Shown here: positions 1 to 64,000 of the stretch, piece by piece
Layout: every line of letters starts with the position of its first letter
Position numbering within the stretch: the first letter of the stretch is position 1
DNA from: Ligustrum vulgare
Lineage: Eukaryota > Streptophyta > Magnoliopsida > Lamiales > Oleaceae
Length of the DNA stretch: 64,000 nucleotides
NCBI GenBank assembly: GCA_963555705.1
Contig: OY743174.1
Coordinates: 56,814,234 to 56,878,233 of the forward strand
Reading direction: 5' to 3'
Notes under the pieces: generated by a model
Database searches by the model: none
What the model was told of the DNA's origin: nothing
The model's input: only the letters and a program-made list of their open reading frames with translations
Translations under genes and position numbers: made by a program

Positions 1-219
1 CAAGCCACTCTAGCAAGGGCTTATAATGAAGTCTACAACGGAAAGTCAAGACATATGAGTCTTAGACATGATTATATAAGAAAATTAATAAAGAATGGAG
101 TAATATCACTTACCTATGTGAGGTCAAGTGAAAATTTGGCTGATTCATTCACAAAACCACTTACCAAAGAGTTGGTAAGACAAACATCGAGTAGGATGGG
201 GCTAAAACTCCTATTATAA
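1..219 (+). CDS. Copia polyprotein, C-terminal RNase H fragment (runs off the left edge)
   Basis: Frame 1 is open from the first base to a TAA at 217-219 and gives 72 residues. The segment NGKSRHMSLRHDYIRKLI followed by ENLADSFTKPL is the usual end of a Ty1/copia ribonuclease H domain, where the last motif (ADxxTKxL) precedes the stop. The domain would degrade the RNA strand of the RNA-DNA hybrid during reverse transcription. Only the last part is in the window, so whether the element is intact cannot be judged. The LTR that follows (309-1463) is taken as its 3' LTR. Family recognition is from motif knowledge and was not searched. Confidence 0.85.
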   Translation, partial: QATLARAYNEVYNGKSRHMSLRHDYIRKLIKNGVISLTYVRSSENLADSFTKPLTKELVRQTSSRMGLKLLL

Positions 220-938
220 ATTCACCAATGATGGCAACCCTACCTATCATTACGAAATGAGTAATTCACGGGTTCAAAGGGTAACAACAAGTCATTCGAT
301 AAGTGAATTGTTGCAGCACTTAGAAAATTATTTTAAGGCCCTATCCTAAGGATACAAGTGCTGGGGTAACTGTTTGGAGGGTTGAACAAATCTTAAAGAA
401 ATTCAGTACTTAGTACAAGTGTTTTTAAAAGTTACCAAGACACTGTAAGAATTTCTCCTATATGAACTTAGAAGTGGTGCCACTTCAAGGAAAGTTTTGG
501 AGTTACTTTCTGAAAAGTTCATGAATTCGGATGGGCGCAAGGCCATTAACTCGTCAAAGTAAATTGTGTGGAACGTATTGAGCAAGAATGTTCACGTGTG
601 AGATATCGCCGGTAATGTCATAAGGGATAACTGGTTCAAAGCCAAGGCTACCTGGGATCTCGATATTACTTTGCAATATTAGCACTAATATAAGGTTAAA
701 ATCGAAAGATACCTTATTTTATGCGTGACATCGTTTATAATTCTAAGTTGAGTTCATATATTTGAACAAGTGGTGGATTGTTATGAAAATGTTGTTCAAA
801 TATATAAATAAAGTTGAAAAAGTGCGAGAACCTGTCCAAAATATAAGGAACCGGTCCAAAAAGTGCAAAAACCGGACCAAATACAACTGGACGGACCAAA
901 TGGTCCGAACCGGACCTAAAGGTCCGGCCAAAATGAAG

Positions 939-958
939 AACCACGCGATCGCGTGGTT
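939..958. promoter_or_regulatory. Perfect 20-bp CpG palindrome in the LTR U3 region
   Basis: AACCACGCGATCGCGTGGTT reads the same on both strands. A half-related copy (CGATCGCGTG) follows at about 970-980. Repeated CCGGACC/GGTCCG words precede it at 840-930. It lies about 140 bases upstream of the LTR TATA box, so a role as a protein-binding enhancer or as a methylation target is plausible but unproven. Confidence 0.6.
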
Positions 959-1094
959 GATGGTCCGGCGATCGCGTGACCTAAAAATTTGACCGTTGGA
1001 AATTTTTTTCAGAATTTCTCATGCACATTTTTAACTATTTTTGCCACTCTTTCGTGAAGAGTTGCATGAACAACGAATAGGGATGATAGAATTC

Positions 1095-1103
1095 TATAAA
1101 TAG
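1095..1103 (+). promoter_or_regulatory. TATA box of the Copia LTR promoter
   Basis: TATAAATAG in an otherwise promoter-like context, downstream of the U3 palindromes and upstream of the T-rich U5-like region, fits an LTR transcription start at about 1125-1130. Confidence 0.6.
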
Positions 1104-1514
1104 GTATAGAATTCATGGTTTTGGATAATCTTTTAATCAATATACTTTCAATAGTGATTATCATCCAAAAGTCTTGAATTTTATACTTAGAATCTTCAAA
1201 TTTGCTCTTCTTGTTCATATTTCTCCAAGTTTATCAATTGTGCTATTTGATACTTGGTTTGAGGCTTGAAATCAGCTAAAACAATTTGTTTGGAGGCCCT
1301 TTAGCATTCTCGTAGTCGAGAGGGAGCAAATTTCGCTTTTAGGACAGCATTCTTTGCGATTCAAGTCAATTTGCAATATTTTGATTTCTTTTTGATTCTT
1401 TGTTTTAAGTTTTGTTTCAACTTCATTATAGCATATTTATTTGAGAAAGGAAATTTCTCAACAGTTCTACCTTCAAGTTTCAACTTTCCATGGTAAATAG
1501 GATCATTTTAATTA

Positions 1515-1682
1515 GAGCAATTCTAGAGAGATATTTTTTGAAAATATTTTTAAGTGATATTGTGACATGTCACACATTCATTGAGTGGTGAAAATAACTA
1601 TCTCACGACTTACTTTTTCATAATCCAATGAATATATGACATATCACAAATATCACTAAAAAAATGTCCCCTATAATTATTG
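1515..1682. mobile_element. 168-bp Mutator-type MITE
   Basis: The ends are long imperfect inverted repeats (left AATTCTAGAGAGATATTTTTT; right, on the opposite strand, AATTATAGGGGACATTTTTTT), and the interior folds back on itself around paired copies of ATTCATTGR and TGTGACATGTCAC-like words. Nine-base flanks TTTTAATTA and CTTTAATTT match at 7 of 9 positions. A second copy of the same length lies at 37852-38019. Noncoding. Confidence 0.75.
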
Positions 1683-1718
1683 CTTTAATTTAAAATTGAT
1701 TTTAATAAATAAATTTAC

Positions 1719-1887
1719 TATAATTCCAAATAGACATTCAAATAGAACATTTTTATAGTACATTATGAGGTGTCATAATTTTATTGATGGATGAAAAGTG
1801 GTTATATGATAATTATCCAATAAAATGGTGACACTTCACAATTTTGTATTAAAATATCTAATTTGAATATCTATCTAGAATTATTGA
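1719..1887. mobile_element. 169-bp Mutator-type MITE, second subfamily
   Basis: It is flanked by the perfect nine-base duplication TAAATTTAC (1710-1718 and 1888-1896). Terminal inverted repeats run through TAATTCCAAATAGACATTC on the left and, on the opposite strand, TAATTCTAGATAGATATTC on the right. The copy at 52199-52367 has the same ends and the same length. Nine-base duplications with long inverted ends point to the Mutator superfamily. Confidence 0.85.
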
Positions 1888-1896
1888 TAAATTTAC

Positions 1897-4800
1897 TACC
1901 ATCATCTCTTCCAACTCCGTAGGAGAGATTGAATCCACTTATTTCTACTTATAGCAGTTAAAATTGGGTCCACCGCCCACAAAAAATCTATTTATAGATT
2001 CCACAAATTATTTGCTAAATATTATCACACTATTTTCCAACAAAATTTGACCAAGTGGTAAAATTAACGGACCGATGTAAAAGTTGTCCTAAAGTTGAAA
2101 GATTGCGTTTACAAATTTCCAGTGTTGCAATTATTTTATTTTACTTTTGAAATGGGTGACAAATTTAAAAGTAACTTTTCAACTTAAATTAACATAATTT
2201 AGGTTTTAAGGGTCGTGGCAGCATCCAAAACCAAGAAATTAATAATAGTATTAAAACCTAGCTACACCCCTCTCCAACATATAAAAGGTGTATAAACAGA
2301 AAATGTGCTTTTACTTTTTTCTTTTATTTTTTTACTTTTGCAGCATATTCATGGTTAGATAATGATGTTAATTTTCGTCTGCTTTTAATTGCATGTAATC
2401 CAAACAGGTCTTTGAGAATATCCAATTAGGCATGCGTCAACTTGTATATCATCTATACATTTGAATACAAATCGTTAAAAAATTAAGCATCGATTTGGTA
2501 AAATTTGTTTATTGTCAACGTTTCATTAGACAATTGTTTTTAAAAAAACAATATTTCACTAGTCCATTTTTATTTTTTTTATTGAAAAAGGTAAAAAAAT
2601 GTTGGACGAGAATCTTTGACCAATCAAAATTGTTGATTTTTTTTAAAAATGTCCAATAAGATGTCCCCTATTTGGTAGTTAGTCCAAATTTTAATTTAGC
2701 CTATGTTTGGATCTTTACTTTTTTTGGTTTATAAACCAAATTTTAAACTACACAATTTTTCAAATCAATCTCTAACCATACACATTTTCTTTCTCTAATT
2801 TTTAACCTTAAAATCACCTCGAGATACGTGAAAAAATCCAAAAAAATTGGTTTAAAAACTGGGACAGCGCCTCTGAATAGTCACTTAAATCAAAGTTAAC
2901 AACTATTAACAATCACATATTTCATGGAAATAAAAACTTTTCATCTACACATCTCATTAACATTTATCCAAACAATTTTCACACCCGTGCAATGTACGAA
3001 TATATTCCTCTGAAAAAGATTAAATTAAAGAAAAAATACAATTAAAAAAAAAAAGCAGCAAAACTACGACAAACATATTGTCGGATGAATTTAGAAATGC
3101 AAGGGCATAAAAATCTTTATTTTCAATAACTACATAGTAGAAGTCAATGTATAACATTTTGCATAAAAGAGTATCTCATCACTCACATGCGCTCCAACTT
3201 CCCACGGTTAACAAAAAATTCATCATATTTTATTACCAAGTTATCAACCTGAAAATATTCAACCTGCAAAAAAGTAAACATTTTTATTAACTTACCATTT
3301 TGAAGACTTGCTAACAGTTTTCAAAAAAATCCATCATGTTTGAATTTGTTATTTTCATCTTCTTGGTTTCATATGCTAAAACCATGTTATCATCGAATAA
3401 CATGCACCAAGAGACATCGTTATGGCTGCATCAGCTCATCTACGATTAAAGAAAAATGATAAAGACTTGAGGCTTAATCCAGATGCAAGCCTATACTTGA
3501 AGTAAATTATCTACTACTACTGTCATTACAAGCGACATGTCATAATAAACAAATAAAGTAACCAAAATATAAAAAAATAAAAAATCAACTAGACAAAAAG
3601 AGAAACAAATTTGTACCGATTTCACAATTTATATACCGGAAATGAAGAGGCCAAGAAAAGCAAAATGCTGAAAATTGAAGGAAGAGGTGGATATTCTATC
3701 CATTATCGCATTCAAAAACAGAAACACTCACTTTAGCTCCAAGATAGTTGTGCAAATTTACTGAAGGAAACACCAGAACCAAATAGACAGAAATGTTGGG
3801 TGATTAAATTTCTCTCGACAGTCTCCTATAACAAATGGGTGATTAATCATTGATGCATATCTTTATTGGGTTTTGCCCTTTTACTACCCCTTTAGTTTGG
3901 TAACACTGTAACAATTTATAAATTAGTTTATTTATGATTCTGAGGTAAAATGTATGGTTAAAAATTAAAGAAAAAAATTTATCTAAGTAAAAAGTGATTT
4001 GAGAAATTGTGTGATTTATAAATCATTTACAAACACTATTTTTGTTGGTTTACAGTTGTTATTTGACTTAATAATGGAGACAATTCTTATGCTTTTTCTT
4101 TTTGATTTACAGCCGTTATTACACAACGTGTTTGATTTGATACATTAATATTGTGTTATAGTACTCTTTAATTAATTAATTAATTAATCAGAATAATATA
4201 ATATAATAATAGCAGCCATTATTTTAGAACTTCAAATTTTAATTTATATTTGCACTTCATTCGCCTCCTGGATCCGCCCAAACACAGCAACACTGTCCAG
4301 AAGCACATATCGATTTCCGGAAAATATAACTAAAAGAATAACATGAATAAAAACCTAAAATACAAGTACTAAAGCCTCGAAAATTAGCCAGAATATGCAT
4401 AGTTGCACAAACTAAATTGATGATATGCATAGATTTCTTTTCAGAAGCATCTTGTAGTGCAGGATGCACCAGAAGAAATCATCGGACACAAAATATAATT
4501 AATCAATTATTTTAGGAGAGACAAATCATCTATAGTTCAAATCCAATAATAATTAAATAAATTTAAATTCCCAAAAATTCAGTTCCAATATTGGTTCAAG
4601 AATGTTTATCCCATAAATTATTTGGTTTCCTACTTATCCAATAAAAATAAATCACTTCTAAATCCTAATGATCTAGAAATCCTAATTCACTTTCTCTACG
4701 TAAAGTAAAAAAAGAAGCAAACTCCACCCTTTACCTCCAATATTCATTAAGACATTTTGACAAGCACGCATAAATGGGAAACCAAATAATTAATACACAA

Positions 4801-5164
4801 ATAGAATTAAAATTTTACTTGCAATTGATAATCCGGCTGCCCTCATTGAAGAAATAATCATTATCATCTTCCACATAGTAGTACTATGTAAGAGGTGACC
4901 CCGAATGATGATTTTTGACACATGGGAATGTCAGGTGGTTTTGCACCAAAATAGCATATGTTGACACTGTAGTTGTCCAGAAAATCTGTCAAAATTGTTT
5001 ATTCATTCAATTTGTACTCAGTAACTCAATAAATCCAATAATTTTTGTAACTGATAAAACCCTGTAAATGAAGAACTATGGAAATGAAATTCAAAATATT
5101 ATTGTAAAAGACTTGAAGTGAGTCTTCGACGGAACGGTAGTGAATTTTTATGATTCAATGTCTT
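1897..5164. other. Noncoding AT-rich stretch
   Basis: No credible gene: open frames are short and match nothing. It contains a decayed Tourist-like fragment at about 3885-4050 (TTTGGTAACA on the left, internal GAGGTAAAATRT word shared with other copies in the window) and a short (TTAA)n run at about 4168-4188. Other sections are simple AT-rich DNA. Confidence 0.6.
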
Positions 5165-5472
5165 TAAGGTCATCTCCAATTAGAAACTCTAAAATACGGT
5201 CAACTTTACACTAAAATGCAGTCAGCTTTACACTAAAATGCAGTTTCTCTTACTCTATTTTATAACTCATTTACAACCCAAAAATTCAAATTTCATACCA
5301 AATAAACATAATATAACTCATATCCAACTCAAAACTTTAGATTTCACACAAAATAAACATAATATTTTTATTTTCCTTTGTTAACATACTTCTTATTATT
5401 ATTTTATTTGAAATATTTATTTGATCATTAAAATAAAACGAGAAATATACCAAATATATTTATTTCAATAAT

Positions 5473-6765
5473 TTAATTCTCGAAATTTGAATGTTGTTCC
5501 CACAAATGTTCAATCAAAGCATTTCAGAGTGCAGTGTGAGCCTCTTTATCCTTAATTTGACGATGACAAGCGAGAAACTCCTGGAAACAGATATTTTCAT
5601 TTACAACCATCTCAACTTGTGGGCTGGCGCTTCTAACCACTCTCGAATATGTGCTTCAACATCACGTCCATCCTCTATGATCGTATTGTGCATAATGATA
5701 CATGCAGTCAAGATATCGTGTAAGATTTTTTTTTCCAAAATCGTGACGGTCCTGCAACAATTGCGAACCTAAATTGTAAAACTTCAAATGCTCGTTGAAC
5801 GTCTTTTCTATAGCTTTCTTGTTTCATTGCGAAATATTTTTTCTTCGGTCCACGTGGATCATGAATTGTTTCTACCAGAGTGGCACACTTCAAATATATA
5901 CCTCAACTAAATAGTAACTCATATTGTATTTGCGTCCCGGTATGATGTATTTAGCCGAGGGAGCAATACCTTTAGCGATGTTGGAAAATAGATGGGAGGC
6001 CTCTAAAACATTGATGTCATTGTTTGAACCTGGCATGCCAAAGTATGCGTGCCATATACAAATATCATAATCCACTATGGCCTCTAAGACAATGGTTCGT
6101 GATCCACTCCGTCATACGTACTGGCCTGCCATGTGGTTGAACGATTTTCCACCTCCAATGCATACAGTCAACACTACCCAACATTCCGAGAAAATCACGT
6201 TGTTAACCAACGTTAAGAAGCCGTGCAATGTTATTAGCGTTGTGTGAACGCAAATAACGGCTTCCATATACCTCCACGACTGCACGACAAAACTTTTCAA
6301 ACTTTCAATAGTTGTTGACTCACCAATCTTGCAGTACTCATCAGTTGCATCCGTCGCAATGCCATACACAAGCATCCGAAATATGGCAGTAATCTTTTGA
6401 AGAGAGAACAACCTTCGACTCCACAGACTGTACTATGCGTAAAAATAAATTTCTTGACATGCGATAACATCGTCGAAACAACATTTCGTCGTAATGTAGG
6501 TTCGCTGCGAAGTAAACGTTGAACAATCATTCATGGGTAGACTTTCTATTGCAATTTATGACAATGTGCTCAGGACCGAGCCACCGTGTGTTGGTGGAAT
6601 TCATTGTTGTTTGACCACTTCAGTTAGAATGATGTTGTTATTCAAATACATGTGAACCACAGCATCATGACGTGCCTCAAGTGCCTCAAGGTCATTCATG
6701 ATCTGCTCATCTTCGTCATGAACACTGTCGTTTACATTGGAAGATCCGCCAACATTGAAATTCAT
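5473..6765 (-). pseudogene. PIF/Harbinger DDE transposase pseudogene
   Basis: Read on - from an ATG at 6765 to a stop at 5475-5473, the broken frames give in order a leader rich in Asp/Glu, the segment YGIATDATDEYCKIGEST, the first catalytic block GSVDCMHWRWK, the second block GSNNDINVLEASHLF, then IHDPRGPKKKYFAMKQESYRKD and a C-terminal EAHTAL-NALIEHLWEQ. These are hallmarks of the HARBI1-like DDE family, which cuts and joins the element ends. Several frameshifts and in-frame stops break it (around 6530-6600, 6110-6180, 5900, 5700 and 5520). The usual VERAF glutamate, the third catalytic acid, reads VQRAF here, so the active site is also lost. The start faces the + strand companion gene across about 660 bases of tandem repeats. 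Confidence 0.87.
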
Positions 6766-6869
6766 TTTGTGAGATTTAAAATTGATGTATGAATTTTTAA
6801 TTGTTAGATATGAATGATGAACTGTATACTACGTACTTATCTTTTATAATTGCATTTTCGTCGATAAGG

Positions 6870-7330
6870 TAAATTTGAGTTAACCAATCTCAATCGTAGA
6901 TCAGATAACGCGAGAAATGAGCCGTTAAATGAGAAGATTTTCATACTATCAACTCAAGATAACTTCGATTTGCGTATGTCCATCCCAGCCATTGATCATA
7001 TTGCACGAGATTTGAGCCGTTTGATTAAATTAAATATCTCTGTCATGTCAGGATAACTTTGATTTGCGTAATTCAATGACATCCATTGATCATATTGCAC
7101 GAGATCTGAGACGATAAATTAGACTTCATATCTTACCATGTCATGATAACATTGATTAGCGTAATTCAATCCTAGCCATTAATTGTATTGCCCGAGATCT
7201 AAGCCGTTAGATTAGATTTCATATCTTACCATGTCAGGATAACATTGATTAGCGTAACTCAATCCCAGCTATTGACCGTATTGCACGAGATCTGAGCTGT
7301 TAGATTCGATTTTCTTATCAAACAAATCCA
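6870..7330. repeat. Tandem repeats of about 94 bp between the divergent PIF genes
   Basis: Four clear diverged units plus a weaker first one share the words GATAACNTTGATTNGCGTA, ATTGCACGAGATCTGAGCC and TTAGATT. They fill the space between the transposase start (6765) and the companion ORF start (7429), where a bidirectional promoter would be expected. Confidence 0.75.
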
Positions 7331-7428
7331 ACATATCAATCACATTATAAAAGCACAAGTCTCCAATTCATGTTTTCATAACAACATCTCCCTTAGCAAT
7401 TACAAAAAAACAAAAAACAAAAAACAAA

Positions 7429-8448
7429 ATGAGTATCAGCAAGCGGAGTGCCTCATACAATGTAGAAGAAGACATTCATATGTGTCGTGTATATTTAGAT
7501 ATTTCTCAAAACTCGATTGTTGGTATTAATCAGTCAAAAGATTGTTACTGGAGTCGCGTCGAGTTAGAGTATAATAGTTCATTACCACCCCATATTACTC
7601 AGTTCCGACCTTTGAGATCATTGCAATCATGTTTCATATTGATCAATGCAGCCATTAGTAAACTATGTGGGTACATATGCCAAGTTCAAATTTTAAATCT
7701 AAGCGGAGCGTCCGAACAAGACATCGTAAGTAGAGTTATTGCAAAAAGTGTTTTGATATGTTATATTTTACTTTAATGTAATAAATATATCCATATCAAT
7801 TTGAAAATAGACCGAGCTAAAATATTGTTATGCCAAGACGAAAATTCAAAAAATGATTTAAATTTGATCACGTGTGACCTATCCTTAAGGATAGTAAAAA
7901 AATTGGGAAAGATGTTCAAGTGGAATTACCTGACTTTCATAGGCAGAAAACATACTTTGGGTCGGCACATGTGGATTCTCCAAGTTCTGATTCTCCAACA
8001 TCAGTATATAATGAATGTCTTCATTTTCTATAGATATTAATGAAAACAACGCAAGTGACAATCCAAACCAACGACCCATTAGGATAAAAAAAATTAAGGG
8101 GAAAAGGAAAAATGAAAAAGATTCCTCAAAAATCATTGCAAGTATCATGGAAGAGCAACAGGAACTTACGTAAGTCATCCACAAGAGGAATGAGGACAGG
8201 CTGAAAAACTACGAAATTCAAAGGGCTCGAATGCAATCAGCCGAATATTGTTCTGACAATACCATTCTAGCCAAAAATTTGAGCTCCATTTCAGATCGGA
8301 GCTACAAGAATTTTTTCTAAATGAACAAAAAATAATCATGCTAAAAATAAGTGCAGATTCGAACAGGGATCACAAAAGTTCATCAACTCCATATGGCCAT
8401 TTTTTTTACGATCTTGGAGGATTTAGATTCGATTTACCTGATTATTAG
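7429..8448 (+). pseudogene. PIF/Harbinger companion ORF (Myb/NAM-associated type), pseudogene
   Basis: The first exon (7429-7729) encodes MSISKRSASYNVEEDIHMCR, then VGINQSKDCYWSRVE and GASEQDI, matching the plant PIF second ORF, a Myb/SANT-like protein that helps the transposase bind and move the element. A likely intron runs 7730-7810 (GT...AG) and restores the family motif at the junction to RAKILLCQDEN. Frameshifts follow near 7920 and 8030-8180. The tail can still be followed as PNQRPIRIKKIKGK, then QEFFLNEQKIIM, to a stop at 8446-8448. Divergent from the transposase on -, as in intact family members. Not functional as it stands. Confidence 0.8.
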
Positions 8449-8530
8449 ATCGTTATCTTTAATTATCTTGCATCGTATTTTAATTTTCAATGTTGATGTC
8501 ACCGTTCCAAGCATGTTTATCGTGTCATGA

Positions 8531-9147
8531 TGATGCGAACCTCTTTGGTGATTAAACCAAAAATTCCCACAACAATGTTTGTATCAACCCAAGAAAGCTA
8601 AAAAAGGTAATAAATGAGGAATCTTGACCCAAGTTTAACCTAACCAAAATTCTAAGGAAGTTAACCCTAGCCCAATGGAGAGATTAAGACAAATACAAAG
8701 ACTTGTGGAATAAACATCAATATCTAAACTAACTACGGTTTGGAAAAATTTGCAAGTATATACAAAAAAGTGAAAGATAAAAGTTTGAGAAATTGCACAA
8801 AAAACCCCGCTATTACATTCGGGAAACTTTCGGTCGACCAAAATTATTTCGGCCGATCACTGGGTCGACCGAAATGGGACTTTCGGTCGACCGCCACTCA
8901 GCCAAAAGCGACTGAGGCTAAAACAAAAATTCCTCTGCAGAAGATCGGTTGACCGGAAGAAAGTTCGGTCGACCGAAACTTGGCTAAATCTCCAAACTTC
9001 TAATTTTTGGCTCCAACCTGAATCTTGGCTTCTTTTCTTGATTTATTCACAAGGTTTAGCCTCGAATCTTGAACCTCTTCGACGTCGGATCTCGTCATGG
9101 GTCCCACGGGCAAGTGCATCGATGTTTGGCTTTCTCGATTCTCATCA
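8531..9147 (-). repeat. 3' LTR of the nested Gypsy element
   Basis: 617 bp. Compared with the other LTR it lacks 112 bp (equivalent to 13049-13160) between TCAA microhomologies, a loss that includes the TATA region. It has 31 bp more between GGTCGACC repeats (about 8839-8869). Confidence 0.92.
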
Positions 9148-9158
9148 TCCCCTCCCTC
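9148..9158 (-). promoter_or_regulatory. Polypurine tract of the Gypsy element
   Basis: On - the bases GAGGGAGGGGA abut the 3' LTR (which starts TGATGAGAATC). This is the expected plus-strand primer position. Confidence 0.75.
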
Positions 9159-9238
9159 TTGAAAAGGATTCGACCTCGAATCTTGCTTGAGTGCACTGTC
9201 GTGAAACTCCTTGAACTTTGATCTTGCAACATTGTGGA

Positions 9239-10863
9239 TCACAGGTTCGTGCAATGAAGTTGGACCCTCTGATTCTCATCATCTCCTCCATCTCGAAAGA
9301 GATTCGACCACGAATCGACACCTACAATAAAAATAGAAAATTCAGACACAATAAATGTAACTGAAATTTCATACTCACCGTGCAAAATCAATTTGTAGGC
9401 GTTGCGAAGAACTTGAGAGGTGCCAACATCGCAGGGTAGCATTTTGGATTTTAATCGATCGGGAACCCGTTCTCCCCTTGAAAAGAACCATTTCCAACCA
9501 CCCGGATCAAATACGAATCGCATTCGATCTTGGTTCGGATTGAAAGTACATTTTTCAATAAGCGCCCTAAATTGACGCTCACCCTGCTCTATCAGGGGCT
9601 CAACCAAATTTGCCTTTTTATACCCACCTAAACTAGCATCTCCAAACATAAACAAATGCATCAATCTCAAAAGAGTTAGTAGGCTAGGGCAAAAAACAAC
9701 ATTAAGTGGAGAAAACTTGCTACTAGGATAAACACTTTTATTGCAAGCAAATTTAACAACCACAAATTGAGCATCATTTTTATGCAAATGCACCACTCCC
9801 CCAAAGAAAAGATTCATCATGTTGATAGCAATGCGGATTTCATGACATGTAGTAAAATGTGAAAGTTTAATACCCCTATCAACATCCACAAAATTAGCAT
9901 CATTTGTTTTCTTTAGTCTAAGTAAACCCAACACAAACTCCATAGAATGATTAATCCAATGTTTACTGGGAACGTGCAAATGTGTGTATAAAACTTGAGG
10001 TAAAAACTTAGATTTAGCCATTTTGAACGTTCGGCCTTTACCACAAGTGCAAACATGTTTATCACCAATTTTCCAATAAGGCCAATAAAAGTGATCACAA
10101 AATATTTCCACGGCCCTCTTGGTTTCAAAGTGCCCAATCAAACAACCAACATGTGTCTCACTCATTAGAAATTCGCGCATGGCACATTTAGAAACAAACA
10201 ATCCAACTTTCCAAAACAAATAGTTATCATGCCCATAAAATTCATCAAAATATTGTTCACAGCACGATTCACAAATGTTTAACAAATTCAGATTATTAAC
10301 ATGGATGCCCTTAACATGCTCAATACAAAATGAGTTGACACTTAGACAATTAGGCACACATAAAAATTTGAATTTACAAATGAGGAATTTATCATGCCAA
10401 GGACCTTCCTTACATGCAACATTTCCATATGACAAAATTTCATTTATCAAGTCCACATCAATGTCATACAATCCTTTGATGTATTCCAAATATAATAACC
10501 TTGCTCTCGAAGAAGTGTTGGAGCGTACCTCCTAGATGTTGCATCGGTTACCACATTTTCTTTACCTTGATTGTATTTGCTGTGGTAGGAAAATATCTCC
10601 ATAAAGTTCTTCCACTCGGCATGACTTTTGAGTTCTTGATTACTTTGATAAGTCGGTCTCACGATCTCCTGCAACAAAGAAGTAACCAAGCTAGGGAGGG
10701 CATTGTTAGAAAATTCAAGAGTAAAGAACATTTTTGTGTGATCTCTCCTCTCAATTTTCTTTGTGGCACTTATCACTTCCTCACCTTTTTCTGAGGTAGT
10801 ATCCTCAACTCTCGGTGCTTCTCTCGCCTCTCCTTTTTCTGGAGTAGTGGCTCCAACTCTCAT
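9239..10863 (-). pseudogene. Gypsy pol remnant: end of RNase H plus integrase
   Basis: The frame at 10863-10447 contains PSLVTSLLQEIVRPTYQSNQ, the usual lead-in to reverse transcriptase, and then jumps straight to the end of RNase H (YNQGKENVVTDATSRRY), so the whole RT core is gone. A frameshift near 10490 leads to the 416-residue integrase frame (10489-9239) with a degenerate zinc-binding block (GHFETKRAVEIFCDHFYWP ... CTCGKG). The first catalytic Asp block reads HSMEFVLGL where the family has D-F. The segment carrying the second Asp and the Glu is deleted between VVHLHKNDAQF and KFACNKSVY. The C-terminal part (DPGGWKWFFSRGERVPDR) is recognisable. No active enzyme is possible. Confidence 0.85.
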
Positions 10864-11022
10864 TGTCTCTCCTTTTTCTAGGGACGTGGCCCCAACTCTC
10901 TTACTCTCATTTTTATTTTCTCCAATTCTCTCAATTGAATTTTCATTTTCAATTTCTTTCTCCTTTTTCTTTTCTTCTTCATTTTCACCTTCCTTGTCTT
11001 TCTTTTTCTCCTCTTCTTCCTC

Positions 11023-11517
11023 TCACTCCTTCTTGAGTTTCATTTGATCTTTATGAACTTCCTCCAAACTCAAAGATAGGATCACAACCCTTTTTCCATT
11101 CATTTGGAAGCTGCACCGGTTCTTCCTCTTGTCATGTGTCACACCCCTATCACTTTGCCAAGGTCTCCCCAAAATTATGTGAGTAGTGTGTAAGGGAACC
11201 ACATCACATAATATTTGATCACTATAAGTACCAATGTGAAAAGTAAGAAGAACTTGTTCACTTACCCTCACCTCCCCATAGTCATTCAACCGTTGCAATA
11301 TGTAAGGACTAGGATGCTTCATAACCGGTAGCCCCAATTTCTCAACTCTACTAGCACTCACCAAATTCATGTCACTCTCCCCATCTATAATGAGACTACA
11401 TGCCCTATCCCCCACAAGGCATCTAGTGTAGAAATTATTTCCTCCATGCTTCTCCCTCTCATTATCATGGGCTAAAAATTTTGGTAGCCTAGCATTCATC
11501 TCCTTCACTACTTCCAC
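11023..11517 (-). pseudogene. Gypsy aspartic protease fragment
   Basis: The 164-residue frame contains FYTRCLVGDRACSLIIDGES, corresponding to the Asp-Gly protease signature (the family usually has DGGS), then LGRPWQSDRGVTHDKRKNR, a block found after the protease in plant Gypsy polyproteins. The following sequence is Lys/Glu-rich low-complexity coding. It is part of the same broken polyprotein as 9239-10863. Confidence 0.82.
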
Positions 11518-12052
11518 TACCGTCCCTCCTATGGAATGATGAAGTCTTCATTTTCTCAATATTAACCTTCTCATTCATCCCATCTCCACTCCTATCTATC
11601 CATTCTCTTTGTCTCCTACCCATTCTCCAATCTTCTTCCACTTCTCCACTTCTACCCATTCCATGGAGTGATGAATTTTGCATTCTCGCACTATCAATAT
11701 TTTCATCAACTCCATTTCTCCTACCTTCTAACCACTCTCTTCTTTTCCTATTCAAACTCTCATTTTTTTCATCATCCCTTTCATCATCCCAAGAATCCCT
11801 TCTAATTTTCCTATTCAAACTCCCATTTTGTTTTCTACTTCCATCCATATACACAATGTTCCCAAATTTATCCCTCGCCATTCTTCTACTACACATCATT
11901 TCTTCATCTCCCCTATTTGATGTACTCTCTCCTCTTGTTCCTAAATTTTCCAACAAGTACTTCAAATCTTGAGTTTGAGAATTGAAAATGGACATGGTGT
12001 GCAAGTGTGAAAGTGTTCTCACAAGAAAATATTTCTCTCGTGTTTCACTCAA
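11489..12052 (-). pseudogene. Gypsy gag N-terminal fragment
   Basis: The 187-residue frame starts MSETREKYFLVRTL and is rich in Arg, Asp, Glu and Asn, with short internal repeats such as SLNRK and GDGMNEKVNIEKMK. It stops where the capsid region would begin and leads quickly into the protease frame, so most of gag is deleted. Identification rests on position between the tRNA-binding site and the protease. Confidence 0.6.
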
Positions 12053-12844
12053 ATTTGGCTTTTACCCTCTATTGAGCTCACCACTCTTGCCTTTTTCCAC
12101 TCAAAATCTCCTTTCTCAAGTTCTCCAAGGAAAATAATCAACTAAACCACAAATTATAATTCTTGTGGAGTTAAAAAAATCACCAACAAGGAAGAAGGAA
12201 TTTAAAACAAGTAGACACAAATAGCAAGTAGAATTTATGTGCTTGCTATACTCAAAAGGAACAATATGTATGAGAGATAAGATGCTAGGATCACAATTTA
12301 GTAATGAGATTGACAAACCACAATTAATAGACAAGGCATAGATGTAGAACAATAAGCACAAAGAGTGTAAATTTTGAATGAGGCAATTTATCAAACACCT
12401 TATACTCAATCTTTAAATGACCTTGAATGGATAAAATGTGGATATATGATAAATTCCCAACAACCCAAATGTGACAAGAAATGAATGATCAACAATTACC
12501 CAATGTATGAAGCAAGTAATATATGGGATACAATGTTGATAACACAATTTCAATGATGGGAATTAGATAGCCCCAAGTAATTAACAAGTTATGGGCATTG
12601 AATAATATGGCATGAATGTGGTATTTTTCTTTGGGACAATTTATCAAACACTTTGAATAATGTAGGAAAGTAAGTGTTTGGCTAATAGAAACCCCCAACA
12701 AATTCAACAATCAATATACCCAATACATGAAATCAACAATACACATGGGCATATGAAATTTTCTCCAATTTTCAAATTTTTTTTTTTCACAATGACAAGA
12801 ACAACAACAAGAAACTAAAGATAAGTTTACCAAATTAGAGCCAA
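12053..12844 (-). other. Gypsy untranslated leader
   Basis: AT-rich and noncoding, between the primer binding site and gag. It contains two diverged copies of a word around TTTGATAAATTG (near 12385-12400 and 12635-12650) and a poly-T run at about 12778-12788. No gene seen. Confidence 0.6.
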
Positions 12845-12856
12845 GCTCTGATACCA
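12845..12856 (-). promoter_or_regulatory. Primer binding site (initiator Met-tRNA) of the Gypsy element
   Basis: On - the bases TGGTATCAGAGC follow the 5' LTR after a two-base TT spacer, complementary to the 3' end of the initiator methionine tRNA. This fixes the element's orientation. Confidence 0.92.
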
Positions 12857-12858
12857 AA

Positions 12859-13556
12859 TGATGCGAACCCCTTTGGTGATTAAACCAAAAATTCCCACAA
12901 CAATGTTTGTATCAACCCAAGAAAGCTAAAAAAGGTAATAAATGAGGAATCTTGACCCAAGTTTAACCTAACCAAAATTCTAAGGAAGTTAACCCTAGCC
13001 CAATGGAGAGATTAAGACAAATACCAAGACTTGTGGAATAAACATCAACAAATACACAAGAACAAACTCTCTATATATAAGTTGAATAAAATTCCAAGAA
13101 ATAGTTACAAGATAAAGAAAGGATTATACCTCTCCAAAGCTCCCAAGGAGTGTTCTTCAATATCTAAACTAACTACGGTTTGGAAAACTTTGCAAGTATA
13201 TACAAAAAAGTGAAAGATAAAAGTTTGAGAAATTGCACAAAAAACTCCGCTATTACATTCGGGAAACTTTCGGTCGACCGAAATGGGACTTTCGGTCGAC
13301 CGCCACTCAGCCAAAAGCGACTGAGGCTAAAACAAAAATTCCTCTGCAGAAGATCGGTCGACCGGAAGAAAGTTCGGTCGACCGAAACTTGGCTGAATCT
13401 CCAAACTTCTCATTTTTGGCTCCAACTTGATTTTTGGCTTCTTTTCTCGATTTATTCACAGGCTTTAGCCTCGAATCTTGAACCTCTTCGACGTCGGATC
13501 TCGTCATGGGTCCCACGGACAAGTGCATCGATGTTTGGCTTTCTCGATTCTCATCA
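12859..13556 (-). repeat. 5' LTR of the nested Gypsy element
   Basis: 698 bp with TG...CA ends. In the transcribed (-) direction it holds copies of the palindrome TTTCGGTCGACCGAAA-type repeats (about 13268-13390), then a TATA-like TATATATAG at about 13071-13079. Confidence 0.92.
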
Positions 13557-13932
13557 CATGATTTTATGGTTTTCATTTATTTCCATCAATTATGTCACTT
13601 TTTAATTTTAATATGGGCAATTTTATTTTAATATTATCATTAGTTGATATTTATATGAGGTTAAATTAATTCATTACATTAATAAAAATAATAAAGAATA
13701 TAAATAAATTTTAACCAAACAAAATAATAATAAATAAATGAGTAATGGACATGGATGAAAGAAACAAATTTGGTGTACAAAATAAAGGGTAAAAAAAAAA
13801 ACTTTTAACAAATTATGAGTCCCACCGTTCACAACTTCAAAATGCAGTTGAAAATGCAGTCCAGTTGGAGCTTGATTTTACCATCATTTTGCCATGAAAC
13901 TTCATTTTGAAATTGGGTTGGAGATACCCTAA

Positions 13933-15358
13933 ATCTATTAATTAATCATAACATCCCCAACAAAAACTTAATTAATAAAAATTCAAAGTAGTCAAACAAA
14001 AGAATTGGAAATGATCGTGTTACCTTAGAGGCATCTACTTTCTGAAATTTTTCATCCAATTGAGGACACGATCCATGAACATAGACTTGTCAAGGAAAGA
14101 GCTCTTCACTTCCGTACAGATGTTGCAACTGTCGATGAGTCGCGACAGCGCCCCATCGAGGTCGGCTCCCAGGGACAGAGCCAGGAATTAATGTCAGTGT
14201 GGACAAAAAAAATTCGAGATAGGAGGAGACTGAAGGGGGTTGGCCTCGAAAACTTTTTTCCTGGGAAAAAATTAAAATAAAGAGAAGTTTAATTTCATAA
14301 ATGACAAGTAAACAAATTCTAACTTACAAGTAACATATAAAACTTCAATTTCTCAAAAGTTAAGTAGAAATTAACTTCACAAACCACAAATCTCAAATTA
14401 AATCAGTTGAAGTTAAATAATTTTGAAGTTTTTTTGAGCCAAATTATTTGAACTGAAACGTGGACTGGCCCAAACATGTGAACTCAATTTTTTTTTTCAT
14501 TGGGGTCCAAGGACCCCTACTGATCCTTAAGTAAATCTGTCCCAGTCGGCTCCAAGGCTTTGAGGTAGCACGGAATAAATGTTCACACACAAAAACGGTG
14601 GGAGCAATTTTGGCACCGGAGCGGACTACGACACCGACGAGTGACAGACTTGAAGAAGGAAATTCCTCGAGTGCCTAACAACTAGAAAGTTGGTCGAGTG
14701 AACCTTCGCATCTAGTCCCCACACAAATTCGTCTAGTTCGGCTCATAAAACAATCTAGTCATTCTTTTATAAAATACGCACCTCATCATCTCACCTAAAT
14801 CTCCAAAAATCCTCTGGAATTTTAAATTTTAGGCCAAAAAACGATGAGAGAACTATGGAAATTAGAAGATATGGAGTAGAGAAAAAAACTGATGAGGAAG
14901 AGGAAGAGGAAGCATCTTCTACAATTCAATCTGTATCGGCTACTTGAAAATGCTTTCTTTCATTTGTAAATTTAACCAAATAATTGTATGTTAGTTATCT
15001 TCCTCCAATTCTGAACAACATTTCCTTTCTGAAAAGAGTAATTGTCCATAAAACCCACCAAGTAAAAACTCCCAACGGATATGATAACTGTAAAAAAAAT
15101 ATTAACTGAATGAAAATTATTTTGTTGACAATTGAAATTTTACTCAAAATTAATTTGCCAGAATCTCAGTTGACTTTAATAATATAAATATAATATATAT
15201 GATAGATTTACTAAAAATCTAATTTTATTCTCTACCAAAATCGGGACTAAGTCTTCGTGTATGGAATCTTATTAACTAGTCTCTCAAAATATGATTAATT
15301 AGTCATCTTGTCGGTATACGTATTTAAAATTATTCAAACTTATCTTTCAAATTGAATT
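13933..15358. other. Noncoding or weakly coding-like stretch with a hAT MITE
   Basis: On - the bases 14554-14750 and 14025-14161, on either side of a hAT MITE, are less AT-rich and can be read as short open frames (one contains LGADLDGALSRLIDSCN and FLDKSMFMDRVLNWMKN). No family is recognised, and competing frames look equally good, so this may be an exon of an unknown or dead gene. 14750-15358 is ordinary AT-rich DNA. Confidence 0.4.
14170..14545. mobile_element. 376-bp hAT MITE
   Basis: The left end CAGGGACAGAGCC and the right end (opposite strand) CTGGGACAGATTT form imperfect inverted repeats of the hAT CAGGG-type. The perfect eight-base duplication TCGGCTCC flanks them (14162-14169 and 14546-14553). 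Noncoding. Confidence 0.9.
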
Positions 15359-15374
15359 GAAATTAATTTTAAAG

Positions 15375-15484
15375 AAAGGTCAAGGAGTTAGCCCGAATGG
15401 AAGCGTCCCTTACTAGAAATCCACTTGAGTTCGAACCTTGAGGGAGGTTGGATTGGAGATTTCTTTGTGATAATGCTAAAAAAG
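15375..15484 (+). mobile_element. tRNA-derived SINE
   Basis: A 110-bp unit with an A-box-like TAGCCCGAATGG (about 15388-15400) and a B-box GAGTTCGAACC (about 15427-15437) of an internal RNA polymerase III promoter. It is flanked by the perfect 16-base duplication GAAATTAATTTTAAAG (15359-15374 and 15485-15500). Long duplications and an A-rich tail (CTAAAAAAG) are what LINE-mediated insertion leaves. Confidence 0.85.
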
Positions 15485-15500
15485 GAAATTAATTTTAAAG

Positions 15501-16835
15501 GAATAAATTCGAGCGCGACCCATCACAAAATTATACATGGCCGTCGTTGATATGATCCACGATTGGTAGACCAAGGGTGGCTGTTTTTTGGATAATAAAG
15601 GTGTGTCGTCCTTTTGCTTTCTACTCGTACGGAATTCATGTACACAAAAAATTGACTTGTTCATTGGCTGGCTCTGGCTTTAAAGGCCAAAGATTTATAG
15701 CGACACTCTGTATTTGTTTCTCAATCTCATCTCCTACACAATCTTCTCTCGTATGGTACCGCCAAAATAAATAATCACAATTATGGTTGCACACTTGCAC
15801 TTAAAAATAAAAATAATTGAATTCGAGGCCCCCCACCCAAAATAATAATAATAATAATGTAACTACAAGCACAAATTATTTTTAAAGTTTTCTTATATAT
15901 TTTGTTCATAAACAAAATGTTGTTATTTTCGAGATAAAATACGTCTTCTAAAAGTTGTTAGGAAAAATATCTGTAGTTAAAAAATGGTTAGGAAAATTGT
16001 GTTTTTTATAAATTCATTGAGATTTAACCTCGCAAAACCAAGAAGATAAAACGAGTTAAGAATAAATATATCAAAATTGGTGAATATAAAGTATAAATGC
16101 AATAAATAAATGAGAATCGTTAATCCAATCGACTCCGTTTAGTGTGAAGTAGTCTCCACGAAGGCAACACCACAAATCAAACTAGAAAATAAATTTAAGA
16201 TGGCTCACAACTTATTCCACAAAGAAGATAGCCTAAAGATTTCACAAAGAATAACGACTCGAAGACAAAACGGAGCACAAAAGGCCAAAACGTCGGCTGT
16301 CTAAACTTGACCACACCGGAGATGCTGCCAATTCCTTTTGGGACAGAAGGGGCTGCCGTTTATCAACACAGAAAGGCTGACTTCAGTTTTGGATTAAGTT
16401 CTAATCAATTCCAGCAAAAGGCTACCGATTTATCAAGAAGAAGGCTTCCGTTATTTTCACTAAGGAGGAGTCTCGAGTTTGACAAGTTAATGAATCCACA
16501 TTTCTAAACTAATTTAGTAGATTACAACTTACGTTAGGGTAAACAATCTAAATGATAAGTGGGTTATCTTAAACTAGCACAATGAGTAAATGGTCAAAGC
16601 TAATATTTTCTCCAATTGAACTATGGTCAAGGCTAATAATTTCTCCAATTGAACTATTAAAGTTTTAGCATATCTTTGTTAGTTGCAAAAAATAGATCTA
16701 AACAAATTAGAACTCTACGTACCTTTATTAATGTTTCAAGCCTGAAATATATTTCATACATACTAATAATACTCACCAAGGGTCTAAATCACAGTGAGCC
16801 AAATAATGCATTTATATCACATAGCAAGTAATACC
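15501..16835. other. Noncoding stretch
   Basis: No gene recognised. It includes short runs of (ATA)n near 15842-15858 and a local tandem duplication of about 36 bp at 16588-16660 (shared word TTTCTCCAATTGAACTA). Confidence 0.55.
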
Positions 16836-16840
16836 ACTTT

Positions 16841-17672
16841 TGATGTGATCCAGATCACGAGTATCAGTTCTTGCAAAGATTCGTTGATAATCAAAGGAGG
16901 GCCGATGACTCACTGCAAACGAAGAGGGCCAAAGAAGCGATAGACAAACTAGTACAAGAAACGGTGGACAAAACTATGTTCGTGGCTGCAAAAGAAGCAA
17001 GTTCCGTGTTGGAGACTAGTCGAGACGAAGAGTGGATCAACCTCATTCAAGCCGTCGAAGGAAGTTGTGAAGTTTCAGAATTACGGCCGTAACCCTATAA
17101 TGCTTACGGCCGTAACCCTATAATGCTTACGGCCGTAACGAGTCCACTGCTGAAAGCTGAAATTGCGAAAAGTTTGACTTACGATCGTAAATTCAATCTT
17201 ACGGCCTAAATTAAGTCTCACGGCCATAACTATTAAACAGTAAGCTACTTACGGCCGTAACTATCAATACGCGTGAAATCCTTAATTTTCTATTATTTTT
17301 ATTTCTTTCCATATTTGAGCAATTTCCTTCCTAGTTGAATTAGGGCTCATAAAGCCAGATTTGACCATATTTAAAGGGATGTGATTTTCATTATTAGGTT
17401 AGACTATTATTGATATTATTGTGAGGCAAATTGTTTTCAAACTCTATTCTTCATTGAATACAATTCGAACTTGCGAATTAATCTTGTTTGTTCAAATCTC
17501 AGTGAGAATTAATATTACTTGTGATCAAGAGGTCAATATATCCCCGTGATTGTATTGGTTGCTTGGTTCAATTGATTTTAATTGGATCCATTAATCGTGG
17601 TTCTTTGGCGTTCTTGGGTCGATTCAATATTTTGTGGGTTACATAGCTACAATTGCTACGTGGTTTGCATCA
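16841..17672 (+). repeat. Solo LTR with palindromic repeats
   Basis: The ends TGATGTGATCC and GGTTTGCATCA pair as TGATG/CATCA and are flanked by the perfect five-base duplication ACTTT (16836-16840 and 17673-17677). No internal region is present, so this is a solo LTR left by recombination between two LTRs. Four exact copies of TTACGGCCGTAA plus decayed ones and TTACGATCGTAA lie at 17078-17260, followed by a TATTTAAA box near 17367. Ty3/gypsy origin is likely from the U5 style but not proven. Confidence 0.85.
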
Positions 17673-17677
17673 ACTTT

Positions 17678-18222
17678 GGACAAAACAACAAATGCTTTCG
17701 AAAGACAGTGTAATGTTTACATTCACACATAAGTCAATCAAGAGCATAAAATAACATACAGTTATTGATGACTCTACACATGCGATGAGAGCACATCATA
17801 GGGCAAATCACATAATTTTTTTAGCAAGTTCATATAAAGAACTTCAAATTAACATCAAGTTAATCAAACAGTCAACACGTGAAAGGGATACAAATGATCC
17901 CAAAGAAAAGATACAACAATCACCCTTTCCAAAATCGATGTAGCTCTTCTTTCATCGCAATCAATGCTCACTAGATTACTCACCAATCACGCCTAACTGG
18001 AAAATTGCTAAAACTTTTTATCCAATATTTCATTTGACCAAAAAAATGTTTCCTTCTCCGAAATTTCTAATTCATCCGTTTGTGCTTCCGAAGCGACGAA
18101 GTGGCAAACTAATTTGCCTAAACGGATTGTGTCGGATTTGAATATTTTTTCGAAGTCGACACGAAATCACTTTAGTCGGTTTTCAATATTTAACCAATTT
18201 CTCGATTTATTAAATCAATATC
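17678..18222. other. Noncoding stretch
   Basis: Nothing recognised. Short open frames only. Confidence 0.5.
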
Positions 18223-18230
18223 CAACAGAG

Positions 18231-18871
18231 TAGCGTTGGCAACGGGGTGGATTGCCCCGATCCGTGTCCGCCCCGTCGACATTTTGTACTCGCCCGATCC
18301 GCCCCGCGATCTGCCATGGTATGGGGGGATCGGGTCGCGGATCGGGGAGGATCACGTCCCGATTCGCTAATCCGATCCGTTTTTTTTTACACCCTGTTTA
18401 ATAAATGAATTTGAACATTCAACAACAATCAAACGACAAACTGAAGAACCAAATTAACATTCCATATTCGACAATCAACATCATTCCACATTCAACAAAT
18501 TAATCACCTGATGCACCCATAATTCAACAGCACTAAATATGTTTAAATATCACTTGAATAAAATATAACATATTAAAACACAAACATTTGGCAATAAAAA
18601 TTACAAAACACAACAAGATTTTGCATCATCAAGTTTCACTTGGTGTTTTTTTTTTTACTTGGTTTTTTTTTTTTTTTTTTTTTTTTTTTTGGTACAGTAC
18701 CGGGTCGAGGCGGATCGGATCACTCCCAATCCAAATCCGCTCCATAAATTTTCGGATCGAGGTGGATCACATAAATTTTGATCCGTCGATCCAATGATCG
18801 GGATTTTTTCGGATCGGATCGAATCGGGTCAACGGATCAACGGGACGGATCGAATTTTTTTGTCTTCCCTA
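18231..18871. mobile_element. 641-bp non-autonomous hAT element with GGATCGG-rich arms
   Basis: The left end TAGCGTTGGCAACGG and the right end (opposite strand) TAGGGAAGACAAAAA resemble hAT TAGGGNTGGCAA ends. Eight-base flanks CAACAGAG and CAAGAGAG match at 7 of 8 (18223-18230 and 18872-18879). Both arms carry many copies of GATCCG/CGGATC around an AT-rich core with a long poly-T at about 18660-18690. Noncoding. Confidence 0.85.
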
Positions 18872-18879
18872 CAAGAGAG

Positions 18880-20689
18880 ATAAATAGACGTGTGACTCTA
18901 TTTTATCAATAGATAAATTTTATTATTATTATACAGTAATAGTTAAAAAGTTAATATAGCTATTAGGGCAAATAAAGAAGGCCATTCATCTTTTCAAAAG
19001 GTTCTCTGCTATCCGAATTTCTGGACCTCATATTTTGTACAACCTCACATTGTTAGAGCATGGACCGACACAAGACGATACAAGTTCTTCAATGCCCCAC
19101 GAACCTTATTTTATGTAATCTCTATTTATTTTGATCCTCTGTATTATATGGCTGCTGATAAAGTAGGGTCCACGTCTTCCAGTATCATTAAGTTCTTGAG
19201 GAGGATTATTCATCATTTCTTAACTAAAAAATCCAGCTCATCGACCACTAATTTCATTTTACTTTTACATTTCGAGTTGAAAAGCGATACAATATACATT
19301 GAACATGAAATAGGTTTAGAAAGATCACTTCTAATTATCAGTCCAACTCTATTGCCCACCGTGGACAACATAACAATTGTTAACATCTAATTAAAAACAG
19401 TCAAGCGTCAAATTTTAAATATTAGAGACACTTAAATTATAATTGATAATTCTTAAAATAAAAATTATTTAGGAATGACAAACTATAATTTCTCCCCTTA
19501 CATGGATCAGCAAGCATATATAGGTAAACGCGAGCAAAACTCAGGGTAAGAAGTTTGCAATTTTACCAGCATAATAATAATATGATTATTCTGTTATTGC
19601 ACTTTTCGATAACTATGCCATAAATAAATAAATAAATCAGCCGTTAGCAATCTTGCTAGTAGGGAAGTTCGCTATGCACTTAGTACCTATTTTTATCCAA
19701 TATTTCATTTGATCATTTAAAACTTTTTCGACTTTCCCTCCTTTATCGTTCAACAATATGCGAATTTAGCCCTCCTCAATTCCAAGCAGCTGGAGAGTTT
19801 GGGCATATTAATGAAGAATAAATTATAGCAAAAAAAATATACATACATAAATACACACATATATATGTTTAGGAGTCGATTGAAAACAAAAAACCACAGC
19901 TAAGCAATGCATCCATGGTTGACTTGAGAAACAGCTCATATACAATGTTTATATAAAGATAAAGCCGAGGAGTAAATAATGAGGGATGGGGATAATGTGT
20001 ATCTTTTGATGCTCCAATTATAATATTCTTGTTGGGATAGGATGTTTATTTAGGACATTGCTAAGGTCAAGGAAACTTCACAATGTCACAACAAAATGAC
20101 AAAATCAATAAAATCCGAATTATTTGAATAATTGTTTATATAATATAATTTTTATGGTATGTGAAGTTTTAGAAATGTGGGTTTTGTTTATTTTTCTATT
20201 ATCATTGAAGAATATAGTAGAATTAAGCAAAAAAGTAGTAATTAAATTTTTTCACATAGAAATGGAAAGAAATATACTTCCATCGTCCCGTGAAGATAGA
20301 ATACTGTTCTTATTTTCATATAGATTAAGAAATGTCAATTAATATAATTGTAAAAGTAAATCTTTATACCAACTTTTTCTAATATACTCTATTCAACACT
20401 TACAATAAAAAATATGGGGCTTTTACCAATGGAAAATTATCCACAAAAACTTCATTTCTTTTAGCTTGTTCCACATCTTTGGCATCACAATTGTAGTGAT
20501 CATCTATCTGAACCATTAAATTTTGTCAACGGATTGAGAAGAAAAAAAAAAGAAAGAACAATAATAAATTTATGCTCAAAGCAAACCACACAAAGAATTA
20601 ATCGATAAGGCAACAAAACTCTTATTAATATACGATCTCATAAACACTTAATAACGTTAAAAAATGAAAGACATACATTTAGTCTCATA
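18880..20689. other. Noncoding stretch
   Basis: No gene. A single decayed Stowaway-like end (CTTCCATCGTCCCGTGAAGA after TA) lies near 20277 without a matching right end. The rest is AT-rich with short AT-repeat runs. Confidence 0.5.
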
Positions 20690-20691
20690 CG

Positions 20692-20993
20692 ATGATTCAT
20701 AGATTGAATTGGGCAGATTTAATGCTCGAAACATCAATATCATTCTTTCTTCCATCGAGACATTCATCCGTTCCACTAACTCATGTATACTACAGCGAAT
20801 TTTTTCTTCTAACTCCTCTATCACCCTCTTTCTCCCATCTCGCTTATCTTCTAGTTCCTTTCACAGTGAATCCAACTTCTTTCCGTTTGAGTTCAGGGAC
20901 AGTGTAGATGCCCGAGATGAGTGTAGTATCTCTTCGACAACATGTGAACTCCCTATTCCCTAAGTCGTATACACGGCCCTTGCGTGTGACATT
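20692..20993 (-). pseudogene. CACTA-associated protein C-terminal fragment
   Basis: Read on -, the region contains GRVYDLGNREF in one frame and, after shifts, EELEEKIRCSIHELVERMNV, a Glu/Lys-rich coiled-coil-like tail. A GRVYGLG-type motif followed by a charged helix is common at the end of the second CACTA protein. It is broken by frameshifts and stops. The match is from memory of the motif and moderate only. Confidence 0.45.
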
Positions 20994-21006
20994 TATGGCT
21001 TGAGTC

Positions 21007-21213
21007 CAGTGGCGGATCCAGAGAATTCTTTTATCACAGATGGATATTGATAAAAAAAAATTCAGCATGGTCGAACTTCAGTAAAATAACTATATTTTTC
21101 AAGTCGCAGTAAAAAAAATGCAAAAAACTCTTACTAATTTTTTTTTTTTTTTTTGGGGGCCGATCTGACACAGGTGAGCGTGGCCGGCTCATCATGTGGT
21201 GGATCCGCCGTTG
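21007..21213. mobile_element. 207-bp hAT MITE inside the CACTA remnant
   Basis: The ends CAGTGGCGGATCCA and (opposite strand) CAACGGCGGATCCA pair, with the perfect eight-base duplication CTTGAGTC at 20999-21006 and 21214-21221. Noncoding, with a poly-T run at about 21140-21154. Confidence 0.92.
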
Positions 21214-22214
21214 CTTGAGTCCACGTCTCTACATCAATATATTTTTTTTTTTAATTTATGTTCTAATATACTACCACAAAATAATAAAACTATAAAGAAT
21301 TAATATTCATTGAATCATTACATTAATATAAATGTTTTTTTATAATCTAGTATAAGTGTTAAAATAAAAATTAATGTATTTAATCTAACATAATTATTAA
21401 CAAATTTAATCTGACATACATATTAATCTAATTAATCCAATACGTATTCATATACTAGTACTAATATTGATATTGTTTCCCCCGGATGCATATTAATAAA
21501 ACTTTAAACACATTTAAGTAACCAATAAGTGAACTAATTAAAAATAAAATGTTTCCTTACCTTACCTTAAATTTAATGGATAATTAATTGATTTCCACTT
21601 ACATTAGCTTCCAAAATCTGATTTAGTGCTCTTGAAATAGTATTGGTGCAATAAAAGAAATAAAACAAGAAAAATATATCGGAGAGCTTGTGGATGCGAA
21701 AATGGGTTAGAAGGAGGAAAGAAATGAAAAAAGTTTCTAAAAAGATTTATATCAGAATCACCGACAGAAATTTTAGTTTCGACGCTAATTTCAGTGTACT
21801 TCCGACAAAAATATATGTGTTGCTATTTTGCGACGAAAATTAAAATTGTTTGCAAATAATTGAGGCGAAATTAGGAAAGGAAAAACGGTCGTTCTAATTT
21901 CCTACATAATTTATATCCATAGCAAATTTTCAACGGATTTAGAGACCAAATTATTTTCCATTGGTAATTTGAGACTAGCCGTTGGAAATATTTTTTGACG
22001 ACGTTTTCGATTGGTCGGTAAATTGTGACGCTGAAGACGGGTTAATCAGTAATTTGTGTCAGTCTCGCTTTTCCGTTGGAAACTTACGATGACCATAGAC
22101 GGTCGTTTTCCCCGACATAAATTAGCAACGAAATCTTTTTCCGTGGGTACTTTCCGATGTATTTTTATTACGTGGAAAAATTCGTCACTCATACATCCAA
22201 TTATGGTAGTGTTA

Positions 22215-22498
22215 CTCACTCATTAATCTTAAATCTATATAGTCATCAAATTATTATTATCAGAATAAAATGAACATTAATTCTTTAAGGGTAATTATAT
22301 TCATATTACAATTTTTATTTTGTATCACATTTTAATTGGACTTAAGATCATCAATATTTACTCATTATAGTAATCATGTCCCTAATGATTTTTCATGACA
22401 TTCTTATCTTCAAACTTTTCGTTAATTAATATATTTTGCACTTAATAGAGTTTATTTCCAAAAAATCTTTGAAATGGCGTAAAACCACTTAATTTTTC

Positions 22499-22557
<59 letters not shown>

Positions 22558-23624
22558 CTTTTTAAAAAAAAGCACGATTTTCTTTTAAACATTTCGAAGC
22601 ATGGAAAACAAATTATTTTGACATGGATCTTTATCAAGGATGAAATGTGTTAATTAATACGATATTTTAAGATGAAAACTCAACAAAAAAAGTTAAGGAA
22701 ACAATTGATATAATGAGCAAATATTGAGGATCTTAACTACAGTTATGTTCATGTGGTGTAACAAATAAAAACAGTTGTTGCAATATAAATGCCGATTCTT
22801 TAATTCATTGAAGCAATAAGGCAATTAGTATTTTTCTTTACATTCATTTTTTCTAATATATCCTTAATTTATTATTTAAGGCATTTTCTAGACAAGAATG
22901 AAGTGAAAATTTTAAAAATTATTGGCACATTAAATTTTTAATTTGACCTCACACTACTTTAATTAAATGCATAATAAGTTTATGTAATTTTCCACAATAT
23001 TTGAAAAAGTATAAATTTATTTGGATTAATAAAAAAAACACATTAAATATGGGCATATGATAAAATTAAATAAACATTCAACAAGGTAATTAGGAAACTA
23101 AAAGTTGAGACGGACAAATAAGAATACAAATCTAATCTCACGGGACGGGACGGTACGTAATAATTAGTACCACTTAGGGGAATGGAATGACCATAAACAA
23201 TTTGGGACAACAATGTAACTTACGTTTTGAAGGTTTAATTTAATTTTGCATGCTCTTAACTTTTAGTATGAATTCATGTTTGAACGCATGTTATTAATTC
23301 CTACTATTCGTTTATTGGGCCAATAACAATTAAATTGTGAACCATATCGAGATCAACGTTGTATACTATACCATAAATTTCGAAAAATAAAAACAAAAAT
23401 ACACCTATGTAATTTGTTTGATCTTGAATAAATTAACATTAATTTTAAAGCATTTTATTTTATATATGTATTTTTGTTTAAAAATAGTTTTGCTTTATTC
23501 GAGCAAAATTGTCGAACGAATTAGAAACAATAAGTTGTAAACAAAAAATAATATACCATTGCACACGATAGATTAAATGAATGTTCTATTGTGAGCGATT
23601 CAAGACACGCCTCATTTCTATTAG
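22215..23624. other. Noncoding stretch with a (TA)n run
   Basis: AT-rich, no gene. A (TA)n microsatellite of about 55 bases covers 22500-22555. Confidence 0.6.
22500..22555. repeat. (TA)n microsatellite
   Basis: About 27 uninterrupted TA units. Likely variable in length between individuals. Confidence 0.95.
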
Positions 23625-23627
23625 TTA

Positions 23628-23847
23628 GGGTGTGCTTGATTGAGAACATTTGAGATGAAAATGTTAAATCAAGAAAAATATTTTATTACTTTCATGTTTG
23701 ATTGAGAACTTTGCCATGGAAAATCTTTCTAGGCTCAACCATTTAAAACTTGTTTTGACCAATTTTCAAGAAAACGTTTTCTCGTGCGTTGAGGTGAGAA
23801 AATTTAGATAGAAACTGAAATATTTCCATCTTTTATCAAACACACCC
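23628..23847. mobile_element. Tourist-like MITE (220 bp)
   Basis: The left end GGGTGTGCTTGATTGAGAAC and the right end (opposite strand) GGGTGTGTTTGATAAAAGAT are paired PIF/Harbinger-type ends. The flanking three bases are TTA and TGA, an imperfect duplication. Noncoding. Confidence 0.7.
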
Positions 23848-23850
23848 TGA

Positions 23851-25371
23851 GGTCATGCTGCTAATTAATGGGATTCGGTCGAATTGCATCGGATGTTGAA
23901 ACAAGCTTTTGAGCTCCTCGGTCAACTTGAAAGGATGTCCTTAAAAAAGGTAAGAAGAACACAACCAATAATTAATTTATTGTACTCATTGGTTGTTGAA
24001 TAAGGCTCACTCGATTATCATTTCTTCCTTACGGCTATCGCTAAGCCGGACTCTCTCTTTAAATTCTTATCACGACTAGAAGCTCAAATGGACATTCAAG
24101 GGGAAATGGCTTGTTTGGTGATCCGAATCCACTTCAAGTTGGCATCTCTAACTTTTTTGCAAAAAAATAAAGAAGAGAAATTGGATCATGTTTTTGGGGA
24201 GAGGTCACCTTTTCTTGAGGCAAATCATTCAACTCAAACAAGAGCAATTGATAAAAGGAAATTTCGCAAATCTTACATTGAGATTTTGCCTGAAAATCGA
24301 TACTCGTAGCAGGAATAGACAACCAATCCCCCTTTTCCTGATAGAGAGCTTAACGCCCCGCCTACTTGTAGAGACCTTAAGGGAGCATTCATTAAAGTCA
24401 GTATTAATTAAGTTTTTACTTTGCCATTTTTTTACTTATGTATCAATTAAGTGATTAAACATCTTACGCTATGTTCGATAACACAATAGTAATTATAAAT
24501 TAATTTATTTAAGTTTTTTAGGTAAAATATGTAGTTGAAAAGTGGAGAGAGAAAATGTGAGTCCTTAAAAAGTTGTTTAAAAAATTGAATTATTTATAAA
24601 TTGATTTATAAATTGTACTGATAACGTTAAAGAACAAATACTAGCATTCATATCCATACATGTAAGAGCATCCACCGTGGATGTTTTACATTGTTTATTA
24701 GTGTCATATATTAATTAAAAGTCAATTTTATCTACATTGGATATGTTAACTTATTTGCAAAATTAATTTTTTTCAGTTTATATTATTAACTTGTTTGTTA
24801 ATGTTAACAAATATTTTAACAGTTGAAATGATTTAATATGTGTTGAAAATGGAAGAGACAAACATGATAGAGAAAGATTAAATAGTTACTTATGGATAAA
24901 TTTAGTACATATAATGCTATAAATAATAGTAAAATTAATATGTAGATGTGACATTTAATATCTATTTTATTGTTATGTGAAAATATTTAACCTCTAAGAA
25001 TAATCTCAATACAAATTGATTGATAGCATTAGTCATGTTTGAGCCGTCATTATTATTGTTACCTTTGAAATTGATTCATTGAACGTCTTAATTGGGATTT
25101 TGAATAAATAGAAATAGACCGGTATCTTCAAGAAACCCTCCACTATTATTGTTACCTTTGAAGTTGGTCGGTGGTTAAGCATATTTAACTTCTTAACAAT
25201 GATTTATTAGGGTAAATCATTACAAGTCGTTAAGTCAAATCAAGAGACACGTGTCGTCTGCACAGATCAAAATAATTTTATCCCTTAAAAGTTTTTAAGG
25301 GAATTTATTCGTTACTTTTGTAAACTAATTTTAATTTCTCATCTTTTGAATTAGACTAGCATAATAAATAT
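23851..25371. other. Noncoding stretch with decayed MITE pieces
   Basis: The open frames at 24088-24454 look like chance. A decayed Tourist-like copy lies at about 24475-24625 (shared GGTAAAATATGTAGTTGAAAAG). A left MITE end beginning GAGCATCCACCGTGG lies at about 24667. No gene. Confidence 0.5.
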
Positions 25372-25373
25372 TA

Positions 25374-26258
25374 TCTCCGTCCCATAAAGATGGTTTACTT
25401 CTATTTTCACACAAATTAAGAAAATATAATCAATATATGTTGGAACTATAAATTTACCTACATTATACATAATATACTCCTACATTAAATAATGAATTGT
25501 TCATATTTATTGATAACAATGCATATTAAATAGGGGTATATTAGAAAATCAAGACTAGAGATGGTAAAAAAATTCGATCCGCCCCGTCGATCAGTCGACC
25601 TGATCCGATCCGATCCAAAAAAATCCCGATCCGTGGATCAACGGATCGAAATTTATGTGATCCGCCCCAATCCGAAAATTCACGGAGCGAATTTGAATCG
25701 GGGCTGATCCGATCCGCGATCAGACATTTTTTTTTAATATAATTTTTTTATCATGTATAAAAAATCTAATATGTAAATTTTGTAGCAAACTTTAATTTCT
25801 GGGAATAACCTGCAATATTTGCATTTTAAAGAAAACACATTTTTTATGTTCTTCATTTGAAGAAAGAATTTCAATAAGTGATGGCAAAAAAACTTGATCC
25901 GTTGAATCGACATCTATACGTCTCGTTTCAATAAAATAAATAAAATTTAATAAAAAAAATAATTTTTCTAAATTTTTTTAAAAAGATTTAATTTAAAATA
26001 TATTTTAAAAAATTAAATTAAAAAAAAAATAATAATTCGGCGCACCGATCCGATCCGCCCCGACCCAAACCCAATTCGACTCGAAATTTGACGGATCGCG
26101 GGGCGGATCCGGATCGGACCAAAAAAATTCGGGGCAGGGCGGATCCGTCTCGTTGCCAACACTAATCAAGATATTAATATACTTTCAAAAAGAAAAATGG
26201 TCTATCTTTGTATGACAAATAAAAAGGAAAAAAAAAAATTTTTTTGGGACGGAGGGAG
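25374..26258. mobile_element. Stowaway MITE split by a hAT element
   Basis: The left end TCTCCGTCCCATAAAGATGG and the right end GGGACGGAGGGAG (opposite strand CTCCCTCCGTCCC) are Tc1/mariner Stowaway ends, flanked by TA on both sides. Removing the nested hAT element at 25556-26164 and one eight-base duplication leaves about 268 bp, a normal Stowaway size. Confidence 0.85.
25556..26164. mobile_element. 609-bp non-autonomous hAT element
   Basis: The ends TAGAGATGGTAAAAA and (opposite strand) TAGTGTTGGCAACGAG pair loosely. Flanks ATCAAGAC and ATCAAGAT match at 7 of 8 (25548-25555 and 26165-26172). Arms contain many GATCCG/CGGATC words around an AT-rich core, as in 18231-18871, so the two are one family. 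Confidence 0.87.
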
Positions 26259-26467
26259 TAAATGTAGTGGATCTTAAAAATCTATTCAGTAAAAAATAAC
26301 AAACTTAATATTCTTGTATTTTTTTTAGTGAATTTGAATTAATTAGTACCCAAAAAAAAGTGTAAATACAACAATGATAACTAGAAATAGATCGTAGATA
26401 GCGTAAGTGGTATCAAAGTAGTTGGAATTATATCAAAGTAATTGGCAAAGCTGAAGGTAACCTTGTC

Positions 26468-26960
26468 TAGGGTTGGCAAACAGGTTGGATAGTTCGTGGG
26501 TTCGACTTATTAAAAGTTCGGCTTGACTCGTGAAAAAAGGGGGCTTGAGGTTGGACTGGGATCGGACAAAAAATTTGAGTGTTGGACAATTCGAGATCGG
26601 CTCGTGAAGATCGTGGACTGGCTCGTGGACAAGCCCAACGGGCCAAAATGGGTCGACTCGCGAGCCGGCCCATTTCAGGCTCGTCTGGCCCGTTTCTCAC
26701 TGGTCGAAATGGGCCGGCTCACTAGCCGACCCGTTTAGGTTAGTGAGAAGTTCATGAGACACGTGAGAAGCTCATGAGAAGCCCGTCAAGCTCGTGATAT
26801 TTGTTTTAGTATTAGAAAATTAGAAAAAAAAAAAAAAAAAAATGACGAGTCGGCTCACAAGCCCACGAGCCGGCCCGATTCGGCTCGCCTCGACTTCCAC
26901 ATGAGCCTTGGATCTTGTCCTTAATGGGCCAGCTCTGCAGCTGCCCCGTTTGACATCTCT
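26468..26960. mobile_element. 493-bp non-autonomous hAT element, GGCTCG type
   Basis: The left end TAGGGTTGGCAAAC and the right end GTTTGACATCTCT lie between perfect copies of ACCTTGTC (26460-26467 and 26961-26968). The arms hold repeated GGCTCG, GCCGGCC and CTCGTGA words around a short poly-A run. Noncoding. Confidence 0.87.
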
Positions 26961-26969
26961 ACCTTGTCT

Positions 26970-27994
26970 ATCTATAAAAAGCCTAGAACGTGGACCACAT
27001 TGGCTCGTGATGCGGACAAGCTAGGCTCGTCTGATGTCTCCTCGTAGCATGTAGCTCATTCAATAATATTGCTCATATGACACTCTCCATTTGGCTTAGC
27101 TAACGCGTTTTAACTGCTTTATCTAATGTGCTTCAAGAGGGCTAGAAATGAAATTTTATTTAAGCATTTCGATTGATAAATTGTTGTGGAACTTGGAATG
27201 TTGCATTCGAGGGTGGAAATATGCGTGGGTGTCATTTGGATTGGAGAAGTTTATGGATCAATTTTGCAAGAATTTGAAAAGTCAAAAGTTACTCTGAAAT
27301 TATAAAGCTATTTTCGAACTTGTTTACATAATTTTAGAAGTACTTTATTTGATTATAATAACTTTTACAGTAAGTTGGCCTAAATTAACTTTCTCGGGAA
27401 TCATTTATGCGGAAAATAAAACCAAAAATTGAAGTCTACCAAAAGAGCCCTAAGTTTATTAGGCTGAAAAGGAATAAACTATTTCTCGCAAAGCAATGGC
27501 CAATAATTATTCATTTATTGGGACGTAAAAAAAATATTTATTTGAGAATCAAACAAAATACAGTAAAATATTTTATTCAAATTCGTCAGCATTGGTATTG
27601 CAGCGACGTAAACACGTTCTGAGTGCAACTGTGACAACTGCATTATTGGGATTGTCGGTTGAGTTTATAGGAGCAAAATAATTAATTATTTTTAATCACA
27701 TTTAACTTCTTTAATTGATTTTGTTACTCAATTATAAGAAATTTTCTTCGTTGGCAAAATTAAACAACAATAAATATGTGTAAATCAATCATTAGTAACG
27801 GTATTTTTTTATTTCATTTGATTCTTTGTAAATGATTAAATAATTTGGGTAGCTTGTGAAATGAAACTATTGTCAAGAAACCAGAATATGTAGTATCTAT
27901 CATTTCGTTCTCTTACATTATTAAGATACTTTTGAGCCAAAGTCAAATTAATTTGGATATAGTAAAATCCCATGATTCCTTATTTTCATTAATG
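26970..27994. other. Noncoding stretch
   Basis: No gene recognised. The open frame at 27407-27622 has no familiar content. Confidence 0.5.
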
Positions 27995-28575
27995 ATTTAA
28001 CATTTCAATGTCGACCCTAATGTAATAAATCATCTGTAAACTTTAAAACCAAGCTTGCGTCACAAAAAAAAATGATATGAAGTCTGATACTCGCACTGAA
28101 AGTCGAGCTTATTCTAACAATGTTAGAAACTTAGAATAAGTCTTTTTTTCTCAACCAATGTATCAAATTAATAAGAGGGTCCACCTTTACATGTTAAGAA
28201 GATCAACAAGAAGATATTTATCAACTCGAATTGCTTACTACTTCATCTAAATGTAGTAATAGTTACTCTATTAAGTGTTAACTCAGAATTTTTTACCACT
28301 CGTATTCCCCTATATTTTAGCATTTTGATGTCAACCCTTATCTAATAAATCAACCGTAAATTTTAAATTCGAGCTTGTGTCACAAAAAGTTTGACATGGA
28401 AGTCTGATACTCACACTAAGAAAGTCGAGCTGCTTTTAAGAATGTTGAACTTAGTCTTCTTTTCAACCAACATCAAATAAGAGGGCCAGCAAGCTACGAA
28501 GAATGAAGATCAAGAGAAAACATACATAGGTCTAGAATTGCTTACAACTTCCTCTAGATATAGTGAAGGTAACCC
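27995..28575. repeat. Two diverged tandem copies of about 310 bp
   Basis: The segments about 27995-28310 and 28315-28575 share AAGTCTGATACTCRCACT, TCGAGCTTGYGTCACAAAAA and GAATTGCTTAC in the same order. A scrap of a third copy may follow at about 28885-28945, beyond a Tourist MITE. Noncoding. Confidence 0.65.
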
Positions 28576-28705
28576 GTCAAAGACAACACTTAATTTCAAC
28601 TATACATTATATGGACATCCATAATTTTTTCAATCGCGCATTTTACTATAATATTTATCAAAATTTACTAAAGATGTAATTTTAATCACAACCAAACAGG
28701 ACTAA

Positions 28706-28881
28706 GCCCTTGTTTGAGCACCATTATTTCTCATCAAAATTTACCACTTTTTTCTACAGTAATCAATCTCAACCATCCAAAAAAGTCAAGCCCACAACTT
28801 TTTACTTTTCAAACCACTTTTTAACCATTAATTTTTCAAAACTCAATTTATAAATGAAAATAATGGGGCTCAAACAAGGGC
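28706..28881. mobile_element. 176-bp Tourist MITE
   Basis: Inverted ends GCCCTTGTTTGAGCACCATT and (opposite strand) GCCCTTGTTTGAGCCCCATT differ at one position, with the duplication TAA on both sides (28703-28705 and 28882-28884). Textbook PIF/Harbinger-derived MITE, and the best preserved copy in the window. Confidence 0.92.
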
Positions 28882-28884
28882 TAA

Positions 28885-29528
28885 ATGTTAACTTTACTAT
28901 TAAATAGAGTTATTTATCACCCGTGTTTTCCTATTTTACATGCGAGAAAGGCTTTGAAGTTAATAATAATAGCAACAATATGGAAAATGTCAAAAGAGAT
29001 TATCAATTTAAAGAATTGTTTTACCGTTGAGATTATGAATAAAAAGTAAAAGAAAAAACTTGTAAAAAGCCACCTGGTGTTGTGATTAATTAAAAAAATC
29101 AGAATATTAATATTACAATATTGTCTAACAGGAAGCACAAGGGAATATGTACAAGTGTGAAACTATATTTTAATCATAAATTAATAACATTAATCACCAA
29201 GAATTCTTTGTCTTTTTTGTAAGAACATTTTACCGATATTAATTAATTTTGTTACTGTATTTGTATTTAGGACATAAATTACCAGTTTTGAATTTATTTT
29301 TACTTTAATGGTGTGTTTGATTACGAGGGTGGAAATAAAAATATTTTTCAAGGAGTTGATTTGTTTGAAAATTATTTTCGTGAAAAATATCAATTGGAAG
29401 TATTTGAATAGTTTTTTTTAGGTGGAAAATGTGGAAAATTTTTCAAATTTTATTGTTTGATGGACATTATTTTCAATGACAAAATAGATATTTTAATCAT
29501 TTTTTTTTCTTTTTTAACATATTTGTAC

Positions 29529-29563
<35 letters not shown>

Positions 29564-29904
29564 AATTATAATAATAATGTTATTTTTAAAAAATATATAA
29601 GTCAATTAACTTAAATAGTTCATTAATTATTTTGCTTCTAAACATGTTTAAATAACTTATTTATTTTTAAGTAAATAAAATTCATTTAACTTACATATTT
29701 TTGACTTTTCTAGGGAGAATAGATTATTTATTTTTTGGGAGTTCGAAAATTTCCAGTTTTTCCACCAAATAAATATCTGATTTTGAACCCCACAACTGCT
29801 GTCAATTCATTATTATTTTCCACAAACATTTCGATAAGACATTAGCAAATCAATTTTTCCATCTTCACATTCTTGAAAAAAAAGAAGAAGAAGAAAAATA
29901 ATTC
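28885..29904. other. Noncoding stretch upstream of the MYB gene
   Basis: AT-rich. It contains a (GAT)n microsatellite at about 29530-29563 and a left Tourist-like end near 29312 (GGTGTGTTTGATTACGAGG). The last few hundred bases should include the MYB promoter. Confidence 0.55.
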
Positions 29905-29913
29905 TATATAAAT
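29905..29913 (+). promoter_or_regulatory. Probable TATA box of the MYB gene
   Basis: TATATAAAT sits 192-200 bases before the MYB start codon, just after an (AAG)n-like purine run (29878-29897). Transcription would start near 29940, giving a leader of about 165 bases. Confidence 0.5.
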
Positions 29914-30104
29914 AATTACCAAGACTAAGCTTTCATATTAATTATACTTACTAAAATCTTAAATATTTGTGACCCTCCTCCTTAAAGCTCCTTCAAATTA
30001 ATTTGACTCCCTATTGCCATCTCATTTTCAAGTCTCTCTTTTCTCTTTCTTTCACTAAAACTTTGTGTTTTGTGCTGACATTTTTTGCCAGCATTGCACT
30101 TCAC

Positions 30105-31546
30105 ATGGGTAGGCATTCTTGTTGTTACAAGCAGAAGTTAAGGAAAGGTTTATGGTCTCCTGAAGAAGATGAAAAACTTATAAAGCACATAACTAAATAT
30201 GGACATGGATGTTGGAGTTCTGTCCCTAAACTAGCTGGTAATAACTTTATTTTTCGTCGGTGATTTTCGATTTCTTTCTCGTGTTTTTCCGTTCCTGATC
30301 ACATTGTTCTGTGATAATCTTGAAGGTCTTCAACGGTGTGGAAAGAGTTGCAGGTTAAGGTGGATTAATTATTTAAGGCCTGATCTGAAAAGAGGGACAT
30401 TTTCACAGGAGGAAGAGAATTTGATTATTGAATTGCATGCAGTTCTTGGAAACAGGTACATCATTTTTGTATTCCCTGCAGTTTTTTGCATGTTTAATCC
30501 CAGTTTTTTTGTTGAGGCTGTGAAATTTCATCACCAGGTGGTCACAGATTGCTGCACAGTTGCCTGGAAGAACAGATAATGAAATCAAGAATCTTTGGAA
30601 CTCTTCTATTAAGAAGAAACTGAGGCAAAAGGGCATTGACCCTAATACTCATAAGCCAATTTCTGAGGTTGAAAATGAGGAAAAGGCATCTCCAAGCAGC
30701 AAAAACAATGAGAAAGTATCTGAAGGAATCAGTGACCTGACTTTCGTCGATTCGGGGAATTCGAAGAAACCAAATCCAATATCCCTGGATCAGTACCACC
30801 CACTTTTACAAAGAAATTCCAGTCATGAATTTTTCATGAATAGGTTTATTGCCAGCCATGAAAGCCCTACCACTGATAATAACAAGCCTTCTGATTTATC
30901 TGAGTATGTCTCCTTTCAGCAATTGAATAATTACGGCCCTAATAATATAGGACTGTCAATGAATCCCAACTCATCAAATTTCTTCTTCAATTCAAATTCC
31001 AAGTCTTCAGAAATAGAAGATTCTGGGTTCAATTCTTGTACTGTTCTTCCTTCCCTACCAAGCTCATTTCTTTCGTTTTCTCCTCGTATCAAGTCTTCGA
31101 CGAGTCTTCCACCAGATAGTCCTATAGGCCTTTTGAGTACAAAACTCCAGAATTGGGATGGCTGCAGCCTTGGTAACAATGGAAGTACAAGCAATGTAAG
31201 CCGCAGCATCTTCGAAAATAATGCCTTTCAATGGGGAGCCGCGGCGGACTGCGTAAAACTCGAAAAACAAGCCAATGTTTCTTCATCTGAACATGAAATT
31301 CCAGATGATATAAAGTGGTCTGAATATCTTCACACTCCATTCATACTAGGAAATACTATTCAGAATCAAACTGCTCAAGATTTATACGGCGAGACGAAAT
31401 CAGAAACAACACAATTTGCAGCACAAGTTCCATTGAGTACTGCTCCCAATTGGCATCCAAACCAGCAACAGCAAAATTTACAAGCTGCAGAAATGTATAG
31501 CAAGAGTTTTCAGAGACTTCCTACCACCTTCGGACAATTTGCTTAG
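30105..31546 (+). CDS. R2R3-MYB transcription factor, MYB86/MYB55/MYB61 type (subgroup 13)
   Basis: Three exons, 30105-30237, 30326-30455 and 30538-31546, joined at GT-AG introns of 88 and 82 bases, encode 423 residues. The protein opens [21 protein letters not shown]2 carries Trp17, Trp37 and Trp57. R3 carries Phe70 in place of its first Trp, then Trp89 and Trp108. Intron positions (after LAG and inside GNR-WSQ) are the standard two of this family. Exon 3 continues [18 protein letters not shown], a block shared by the MYB86/MYB55 branch, and ends in an Asn/Ser/Gln-rich activation-like tail with [13 protein letters not shown]. Such factors are nuclear DNA-binding regulators; relatives act in cell-wall, mucilage, lignin or stomatal traits. 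The ATG at 30105 is preferred to an in-frame upstream ATG at 30003 because family members begin exactly MGRHSCC. Which orthologue it is cannot be settled without a tree. Confidence 0.96.
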
Positions 31547-34500
31547 CTTATCACAAATTTACAATCATCAAGTCTCCTTCTATTAATTCAAGCAGGTGTG
31601 TGTTATATAAAGATTTCTTTTCTTAATCTGTAAATAGGGACTGATCGATACCAATATTTTTCCACAGAAAAACCCAGTTTCGTATTTCAATTCTTGTTCA
31701 TGTTTTGTGTAAGGTTTATCATTTATGCTAGAATATTATAAATGTGTTTTTCTCTTTATTCTTATGAATTTAATTTAATTGCAGCTTGTAAAATTATGTG
31801 TTCATTTTTCTTTTTTACCGTTGGTATGGTAATTGGTAACCACCCTAATCTCTCCAAGTTCCCCAGTTTCTCCCGTAAAAATCCTTTCAAGACAGTGACT
31901 ATCTGTAACTTGTCTACAACTTTTTGGGTTTCGTGAAATGCTTTTACCTACCATATACACTCTGCCGAAGTCAACGTGTCGAACACCGACACTTACTTGA
32001 CACTCTCCAACACGTTTTGGAGCTACACCATATATGCATCAAAATGAAAATGAAATGGAAGAACGTGAAGAATTAAAAAAATGATAAATCGACTTACACA
32101 AGTTTATTTTTATTTGATATACTCATTTTGATACAATAAATATATAATATGTTGTTATATATTATACTAAAATAATAATTATAATTTACGTGTCTCTAGC
32201 GTATCGTGTTCTAACTTTTTGAAAAATTACATGTCAATGTGTCCGTGTCTGTAGTCGTGTCTGCATCGCGTGTTCGTGCAACCTTAACGCTAATGCAAGA
32301 TTCATGGAACTATTTCCCTTAAATGGGCGTCTATCACTGTCTCCTATAGATTGAGATAGTTTTCACTTTTCACACTCTTTAAGTCACCTGTCCTTTCCGT
32401 AGGCCAAATATTCATCAAGATTATAATCATGCTTGTCTCCTAATATTTACATTTTGAAAGCACCGTGACGCGTACATACACGCACACGTACAACTCAAAA
32501 TTCGAAAAATCCCACAATAATCGAGTTGAAGATCAGAATAAATTCGATGTCGTACTAGCATATAATCTTGATAAGAATCACGGGCAAATTAGAATTACCA
32601 AACAAACCCTAAATAATTAATCCCGATTATCTTTTTAATTGTTGTGGATTGTGGAATGAAATAAAGGTCCAAAATGAATCAACTTTTTTGTGTGTGGACA
32701 CCAATGACACAGCTTCTGGGGTATACAACTTTTACTACTTCTAGGGGGAACAGAAGTTATGGTCCCCTATACATGTTGATGTTGATACTTTAAAGAGGTA
32801 TACAAATGAAAATTTCTATGCTTTTTGGCACATAAAAATTGTGCTTGAGAGGAGAAGAGCTACAATAAGAGAATTGTGTTAACACCCACCCCACCCACCG
32901 CGCTCCATCTTTTGTTTCATTCGTAAGTTTTCATTTTTCCTATATCAAGAACAAATGAAGTTCCTTCTCTAACAATGACACGTAACATTTGTCGACACAG
33001 AAAAGTGACAAATCCGCATGTTAATCCTAATCAATGTCAGTCAATTATTTCGATAAGGGTTTTATCGACATGTTAATCCTAATCGATGCTCGTTATACAT
33101 GTACCAATATCAAAGATAAAAAGTATGATACGACTATTTTAAATATAGTAATACATCTTTTCTTCTAGGTATATCAAATTTCAATAAATCAAATGCAATT
33201 ACAATTTCAATAATGGAAAGCTGATTTGAAGAATCAAGAAAGGCCCATCAAAACACATGAATTAAGTCACAAGAGCCCTGTGTGGCGTGGGGTATTAAAA
33301 CTAGTCTCTTGTGTGCGCCCACGTGCACGCACGAGAATGAATATTTCACAAATTAATTGAAAAATGTTTTATTTTCTCCTTTTCTTGAAAGTATAGGTAA
33401 TGTGTGTATAATTTATAATATATAATTGTCGATATGGCTGCATGTGATTCAAATTATTGAGTGCCCTTTCATGGCCCTACAATCTTCTCCTAATCAAAAC
33501 GAAACAAAAATAGAGGAATTGAATTGGCAGCCTTTCTTGAATATTTTTGAATAGAAAAAGATGTTGGCATACGAAAATTTTCATTTATAGAGTATTCAGA
33601 TAGAAAAGGGAAAATTTGAAAGTAATCGAATTCGTCCCCTCGTTTTTAAGAGTTTCGAATTCATTTTGTTACAATGGACATGTAATATTTTATGACAAGT
33701 AAACAAAATTGCGTGTTGGATTCTAATTAATTTATTCTCCAAATGAAGTTGGGCAAATGGAACTAGATTATAAGCAAATGAGTAAATATAAGAAGATTTT
33801 CAGTTACAATTCATAAATATTTTAAGTCCCCAAATGTGTGCCCTCATTTTTAAGCAAGTCACATTGTCAAGAAAAAAATTTCAAGGACATCTTGTCATGA
33901 AATAATTTCATGTATTTCAGAAATGTCACGGTTTCATGAATCGTGTCTAATTGTATCTCAATCGTTCCAAATATAATTAGATCCAAACAAATTGTAGGTC
34001 CTCTTTGCTAGAAATTTAAATCAGAATTTTAATTCACATCAAAGTATCATGAGATCCACAACTTTTTCACCATATATTTTATCAACTTCTATCAAAATTT
34101 ACAAAAAAAATTGATTTTAATCCCCGCCCAATAGGAGCATAATTTTCTTAAGTTTCGGAATTTGTTACCCTAAATTCATATAATAAACGAATTTCATGTA
34201 TTTGCAAAAATCTTACCATCTCATACCTTGTACCTCTATGAAGTGGCGGAGTCACACGGGACTCCCTCACTCCCCTCCCCCCGCCCCTACCCTACCTCTA
34301 TCTTTTCAAAATCAATAGCTATCGTTGGTCTTATATTAATTTTATTGTTTCCAAATAAATATGGGAAAATGTAACATACGTTAAATAAGCAAATGAAATA
34401 ATTATATGTGAAGATTTTTTTTTAAATAATTTTTTTATTAGATAACTAGAAAAAATAAAAATAAAAAATGGAGGGTAACATATACCTGACCTCCAGTAAA

Positions 34501-34569
34501 TGGTAAAACGACAAACACTAAAATTCTAAATTACGAGCTTATGGAAAAATAGTAAATATAAGGAGTATG
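31547..34569. other. Noncoding stretch downstream of the MYB gene
   Basis: The first few hundred bases hold the MYB 3' untranslated region. A CGTGTC-rich patch at about 31965-32285 (repeated GTGTCGAACACCGACAC-like and CGTGTC words) looks like an old repeat. A lone hAT-like end (TGGCGGAGTCAC) is near 34243. No gene. Confidence 0.5.
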
Positions 34570-34579
34570 TGTAAAATAT

Positions 34580-36721
34580 TTAATGATACTCATGAGGTAT
34601 GATCCTCATATTATGTTCAGAGTGATACATAGAGCTAATCGTACGTTGTGATCGTCTCAGTTGAAAACGTTCATAGAACTCAAAATAGTCGGGGTCTTGA
34701 TTAGAGTCGTTCATTGATGAATGATCTCGTATGGTGAACTGAAATCTCCTAGGTAAAGGACCACTATTGGACGGATGAAAAGTAGGTGCCTCTGATCTCA
34801 ATGTGGGGCTCGTGTGTGATGCAGCTAGCGTAGTGACTAAAGGGACTTGTGATGTGCACGATCCAAATGAAGATGCTCCAGTAGGTGATAGAAAGTCTAC
34901 CTCGGTGTTCTACATGCAGTTTTCCAGACCCATCCCATCAATCACTCTGGATTTGTGCCTTTACCTTATCTTGTCGTAGGGTAGGAGTAGGTAAGGTGAT
35001 GGTGTGGAAGTCTGAGCGGTAGAAGGCTGAGAAGCTTTCTCCTCACCAAAAAGATTAGTGACCAAGTTCTCAATTGCAAATCTCAAGGAATATGTGATTT
35101 TCATACGATGCTTTACCTTAAAATGGTCTAACATAAGCTGTTTAACATTTGATTTCTCTGTACTTAGCTCTATTATTAGACCATGTGCAAGAAGTTGTGG
35201 AACTGTCATTGTAACACATGAAAAGACTATGCTGTCTCTGAAGATGGATGGGAGCTAGTGTGTGTAGTTGTGGATAGTGCCTCTGAGTAATAGAGATAGG
35301 AGGTACCTCAATTCCTGCCTATAGAGGAGGCTCGAATATGGTAGGAACTTCCACTAAAATAGGCTCATTAGATGTAGGAATGGTCTATGTAGCCTCTGTA
35401 TGAACCTTTGATATGTTCTCAGTGGTAGGAGGAGACACCTCAATTGAAACCTCTGTAGTATGTTCAGGTAGAGGTGTCAATCCGGGTGGTTCGGGCCGGG
35501 TTTGCCCGTCAACATATGAGCCCGATAACGACCCGCATCAAAAAAAGCCCGACCGCTGCGGGTTTCGGGTCGACCCACAAATTTCGAATTACAACTCGGG
35601 CCCACCCGTTGGCCCATCCGGGTCTAGCCCATGCGGGTTGCCGGTTGCGAGTCGCAATTTGTTCTGATTTGGCCAGTATGAATAAAAATATAGAATTTTT
35701 CATATTTATAATATATATTTTTTTTTTTGTTAAATTTATAAATATGAGATGAACAAAATGATAAATTCATATTTATACCATAAAATGTTTATATAGAATT
35801 TGCATTTATATTTTATGTTACATGAATTACTTCTAAATTTACTAACTTAAATAAAATATAAACAAATAACAACTAAATGTTAAATGCATTTCTAATTACT
35901 ACTATCAAAGAACATTACTTTTCTTAGCTATTAGGGAGAAAAATAAGATTTACCTTTAGAAATTGTACTAGTACTAGAATTTGTAGAAGAATGGAGATTT
36001 TCAATATTACGATATTTAATAAAAATAGTTTTTTTTTTAATCTCACGGGCCAGCGGGTTAATCGCGGCCGACGAATGTTTGGCCCGCGAAACCGGCGGTT
36101 CACACCTTCTTGACCAGTGAACGCCCGCAAGGGTCGCGGGTCGGCCCGCTGTCCCGAGTCGATTCGAGCCGGTTTTCACGGGTCTGGTCGGCCCGTCCGT
36201 CTTGACACCTCTATGCTCAGGAGATGTAGGATCAATAGCTATAGGAAGAAAGAGGGGACTACTGAAAACTAGGACTCAGCGCTTCTTCTATATGACAGGT
36301 GGTGCTGTGACCCCTGGCGCAGAAGTAGGATGGTGGTGGTGGTGTAGGGTGAACTGGTGTTGGTGGTCTCCCAATCTGACACTGAACATCTGAATACCCC
36401 ATAGCCTTGCACCCAAGACAGTAATCTAGCTTCTTGTCATAAACTACCGGCTGCAAGTAAATTTTGCGTTTGCGGGGGGTTTGCTTCAAAAACTAATTTT
36501 TTTGGCCAAATCGAGCAAGGGGGAGACCATACTAAGGGTTTTTTATACTTTTGAGATGATTGGCGGTGGTCCCATGGCTTGAATCGGATTCGAAGTGGGT
36601 CGATTTCAAATCTAAGAGTACGAACCCTAGTTACCTTCTTTTTAAAATCCGCTGCTTGGAGCACTTTAAACAACGAAACCTCTTCATAGATATGTTCTCT
36701 AGTAGTAGGGAAGTAGTCCAA
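34580..36721 (-). pseudogene. Unrecognised coding-like remnant split by a hAT element
   Basis: On -, 36721-36437 encodes MDYFPTTREHIYEEVSLFKV and more, then a shifted frame (36489-36259) contains YDKKLDYCLGCKAMGYSDVQ with CxxC followed by Pro-rich sequence. Beyond the hAT insertion the reading continues in pieces through Ser/Thr/Pro-rich text (EVPTIFEPPL), LLAHGLIIELSTEKSN (35209-34961) and SNSGPLPRRFQFTIRDHSSM to a stop near 34580. The frames are broken, but composition is protein-like over about 1.4 kb. It could be a dead transposon-borne gene of the gag or plant-transposon-protein sort. No family is claimed. Confidence 0.35.
35469..36213. mobile_element. 745-bp non-autonomous hAT element, CGGGCC type
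   Basis: Perfectly paired ends TAGAGGTGTCAA, with flanks TGTTCAGG and TGCTCAGG matching at 7 of 8 (35461-35468 and 36214-36221). GC-rich arms are full of CGGGCC/GCCCG words around an AT-rich core. Noncoding. Confidence 0.93.
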
Positions 36722-37842
36722 TGGCTGGATTAAGGCATGGATACCAACGAAAGTGGCTTTGAAATTTCTTCATTTTGTTTGTTTTTTTTTTTAATTGATA
36801 TTTGGCTTGATTTTGTAGAAGTTTTTGGAAATTGATTGATAAGGATTAATGTAATAGTGTTGTTGATGTTAGAAACAATTTTCGATAGAAAATGCAGCGA
36901 TTTAGTGAGATTTGGAAGAGGTGGTCGCATGAGGGAGAAAATCCCCCAAAATTCCCAAAGTCTAGAGAGAGTTTTTTACAATATATGTGAAGTCAGATTA
37001 TGTGCTTGTTTGTTATGATTAAAAATTAAATTTTATCAAAGTCAATAATTAATCGTAATCATATATTTCATAAATCTCACAATTTTTTAACTACACGTCT
37101 CATCAATTTTTATCAGGATTCGCTAAAATCTGATTTTAATCTGACATGACATAATGGCGAAGGTAACATGGATAATTGTAGATAAACTTGCAAAATTCTA
37201 ATAGTTCTATATTCTTCTCTAAGTTGACAGTCTCAGTAAGCCTATGTTTTTTACTAATATCATTATAATTTATAAATAATACAATTTTTCGAATTACTTT
37301 TTCAATTATATATATTTTTCTCTCTACTTTTTAATTACATATTTTACTCCAAAATATGAATAAATCAATTTATAATTACTACGATAATATTAAAAGTCAG
37401 TATTGTACATATATAGCTCAATGGGCTAATTCTACCAATGTCAACTTCATTCTTAGTATCATTTGGCCACCCAATTTAATTTTGTTTCACTATGGCCACC
37501 TGACTCTACTCAAAATTTGCTTCTCGTTTACCAAGTCTATGTTTGGTAAATCACTTACGATTATTTATAAAAGCGATGTGACAAAATTTCGTTATTTTTT
37601 TTTAAAAATAAAATAAAAAATGGTATACAAGAATCTTTGATCAATCAAAATTGTTGAGCTTTTTAAAAACATTGTCCAATGATATATTACTATGTAGCCA
37701 TTTATAATATTAAACTCTCGCCTATTGTTCTAATCAACTGTGTCAAGTGTCAATACAAACTTACAGAAAAAGCCTAATATATTCCGCGTGGTAGTGGATT
37801 TCAAATTAGCCCAAATATTATAGCTTTATCAATCAAGTGGAT
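36722..37842. other. Noncoding stretch
   Basis: No gene recognised. A decayed Tourist-like copy lies at about 37250-37385 (TTTATAAATAATACAATTTT and the word CATATTTTACTCCAAAA). Confidence 0.5.
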
Positions 37843-37851
37843 AAAAAATTT

Positions 37852-38019
37852 AATAATTTTAGGGAGACATTTTTTTTAAACATTTTTAAGTGACATGTCA
37901 CACATTCATTACGTGATAAAAATAATTATCACATCACTTACTTTTCGTTACCCAATGAATGTATATGTCACAATATCACTTAAAAATATCCCAAAAAATA
38001 TCTTCATAAAATTATTCTA
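37852..38019. mobile_element. 168-bp Mutator-type MITE
   Basis: Same family and length as 1515-1682. The left arm contains TAATTTTAGGGAGACATTTT, and the right arm on the opposite strand TAATTTTATGAAGATATTTT. Paired words TGACATGTCACACATTCATT and CAATGAATGTATATGTCAC sit inside. Flanks AAAAAATTT and AAAAAATTA agree at 8 of 9. Confidence 0.78.
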
Positions 38020-38028
38020 AAAAATTAA

Positions 38029-38728
38029 TCAAAGTAAGAAATTAGAAGCGTGGGATCTTGAATTAAATAATTTTTCAGATAAAAATAAGATATTTGTCAA
38101 AGGTGAGACTTTTAAGATGGTGTATTTGGAAAATTTTAAAGTACAAAAGAAAATTTTTTAAAGTAAACTTTAATTATTGAGTAAAAGTAATAACAAGTTG
38201 AAAATAAGCATTAAATTGGCTAGTCCATTGCCAAGAGTAATGAACAAAATTAAGGCATTTATTTAGACCCGTGAAAAGATTCTGGGAGGTTGCTTAACAG
38301 AAGAGAACAGGAACAAGGACATTAATCCCACAAATAATCCTCAATAAAATCATTATATTATCCTCAAAAGATTCCCATAATATTTTTTTCTGATTTTCAA
38401 CCTTTTTTTATAAGGTTATGATCAGAGACATTGATTCCTCCATGGAAGACTTGTAATAGGACATTTGACTTTAGAGGGAATAATCTATTTAATTATTGAG
38501 AGTACAACCATTATTAGCATAAAAATTAATTTGATTCCTTGTCTGAGGCATGCAATGTCACAGATAAAAACACAGAGCCGCCTGTGAAGACTCTTTCTAC
38601 CTCTAATCATTTTTCAGCCTACCTGCACCTATGCCAGAACCTCAAGACAATGTCAAATGCCAGGAAACCAGCAAAAGGGATATACTAAGGGCTTGTTTGG
38701 TTACTCGAATTCGACAGCTAAACATGAT
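38029..38728. other. Noncoding stretch
   Basis: No gene; the open frame starting at 38631 runs into the adjacent MITE and is not coding. Confidence 0.5.
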
Positions 38729-38731
38729 TAA

Positions 38732-38955
38732 GCCTCTGTTTGGTAAACTTGTATATAAACAAGCTTACAAACAACACATTTTCCCAAATAAGCCTCCGTT
38801 TGGTAAACTTGTATGTAAACAAGTTTATAAACAATACATTTCCCCGAATCACTTTTTAATCACACATTTCCACAAATTACTTTTCAACCATATATTTTAC
38901 CTCAAAAACATTACATTCTATATTTATAAACTAAAAACTTTTATCGAACAGAGGC
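38732..38955. mobile_element. 224-bp Tourist-like MITE with an internal partial duplication
   Basis: The ends GCCTCTGTTTGGTAAAC and (opposite strand) GCCTCTGTTCGATAAAA pair, with TAA on both sides (38729-38731 and 38956-38958). A second copy of the left arm (GCCTCCGTTTGGTAAACTTG) begins inside at about 38792, giving a tandemly doubled left end. Confidence 0.87.
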
Positions 38956-39200
38956 TAAGAAAGAGAAACATTTATAGAATATCTAATGCTGTCGAGTTCA
39001 ATATACCAACCAAACATGTTTTCTTTTCAGCAATAATCAATAAGCAAGTGTACATCGGAGACTCGAAAATTTCAGAGCAAATGTAGTATTATTTCCATCA
39101 ATTTATATTCTTACATTTTAAATAAATGGAAGATGAAGATTGCTCATCGTGATGAATAAATATATTAGCTAAGAATAGAAGGTGAAAACTAAAACCTGGT

Positions 39201-42200
39201 TCACTTGAAAACCAGGTTGTGACAAGTTCTGTCGCATGGATATGCACAGTCAATGGCCTTGCTACTCGCACGATCAAAGTACCAATCTCCGACAGCGATT
39301 GCAACAGCCTGCATCATAGCATATATAGTTAACGACATGTGTTAATGAAAGAAAGAAATCAATAGCATAAAAGACACAGAGACAGCAGAAGAGGTGATAG
39401 TTTCTAGTTTCTAAAGTTGGCGATGTTGAATATTGATAAGACATGGCGAACGGAGGCCGAGAAAAAAGGATACGTATCGTGGCCCGTATATAACATTCAT
39501 TAACCTAAGAAAAAATACCAAACCAGAAAGGATTTTGGCGATTATGTTAAAGAGAAGTATGCGCAAGTTACAACCTGTTTCTTGATGAGCAGGACTAAGA
39601 ATATAGGAGTTTTTATACTTATATATTGCATGAAAACTAAAAAGCAAATTCGCAGTCGTGGTTATACCTTCTTCCCTATTACTGGAGAATTATGTGCAAA
39701 CCAGGTATCCTGCCTCTCGGACTGGCAATGAGCAAAGCATGAATTTATGAACAACCCATTTTTTGGAGATGTGGAAAAGCCTTTTACTGCATTCAGCATA
39801 TAAGCCCTAAAACCTGCTCAACAAAAGTTTTATTGATCTACTCGTTCTCGTCAGATATGACAACAAGATTAAGAATATTAAGCATATACACACTCGCTTA
39901 CGTTGCAGCAATCGAATTTGGGATGCTGAACATCGTGCATAGTTCATTTTACAGTCATGCCAAATACCACGACGATCAGCTGTTTTAGGAGCCAAGCTTT
40001 CTTGGATCTGAATACAAAAGGAAAAACAGACAGATTTAAATTTCTACATTTGTTATTCAGTCTTTAATTTCTTAACGGTATAAAGACTAATGATAAAAAC
40101 ACCATCTGATTTCAAAACTTCCTGTGTGTGCATCTAATCGCACTACCCAAGTTCAATCATATTATTTTACAAGTATCTATTCTACACCGCCGAAAGCTGT
40201 TGAAACTCTGCTGAATTTCCAAGAAATTTAAGTGCAGCTATGAACTGGAGTAAACTATTACCTGCCATGAATCATAAGCAGCATTGAGAATAAACAAAGG
40301 GGTTCTGATGTTGGCGATTAAATTCTGAGGGAAGAAGCACTGAACACGAAAAGAGACGAAATCGTAAATGGAAAATTGCTAAACTAGAAAACTTAGGAAG
40401 AATTACGTATCTTCTGAATCAAAAAACGACAAAAGTCAGTCTCACCGAAGTTGGATCGAGATGATTGGTACAAGAGCGTGGCAGATTCCACTTGACACCC
40501 TATTAAAATTTGTGGGAACATGTATGAGAATGCAGGAAAGTTATGCTAAATTAGCATATCAGTCAAAAATCCAGCATAAATTTGATAGTGTCACGTTTCT
40601 AGTACAAATTGTCTTTTGAATATGAAACGTGTTGAGGATTACTGTTGGAAACTTGCAGGATAAAAGTATATTTTGAAAGGAAAAACGAACTACATAGATG
40701 AACTTTGCAGTTTAGAAAAGGAAATGTTCAAGTGTGTGGTGTTCTTCTCAAACACCAAAAAGCTTGCATAACCTATATATATTGATTCTGTCTCGAGCAA
40801 AACCTTTTCCATGTTGGATGCAACACCATAGCTGCATCTTAGTACTCAGAGAAGCAATTTACACATAGAGAGAGAACGAATAAAGTAAATGGCTATAACT
40901 TCACTAGAAAATTTTAAATATTGTAGTTCTCAATTTAACTGATTGCAAATGCATTTACAAAAAAGAAAAGAAAAATGCTGATAGCTTAGCTAGTATAATA
41001 ATAAGAGATTATCGACTTTCCACAAGGGTTTGAAATTTAGCAGCACTAATTTAGCAGCAGTGCAGCATTTTATTAAAATTTGTTGTATCACTGTTGAATT
41101 AGCACCAAGATAACCAGTAAAATTACTTTTAGGACTCTAGAATAGGGAAACATGCCACTGCAGGTACACAAGGAAAACGATAAACAGTATCTTTGATTCA
41201 TTAAGTACCTGTAAGCTTACTACACCGGCAAAGAAATTTCTTATCGTGTGTCCACCGGATACATCAGTGCTGAAAAAAATCAAAGTAAGCATTATATTAT
41301 AATAATAATAATAATAATAAAAGGCCAGGTTGTGGAGCATATAACTGCAAAACTTAAACAACGCATTACTAAAAAGACGAAATTTTGGAAAATTACGCAT
41401 CCATGAATAATCCAGCATCACTCAAGCACTTCACTTTGGTTCTTCTTGTAAATAGATCCCGAAACTCATCACAGTGTAAGATAGAAGCTAGACCACCAGC
41501 AGAGCATCCAGAAAGCAGGGCCTAAAATATGGCACGTAGTATCAAAAGGGAAAACAAAGCATGAACGGAAATATAGCATGTGTAGTAGATAAAACTCGGT
41601 AACCTGATTTGCATTTCGCATTCCTTTTGACATCAAGTCTTCCATTGCAGCTAGCCATATACGCTGTCCTCTGAACTGCAACCCTGCAGCCTACACAAAA
41701 TATAACGGTTTTTCAAAGGGGAAAAAAACAGCCTTGAACTTGAAACGACCGAAGGCCTAAATTTTTTAAGGTGGAGGATGTTTATCATAAGTTCTTTTCA
41801 TTACCATTCTTGAGTTTCTCTTCAACTACGAGTTTAGGAGGTTTTTAGTCTCTACTAGTGTCGAATTTTGAATTTCATAACTAGTATCCTTTACTTATTG
41901 ATTTTACTTCGATACTATATCTTTTTTTACTACTATGGAATGACATTCTCCTAAGCTTTTTCACATACAAAGGCAGAAGCATTACTTCACAAGTGTCTCC
42001 CATAAATCGACCAACCAATAAGCAGGGACGTAGCCAAGATTTCGATGTTGCGGGGGCGAAAATCCTGGCCCCTCCGATTTTTTTTAAAAACTAAGAGGGT
42101 TGAAAACGACGATTTTGAGTACCAAAATAGGCAAGTTAGATTGACTGACCAAAAAAACAATCAATTTATCGATACAAAAATAATTTGTCCATCTATGTGT

Positions 42201-45089
42201 TTAACGCTATACAAATTGAAAACATGAACATTAGATGAACATCAAAAAGTAAACTGCCTATCTATATTACATATGGTATAGATGACTTGAATATCTAAAA
42301 TTGGTCTTTCCTTGTCCTCATCATTTGCTTAATTGCTTTTGTAATGGATTTGGGTTATACTATTGGATCTTTTGTTTAGGTCTAAGATTTTTGTATAGTT
42401 GAATTTTAAAGTGTAAGTTATTGGGTCAATATTTATTAATGGAAAAAAAAATAAAAAATTTTAAAATTTTGCGGGGCGAGTCAAAATTTTTGCGGGGGCA
42501 AAACTGAAAAATACATTATAAATTAACTAGGAATAGTGGACCAGCAGACAATGTTGGGGGGGCGGTCGCCCCCTGGCTCCATCTCTAACAATAAGTCTCT
42601 ATTTGGTATAAGTTTTTTGTTTATAAACAAAGACTATTACGTTTTTGAGGTAAAATATGTAGATGAAAAGTAATTTTGGGAAATGTGAGTGGTTGAAAAG
42701 TAGTTTGGGAAAATGTGTTGTTTATAAACTTCTTTATAAATAAGTTACCATGCGGAGGCTAAAACTAAGGAGATTAAGGATAATCGTAGAAGAAGATTGA
42801 TATCTGCATAATAGCTATTTGACTACAAATCATTGTATCAAAGAAGAAGCCTGTTTTGCAGCTTCAAAAACTTACTTTGACGTCGAAGTAAAAAGAATCT
42901 CAATAGTGCTTGGAAGATTAACCTAAAATAAACTAACAGAAATAAAATTTGCGGGATGCATTAGACCTTATTTTCACTGTCCCCAGTGAAGGAGGCACCA
43001 TCACAGTACCGGATCTTTACTCTATTCCAGTTAAAGAAATCTGCATGTGGAAAATCAAAATAATATTTGTAGAGGGAAAGTTGAAACACGAGAAGAAGTG
43101 GTTTCAATGTCTTTAACAGAATTTGCTCAAGTATCTTTGTGAACTGACCTGGATTTTCTTGAGCCTTATTGCTAAGTATCCCTGTAAATGGAATTATCTT
43201 CTCAAAATATGTGGATGACCCACGGTGCGTCCTTTTCCGGTAAACACAGGTCCTAATGTCGTTACACCACCCTCCACCCTGCCACAAGTGTCACAAGTTA
43301 AAGTTTGTAGACTGATAAAACCATTACTAAAGCTTGAAATCTCTGCAGGACAGAATGTATAAACAAATAAGGTATACAACTTTATTGAGAATTTGAGATA
43401 GCAAAAACTTAAATGAGACTTCAAGAAATTACACTCAACTTATTTTTGGTAGATTTCTTGGAGGATTTTTTCTAGTAGAGTCAACATAAAAGTAGAAGCA
43501 AGTGTACATTAGTGCTGACAACCAGTTCATGAAATGTTAGATCTCAGAGAACATCAATTTCAAAAAAGCATCTGGCTCTTCACAGTTCATTTTCTTAAAT
43601 GATCGATACATGCAATTAAATTCGAGTTTGTCTCCAAAAAGTAAAAACAGCATAAACTTTTGCCAGGGGAAAAAAATCATTACTAAATGTAGCTTAATTT
43701 AGTTGAAATCAATTGAATTATTGAGAATTTCAATTTCTACTGGCTTCAAGATTTCAAAATTCAAATCAACCTCCTTTTTAATAATTAGAAACAAGTTTGC
43801 AAATAAAAGATATATTAAAATCATCTAAAAACCAGTGAAGCTATAGTTTGACATGGACCATTTACTGGTGACCCTAACATCCATATTTTATGTTCTGTAT
43901 ATATGATGAATCCCTGCCTAATATTCAGCAGAATAATGGATTCTGAAAGTTTGAAAAGCTAACAAATGCAACAAAGTAAATGCTATCATTCAGATAAATT
44001 GTCTCCCAAACCTCTAGTTGGATGAGCCAGCTGTTTGCTCCTTTCCCGAACCCACGATGAAAGTGATAGCCAGGTAATGTTCCATCCAAACACACTGCAA
44101 AAAGAGTATCAGAAAAAGAAACGTCAAAATTTGAGAACTAATGATGTCAATTTAAGCGTCAACGTATGTATGTTCGGGTAATTGCCAAGAACAATTGAAT
44201 TGTGGGGTAGTTCTCCAGGATAAATTCTATGATCCAAAAACTTGAATTTTTTTCCAGTGAAACAAGATTTACTTACACTAACTATTGGCTACCAATGCTA
44301 ATTGATGAGCTTAATTTAATTTGTACACCGTATAAATGTAGACATGACAGATGCAGAGTAACATCACAGCAACACAACAAAGCATCTCAATCAAGCCATT
44401 GAATAAATCACAATTAAACAAGTGGGAAATTGACATACAGACAATAACCAACGTAGCCTCCTTTTGGTAAACTTTTTTATAAACGAAACATTTCCCCAAA
44501 CCACTTTTTAAACACGCACATTTCGCAAATTCACATATTTTACCTTGAAAACATGACATCCTTTTTTTTAAAATAAAAAAAAAAATTACCAAAATATAAC
44601 ACAAAAATAAAAATAAAAAAAATAATCTTTTGAAACAGGAAATTGGAAGACAAATACTAGATTTAAACTCCAGTACAACATAAAAAGGGGAAAAAGAATC
44701 ATGAGTGAATCGGAAAATCCCAAGCTAGATTAAATAACATATAGAGAAGCATTAATCAAATTAAAACGTTGAAATCAGTACAATGACACTAACAAATGGT
44801 TAAAAAAAAAAATCCCAAAATGCAAGAATCTAGAAAGAGAGAGATTTGGATTAATACCAGCGCCTTTAGCAGCAGCTCCTTGAATAAGTGTAAGACCCAC
44901 CATGAGAACGTTAGGAGGTGCAGCTGCAGCTGAAATTCCATACACGGACTCTAACAAGGACATGGATTCCAAGAATGAAACTTCTGTTTTATTATCGAAA
45001 AGCTCATCAAATTCAAAGCTTTTTACAACCCATTTGCTTAGAAAAAAACCAATAAATATTACACCCCAAAATCCCAAGAACTTCTCCAT
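39201..45089 (-). CDS. PAE: Pectin acetylesterase (Notum-like), 12 exons, complete
   Basis: Exons on -: 45089-44858, 44094-44012, 43278-43149, 43040-42967, 41690-41604, 41521-41397, 41269-41209, 40499-40446, 40339-40262, 40007-39902, 39813-39668, 39308-39201. Every junction is GT-AG and the phases add up to 427 residues ending at TGA 39203-39201. The product removes acetyl groups from pectin in the cell wall. It starts with a hydrophobic segment (residues about 5-22), a signal or membrane anchor. Family blocks follow: [13 protein letters not shown], the nucleophile motif GCSAGG (Ser209), NAAYDSWQ (Asp305) and NSCFAHC (His372), a Ser-Asp-His triad, plus many conserved cysteines. The first intron is about 760 bases and the fourth about 1.28 kb, the latter enlarged by two MITEs. 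A young LTR retrotransposon sits about 500 bases upstream. Exon edges were placed by eye. Confidence 0.95.
42023..42587. mobile_element. 565-bp hAT MITE in intron 4 of the pectin acetylesterase gene
   Basis: The left end CAGGGACGTAGCCAAG and the right end (opposite strand) TAGAGATGGAGCCAGG pair, with flanks CCAATAAG and ACAATAAG agreeing at 7 of 8 (42015-42022 and 42588-42595). G-rich words GCGGGGGCGAAA recur near both ends. Noncoding. Confidence 0.85.
42595..42759. mobile_element. 165-bp Tourist-like MITE next to the hAT MITE
   Basis: The left end GTCTCTATTTGGTATAAG and the right end (opposite strand) GCCTCCGCATGGTAACTT pair moderately, with TAA at 42592-42594 and 42760-42762. The interior carries GAGGTAAAATATGTAGATGA, as in other copies here. 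Confidence 0.78.
44455..44560. mobile_element. Tourist-like fragment in intron 1 of the pectin acetylesterase gene
   Basis: It begins GCCTCCTTTTGGTAAAC and has the internal words CCCAAACCACTTTTTAAAC and ATATTTTACCTTGAAAAC typical of the family, but the right end is missing. Confidence 0.6.
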
Positions 45090-45195
45090 TGCCTCACAGT
45101 TTCAAGCTCCTCTGCCAAATCTGGGGGAAAAGAAATCAAATCAAGATACAAAGAGAAATTTATTATTTATTCTCTCATGGATGCATGGCAAGAAT

Positions 45196-45202
45196 ACTTA
45201 TA
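45196..45202 (-). promoter_or_regulatory. Probable TATA box of the pectin acetylesterase gene
   Basis: On - the word TATAAGT lies about 110 bases before the start codon, in the expected range for a plant core promoter. Confidence 0.45.
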
Positions 45203-45584
45203 GATACAATGTTATTATGTTGGTGTGTTAGTATAAAATAAAATCTAATCAAATTATCTAAATAAGGGAAAGATGTAAAAAATTTAACAAATATGGAGCA
45301 AGGGTCATGAATTTTATAAATCTGGTTATGCTTGGGAATATAGATTTCTTGAAGGATGGTTTGAGCTTTTTCTATTTTTTATTTGAAGATCGGAGGTGAT
45401 TTCATTTCACTTATTGGAGGTGAACTGATGTACAGTGGGATGTGTTTTTGCCGGGCATTTTAAAGATTGTCAAATGTGCTTGTGCCTTGTATTTTTGGGT
45501 TTTGGCGCGGGGTGGTGGGTGAGAGGTCGAGATTTATATACTCTCAATTATTATTATTATTATTATTACAAAGTTGAAAAGGTG
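45203..45584. other. Upstream region of the pectin acetylesterase gene
   Basis: AT-rich promoter region, ending in a (TTA)n run at about 45548-45570 just before the LTR element. No further gene. Confidence 0.55.
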
Positions 45585-45589
45585 GATCT

Positions 45590-45823
45590 TGTTATAAAAC
45601 TATCAAAATCTAAACAAGAATTAGAGATGAAGAGATGGAGAGAATAAAGAGGAGAATTCTCATTCCATTAGGTGTGTCAAATACAACAATGAATGCCTCT
45701 ATTTATAGGAAGATAAAGTCATTCACAATAATTCTTTACAATATTAATTAGGTGGGAGTTAGGTAAGAAATTAGGTAGAGATCTACAAAGGAATTTCTTA
45801 ATAATTTCTAATAATTTATAACA
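45590..45823 (-). repeat. 3' LTR of the LOG-carrying element
   Basis: 234 bp, identical to the copy at 51310-51543. On - it contains TATAAATAG (45707-45699). Confidence 0.95.
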
Positions 45824-45833
45824 CTCCCCCTTG
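45824..45833 (-). promoter_or_regulatory. Polypurine tract of the LOG-carrying element
   Basis: On - AAGGGGGAG directly abuts the LTR start TGTTATAAAT. This sets the element's direction. Confidence 0.85.
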
Positions 45834-45857
45834 AATGACTTATTGCTCAATTGTCTT

Positions 45858-46582
45858 CCTCGTTAAAACCTTGCTAAGAAAACCCAGTGGGATAAAACTT
45901 GAGCAAAGGAAAAAAGAGTACAGCTGCTCCCCCTGATGTTGGCCATCATTAATCATTGAGTCTAATATCCAAAATGACATCAATGATAAGTAGTACAAAT
46001 CATGTACTGAAATCTGAAGTGCTTCGCTGCTTCAGTGTTTTAGTGCTTTAGTGCTGCCTCGTTAAAACCTTGTCAGTAAAACCCAATGGGACAAAATCTG
46101 AACGAAGGAAAAAGAGTACAGCCGCTGCCTCGTTAAAACCTTGTCAGGAAAACCCTGTGGGACAAAACCTGGACGAAGGAAAAAGAGTACAGCATGACAG
46201 CATGATTCTCCCCCTGAAGTGTGCAATCAAGTATTCATGAACCTTTTGAATAATGATATCATCTTTCTTCTGGAATATATATGAAAATCTTCCTGTGTGT
46301 AGCCGATATCATAACATTCTTCATAAGATGTGTATGATTTTCTTCATTTGTTGATATCATTCCAGTATAACAATGTGTTGCTGAATTATAGCTTGTTGAT
46401 AGCTATGATGATGCCTCAAAAACCTTGCTAGGAAAATCCTGTGGGACAAAACCTCAGCGAAGGGAAAAAGAGTGCAGTATTCTCATTAATTTTCATCAAT
46501 ACGCCTCAACTGTTGCCTCATTAAAAACCTTGCTAGGAAAACCCTGTGGGACAAAACCTCAGCTAAGGGAAAAAGAGTGCAA
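45858..46582. repeat. Five copies of a 66-bp motif near the 3' end of the LOG-carrying element
   Basis: Units at about 45858, 46054, 46126, 46412 and 46514 share CTCGTTAAAACCTTGYYAG, AAAACCCWGTGGGACAAAAC and GAAGGAAAAAGAGTACAG. Similar words occur, as I recall, between pol and the 3' LTR of some plant Copia elements. That recollection was not checked. Noncoding. Confidence 0.82.
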
Positions 46583-46736
46583 CGCGTATTTATTCCTTTT
46601 CATGGAATATCACAAGTATATTGATGCAATCACGAATCTTTTCATCGTATAATTTATGATGAGCTTTATATAAATCGTTCATAGCTCATGATGTCATAAC
46701 ATGCTATATTAAGCAATGTTGTACTAATTTATTGAT

Positions 46737-47040
46737 TGCATCTTTCACTTCTGGTGAATAATCAAATTTAGAATTCACTTCTGGTGAATAATTAAACATA
46801 TTCATTTTCATATTCACTTCTGGTGAATAATTAAATCTAGAATTCACTTCGGGTGAATAATTAAACATATTCATTTTCATATTCACTTCTGGTGAATAAT
46901 TAAATCTAGAATTCACTTCTGGTGAATAATTAAACATATTCATTTTCCGAATTCACTTCTGGTGAATATTCATTTTCCGGATTCATTTCTGGTGAATATT
47001 CATTTTCCGGATTCATTTCTGATGGATAATATAATTTTGC
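46737..47040. repeat. Array of CACTTCTGGTGAATA units
   Basis: About ten copies of ATTCACTTCTGGTGAATA, spaced by TTAAACATATTCATTTTCAT or TTAAATCTAGA. Each unit is itself a small inverted repeat (TTCAC...GTGAA), so single strands could form a chain of hairpins. Confidence 0.85.
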
Positions 47041-48370
47041 ATATTGAAAATCAATTGCATGCCCAAATATTCAAATATAATAATAGTACACTCCAATTTC
47101 ACTTTCAACATATTATATCATGAAGTCATTTGTATCATTCTATAGTGATACTAATCTGGGCATATTGAATCTTTCAATGATTTATACATGTATGTTCTTG
47201 CACTTTATAAACTGCAATTTCTAATTTGCAGGAGCATAATCAATCATTGAAATAGATATCAATTTTGACATATAATCTACAATCATTTTACTTGAAATCC
47301 CAACGTACCGCGATCAACTGGTACATCAAAGAATACTCTCAAAGTACCGAGATGAGAATCATACATTTTGATCTCACTCATTGGTATATCAAAGAGCTCA
47401 AGCTAGTGATTTAGACTATAGTCTATCCACCATATGTCATGTTACACATTTAAGCATTTAGACTTCAGGTCGCAATTTGGACTTCAGGTCCTTGAACAAT
47501 AATCCCTACATTGGGTTTATATACTTGGCCAAAGTATTATAATTTCATCAACCTCATTTTTATAAGAGGGTATGCAGTCGACTTATTTATCGATTCCATT
47601 TTAATATAACATAGAGAGATCTCTATATATGTTCTATCATCAGGTACCTGAGTCTCTTACATTTAACTATGTCCCTTTTACTCACTATGAGTATTTAACC
47701 TCAAAGGGATCATTTCAATCATTCAAGAGATATTTATTTTTGGAATCGATAGTCATTATGCTTCAGGCATAATTACGCTTCAGGCGTGTTTTCCCCAAAT
47801 ATTATATTATATCAATTGGCTAAAATGCCGCACATGTCGTCCCTTTTAGGGATGTAATTTCAACCATATATCTCGCTTTGGTAGATTGTATACATACCAC
47901 ACTTTTACAAATCATAAAGCTTCTCGAGCTAATCCCGTTTATTATAGAACTTCTGGTTCAATACGGTTTTATTTCATTTTGATGTATGAATATTTGATTC
48001 AATACAATATTGCTAAACTTCTGGTTCTGGTTCATACTATATACATATTTCACTTGTACGTATGAACTTCTAGTTCAGTAAGATATTTCACTTGTACGTA
48101 TGAACTTCTGGTTCGGCAAGATATTTTACTTGTACGTATGAACTTCTGGTTCAATACAGTATTCATTTCATCAGTACATATTTATGTACAGTTCAAATCA
48201 GTATGCCTTTATTATTTTTATACCGAAAAATCAGGTACAATATCCAAGGAAATATCTCATGATCTCAATCTTGTCGCCAAATCTTCTCTTATATCGAAAA
48301 AGGTAATGACGCATTATCTCACCTTTTTAATAATTTATTCCATTATTTCTTGATGGAATCTATATTACTG
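47041..48370. other. Noncoding part of the LOG-carrying element
   Basis: No gene seen on either strand. It includes scattered repeats such as CTTCAGGTCGCAATTTGGA/CTTCAGGTCC (47463-47495) and CTTCAGGCATAATTACG/CTTCAGGCGTG (47760-47790). From 47935 to 48165 there are five copies of ATGAACTTCTGGTTCA-like words with GTACGTATGAACTTCTGGTT. Confidence 0.6.
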
Positions 48371-48410
48371 ACACGCGGAGCCACCGCTCTTTTACGCGTT
48401 AAATAATGCA

Positions 48411-48419
48411 TTTAAATAG
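48411..48419 (+). promoter_or_regulatory. TATA-like box before the Cys-rich ORF
   Basis: TTTAAATAG lies about 35-40 bases before the ATG at 48452. The same word occurs before the LOG ORF at 49172-49180. Confidence 0.35.
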
Positions 48420-48451
48420 ATGATTTGGGAAGAAGGCTAGATCCATCAAAA

Positions 48452-48997
48452 ATGGATATCATACTTTCAAATATTCGCAAATATTATTCCAATCTTCCAG
48501 TAAATGATTTGAGAAAAATTTATCGAATTAGGCTCGAAAGATTGAGGTTGCTGATGGATCATGGTATCCCAGAAGATGTTCGCTGGTTGATCGAAGCAAA
48601 AGTTCGATTAGCTGGTGAATTGCCATTGACATTTCCTAAACACATGCCTGGTTTAGGAAAAAGTACTTTTGCAAAGAAACGAAGAGCAAAAAGGCTTAAC
48701 GGTTGTTACAAATGTGCTCGTTGGACATGTGATACTCGTTGCAAATCAGTAGGATATTCTTCTGGAAATCGGGATGACAAAATCGATTTCATTAAGGGTG
48801 GACTGAGTAAGGAGTCATTGGATGATATCCGATTGACTCTTGAGACGCACCCAAGTGGGTATGTGCAACGTGAACTCCTTTCCTTATATGCTCAATTTAA
48901 CAAGGATAAAAACCGTTATAGTCTCAAAAATATAGTAGCAAAAGATCCTGTTTGCCAGGCTGTTATAAACAATGATGTTTTGGCTGTTCAGCATTGA
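48452..48997 (+). CDS. 181-residue Cys-rich basic protein of unknown function (virus-like zinc-finger type?)
   Basis: An uninterrupted frame from ATG 48452 to a stop at 48995-48997. An upstream in-frame TTG at 48425 is not preferred, because plants start at ATG. Residues 1-58 look helical and charged (DLRKIYRIRLERLRLL). Residues 69-82 give GKSTFAKKRRAKRL, a strongly basic patch. Cysteines at 85, 88, 93 and 97 form C-x2-C-x4-C-x3-C inside GCYKCARWTCDTRCKSVGYS, which could hold one zinc ion. The tail (residues 118-181) is mixed helical. The basic patch plus Cys cluster followed by GYS resembles the small nucleic-acid-binding Cys-rich proteins of carlaviruses, several of which suppress silencing or alter host transcription. 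This is a motif-level impression from memory, not a search. It lies 257 bases upstream of the LOG frame on the same strand, with TTTAAATAG about 40 bases before its ATG. No introns. Confidence 0.72.
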   Translation: MDIILSNIRKYYSNLPVNDLRKIYRIRLERLRLLMDHGIPEDVRWLIEAKVRLAGELPLTFPKHMPGLGKSTFAKKRRAKRLNGCYKCARWTCDTRCKSVGYSSGNRDDKIDFIKGGLSKESLDDIRLTLETHPSGYVQRELLSLYAQFNKDKNRYSLKNIVAKDPVCQAVINNDVLAVQH

Positions 48998-49171
48998 TAC
49001 AAGGTAAATCTTTTGATATATATGCACATATAAAATATTTTGCTGTTTCCTTTCACGAGTTTTGATAAAGGCTGTTTAAATATTAAATCACCGAAAGGTG
49101 AGTAGGGTGATTTTGTCAAAAGTAAATCTTCACTTTTTCAAAAAACGAGCGGAAATAGTGAAGTTTTTCGG

Positions 49172-49180
49172 TTTTAAATA
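49172..49180 (+). promoter_or_regulatory. TATA-like box before the LOG ORF
   Basis: TTTAAATAG lies about 75-83 bases before the ATG at 49255, a normal plant distance. It suggests the two ORFs could be separately transcribed. Confidence 0.4.
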
Positions 49181-49254
49181 GCCAAACATTTTTCATAGTT
49201 CATTCATCCCAAAATAACATTTTTTCGTAAGTTTTTCCTTCTTTACTTTCAAAA

Positions 49255-49908
49255 ATGGAAGGATCAAAACTTCGACAGATCAAAACTATCTGTGTATTTT
49301 GTGGATCAAAAGTGGGAAAAGGTTTTGGGTATCTAGAAGCAGCCGTGGATTTAGGAAAGAAATTGGGAGAGAAAGGTATCACTCTCGTGTATGGAGGAGG
49401 TAGCAGTGGATTGATGGGTTGTGTTTCACAATCCGCTCTAGTAGAGAAAGCAAGAGTGATAGGTGTTATACCTACTCCTTTAGCTGATATCGCAGGCAAA
49501 ACACGAGGGCATGAAGTACAAACCTTATCTATCCATGAACGCATAACTTGCATGTTATATGGTTCTGATGCCTTCATAGCTCTACCTGGAGGTTTTGGTA
49601 CTTTAGAAGAAATCTTTAATATTACCTCATGGGCTCAACTAGATCTCCATACTAAGCCTATTGGGCTTTTAAATGTAAACAATTTCTTTGATGGTTTACT
49701 AACATTTCTTGATTATGCTGTGGAACAGGGATTCATCTCTCCATTTTCTAGGAGAATCCTTATTTCTGCTCCTACTATCGAGGAACTGCTGGATAAGTTG
49801 CAATCATATATTTCAATACAAGATCCAGCAGGAGTTAAGATAGATTGGTCGCAAGGAAGGGGAATCAAGCGAAAATGGAGTCCGGTTAATGTAAATTTAT
49901 CTTTGTGA
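49255..49908 (+). CDS. LOG: LOG-type cytokinin riboside 5'-monophosphate phosphoribohydrolase, intronless
   Basis: A 217-residue uninterrupted frame. Enzymes of this family release free active cytokinin from its riboside monophosphate in one step. The protein has the N-terminal ICVFCGS strand, the nucleotide-binding YGGGSSGLMG (residues 46-55), the signature PGGFGTLEE (111-119, with Glu119) and Arg96 in IHER. SWAQL and KPIGLLNV also follow the family pattern, and length fits plant LOGs. The usual HERK lysine after Arg96 is Ile here, and the C-terminal 20 residues (GRGIKRKWSPVNVNLSL) are basic and unusual. Plant nuclear LOG genes normally have several introns; none are present, pointing to acquisition as a processed copy or from an intronless source. 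It lies within an LTR element, antisense to it. Expression is unknown. Confidence 0.92.
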   Translation: MEGSKLRQIKTICVFCGSKVGKGFGYLEAAVDLGKKLGEKGITLVYGGGSSGLMGCVSQSALVEKARVIGVIPTPLADIAGKTRGHEVQTLSIHERITCMLYGSDAFIALPGGFGTLEEIFNITSWAQLDLHTKPIGLLNVNNFFDGLLTFLDYAVEQGFISPFSRRILISAPTIEELLDKLQSYISIQDPAGVKIDWSQGRGIKRKWSPVNVNLSL

Positions 49909-49914
49909 ACTCTA

Positions 49915-50130
49915 GAATAGGTGGTGGTAGAGTACGGAGTATTCTCACTCTTGAGACACACCATAAATTTCTAGGATTTTATCAATGTTTTAATCTTGTG
50001 TACCTCAAAGATTTAAGGTGGTAGAGTATGGAGTATTTCTTACTCTTGAAACACACCTTTTTCTTTATTTCCTCAAAAGGTCAGAGGTGGTAGGATACGG
50101 CTACTCCCGAAACACATCTCTTATTTTGAG
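49915..50130. repeat. Three diverged repeats after the LOG ORF
   Basis: Units at about 49920, 50018 and 50085 share GGTGGTAGAGTACGGAGTAT, then CTTGARACACACC or CCGAAACACATC. They may belong to the LOG 3' region or be an element-wide repeat. Noncoding. Confidence 0.7.
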
Positions 50131-50439
50131 GATTATAAATGTTTTTCCCCTTTTTCGTTTTGCATGTATGACTCGTTTTATGCTTATTCAGGAGCAATAA
50201 TAATATCATTTCAGTATATTTAGATGATAATTTTTACTTCTTCTGGAGTAAATATGTACTTCTTCTGGAATACATAAGTGCTCGTGCAAGAACTTTTCCA
50301 GACACTTATCATCTAATATTCATCTCATAATACTGATGAGATTATTTTCACATTAGCTATGTCCGTGCTATCATGTGATATTATTTTATCATACATCAAC
50401 ATTCTCTTGTTGAATAATTTTCATCCACCCATTCAAATT

Positions 50440-50775
50440 CAGATATTGGTAACTTCTGGTACCATTGGATAAAATATTTTTATCAACATTTACCAACTTT
50501 TTGGTAGTGATAACTTCTGGTATCATTTGATGAAATATTATCTATCTTTAGTAGTGATAACTTCTGGTATCATTTAATGAAGTATTAAATAACAATATTT
50601 TATTAACAATAATAATATTAGGGTTATACCACCAAGTATATATTAACAATAATATTGTATATATATTAACAATAATAATACTGGGGTTATACCACCAAGT
50701 ATATATTAAAAATAATATTGTATATATATATTAACAATAATGATACTGGGGTTATACCACCACGTATATATGTTG
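50440..50775. repeat. Two adjacent repeat arrays in the LOG-carrying element
   Basis: Three copies of AACTTCTGGTAYCATT (50440-50580) are followed by three copies of GGGTTATACCACCAAGTATA with AT-rich spacers (50615-50770). Confidence 0.78.
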
Positions 50776-50840
50776 ACAACAATCCTCTAATATGTTAGAA
50801 TTAACCAACAATTGAGGTGTTTATATGTATTCAATTGATA

Positions 50841-51000
50841 AACCGACCATATAGGCGGTGTCAACATAATAAAATAATTAAACCGACCATATAGGCGATG
50901 TCAACATAATGAAATAATTAAACCGACCATATAGGCGGTATCAACATAATGAAATAATTAAACCGACCATATAGGCGGTATCAACGTAATGAAATAATTA
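50841..51000. repeat. Perfect-period tandem repeat, 4 x 40 bp
   Basis: Units start at 50841, 50881, 50921 and 50961, each AACCGACCATATAGGCGRTR followed by TCAACATAATGAAATAATTA, with only a handful of substitutions. In the element's own direction this lies in the leader, about 300 bases after the primer binding site. Confidence 0.95.
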
Positions 51001-51294
51001 CCTTTCATGAGTGAGTGAATCATATCTTTCAGTCAAGGTATTCATAATAGTCCAATCCGTTACGGTGCGTGAATTTGCTTTGAAAGTTTCGGGTTACACA
51101 ATTTCTCCAATTTTTTCTATGGACTTGGAATTGATTTTCTAATCTATGATGTATAAATGATTTTCTAATACCAAAAACACTAGATTTGAAATATGAAACG
51201 TTGATTAATAATAATCTGGTTTCTGATACAGAAGTTCATCATTTAGATGCAACTGTAGAGCATACTCCCGTCGTATTACTCAATTGGCTAGAGA

Positions 51295-51309
51295 CTCGTG
51301 CTGATAACG
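51295..51309 (-). promoter_or_regulatory. Putative primer binding site of the LOG-carrying element
   Basis: On - the sequence right after the 5' LTR is CGTTATCAGCACGAG, not the common initiator-Met tRNA complement. The tRNA used is not identified here. Confidence 0.6.
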
Positions 51310-51543
51310 TGTTATAAAACTATCAAAATCTAAACAAGAATTAGAGATGAAGAGATGGAGAGAATAAAGAGGAGAATTCTCATTCCATTAGGTGTGTCAA
51401 ATACAACAATGAATGCCTCTATTTATAGGAAGATAAAGTCATTCACAATAATTCTTTACAATATTAATTAGGTGGGAGTTAGGTAAGAAATTAGGTAGAG
51501 ATCTACAAAGGAATTTCTTAATAATTTCTAATAATTTATAACA
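51310..51543 (-). repeat. 5' LTR of the LOG-carrying element
   Basis: 234 bp, identical to 45590-45823. It is followed on + by GATCT (51544-51548). The - strand TATA box would start the element's RNA, which runs antisense through both ORFs. Confidence 0.95.
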
Positions 51544-51548
51544 GATCT

Positions 51549-52189
51549 TAAGCATTTTTGTCTTGTTTTATGAAATCTCCAATTTATATGCATGTAATTT
51601 TTTTAAATAATGTTATTTAGTATTGATGGTGCAAAAGTACCAAATTAATTAGTATTTGCTGACATTAAATTAGTATTATTACCCATTCTTATAGAAAAAT
51701 GATAATTGGACAACATGTTTGAACAACATTGTCGACAACACACTCACATGGGGTGATATCCACCAAAATCCCACTCCATGAGAGTGTGTTGTCCACATTA
51801 ATGTTGTGTGGTAGACCTCACCCCATGAGAGTGTGTTGTCCACAATGTTGTGGTGAATTTCATCTCATGTGAGTGTGTTGTCCATAATGTTAATCAAATA
51901 TTTTGTTCAAGTAGCATAACTCATTCTTATATTGATGAGATGACACATGGGATGGTGTTGTAGTTCCTTGATAATATTTATTATTTTAAAAACACTGACA
52001 TCATTAGTAAAAAGTAAAAACTTTATGGTTTTCTTATACATATATTTGGCATAAATTTGAATAATAATTGCTTGATTGATAATGCCTTCAAGATCCTACG
52101 AATGTGTTGATAATGAGTGAATGGTAAGTTTGAAATAGAAAGTATGTTTAATTCATTTAAATTAAAAATTATGATGTGCCAAACATACT
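51549..52189. other. Noncoding stretch with a fold-back repeat
   Basis: 51711-51895 contains three direct copies of GAGAGTGTGTTGTCCACA and one inverted copy (TGTCGACAACACACTCACAT), a small fold-back unit. No gene. Confidence 0.65.
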
Positions 52190-52198
52190 CAATATTTT

Positions 52199-52367
52199 GA
52201 GTAATTTTAGATAATATTTAAATGAGACATTTTAAATGGATATTCTTATGCGGCGCAAATTTATTGGATAATGATCACATCAACATTTTTTTATTAACCA
52301 ATAAAATTGTGTCACATTAGAATGTTCATTTAAAATGTCTCACTTGAATGTCTATATAGAATTATTA
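52199..52367. mobile_element. 169-bp Mutator-type MITE, second subfamily
   Basis: Perfect nine-base duplication CAATATTTT (52190-52198 and 52368-52376). Inverted arms share TGAGACATTTTAAATG and TAATTYTA. Same length and ends as 1719-1887. Confidence 0.9.
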
Positions 52368-52376
52368 CAATATTTT

Positions 52377-53084
52377 ACTCATCTTCTATACAATGATGTG
52401 TAATCATAATTTGCAATTTTTACCTTGAAACAACTAAGAGAGCGAGCACAACCTAACATGACGTTAAAAATGGCAAAAAAAAAAAATTATGACATGTCCA
52501 AACCTGTCAAACCCTGACCTTAATGGAGTCGAAATAACTCGTCCCCACAGGTCGAGGGGGAGGGGGTTGAGGGGGTACGTCCAGAATAATTATTTGAAAA
52601 AATAATAAAAAACAAACCATTAAAAGGAAAAAAAAATAAACATTTCAGTAAACAGAACAGTAGGGTCGCCTTGCCCTGAACGCAGGGTCAAACCTGCCTT
52701 GAGTCCAGTGAGGCAATGGACTCAGGGCCCATTTTAAAAAAGCATACCATGGCAATGAGATAATTTTATCTTTATTTGATATGGTTTTTATAGAGCTTCT
52801 TAAATTTATGTAGACCATGGCAGAATGAGAGAGAATTTTATCTTTATTTTCTAGTGTCATATTATTTAGTACATTTGTCTTGTGTGAATTTGGATTTTAT
52901 TGTTGTTTTCGATTTTTTTCTTAAAAAAAAAAAATTCAGGGCCCATTTTTCCTAGAATGCAATATTCGTCTCAGGTCTTCAAAAAGACCAGTCCGTCGGA
53001 CGTGTAGGATGAGGGCCGTTGCCATCCCCTACATAAGACAAGGCAGTTGAGACTGTTGGCTCGTGTTCAAACTCAAAAGGAACC
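52377..53084. other. Noncoding stretch, possible decayed hAT-like element
   Basis: AAAAATGGCAAAAA (about 52467) and GGGCCGTTGCCATCCCCTA (about 53012-53030) look like worn hAT ends, but no good eight-base duplication is visible. CAGGGCCCATTTT occurs twice inside (52727 and 52939). No gene. Confidence 0.4.
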
Positions 53085-53087
53085 TTA

Positions 53088-53884
53088 GGTGGCGTTCTGT
53101 TTGTATTTTATTTTGTATTTTCATTTTCGAAAATGTTTTGTATTTCATGTTTTCATTTTTGTTTTCAAATTTGCTGAAAACGCGTTTGGTTTGTCATTTC
53201 TGAAAACTGTTTTTGAAAATAAAAAGCTGGAAAATACGTTCTGTTTGAAATTTTGCAGAATACTACTTAAACTATTTTTAATTAATTTACTTGCAGAATA
53301 CTACTGACTCAAATTCAAATTTCCTTTCACAATATACTGAAACATGGTTACATACAATACACTAATGTGAGCATTAAGAGTCTATATTAACACAGCTTGG
53401 TAAGGTTTGAGATTTGAGAAAGCTCTAATTCTATTAAAATCCAGAAAATGCAAGTTCTTTCAAAACTACCAGAGTCCATTTATCAGTACATTTTTTGAAA
53501 TATAACAACAAGAATTCTCACTTAATTTTTTTTTTTTTTTTTGTAATGTTGATATTGAATTCAATAAAACTTTATTTAAACTTAGTTACAAGTTAGGATA
53601 ATTCTAAAAAAAAAAAAAAAATCTTTATTTAGGCTTAGTTCCAAGTTAGGATAATTCTAAAAAAAAAGAATAAAAAAATAAAAATTTTATATTAAGTTTA
53701 GTTCCAAGTTAAGATAATTCTTTAAAAAAAAAATTCTCAAAACGCGTTTTCCGCGTTTTGGACATTTTGTGTACAAATTTTTTTTTCCAAAATGCGTTTT
53801 CGAAAATGGTAAAGAAAACGCGTTTTTAACATTTTCGAAAATAAAAACAGAAAACGACCTCAAAACAGTAAAGAGAACAGGGCC
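53088..53884. mobile_element. 797-bp PIF/Harbinger-type fold-back element
   Basis: The ends GGTGGCGTTCTGTTTGTATT and (opposite strand) GGCCCTGTTCTCTTTACTGT pair loosely within TTA duplications (53085-53087 and 53885-53887). The arms contain paired AAAACGCGTTTT and CGAAAATG words, and the AT-rich core has tandem copies of AGTTCCAAGTTAGGATAATT. Noncoding. Confidence 0.7.
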
Positions 53885-53887
53885 TTA

Positions 53888-54676
53888 ACTTTTGATTTTT
53901 TGAAGGAAGAAAATAAATAAAACTAGAAGATGCTGATATCACTAGAAAAATATGATTAAATCTTTGTTTGGTAAATGAATTCAATGTTTTCAAGGTAAAT
54001 ATATCATTGAATAGTTGTTTGAAAAATGTATATGATCAAAAAGTGATTTGAAAAAATGTATTGAAAGTCAATGTTTTCAGACCCGACCCGACATCGATCC
54101 AACCAAGGAACCGGATCAAGGGTCAGAGTGTCAAACCTAGATCGACTTAGGGTTAGCGGTTGGTACAGGCATTAAAAAAATATTAAAAAATAAAAAATAG
54201 ACTCGGCTCGGGTCACCTGACTTCCAGGGTCAACCAGGATTTTAGGGGTCACTCGGTCCGATTTCTAACCCGAGACGTGGGTTTCCAGATTTTTTACTTT
54301 ATATCCAAACATGGCATGGGAAAGTGACATTTCCGTAAATAGTTACATGTACTCGTGCTTCCATTTCTTGTTTTTTGGTGGAAGTGGAACTTGGATGGGA
54401 TACAGCTTAAAAGTTTTTTTTTTTTTTTTTTTGTACACAACCTACCAGGTCACGGTTCAAGTTCAAATAATTAATTATTCATCATATCCACGTCACCCAC
54501 GGGATTTCTACCTTGTCTTGGAACCGCGTGTTTTGGTACGGTGGTTTTTCTGCGTTTTCATTACTGTGCTCGTGCTTTTAAGCTGTAAGCGTGTACGATA
54601 TTGATTATTGTGGTCACAAGAGAAGGTAGTTCCTGCCCTCAATTCACGATTTTGAAAAGCATCGCAAAGTCACAAT
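53888..54676. other. Noncoding stretch
   Basis: Contains a decayed Tourist-like left arm (about 53965-54065) and a GACCCG/CGGGTC-rich patch (about 54078-54290) that may be another old hAT or Mutator-type element. No gene. Confidence 0.45.
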
Positions 54677-54679
54677 TAA

Positions 54680-55039
54680 GAGCATCTCCAATGAGGCTAT
54701 GGATTGAGGATGTAGATTAGAAGAGAGAGAAAGAGATATATATATTATTTTAAGTTTAAATTGTGGTAAGAATGTGAATGTTTAAAGTTGAAAAAAGAGC
54801 GAGAAAAGGGAAAAAGAAGAGAAAGATAGACACAATTTCAAATAAATTAATAAAAAAGTAGTGGATGATGTGTGATTGTGGAGAGTATTAGGTTGGAATG
54901 TGTGAAAAGTGGAGAAAAAGAGGGAGAATGTGGAAGAAAGAGAGGTAACAAGAGATATTAAAGAGGGACCCACGAATTTTTATATCTATATCTTACACAC
55001 AGTTGACAATAAACAATGTGTGAAGAATTGGAGATGCTC
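54680..55039. mobile_element. 360-bp Tourist-like MITE
   Basis: Perfectly paired ends GAGCATCTCCAAT with TAA on both sides (54677-54679 and 55040-55042). The interior is purine-rich on +. Noncoding. Confidence 0.9.
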
Positions 55040-55074
55040 TAATGTGTTGAACTTTGAATAGACATTAGACATAG

Positions 55075-55335
55075 GGGTGGCAATGGGCCGAGCCGAGCCG
55101 GCTCGGCCCATGGCTCGTGAAGCTCGGCTCGTCAAATGGTCGAGCCGCGAGCTCGTGGGCCGAGCCGAGCTTGGCTCGTTAAGCTCGTTGTTTTTTTTTT
55201 TTTTTTTGTAATATATTATATATTAATATTGTATTGTTTTTTTTTTTTTTAATTTTGAACGGTAAAACTTAAAAGTAAAAATACGATTTTTTTTTAATAT
55301 ACACGAGCCGGCGAGCCGAGCGGCTCGCCGGCTCA
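55075..55335. mobile_element. Truncated hAT element, GAGCCGAGC type
   Basis: Starts TAGGGGTGGCAATGGGC, like other hAT ends here, with GAGCCGAGC/GGCTCG-rich arms around poly-T and AT-rich sequence. It stops at the right arm without a terminal repeat or duplication. Confidence 0.7.
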
Positions 55336-55991
55336 GTGAAATGCAATACAAGTCTCCGGAATCTTTTATACTTTGTATTCTGTTTTGAATTGGTTGTGGT
55401 TATGCTTCATGGCATTGGGCTTGGAATTTTTTTATTTATTATTATTTTTTTTTTTTTTTTTTTTTGCCAATATGTGGCTCAATCCTTCATGGAAAATCTT
55501 GTGCAATGCAATTTTTTGTGCTGAATGTTAGAGAGTTTGAGTTGTTAGTGTATTGATGCCAGCTATAATGGATGTTGCGGTTAGTGAAATTTATTTATGT
55601 AATGTTGCAGTAGATGGTGTAAGGTTAATGTTAGACCATCTCTAAGGGCAACTCAAATTTGGGATTTTAATCCTAAATTTGGTCTTTTTTTTATCTTCAA
55701 CCATATCCCAATCTCTATCCCAAATTTGGGATAAGCTTTTATTACAAAAATGTCATTAATTTATTTATAAAAATACCATTTTTTCTTCCATTAACCTCAT
55801 TTATCTATTTAATTAGTCAATTGTTATTGTTATTATTATTTTCTTTGTTATTGTTATTATTGTTGTTGTTGTTATTTTTTTGTATTTTAATTATTATTGT
55901 TATTATTTTTTTTGTTTTGTTTTCGCTTATGATAATATTACAAGGAATACTAGTAACAACAACGTTAGTTCGAATAGTGGTGGGAAAATAT

Positions 55992-57500
55992 TGTTAGTGC
56001 ACGATATCATGAACAAGTAATAAAGTGAATTTTTTAAGTCCGAAATGTCGATCCCACAAGGACTAACTTATTTATTATTAGATTCGATTAATAAATTCCT
56101 AAAACTATAAATAAATGCAAATATTGATTTTGAGCTCTTAAACTAGTGAAAGCAATTAAATATCAAAATAAATTAATAAAACAAATAAAATATTTGATTT
56201 TTGTTTTTATGAATTAAAAGTGTTGGGACTCAAAATTTTATCCTAGTTTTCATATTCAATTTCTCATCTCAAGTTTTCTTTCTAAAGTAGTATTTGATCA
56301 CGATTGTATCTAAAATTCCCCTCTCGAGATTTAAATTAGTTCTATTTAATTAGGTTAACCATATATCTCTATATTATATCAGAATAAATCTTAATTAAAC
56401 GCATTCAATCACAAGAATTTACAAATATCACAACAACCACAACCATATATCTCTACCGTTTTGTTAAATTACCAAAATTTATCACGTGGTCTAGGATGTT
56501 AACTCACCTCTCGGATTATGAAAACAACCCACAAAATCAATGAATTAGTGGTTAGTTAATTCATGCATTAAGATTGAAAATAAACTCAATACATCAAATT
56601 AAAGCATAAACACATGAGAATTGAAATTGAATAATTAAATTAAGATTATATCGTTCGCCCCAACAATAGTTAGTTACACATAACAAAAGAGAGTAAATCT
56701 AATGATAAAAAGGAAGACATTACCAGATTTTAATGAAAATCCAAGATGGAAATGAAGATCTTGCACCAAAACTTGATCTCTTTGCATGAATTTCTTGAAT
56801 TGCCCTTTGAATTGTGTTGAATCTTTTTTTTTTTTTTTTTGTGGTGAATTAATGTAGTAAAATATGCCCTAGGTTAGCCCCCTATTTTTCTGCTCATGTA
56901 GCTCTTATATTGAGTTAAATTAGGTCAAAATCTTGTCCAACTCGATTTCCATAAGAGTCCTAATCACATAAGGAAAGTATAATTCGAGTAGACCATGTGC
57001 AACTGTAAGTATTTTCATCATATCTTTCTATTCCCTTATCCGATTTAGGTGTTTTCAAATTGAGTTGGAAATTTAACTTAAAGGGTTACAATTATTCTTG
57101 AAATATAATTTTCCTAATTCGAACTTTTACTAATCAAAAAATAGGTTTCAAAGTCCGACTAAAAAATCTGAAACATAACTTTTGCGGTTCCGTTTTCGCC
57201 CCAAATCCTTTTCAAGTGCAACTTTAATCCTTTTGCTTCCAATCTCATTCAATTGATTCTATAATCTTCATTCATTATTTCCTGGACCGAATCAACTAAT
57301 GGATATTTACAATTTGGTCCCCACTTTGTCTGTTTTGCACGATTTTGATCATTTTTGTCCGTTTAGTCTCTAAATGTATCCAAATTCGAATTTGTCCTAA
57401 AACAATCAAAATATATAAACACTTAAGCAACATCTAACTTTAAAATACTCGCAATTGTCTAAATTTGAGATCAAAATAAGTATGGAAAACGTACTTATCA
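55992..57500 (-). repeat. Solo LTR inside the second PIF remnant
   Basis: On - it begins TGATAAGTACGTTTTCC and ends GATATCGTGCACTAACA, typical TG...CA LTR ends. The flanks AATAT and AATAG (55987-55991 and 57501-57505) agree at 4 of 5. About 1.5 kb, AT-rich, no coding, no partner LTR. Likely a Gypsy-type LTR by style; not proven. Confidence 0.65.
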
Positions 57501-57702
57501 AATAGTTATAATTAGAAGGACCAAACTTTAATTTTCGAACAGCGGTACAAAGATGATAATTTTCGAGATGGTAATTGAAAACGAACCTACTACCATGAAA
57601 ACAACATAGAGACAAGCGCACAATCTCAATCTTAAACATAAATAACACAATAGCTAATTGAAAGTAATAGGTAGACGTAGACCAAATGGTTTAGTAATCC
57701 AG

Positions 57703-57800
57703 AATGTCGATGTCCACTATGCACTTCGAGATGCCTTAATTGAGCATTTGTAAGAGCAATTTGCTAATTCTGAAAATCAAGACGATATTTTTTTAATCCC
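57703..57800 (+). pseudogene. PIF transposase C-terminal scrap
   Basis: The + frame reads DVHYALRDALIEHL, stop, EQFANSENQDDIF, the same C-terminal block seen in the first PIF transposase (ALIEHLWEQ). This supports assignment of 55634-58128 to PIF/Harbinger. Confidence 0.72.
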
Positions 57801-58260
57801 TCGATTCTAGTGTATGCTTTCGAAGACATGTCTTCATTTGTTTTCAAAGACAAGCTTTCAGTGTAGTTGTTCGAGATGAATAATTTAATAATTTAGTTTT
57901 TTACGTCTACAATAATGACTTTTTTTTAAAATATTTCAAAATCTTTAACTATTAATTTAAAATAAAAATAAACCAATTAAAGAGATAATAAATACATCTG
58001 TTATTTGTATAATTAGAAATAATAATAAGAAAAATAAATAAAAAATAGTTTATCCCAAAGAAAAAGGGTTCGAACCAAATTTGGGACAAAGTCCGGACCA
58101 AATTTGGTCTGAACCCTTGGAGATGTTCTTAGTTCCATTTTCTTATATATGTTTATGTTGTTGGTCTTATCGTGAGTAATTTTCTTGAAAGAGAATTTAA
58201 TCGAACATTCAGTTGTTAATTAATTTTGAGCATTGTTGTGGTCTCTGAGGTTATTGTTTA

Positions 58261-58622
58261 TGAAGGATATTGGAATCTCAGACAAAGGTTAAAGATAGTG
58301 AACAGGAGCTAAGTCAGAAGGAAAGCGTGTTTTCTATCTTTACGTTTCTCTTTCTACCACTTGACTTATTATCACATGAGACGCACGTGATTCTCTTCTC
58401 ACTCTTCCAGCTGCGTCTACATCACCAACATGTGCTTCTGCTCTCAGTAACTAACTTCATCATTTCTTCACTTCATCTCCTGATTATCCGTTCTTTGTCA
58501 ATACGTGTACAGCTAGGAATTAGTGTGTAGAATGTTCCATTGTATTATATATATCCATTTCACTGTACAATTGTTGATCGAACAACAGATAATAAAATTC
58601 TATTTTCCCCTGTTTAATTCCA
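58261..58622 (+). repeat. 5' LTR of the Ale-type Copia element
   Basis: 362 bp, TGAAGGATATTGG...AATTCCA. A TATATATA word lies at 58543-58550. It differs from the 3' LTR at about 58291, 58383 and 58427. Confidence 0.93.
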
Positions 58623-58624
58623 TT

Positions 58625-58636
58625 TGGTATCAGAGC
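58625..58636 (+). promoter_or_regulatory. Primer binding site (initiator Met-tRNA)
   Basis: TGGTATCAGAGC, two bases after the canonical LTR end. Confidence 0.95.
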
Positions 58637-58644
58637 CCACGATT

Positions 58645-61600
58645 ATGGCAGATACCACCACCACCACCACTACTGGTAACTCAGCCTCAAATAACATCAC
58701 CTCAACCTCGATAAATTCCACTAACTCTTGGTCACCATTTTCGGCTAATCTTACTCAAACTCCCACCATCAAATTGGACAGGGAAAACTACTTGTTCTGG
58801 CGCAATATGGTTCTGCCCATCATCAAGGGACATAACCTTGATGGATATATTTTTGGTACCAACACATGTCCTTCAGAAACCATCACGCAGCAGCCAACAT
58901 CCGATTCGGAAACCAGTAGTGAGATTGTTCCCAATCCAGAATATAAAATCTGGAAATCCACTGATCAGCTACTTATTGGGTGGTTATACTCCAAAATGAC
59001 CCCAGAAGTAGCTATGAGAGTCATGGGTTCAGCTAGCTCCTTCACATTATGGGAGTCTATCAAGGAAATCTATGGTACTCAGAACAAGGCCAGAATAATT
59101 TTTCTCACAGGAGAGTTACAAAGGACAAGGAAGGGAGATTTGTCTATTGATCAGTACTTGACTAAGATGAAAGGGATTGCTGATAATCTTGAAGTTGCAG
59201 GAAAACCAGTCTCAGTATCAGACTTAATCAGTCAAGTTCTAGCAGGTCTTGATGAAGACTTCACGCCAATGGTTGTTATGCTGACCAGTAAAGAATCACT
59301 GAGCTGGGGGGGTTGTACTCAGCTCTTCTAACCTTTGAAAGCAGGTTAGAACATATCTCTAGTATAAGAGAAGACTTGGGGAACTTGAATCTAACCCAAG
59401 TATCAGCAAATTTCACACAAAGTGGAAGAGGTTCATATCCGCCAAGGAGAAACTACTCCAGCAGAAACAACAGAGGAAGTAGGAGAGGCTATAGAGGTAG
59501 AGGGGGCAGAGGTCCAAATTATGGAATCACCAGTTATGGTGGGAATATTGGTGAAAGACCAGTATGTCAAGTCTGCTCCAAGGTCGGTCATAAAGCAAAT
59601 GTATGTAACTACAGGTTTGATGAATCATACACAGGAACCTCACCTCACCAGCAACACAGATATCCTCAGTATAACAAGTTTGGATCCCAACCAGCAGCTT
59701 ACATTGCAACACCAGATGTCCTCAATGATTCTGCTTGGTATGCAGACTCTGGTGCTACCCATCATGTGACAGCAGATGCCAGTAAACTGAAGGAAGGCAC
59801 TGAGTATGGAGGTAACAAACAAATTGTCATTGGAAATGGTGAGACACTTAACATTTCTCAGATTGGTAAAGCTTTACTACCAAGTCTAACCGATAAAACA
59901 ATTCAGCTTAATAATCTGATGCATGTTCCTTGTATGAAAAAGAATTTGATAAGTGTATCCCAGCTCACACTAGATAACTCAGCTTTTATGGAGTTTCACC
60001 CTTTCTATTGTTGTTTGAAGGACAAGCAAACGAAGGCCCCATTGCTGGAAGGGAGGCTTAGAAGAGGCTTATACCAGCTTGATTTCCCAAAAGTGACTTT
60101 CCAGAAAAGATCCTTCAACAAACCTCATATCTCTGCTATGGTTACTGAGTCTAAGTATCCTAAAGTTAAACAAAGTGAGTCTAGTCAGTATTTAGTCTGT
60201 GAGTCAGAGTCAGAGTCCCTTAGTTCAAATCAAAGGTCCCTGGCCAGTCTGTGGCATAGGAGACTTGGGCATCCGTCTATTGAAGTCCTGTCACAAGTTC
60301 TAAGTAATTGTAACCGAGCTATTAATAAAAATGATCTTAAAAACTTCTGTGATGCCTGCCAATTAGGTAAATCTCATCTGCTCCCTTTCACCAGATCCAA
60401 TTTTCATGCTAAAATGCCTCTTGAATTGATCTATACTGATCTATGGGGGCCTGCTCCATTAAATTCAACTGCTAACTTCAAATACTACATTATGTTTGTT
60501 GATGATTTCAGCCGATTTATTTGGATCTACCCTATGAAAGTCAAATCTGAAGCACTTCAAATCTTCCTGCACTTTAAGAAACTGGTTGAAAACCAATTTG
60601 ACACCAAGATCAAAACATTGCAATCTGACTGGGGTGGGGAATATCGACCTTTCACACCTATTCTATCAAAGTTTGGGATTAATTTCAGGCACCCATGTCC
60701 TCATACTTCTGCACAAAATGACAGGGTTGAAAGAAGGCACAGGTCACTCACTGAAATGGAACTAACCCTATTAGCACAATCCAAACTTCCACTTAAATTT
60801 TGGTTAGAAGCCTTTCAAACAGCTGCCTATCTTATAAACCGGTTGCCAACACCTATACTTCAGCAAAATACACCCTACTCTATGCTTTTTAAGAAACCAG
60901 TAGACTATTCTAGTCTAAAAGTTTTTGGTTGCACATGTTACCCTTGCCTAAGGCCCTACAAATCACACAAGTTCAGCTATCACTCTGAGAAGTGCATCTT
61001 TCTTGGGTATAGTCAATCACACAAGGGTTTTAAATGCCTAAGTACCTCTGGAAAAATGTATATATCCAGACATGTCATCTTTAATGAACATGAGTTCCCT
61101 TATGAGTCATATTTTATGTCCAAATCCAAAATTGATCACTCATTAATTGTTAAATCCTTTCAAAATTCATCTTCCTATCTTCTATTTAACCACTTAGAGT
61201 CCTTCATAAATCCCTTATCAACTGGTATGGCTTCAACTACAACCTCTCAATCCATCAGTGAACCTCAGTTTGGTCCTAACAGCCACTTTACAGAAGGTGA
61301 AAATGAGGATTTCTCTACTGAATCAGAGTTTGACAGGAGAATTGAGTCAGAAGAGCATAATTCAGAAGGAAGGACCTCATATCAGATCAGTGGAGAAAAT
61401 GCTGAAACTGTACTTCCAGAATTACCAAATCAACAATCACAGGGACATCCTATGATTACTAGGGCTAAGGCAGGAATTTTTAAGCCTAAAGTTCTATCTG
61501 TTATGGCTCATAATTCTCTGGATTGTAAGGAACCATCTAGTGTGGCAGAGGCTCTCACAAATGATAAATGGAAGCAAGCCATGGTAGAAGAATATTCTGC

Positions 61601-63069
61601 ACTAATAAAGAATCAGACTTGGACTCTTGTCCCTCCATCAAATTCTTACAATGTTGTTGGGAGCAAGTGGGTATTTAAGCTCAAACAAGATGTGACTGGT
61701 ACAATCCAAAGACATAAAGCAAGGCTTGTAGCAAAGGGCTTCCATCAAACACAAGGGGTGGATTATTTTTGAAACCTTCAGTCCAGTGGTAAAGTCTTCC
61801 ACTCTCAGGATCATTCTCACCTTGGCCGTGTCTTTCGACTGGAAGTTGAGGCAAATTGATTTCAACAATGCTTTCCTCAATGGTGATCTTGAAGAGACAG
61901 TTTATATGTGCCAGCCAACAGGTTTTGTTAATGAAGAAAAATCGAATTATGTTTGCAAATTGAGGAAAGCTTTGTACGGTCTTAAGCAAGCTCCACGAGC
62001 TTGGAATGACAAGTTGAAAGGAACACTACTCAGCTTGAACTTCTCACAGTCCAAAGCAGATTCCTCTTTGTTCTTCTACAAATCTCATGAGGTACTTATC
62101 TTCCTCTTGATTTATGTTGATGATTTAGTTATTACAGGTAGCAGTCCTACATTCATTCAAGCACTTATTGACAAGCTTAACAAGATGTTTACACTTAAAG
62201 ACTTGGGAGAACTACATTACTTCCTGGGAATAGAAGTTAGTAGACATGAATCTGGACTGCATCTATCACAGAAGAAATACATTGAGGAAATGCTAAACAA
62301 GTTCAATTTCAAAGGTCTTAAGCATTGCCCTTCACCTAGTGCAACTGGGAAAACTCTATCTAAATTTGATGGAGAACAACTTAAAGATGCAGCCTTATAT
62401 AGGAGTGCAGTAGGAAGTCTACAATACTTAGCGCATACTAGACCAGATATTGCCTATAGTGTAAATAAGCTAAGTCAATTTCTTCAACTACCAACCACTG
62501 CACATTGGACAGCTCTCAAACGAGTCTTCAGGTATTTGCTTGGAACAAAGGACCATGGACTTTGGATTAAAATATCAGAAAAACTCATAATAAACGGCTA
62601 TTCAGATGCTGACTGGGCCTCTTGCCTAGATGATAGGAGATCTACTGCTGCTTACTGTGTCTATCTGGGTGACACACTCATTGGATGGTGCTCCAAGAAG
62701 CAAAATGTAATAGCCAGATCAAGCTCAGAAAGTGAATATAGAGCTCTAGCCCTTGCCACTGCTGAGATGATCTGGGTACAATCTTTGATTGAAGAAATTG
62801 GATTTAAGCTACCTTCTCTGCCAATCCTCTGGTGTGATAATTTGAGTGCCAATGCCTTGGCCTCAAACCCCGTCTATCATGCCAGAACCAAGCATATTGA
62901 ATTGGATCTTCATTTCATTAGGGATAGAATCATAGAAAAAAAGATGGAGATAAAGTATGTACCTTCAGCAGATCAAATTGCAGACTTGATGACTAAGAGT
63001 CTACCTCATACTAGATTCCATTTTTTGAAGATCAAACTAGGAGTCACAAAAGTGCCTTCCAGTTTGTAG
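58645..63069 (+). pseudogene. Copia gag-pol polyprotein with two frameshifts
   Basis: gag starts at ATG 58645 and reads LDRENYLFWRNMVLPIIKGH, a capsid block typical of the Ale/Retrofit lineage. A one-base loss in the G-run 59306-59312 shifts the frame. Beyond it come the zinc knuckle CQVCSKVGHKANVC, protease WYADSGATHH, LWHRRLGHPS, integrase with YTDLWGP, LQSDWGGEY and a Glu in NDRVERRHRS, then RT from NDKWKQAM. An extra T in the run 61766-61770 shifts the frame again. RT then continues with YVDDLVITG, and RNase H with GYSDADWA and SSSESEYRAL, ending at TAG 63067-63069. All catalytic motifs are present, so both breaks are recent single-base changes or sequencing errors in homopolymers. Product names are from family knowledge. 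Confidence 0.93.
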
Positions 63070-63074
63070 GGGAG
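63068..63074 (+). promoter_or_regulatory. Polypurine tract of the Ale-type Copia element
   Basis: AGGGGAG overlaps the pol stop codon and sits two bases before the canonical LTR start. Confidence 0.85.
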
Positions 63075-63076
63075 TA

Positions 63077-63438
63077 TGAAGGATATTGGAATCTCAGACA
63101 AAGGTTGAAGATAGTGAACAGGAGCTAAGTCAGAAGGAAAGCGTGTTTTCTATCTTTACGTTTCTCTTTCTACCACTTGACTTATTATCACATGAGATGC
63201 ACGTGATTCTCTTCTCACTCTTCCAGCTGCGTCTACATCACCAGCATGTGCTTCTGCTCTCAGTAACTAACTTCATCATTTCTTCACTTCATCTCCTGAT
63301 TATCCGTTCTTTGTCAATACGTGTACAGCTAGGAATTAGTGTGTAGAATGTTCCATTGTATTATATATATCCATTTCACTGTACAATTGTTGATCGAACA
63401 ACAGATAATAAAATTCTATTTTCCCCTGTTTAATTCCA
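63077..63438 (+). repeat. 3' LTR of the Ale-type Copia element
   Basis: 362 bp, 99 percent identical to the 5' LTR by eye (three differences). Confidence 0.93.
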
Positions 63439-63445
63439 TTTTGTT

Positions 63446-64000
63446 TTATGATGAGAAGGCTTAATTGTCAATCGGTGAAACCCAAATTATAATAAAACTC
63501 AAATCTGAGTAAAGTGTCCACTGGTGTAGCTGGAGTATTGGACTGCCCTTCTGTGCGATGAAAATGTGCACTAGTTTTGCACTAGTAAAATGTGGTGAAA
63601 TGCGTGCTGATGTTTTGCATTGGTGAAATGGTACTTTAGTCTTTTGCACAGGTGAAATGTGTGTTGGTGTTTTGCAAGAGCTTAAGCACGGGAATATGCT
63701 TATGCACCGGATTGTACATCACATTGATGCGCATGATTGATGCACTAGATTTTGGCGCATTAGCTTACCTGCTTCAATTTAGTGCATCACATTTATGTCC
63801 CTCAATCAATCTCATCTTTCAATAACCACATTTATGACCTGTAATTTACACACAATACTGCCCAACCATCAAAAGTTCCAAACTCAGACCAGAACAAGAA
63901 AAACGTCTTGCACTTAGAAGATGATTCATTCATTAAGCCTCCATTCGGAAATTATGTGTTATAATCAATACAATTTTCAACACCACTTTTTAACCACGCA
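63446..64000. other. Noncoding right edge with a partial Tourist-like MITE
   Basis: 63545-63680 has loose repeats of GTGAAATGNGTG and TGTTTTGCA. A Tourist-like left end (GCCTCCATTCGGAAATTA after TAA) begins at 63937 and continues beyond the window. No gene. Confidence 0.55.

Follow-up and report, generated by a model that had tools for sequence, protein, structure and literature searches.

The window, i.e. the whole 64,000-nucleotide stretch of Ligustrum vulgare DNA that was analysed, carries an LTR element with two open reading frames, ORF A and ORF B (Table 1).

Table 1. Features of the LTR element, in window coordinates
Feature	Position	Strand	Remarks
LTR element, whole	45590-51543		5954 bp
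Target-site duplication GATCT, left	45585-45589	.	
3' LTR	45590-45823	-	234 bp; + strand reads TGTTATAA...TTATAACA
TATAAATA box in LTR	45700-45707	-	identical box at 51420-51427
Polypurine tract CAAGGGGGAG	45824-45833	-	adjoins 3' LTR (left LTR)
Non-coding repeats	45854-46582	-	five dispersed copies, unit of ~59-70 bp (CCTCGTTAAAACCTTG... on + strand); repeat families D4, D5
Tandem repeats of 69 bp, non-coding	46744-46950	-	repeat family D2
TATA-like TTTAAATA	48411-48418	+	5' of ORF A
ORF A	48452-48997	+	181 aa; betaflexivirid nucleic-acid-binding protein homologue; PF05515, PF01623
TATA-like TTTAAATA	49173-49180	+	5' of ORF B
ORF B	49255-49908	+	217 aa; LOG-derived protein; PF03641
Primer-binding site CGTTATCAGCACGAG	51295-51309	-	adjoins 5' LTR (right LTR)
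5' LTR	51310-51543	-	identical to 3' LTR
Target-site duplication GATCT, right	51544-51548	.	

Structure of the element and of its family

The two LTRs are identical over their 234 bp and have TG...CA ends; with the short target-site duplication, the primer-binding site and the polypurine tract, they characterise an LTR retrotransposon. Because the TATAAATA box, the purine tract CAAGGGGGAG and the primer site CGTTATCAGCACGAG all lie on the minus strand, the element reads on that strand and ORF A and ORF B are antisense to it. The genomic RNA would thus be set on the minus strand by the TATAAATA box of the LTR. A tblastn search with the gag/pol of one other Copia of the window (E <= 1) retrieved no gag/pol from the element or from 28 copies fetched from the same genome, although very diverged remnants could escape it; as judged from its sequence, the element appears to lack the gag and pol of an autonomous LTR retrotransposon. 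The ORF list of the element contains no frame of at least 130 aa beyond ORF A and ORF B, and on this ground a virus genome hidden inside the LTR element was rejected. Searching Rfam with positions 45500 to 51650 gave no match at the gathering score. The original prediction had described a single LTR element with identical LTRs, a GATCT duplication and a polypurine tract, devoid of gag and pol inside and bearing two intact frames on the opposite strand, and all of this was borne out.

Among 40 scored LTR matches in the same genome, 17 complete LTR pairs were found, and both ORFs are intact in all 17. ORF B is free of stops in 149 and ORF A in 141 of the 150 best-ranked matches scored for each. 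Exact 5-bp target duplications were detected by script in 22 of the 28 fetched copies, hence in 23 of 29 elements with that of the window, and the 23 sequences all differ. The script found none in copies L021, L029, L032, L033, L034 and L035; in copy L025, a TAAAT duplication is plain in the sequence, though the script set the LTR end too far out. Given these 23 different duplications, the window element is neither a chance arrangement nor a pair of LTRs flanking an assembly artefact. Nor is the cargo confined to one copy with decayed relatives, since the LTR-anchored pairs have kept both frames and dN/dS stays far under 1. The window element therefore belongs to a young, amplified LTR family with a stable two-ORF cargo, as had been anticipated, and the identity of its LTRs supports the recent insertion also proposed. 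A set of 24 older copies, retrieved through ORF A, has this frame intact in 22 and ORF B in 8; ORF B may therefore be less important or degenerate faster.

The comparison of dN/dS between copies, suggested with the original prediction, yielded a median of 0.161 over the 201 ORF B pairs from 20 copies and the window, and of 0.217 over the 357 ORF A pairs from 28 copies and the window. The ORF A value is biased low because similarity of the protein guided the choice of most of these copies; no such choice by its own similarity applies to ORF B in that set. The in-frame pN/pS was 0.264 for ORF A and 0.180 for ORF B, whereas the two shifted forward frames gave 0.91-1.87. Purifying selection acts on both ORFs.

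The two encoded proteins

ORF A, described at first only as an intact Cys-rich frame, can now be identified as a relative of the nucleic-acid-binding proteins of carlaviruses and other betaflexivirids. It matches PF05515 (E 2.4e-7, 31.4 bits for a curated cut-off of 23) and PF01623 (E 3.1e-5, 24.3 bits for a cut-off of 20.9), and contains the motif C85-x2-C88-x4-C93-x3-C97 and a basic KKRRAKR stretch. Its structure was predicted from a 105-row alignment, a model from 32 sequences being poor (pLDDT 59), and is still of low confidence (pLDDT 70, pTM 0.38). With this model, the best 9 of 19 Foldseek matches (best E 0.034) comprise 2 nameless entries and 7 named ones, all viral, from viruses that we take to be betaflexivirids. 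No ORF A relative was confirmed among the viral contigs of IMG/VR, where 9 stretches fit a pattern and none was recovered by tblastn. ORF A resembles the cysteine-rich proteins of betaflexivirids (carlavirus, trichovirus) by its Pfam domains, its four-Cys motif and its basic patch. It differs from them in being encoded by a retrotransposon, in its length of 181 aa and in its pairing with a LOG protein; its Cys spacing is presumably also unlike that of carlaviruses. All 12 rows of the alignment (the window and 11 copies) have the TATA-like TTTAAATA in front of ORF A, and this ORF has intact relatives in several eudicots.

ORF B matches PF03641 (E 7.3e-34) and, in the PDB, Arabidopsis LOG3 (E 2.1e-58). 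Its window copy retains the PGGxGTxxE motif (as PGGFGTLEE), the catalytic Arg99 and Glu122, and Glu121, His97 and Trp129, but Met96 and Lys100 are both replaced by Ile and Glu125 by Asn. Lys100 and Glu125 belong to the adenine/prenyl pocket; they are replaced in 114 and 115, respectively, of the 120 listed ORF B relatives, and in none of the 120 listed host LOGs. According to excerpts of PMC4979012, Lys100 is among the residues of the Corynebacterium glutamicum LOG at which an alanine substitution left almost no activity. The activation of cytokinin by ORF B is therefore doubtful. Thus, in the "clear LOG family phosphoribohydrolase" announced beforehand, the LOG domain and the catalytic Arg and Glu hold, whereas the cytokinin pocket does not.

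The protein also differs from host LOGs at its C-terminus, which reads KRKWSPVNVNLSL in the window copy. An LxLxL (EAR-like) ending is found in 95 of the 120 listed relatives and in none of the 120 listed host LOGs; a basic patch, likewise absent from the latter, precedes it in most of the relatives. In the phylogeny, ORF B lies apart from the LOG1/3-type host genes and groups instead (98/92) with proteins from several other eudicots, where intact relatives occur. This separate clade, with the pocket and tail changes seen in 0 of the 120 listed host LOGs, led us to reject a fresh capture of a LOG1/3-type host gene. The "full-length hormone gene" proposed as stable cargo is thus sustained as a stable cargo (17 of 17 pairs, low dN/dS) and not as a full-length hormone gene. 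Host-type LOG sites are present in the genome, 12 places matching the Lys-containing MH[QE]RKAEMA (11 exactly, 1 with a mismatch; 0 for the reversed control). Of 26 aligned copies, 16 keep the TATA-like TTTAAATA before ORF B unaltered, and 10 have TTTAAAAA or another change there.

Primer site and candidate helper

The first 14 nt of the primer-binding site are complementary to the anticodon arm of tRNA-Ile(AAT), provided that A34 is inosine, and the site fits the genome's own tRNA-Ile gene. A half tRNA-Ile primer is reported for the Ty1/copia element Bianca in the consulted part of PMC6317226. By this primer site the element, in which no RT was found, would be of the Ty1/copia, Bianca-like kind.

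The exact 18-bp LTR-PBS junction (AACACGTTATCAGCACGA) occurs at 3106 sites in the genome, against 0 for a reversed-pattern control. An identical junction is carried by an autonomous Copia of the same genome, L065, behind whose junction RVT_2 (E 3.1e-57) and other pol domains were detected, together with a 370-aa frame matching PF14223 just below the cut-off. The LTR of L065 matches that of the element over 35 bp only, at 83%, and this one autonomous copy has no DNA match to the ORF A/ORF B cargo. Behind one sampled junction, an 82-aa piece of a gag-like frame had no Pfam gag match. The shared junction sequence suggests that the element depends on a helper of this kind.

Interpretation and alternatives

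We consider it probable that the window element is one young member of a large non-autonomous family that relies on a helper, is of the Ty1/copia, Bianca-like kind and resembles a satellite in carrying only genes for handling the host. Transcription from the LTR promoter would yield a minus-strand genomic RNA, to be packaged, reverse-transcribed and integrated in trans by the gag/pol of an autonomous Copia that shares the junction. ORF A and ORF B would be expressed on the other strand from small promoters of their own, and their products may act as accessory proteins raising the element's own success. We propose that ORF A could bind the element's nucleic acid and weaken RNA silencing, in line with the annotation of its virus relatives. 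ORF B, for its part, could have kept the LOG fold while changing from a cytokinin enzyme to an effector that acts in the nucleus, with a remodelled base pocket and a C-terminal basic and EAR-like tail. EAR motifs are linked to TOPLESS, and this tail could recruit TOPLESS-type corepressors; such binding is doubtful in this genome because the motif is degenerate in its copies (VNVNLSL or similar). More tentatively, several eudicots might harbour a class of helper-dependent satellite retrotransposons whose only genes, a virus-type silencing suppressor and a LOG-derived, EAR-tagged nuclear effector, are kept as a two-gene module, the suppressor gene having been exchanged with betaflexiviruses in either direction; we regard this as a conjecture with a real though minor chance of being right.

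Geminivirus betasatellites, circular DNAs of a virus, are helper-dependent replicons whose sole gene encodes an accessory or suppressor protein; their likeness to the window element lies in helper dependence and an accessory gene only, and implies no common descent. Non-autonomous LTR elements are usually seen as non-coding parasites of autonomous ones, and LARDs are not known to encode proteins. As described in excerpts of PMC5659011 and PMC10886601, LARDs and TRIMs have LTRs, PBS and PPT without gag/pol and are moved in trans, as would be the window family, but TRIMs are short and encode no mobilisation protein, whereas the window family codes for two selected proteins. A large young family with two such proteins and no replication genes raises the question of what an element gains from coding. 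What antisense accessory ORFs do, a question of long standing, can now be put to a direct test on identified proteins, one related to a virus suppressor and the other to LOG. RT-anchored surveys would overlook such elements. The family also offers an entry point for studying how genes move between retrotransposons and the RNA viruses of plants, and it calls for caution when LOG genes are counted in annotated plant genomes.

Conserved antisense ORFs are present in most copies of Grande, RIRE2, Retand and PvRetro13, with an own promoter reported for Grande, but in the consulted parts of PMC7264820 and PMC11963269 they sit beside gag/pol, mostly in Gypsy elements, unlike the ORFs of the window element. 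Beyond a few domains, the review sections seen (PMC7264820) describe no clear similarity of antisense accessory ORFs to database proteins, whereas relatives can be named for both ORFs studied here, a viral protein for one and LOG for the other. A LOG/YgdH domain is reported in Citrus and Populus Gypsy consensuses (excerpts of PMC9289625, citing Steinbauerova 2011). These are RT-anchored, whereas the window element combines the absence of RT, a half tRNA-Ile (Copia) primer site and a LOG beside a virus-type ORF; the same excerpts report no domain gain for Copia. Such precedents would fit an origin by deletion, in which the ORFs were accessory ORFs of a still-existing autonomous Copia or Gypsy and gag/pol was lost. 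This origin, which is compatible with the satellite reading, seems rather unlikely to us, as none of the 28 fetched copies shows gag/pol similarity and the one autonomous Copia read with the same junction lacks a DNA match to the cargo.

A rival reading, which extends the cytokinin-activation gene of the original prediction, takes ORF B for a working LOG enzyme: more cytokinin would keep cells dividing and thereby favour retrotransposition and inheritance, with ORF A as a helper. The domain and LOG3 matches, the retained motif and catalytic residues and the strong purifying selection speak for it, and residues may not predict the reaction, since wheat LOGs that agree at the known residues make different products (PMC11593424, in the part consulted). 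Nevertheless, the loss of a lysine present in all 120 listed host LOGs, the replacement of Glu125 and, in the window copy, that of Met96 make this activity improbable.

That the plant itself uses the ORFs and thereby retains them, the element being a mere vehicle, would agree with their intact relatives in several eudicots but is very unlikely in view of the many near-identical young copies and of an ORF conservation that follows element lineages within one genome. Finally, captured sequences hitch-hiking without function, a process suggested by gene-piece capture in LTR elements (excerpts of PMC7264820) and by ORF A ratios rising up to 0.81 in copies with few silent differences, are already largely refuted by the intact LTR-anchored pairs, by the relatives in other plants and, on which ground we rejected them, by dN/dS ratios to the window copy of 0.15-0.34 for ORF A and 0.06-0.27 for ORF B where dS is at least 0.1.

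Anatomy of the element and its copies in the source genome

The source genome comprises 1.385 Gb in 51 contigs, and the window corresponds to positions 56814234-56878233 of contig C7. A plant-type TATAAATA box is present in the element's LTR in the minus-strand reading, the purine tract CAAGGGGGAG adjoins the LTR on the left and the primer site that on the right. The element is thus in minus orientation and both ORFs are therefore antisense. Much of the remaining interior consists of non-coding tandem repeats. No gag or pol similarity was found in the element using as query the gag and pol of a different Copia of the same window, itself identified by Pfam. A few bases past the ORF A stop lies a splice-donor-like AAGGTAA, which 25 of 26 aligned copies (from the fetched loci L009-L056) retain; judging from this motif, a spliced or two-gene transcript is possible.

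Features of the window
Feature	Position	Strand	Description
LTR element	45590-51543	minus	5954 bp; two LTRs identical across 234 bp; GATCT on both flanks
ORF A	48452-48997	plus	181 aa
Splice-donor-like motif	48998-49020		AAGGTAA
ORF B	49255-49908	plus	217 aa
Separate Copia	58618-63066		gag and pol frames
Open frames	9239-12061	minus	four, adjoining or overlapping, 174-430 codons, without Pfam match

The original prediction was that a full-length hormone gene might be a stable cargo spreading with the element, a view that several LTR-flanked copies with both ORFs would support. A family of such copies, not a single capture, was recovered, both ORFs being intact across its LTR-anchored copies. 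With the LTR as query, the 40 scored matches (of 1406 candidates) yielded 17 complete pairs and 6 singles. All 17 complete pairs, which are young copies closest to the window LTR, contain both ORFs intact: 13 are stop-free according to the ORF match lists, and the other 4 (L029-L032) were fetched, with both ORFs intact in 4/4. The 20 copies picked by ORF B (L009-L028) all have an intact ORF B and long terminal direct repeats; ORF A is intact in 19 of them. Counting the window element with the 28 fetched copies, a script detected exact 5-bp target duplications in 23 of 29, every one different. In the older copies L033-L056 (n=24, ranked by ORF A), ORF A is intact in 22/24 and ORF B in 8/24.

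LTR types of 234, 196 and 175 bp are associated with nearly the same ORFs, and ORF B DNA is identical among copies whose flanks are several per cent apart. This pattern, seen in copies chosen for ORF B, suggests recombination between element lineages. Genome-wide, 3106 exact junctions between LTR and primer site were counted, against 0 for a reversed-pattern control. Eight junctions were sampled on contig C1, namely 8 of the first 9 C1 places among 100 listed of the 3106, the omitted one adjoining an LTR match: 6 are family-like at the leader, 1 leads to a gag-like frame and 1 is unassigned.

Several copies have particular structures. L021 contains a 1082-bp direct repeat that extends as far as the fetched sequence does, as if a common LTR joined two elements in tandem. 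An additional stretch of several hundred bases lies between leader and repeats in L057, L060 and L035 (8121-8421). In L035, a longer relative of about 8 kb measured LTR to LTR, both ORFs are intact; near 6073-6466 the same peptide can be read on both strands, indicating an inverted repeat, perhaps an insertion.

Selection on both ORFs and identity of ORF A

The dN/dS ratio between copies, proposed in the original prediction as a check, revealed purifying selection. It was calculated by the Nei-Gojobori method on the window and 28 more diverged loci (L029-L056) out of the 48 fetched. ORF A had a median of 0.217 over 357 pairs with dS > 0.05 from 29 sequences, a ratio biased low by the choice of most ORF A copies on protein similarity; for L029-L032, the copies anchored by their LTRs, the ratio of this ORF was 0.17-0.18. 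For ORF B, which in this set was not picked by its own similarity, the median was 0.161 (201 pairs among 21 sequences with a full-length match, 8 of which have one internal stop each, skipped in the calculation). With the window as the sole reference, the ratio was 0.15-0.34 for ORF A and 0.06-0.27 for ORF B where dS was at least 0.1; that of ORF A reached 0.81 in copies with fewer silent differences. The in-frame pN/pS was 0.264 (ORF A) and 0.180 (ORF B), the two other forward frames giving 0.91-1.87 and the three reverse frames 0.37-1.81; the low values, 0.46 and 0.37, come from one reverse frame each, with third positions in common.

ORF A had been described as a Cys-rich ORF. The Cys motif stands, C-x2-C-x4-C-x3-C being found in 104 of 120 listed relatives, and the protein is now identified through Pfam as a putative homologue of the betaflexivirid nucleic-acid-binding protein (NABP), with Viral_NABP (E 2.4e-7) and Carla_C4 (3.1e-5) both exceeding the cut-off. 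Of 339 relatives found, the 120 listed include named proteins of Orobanche, Populus, Acer and Xanthoceras. With a modest model of ORF A (pLDDT 70), the best 9 Foldseek matches were 7 named betaflexivirid and 2 unnamed proteins; six matches are annotated as RNA silencing suppressor, all these matches having E of 0.034 or worse. By analogy, ORF A may have a corresponding function.

P0021 and P0030, both gene models of Orobanche, combine the two domains. Contigs of sizes 8723 and 4511 appear, by eye, among the listed matches of ORF A and again among those of ORF B, which suggests that relatives of both lie on the same contigs; a few short contig sizes are also common to both lists, possibly by chance. 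LTRs around the ORF pair are demonstrated in the source genome only.

Pocket and tail of the LOG-derived ORF B

ORF B matches Arabidopsis LOG3 with E 2.1e-58. In the LOG protein of C. glutamicum, as described in PMC4979012, the catalytic residues are Arg99 and Glu122, adenine is bound by Met96, Lys100 and Glu121, and the prenyl-site residues include Lys100 and Glu125; alanine at AMP-binding and catalytic residues, S19A excepted, nearly abolished activity. Among the best 120 of 7302 ORF B relatives, Arg99 is kept in 113, Glu121 in 116, Glu122 in 118, Lys100 in 6 and Glu125 in 5 (112, 115, 118, 6 and 5 of 120 listed in a separate alignment), whereas all five are kept in 120/120 listed host LOG1/3-type proteins. 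Conversely, a terminal LxLxL is found in 95/120 listed relatives and a basic triplet close to the end in 97/120, versus 0/120 host proteins for both; the two sets were gathered with different queries, and the host proteins belong to one LOG group, for which alone this control speaks. Copies of the source genome end in VNVNLSL or a similar sequence, a degenerate form of the motif. The source genome has 12 places with the Lys-containing host LOG pattern.

In a midpoint-rooted tree of 43 LOG proteins, a chosen subset, the 24 rows assigned to the element type form one clade (98/92), and Lys100 is replaced in 23 of them. Just outside lie P0170, with LxLxL yet with Lys100 and Glu125 kept, and two Xanthoceras proteins with Lys100 (P0184 and P0226). 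From these sequences we read the order of change as tail first, then pocket; P0210, within the clade, does not fit, having kept Lys100 and not Glu125, which runs against a single simple order. Four Xanthoceras LOG proteins (P0122, P0123, P0184 and P0226) have an ordinary pocket, and are possibly the host source or domesticated copies.

Known relatives, proposed mechanism and candidate helper

Antisense accessory ORFs are already described in PMC7264820 and PMC11963269. PMC9289625 describes LOG (YgdH) domains in Citrus Gypsy consensuses and, when no filter was applied, in those of Populus; according to the same paper, no gain of domains was seen in Copia. A search of the open-access PMC literature showed no earlier description of a helper-dependent element that combines a virus-type NABP with a LOG. 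We class the family among the non-autonomous LTR elements.

We propose that the window element would be mobilised in trans. ORF A and ORF B may each have their own promoter, a TATA-like box being present in 12/12 aligned rows ahead of ORF A and 16/26 ahead of ORF B. ORF A might act in silencing suppression and ORF B in corepressor recruitment. Selection is sustained on the proteins of an element that has no replication genes of its own, which implies that they either benefit the copies encoding them or have a very local action.

A half tRNA-Ile primer site, paired via inosine at the first anticodon base, is described by Neumann et al. (PMC6317226) as a mark of the Ty1/copia lineage Bianca. The first 14 nt of CGTTATCAGCACGAG in the window element pair with the anticodon arm of tRNA-Ile(AAT) as encoded in the same genome, with the wobble base as the sole difference. 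Behind the same 18-bp junction, locus L065 is a Copia with RVT_2 (3.1e-57) and three more pol domains above cut-offs, its integrase core and gag scoring slightly under them. By eye, in a fetched stretch without the other LTR, its 5' LTR apparently begins TGTTATAAAT and ends ATAACA. DNA of L065 matched the window element nowhere except 31 bp at the junction, and its LTR matched the window LTR across 35 bp at 83%. These sequence features make L065 a candidate for the helper type rather than an established helper. In contrast to the element studied, the separate Copia of the window has a tRNA-Met type primer site (TGGTATCAGAGC directly ahead of the start of gag).
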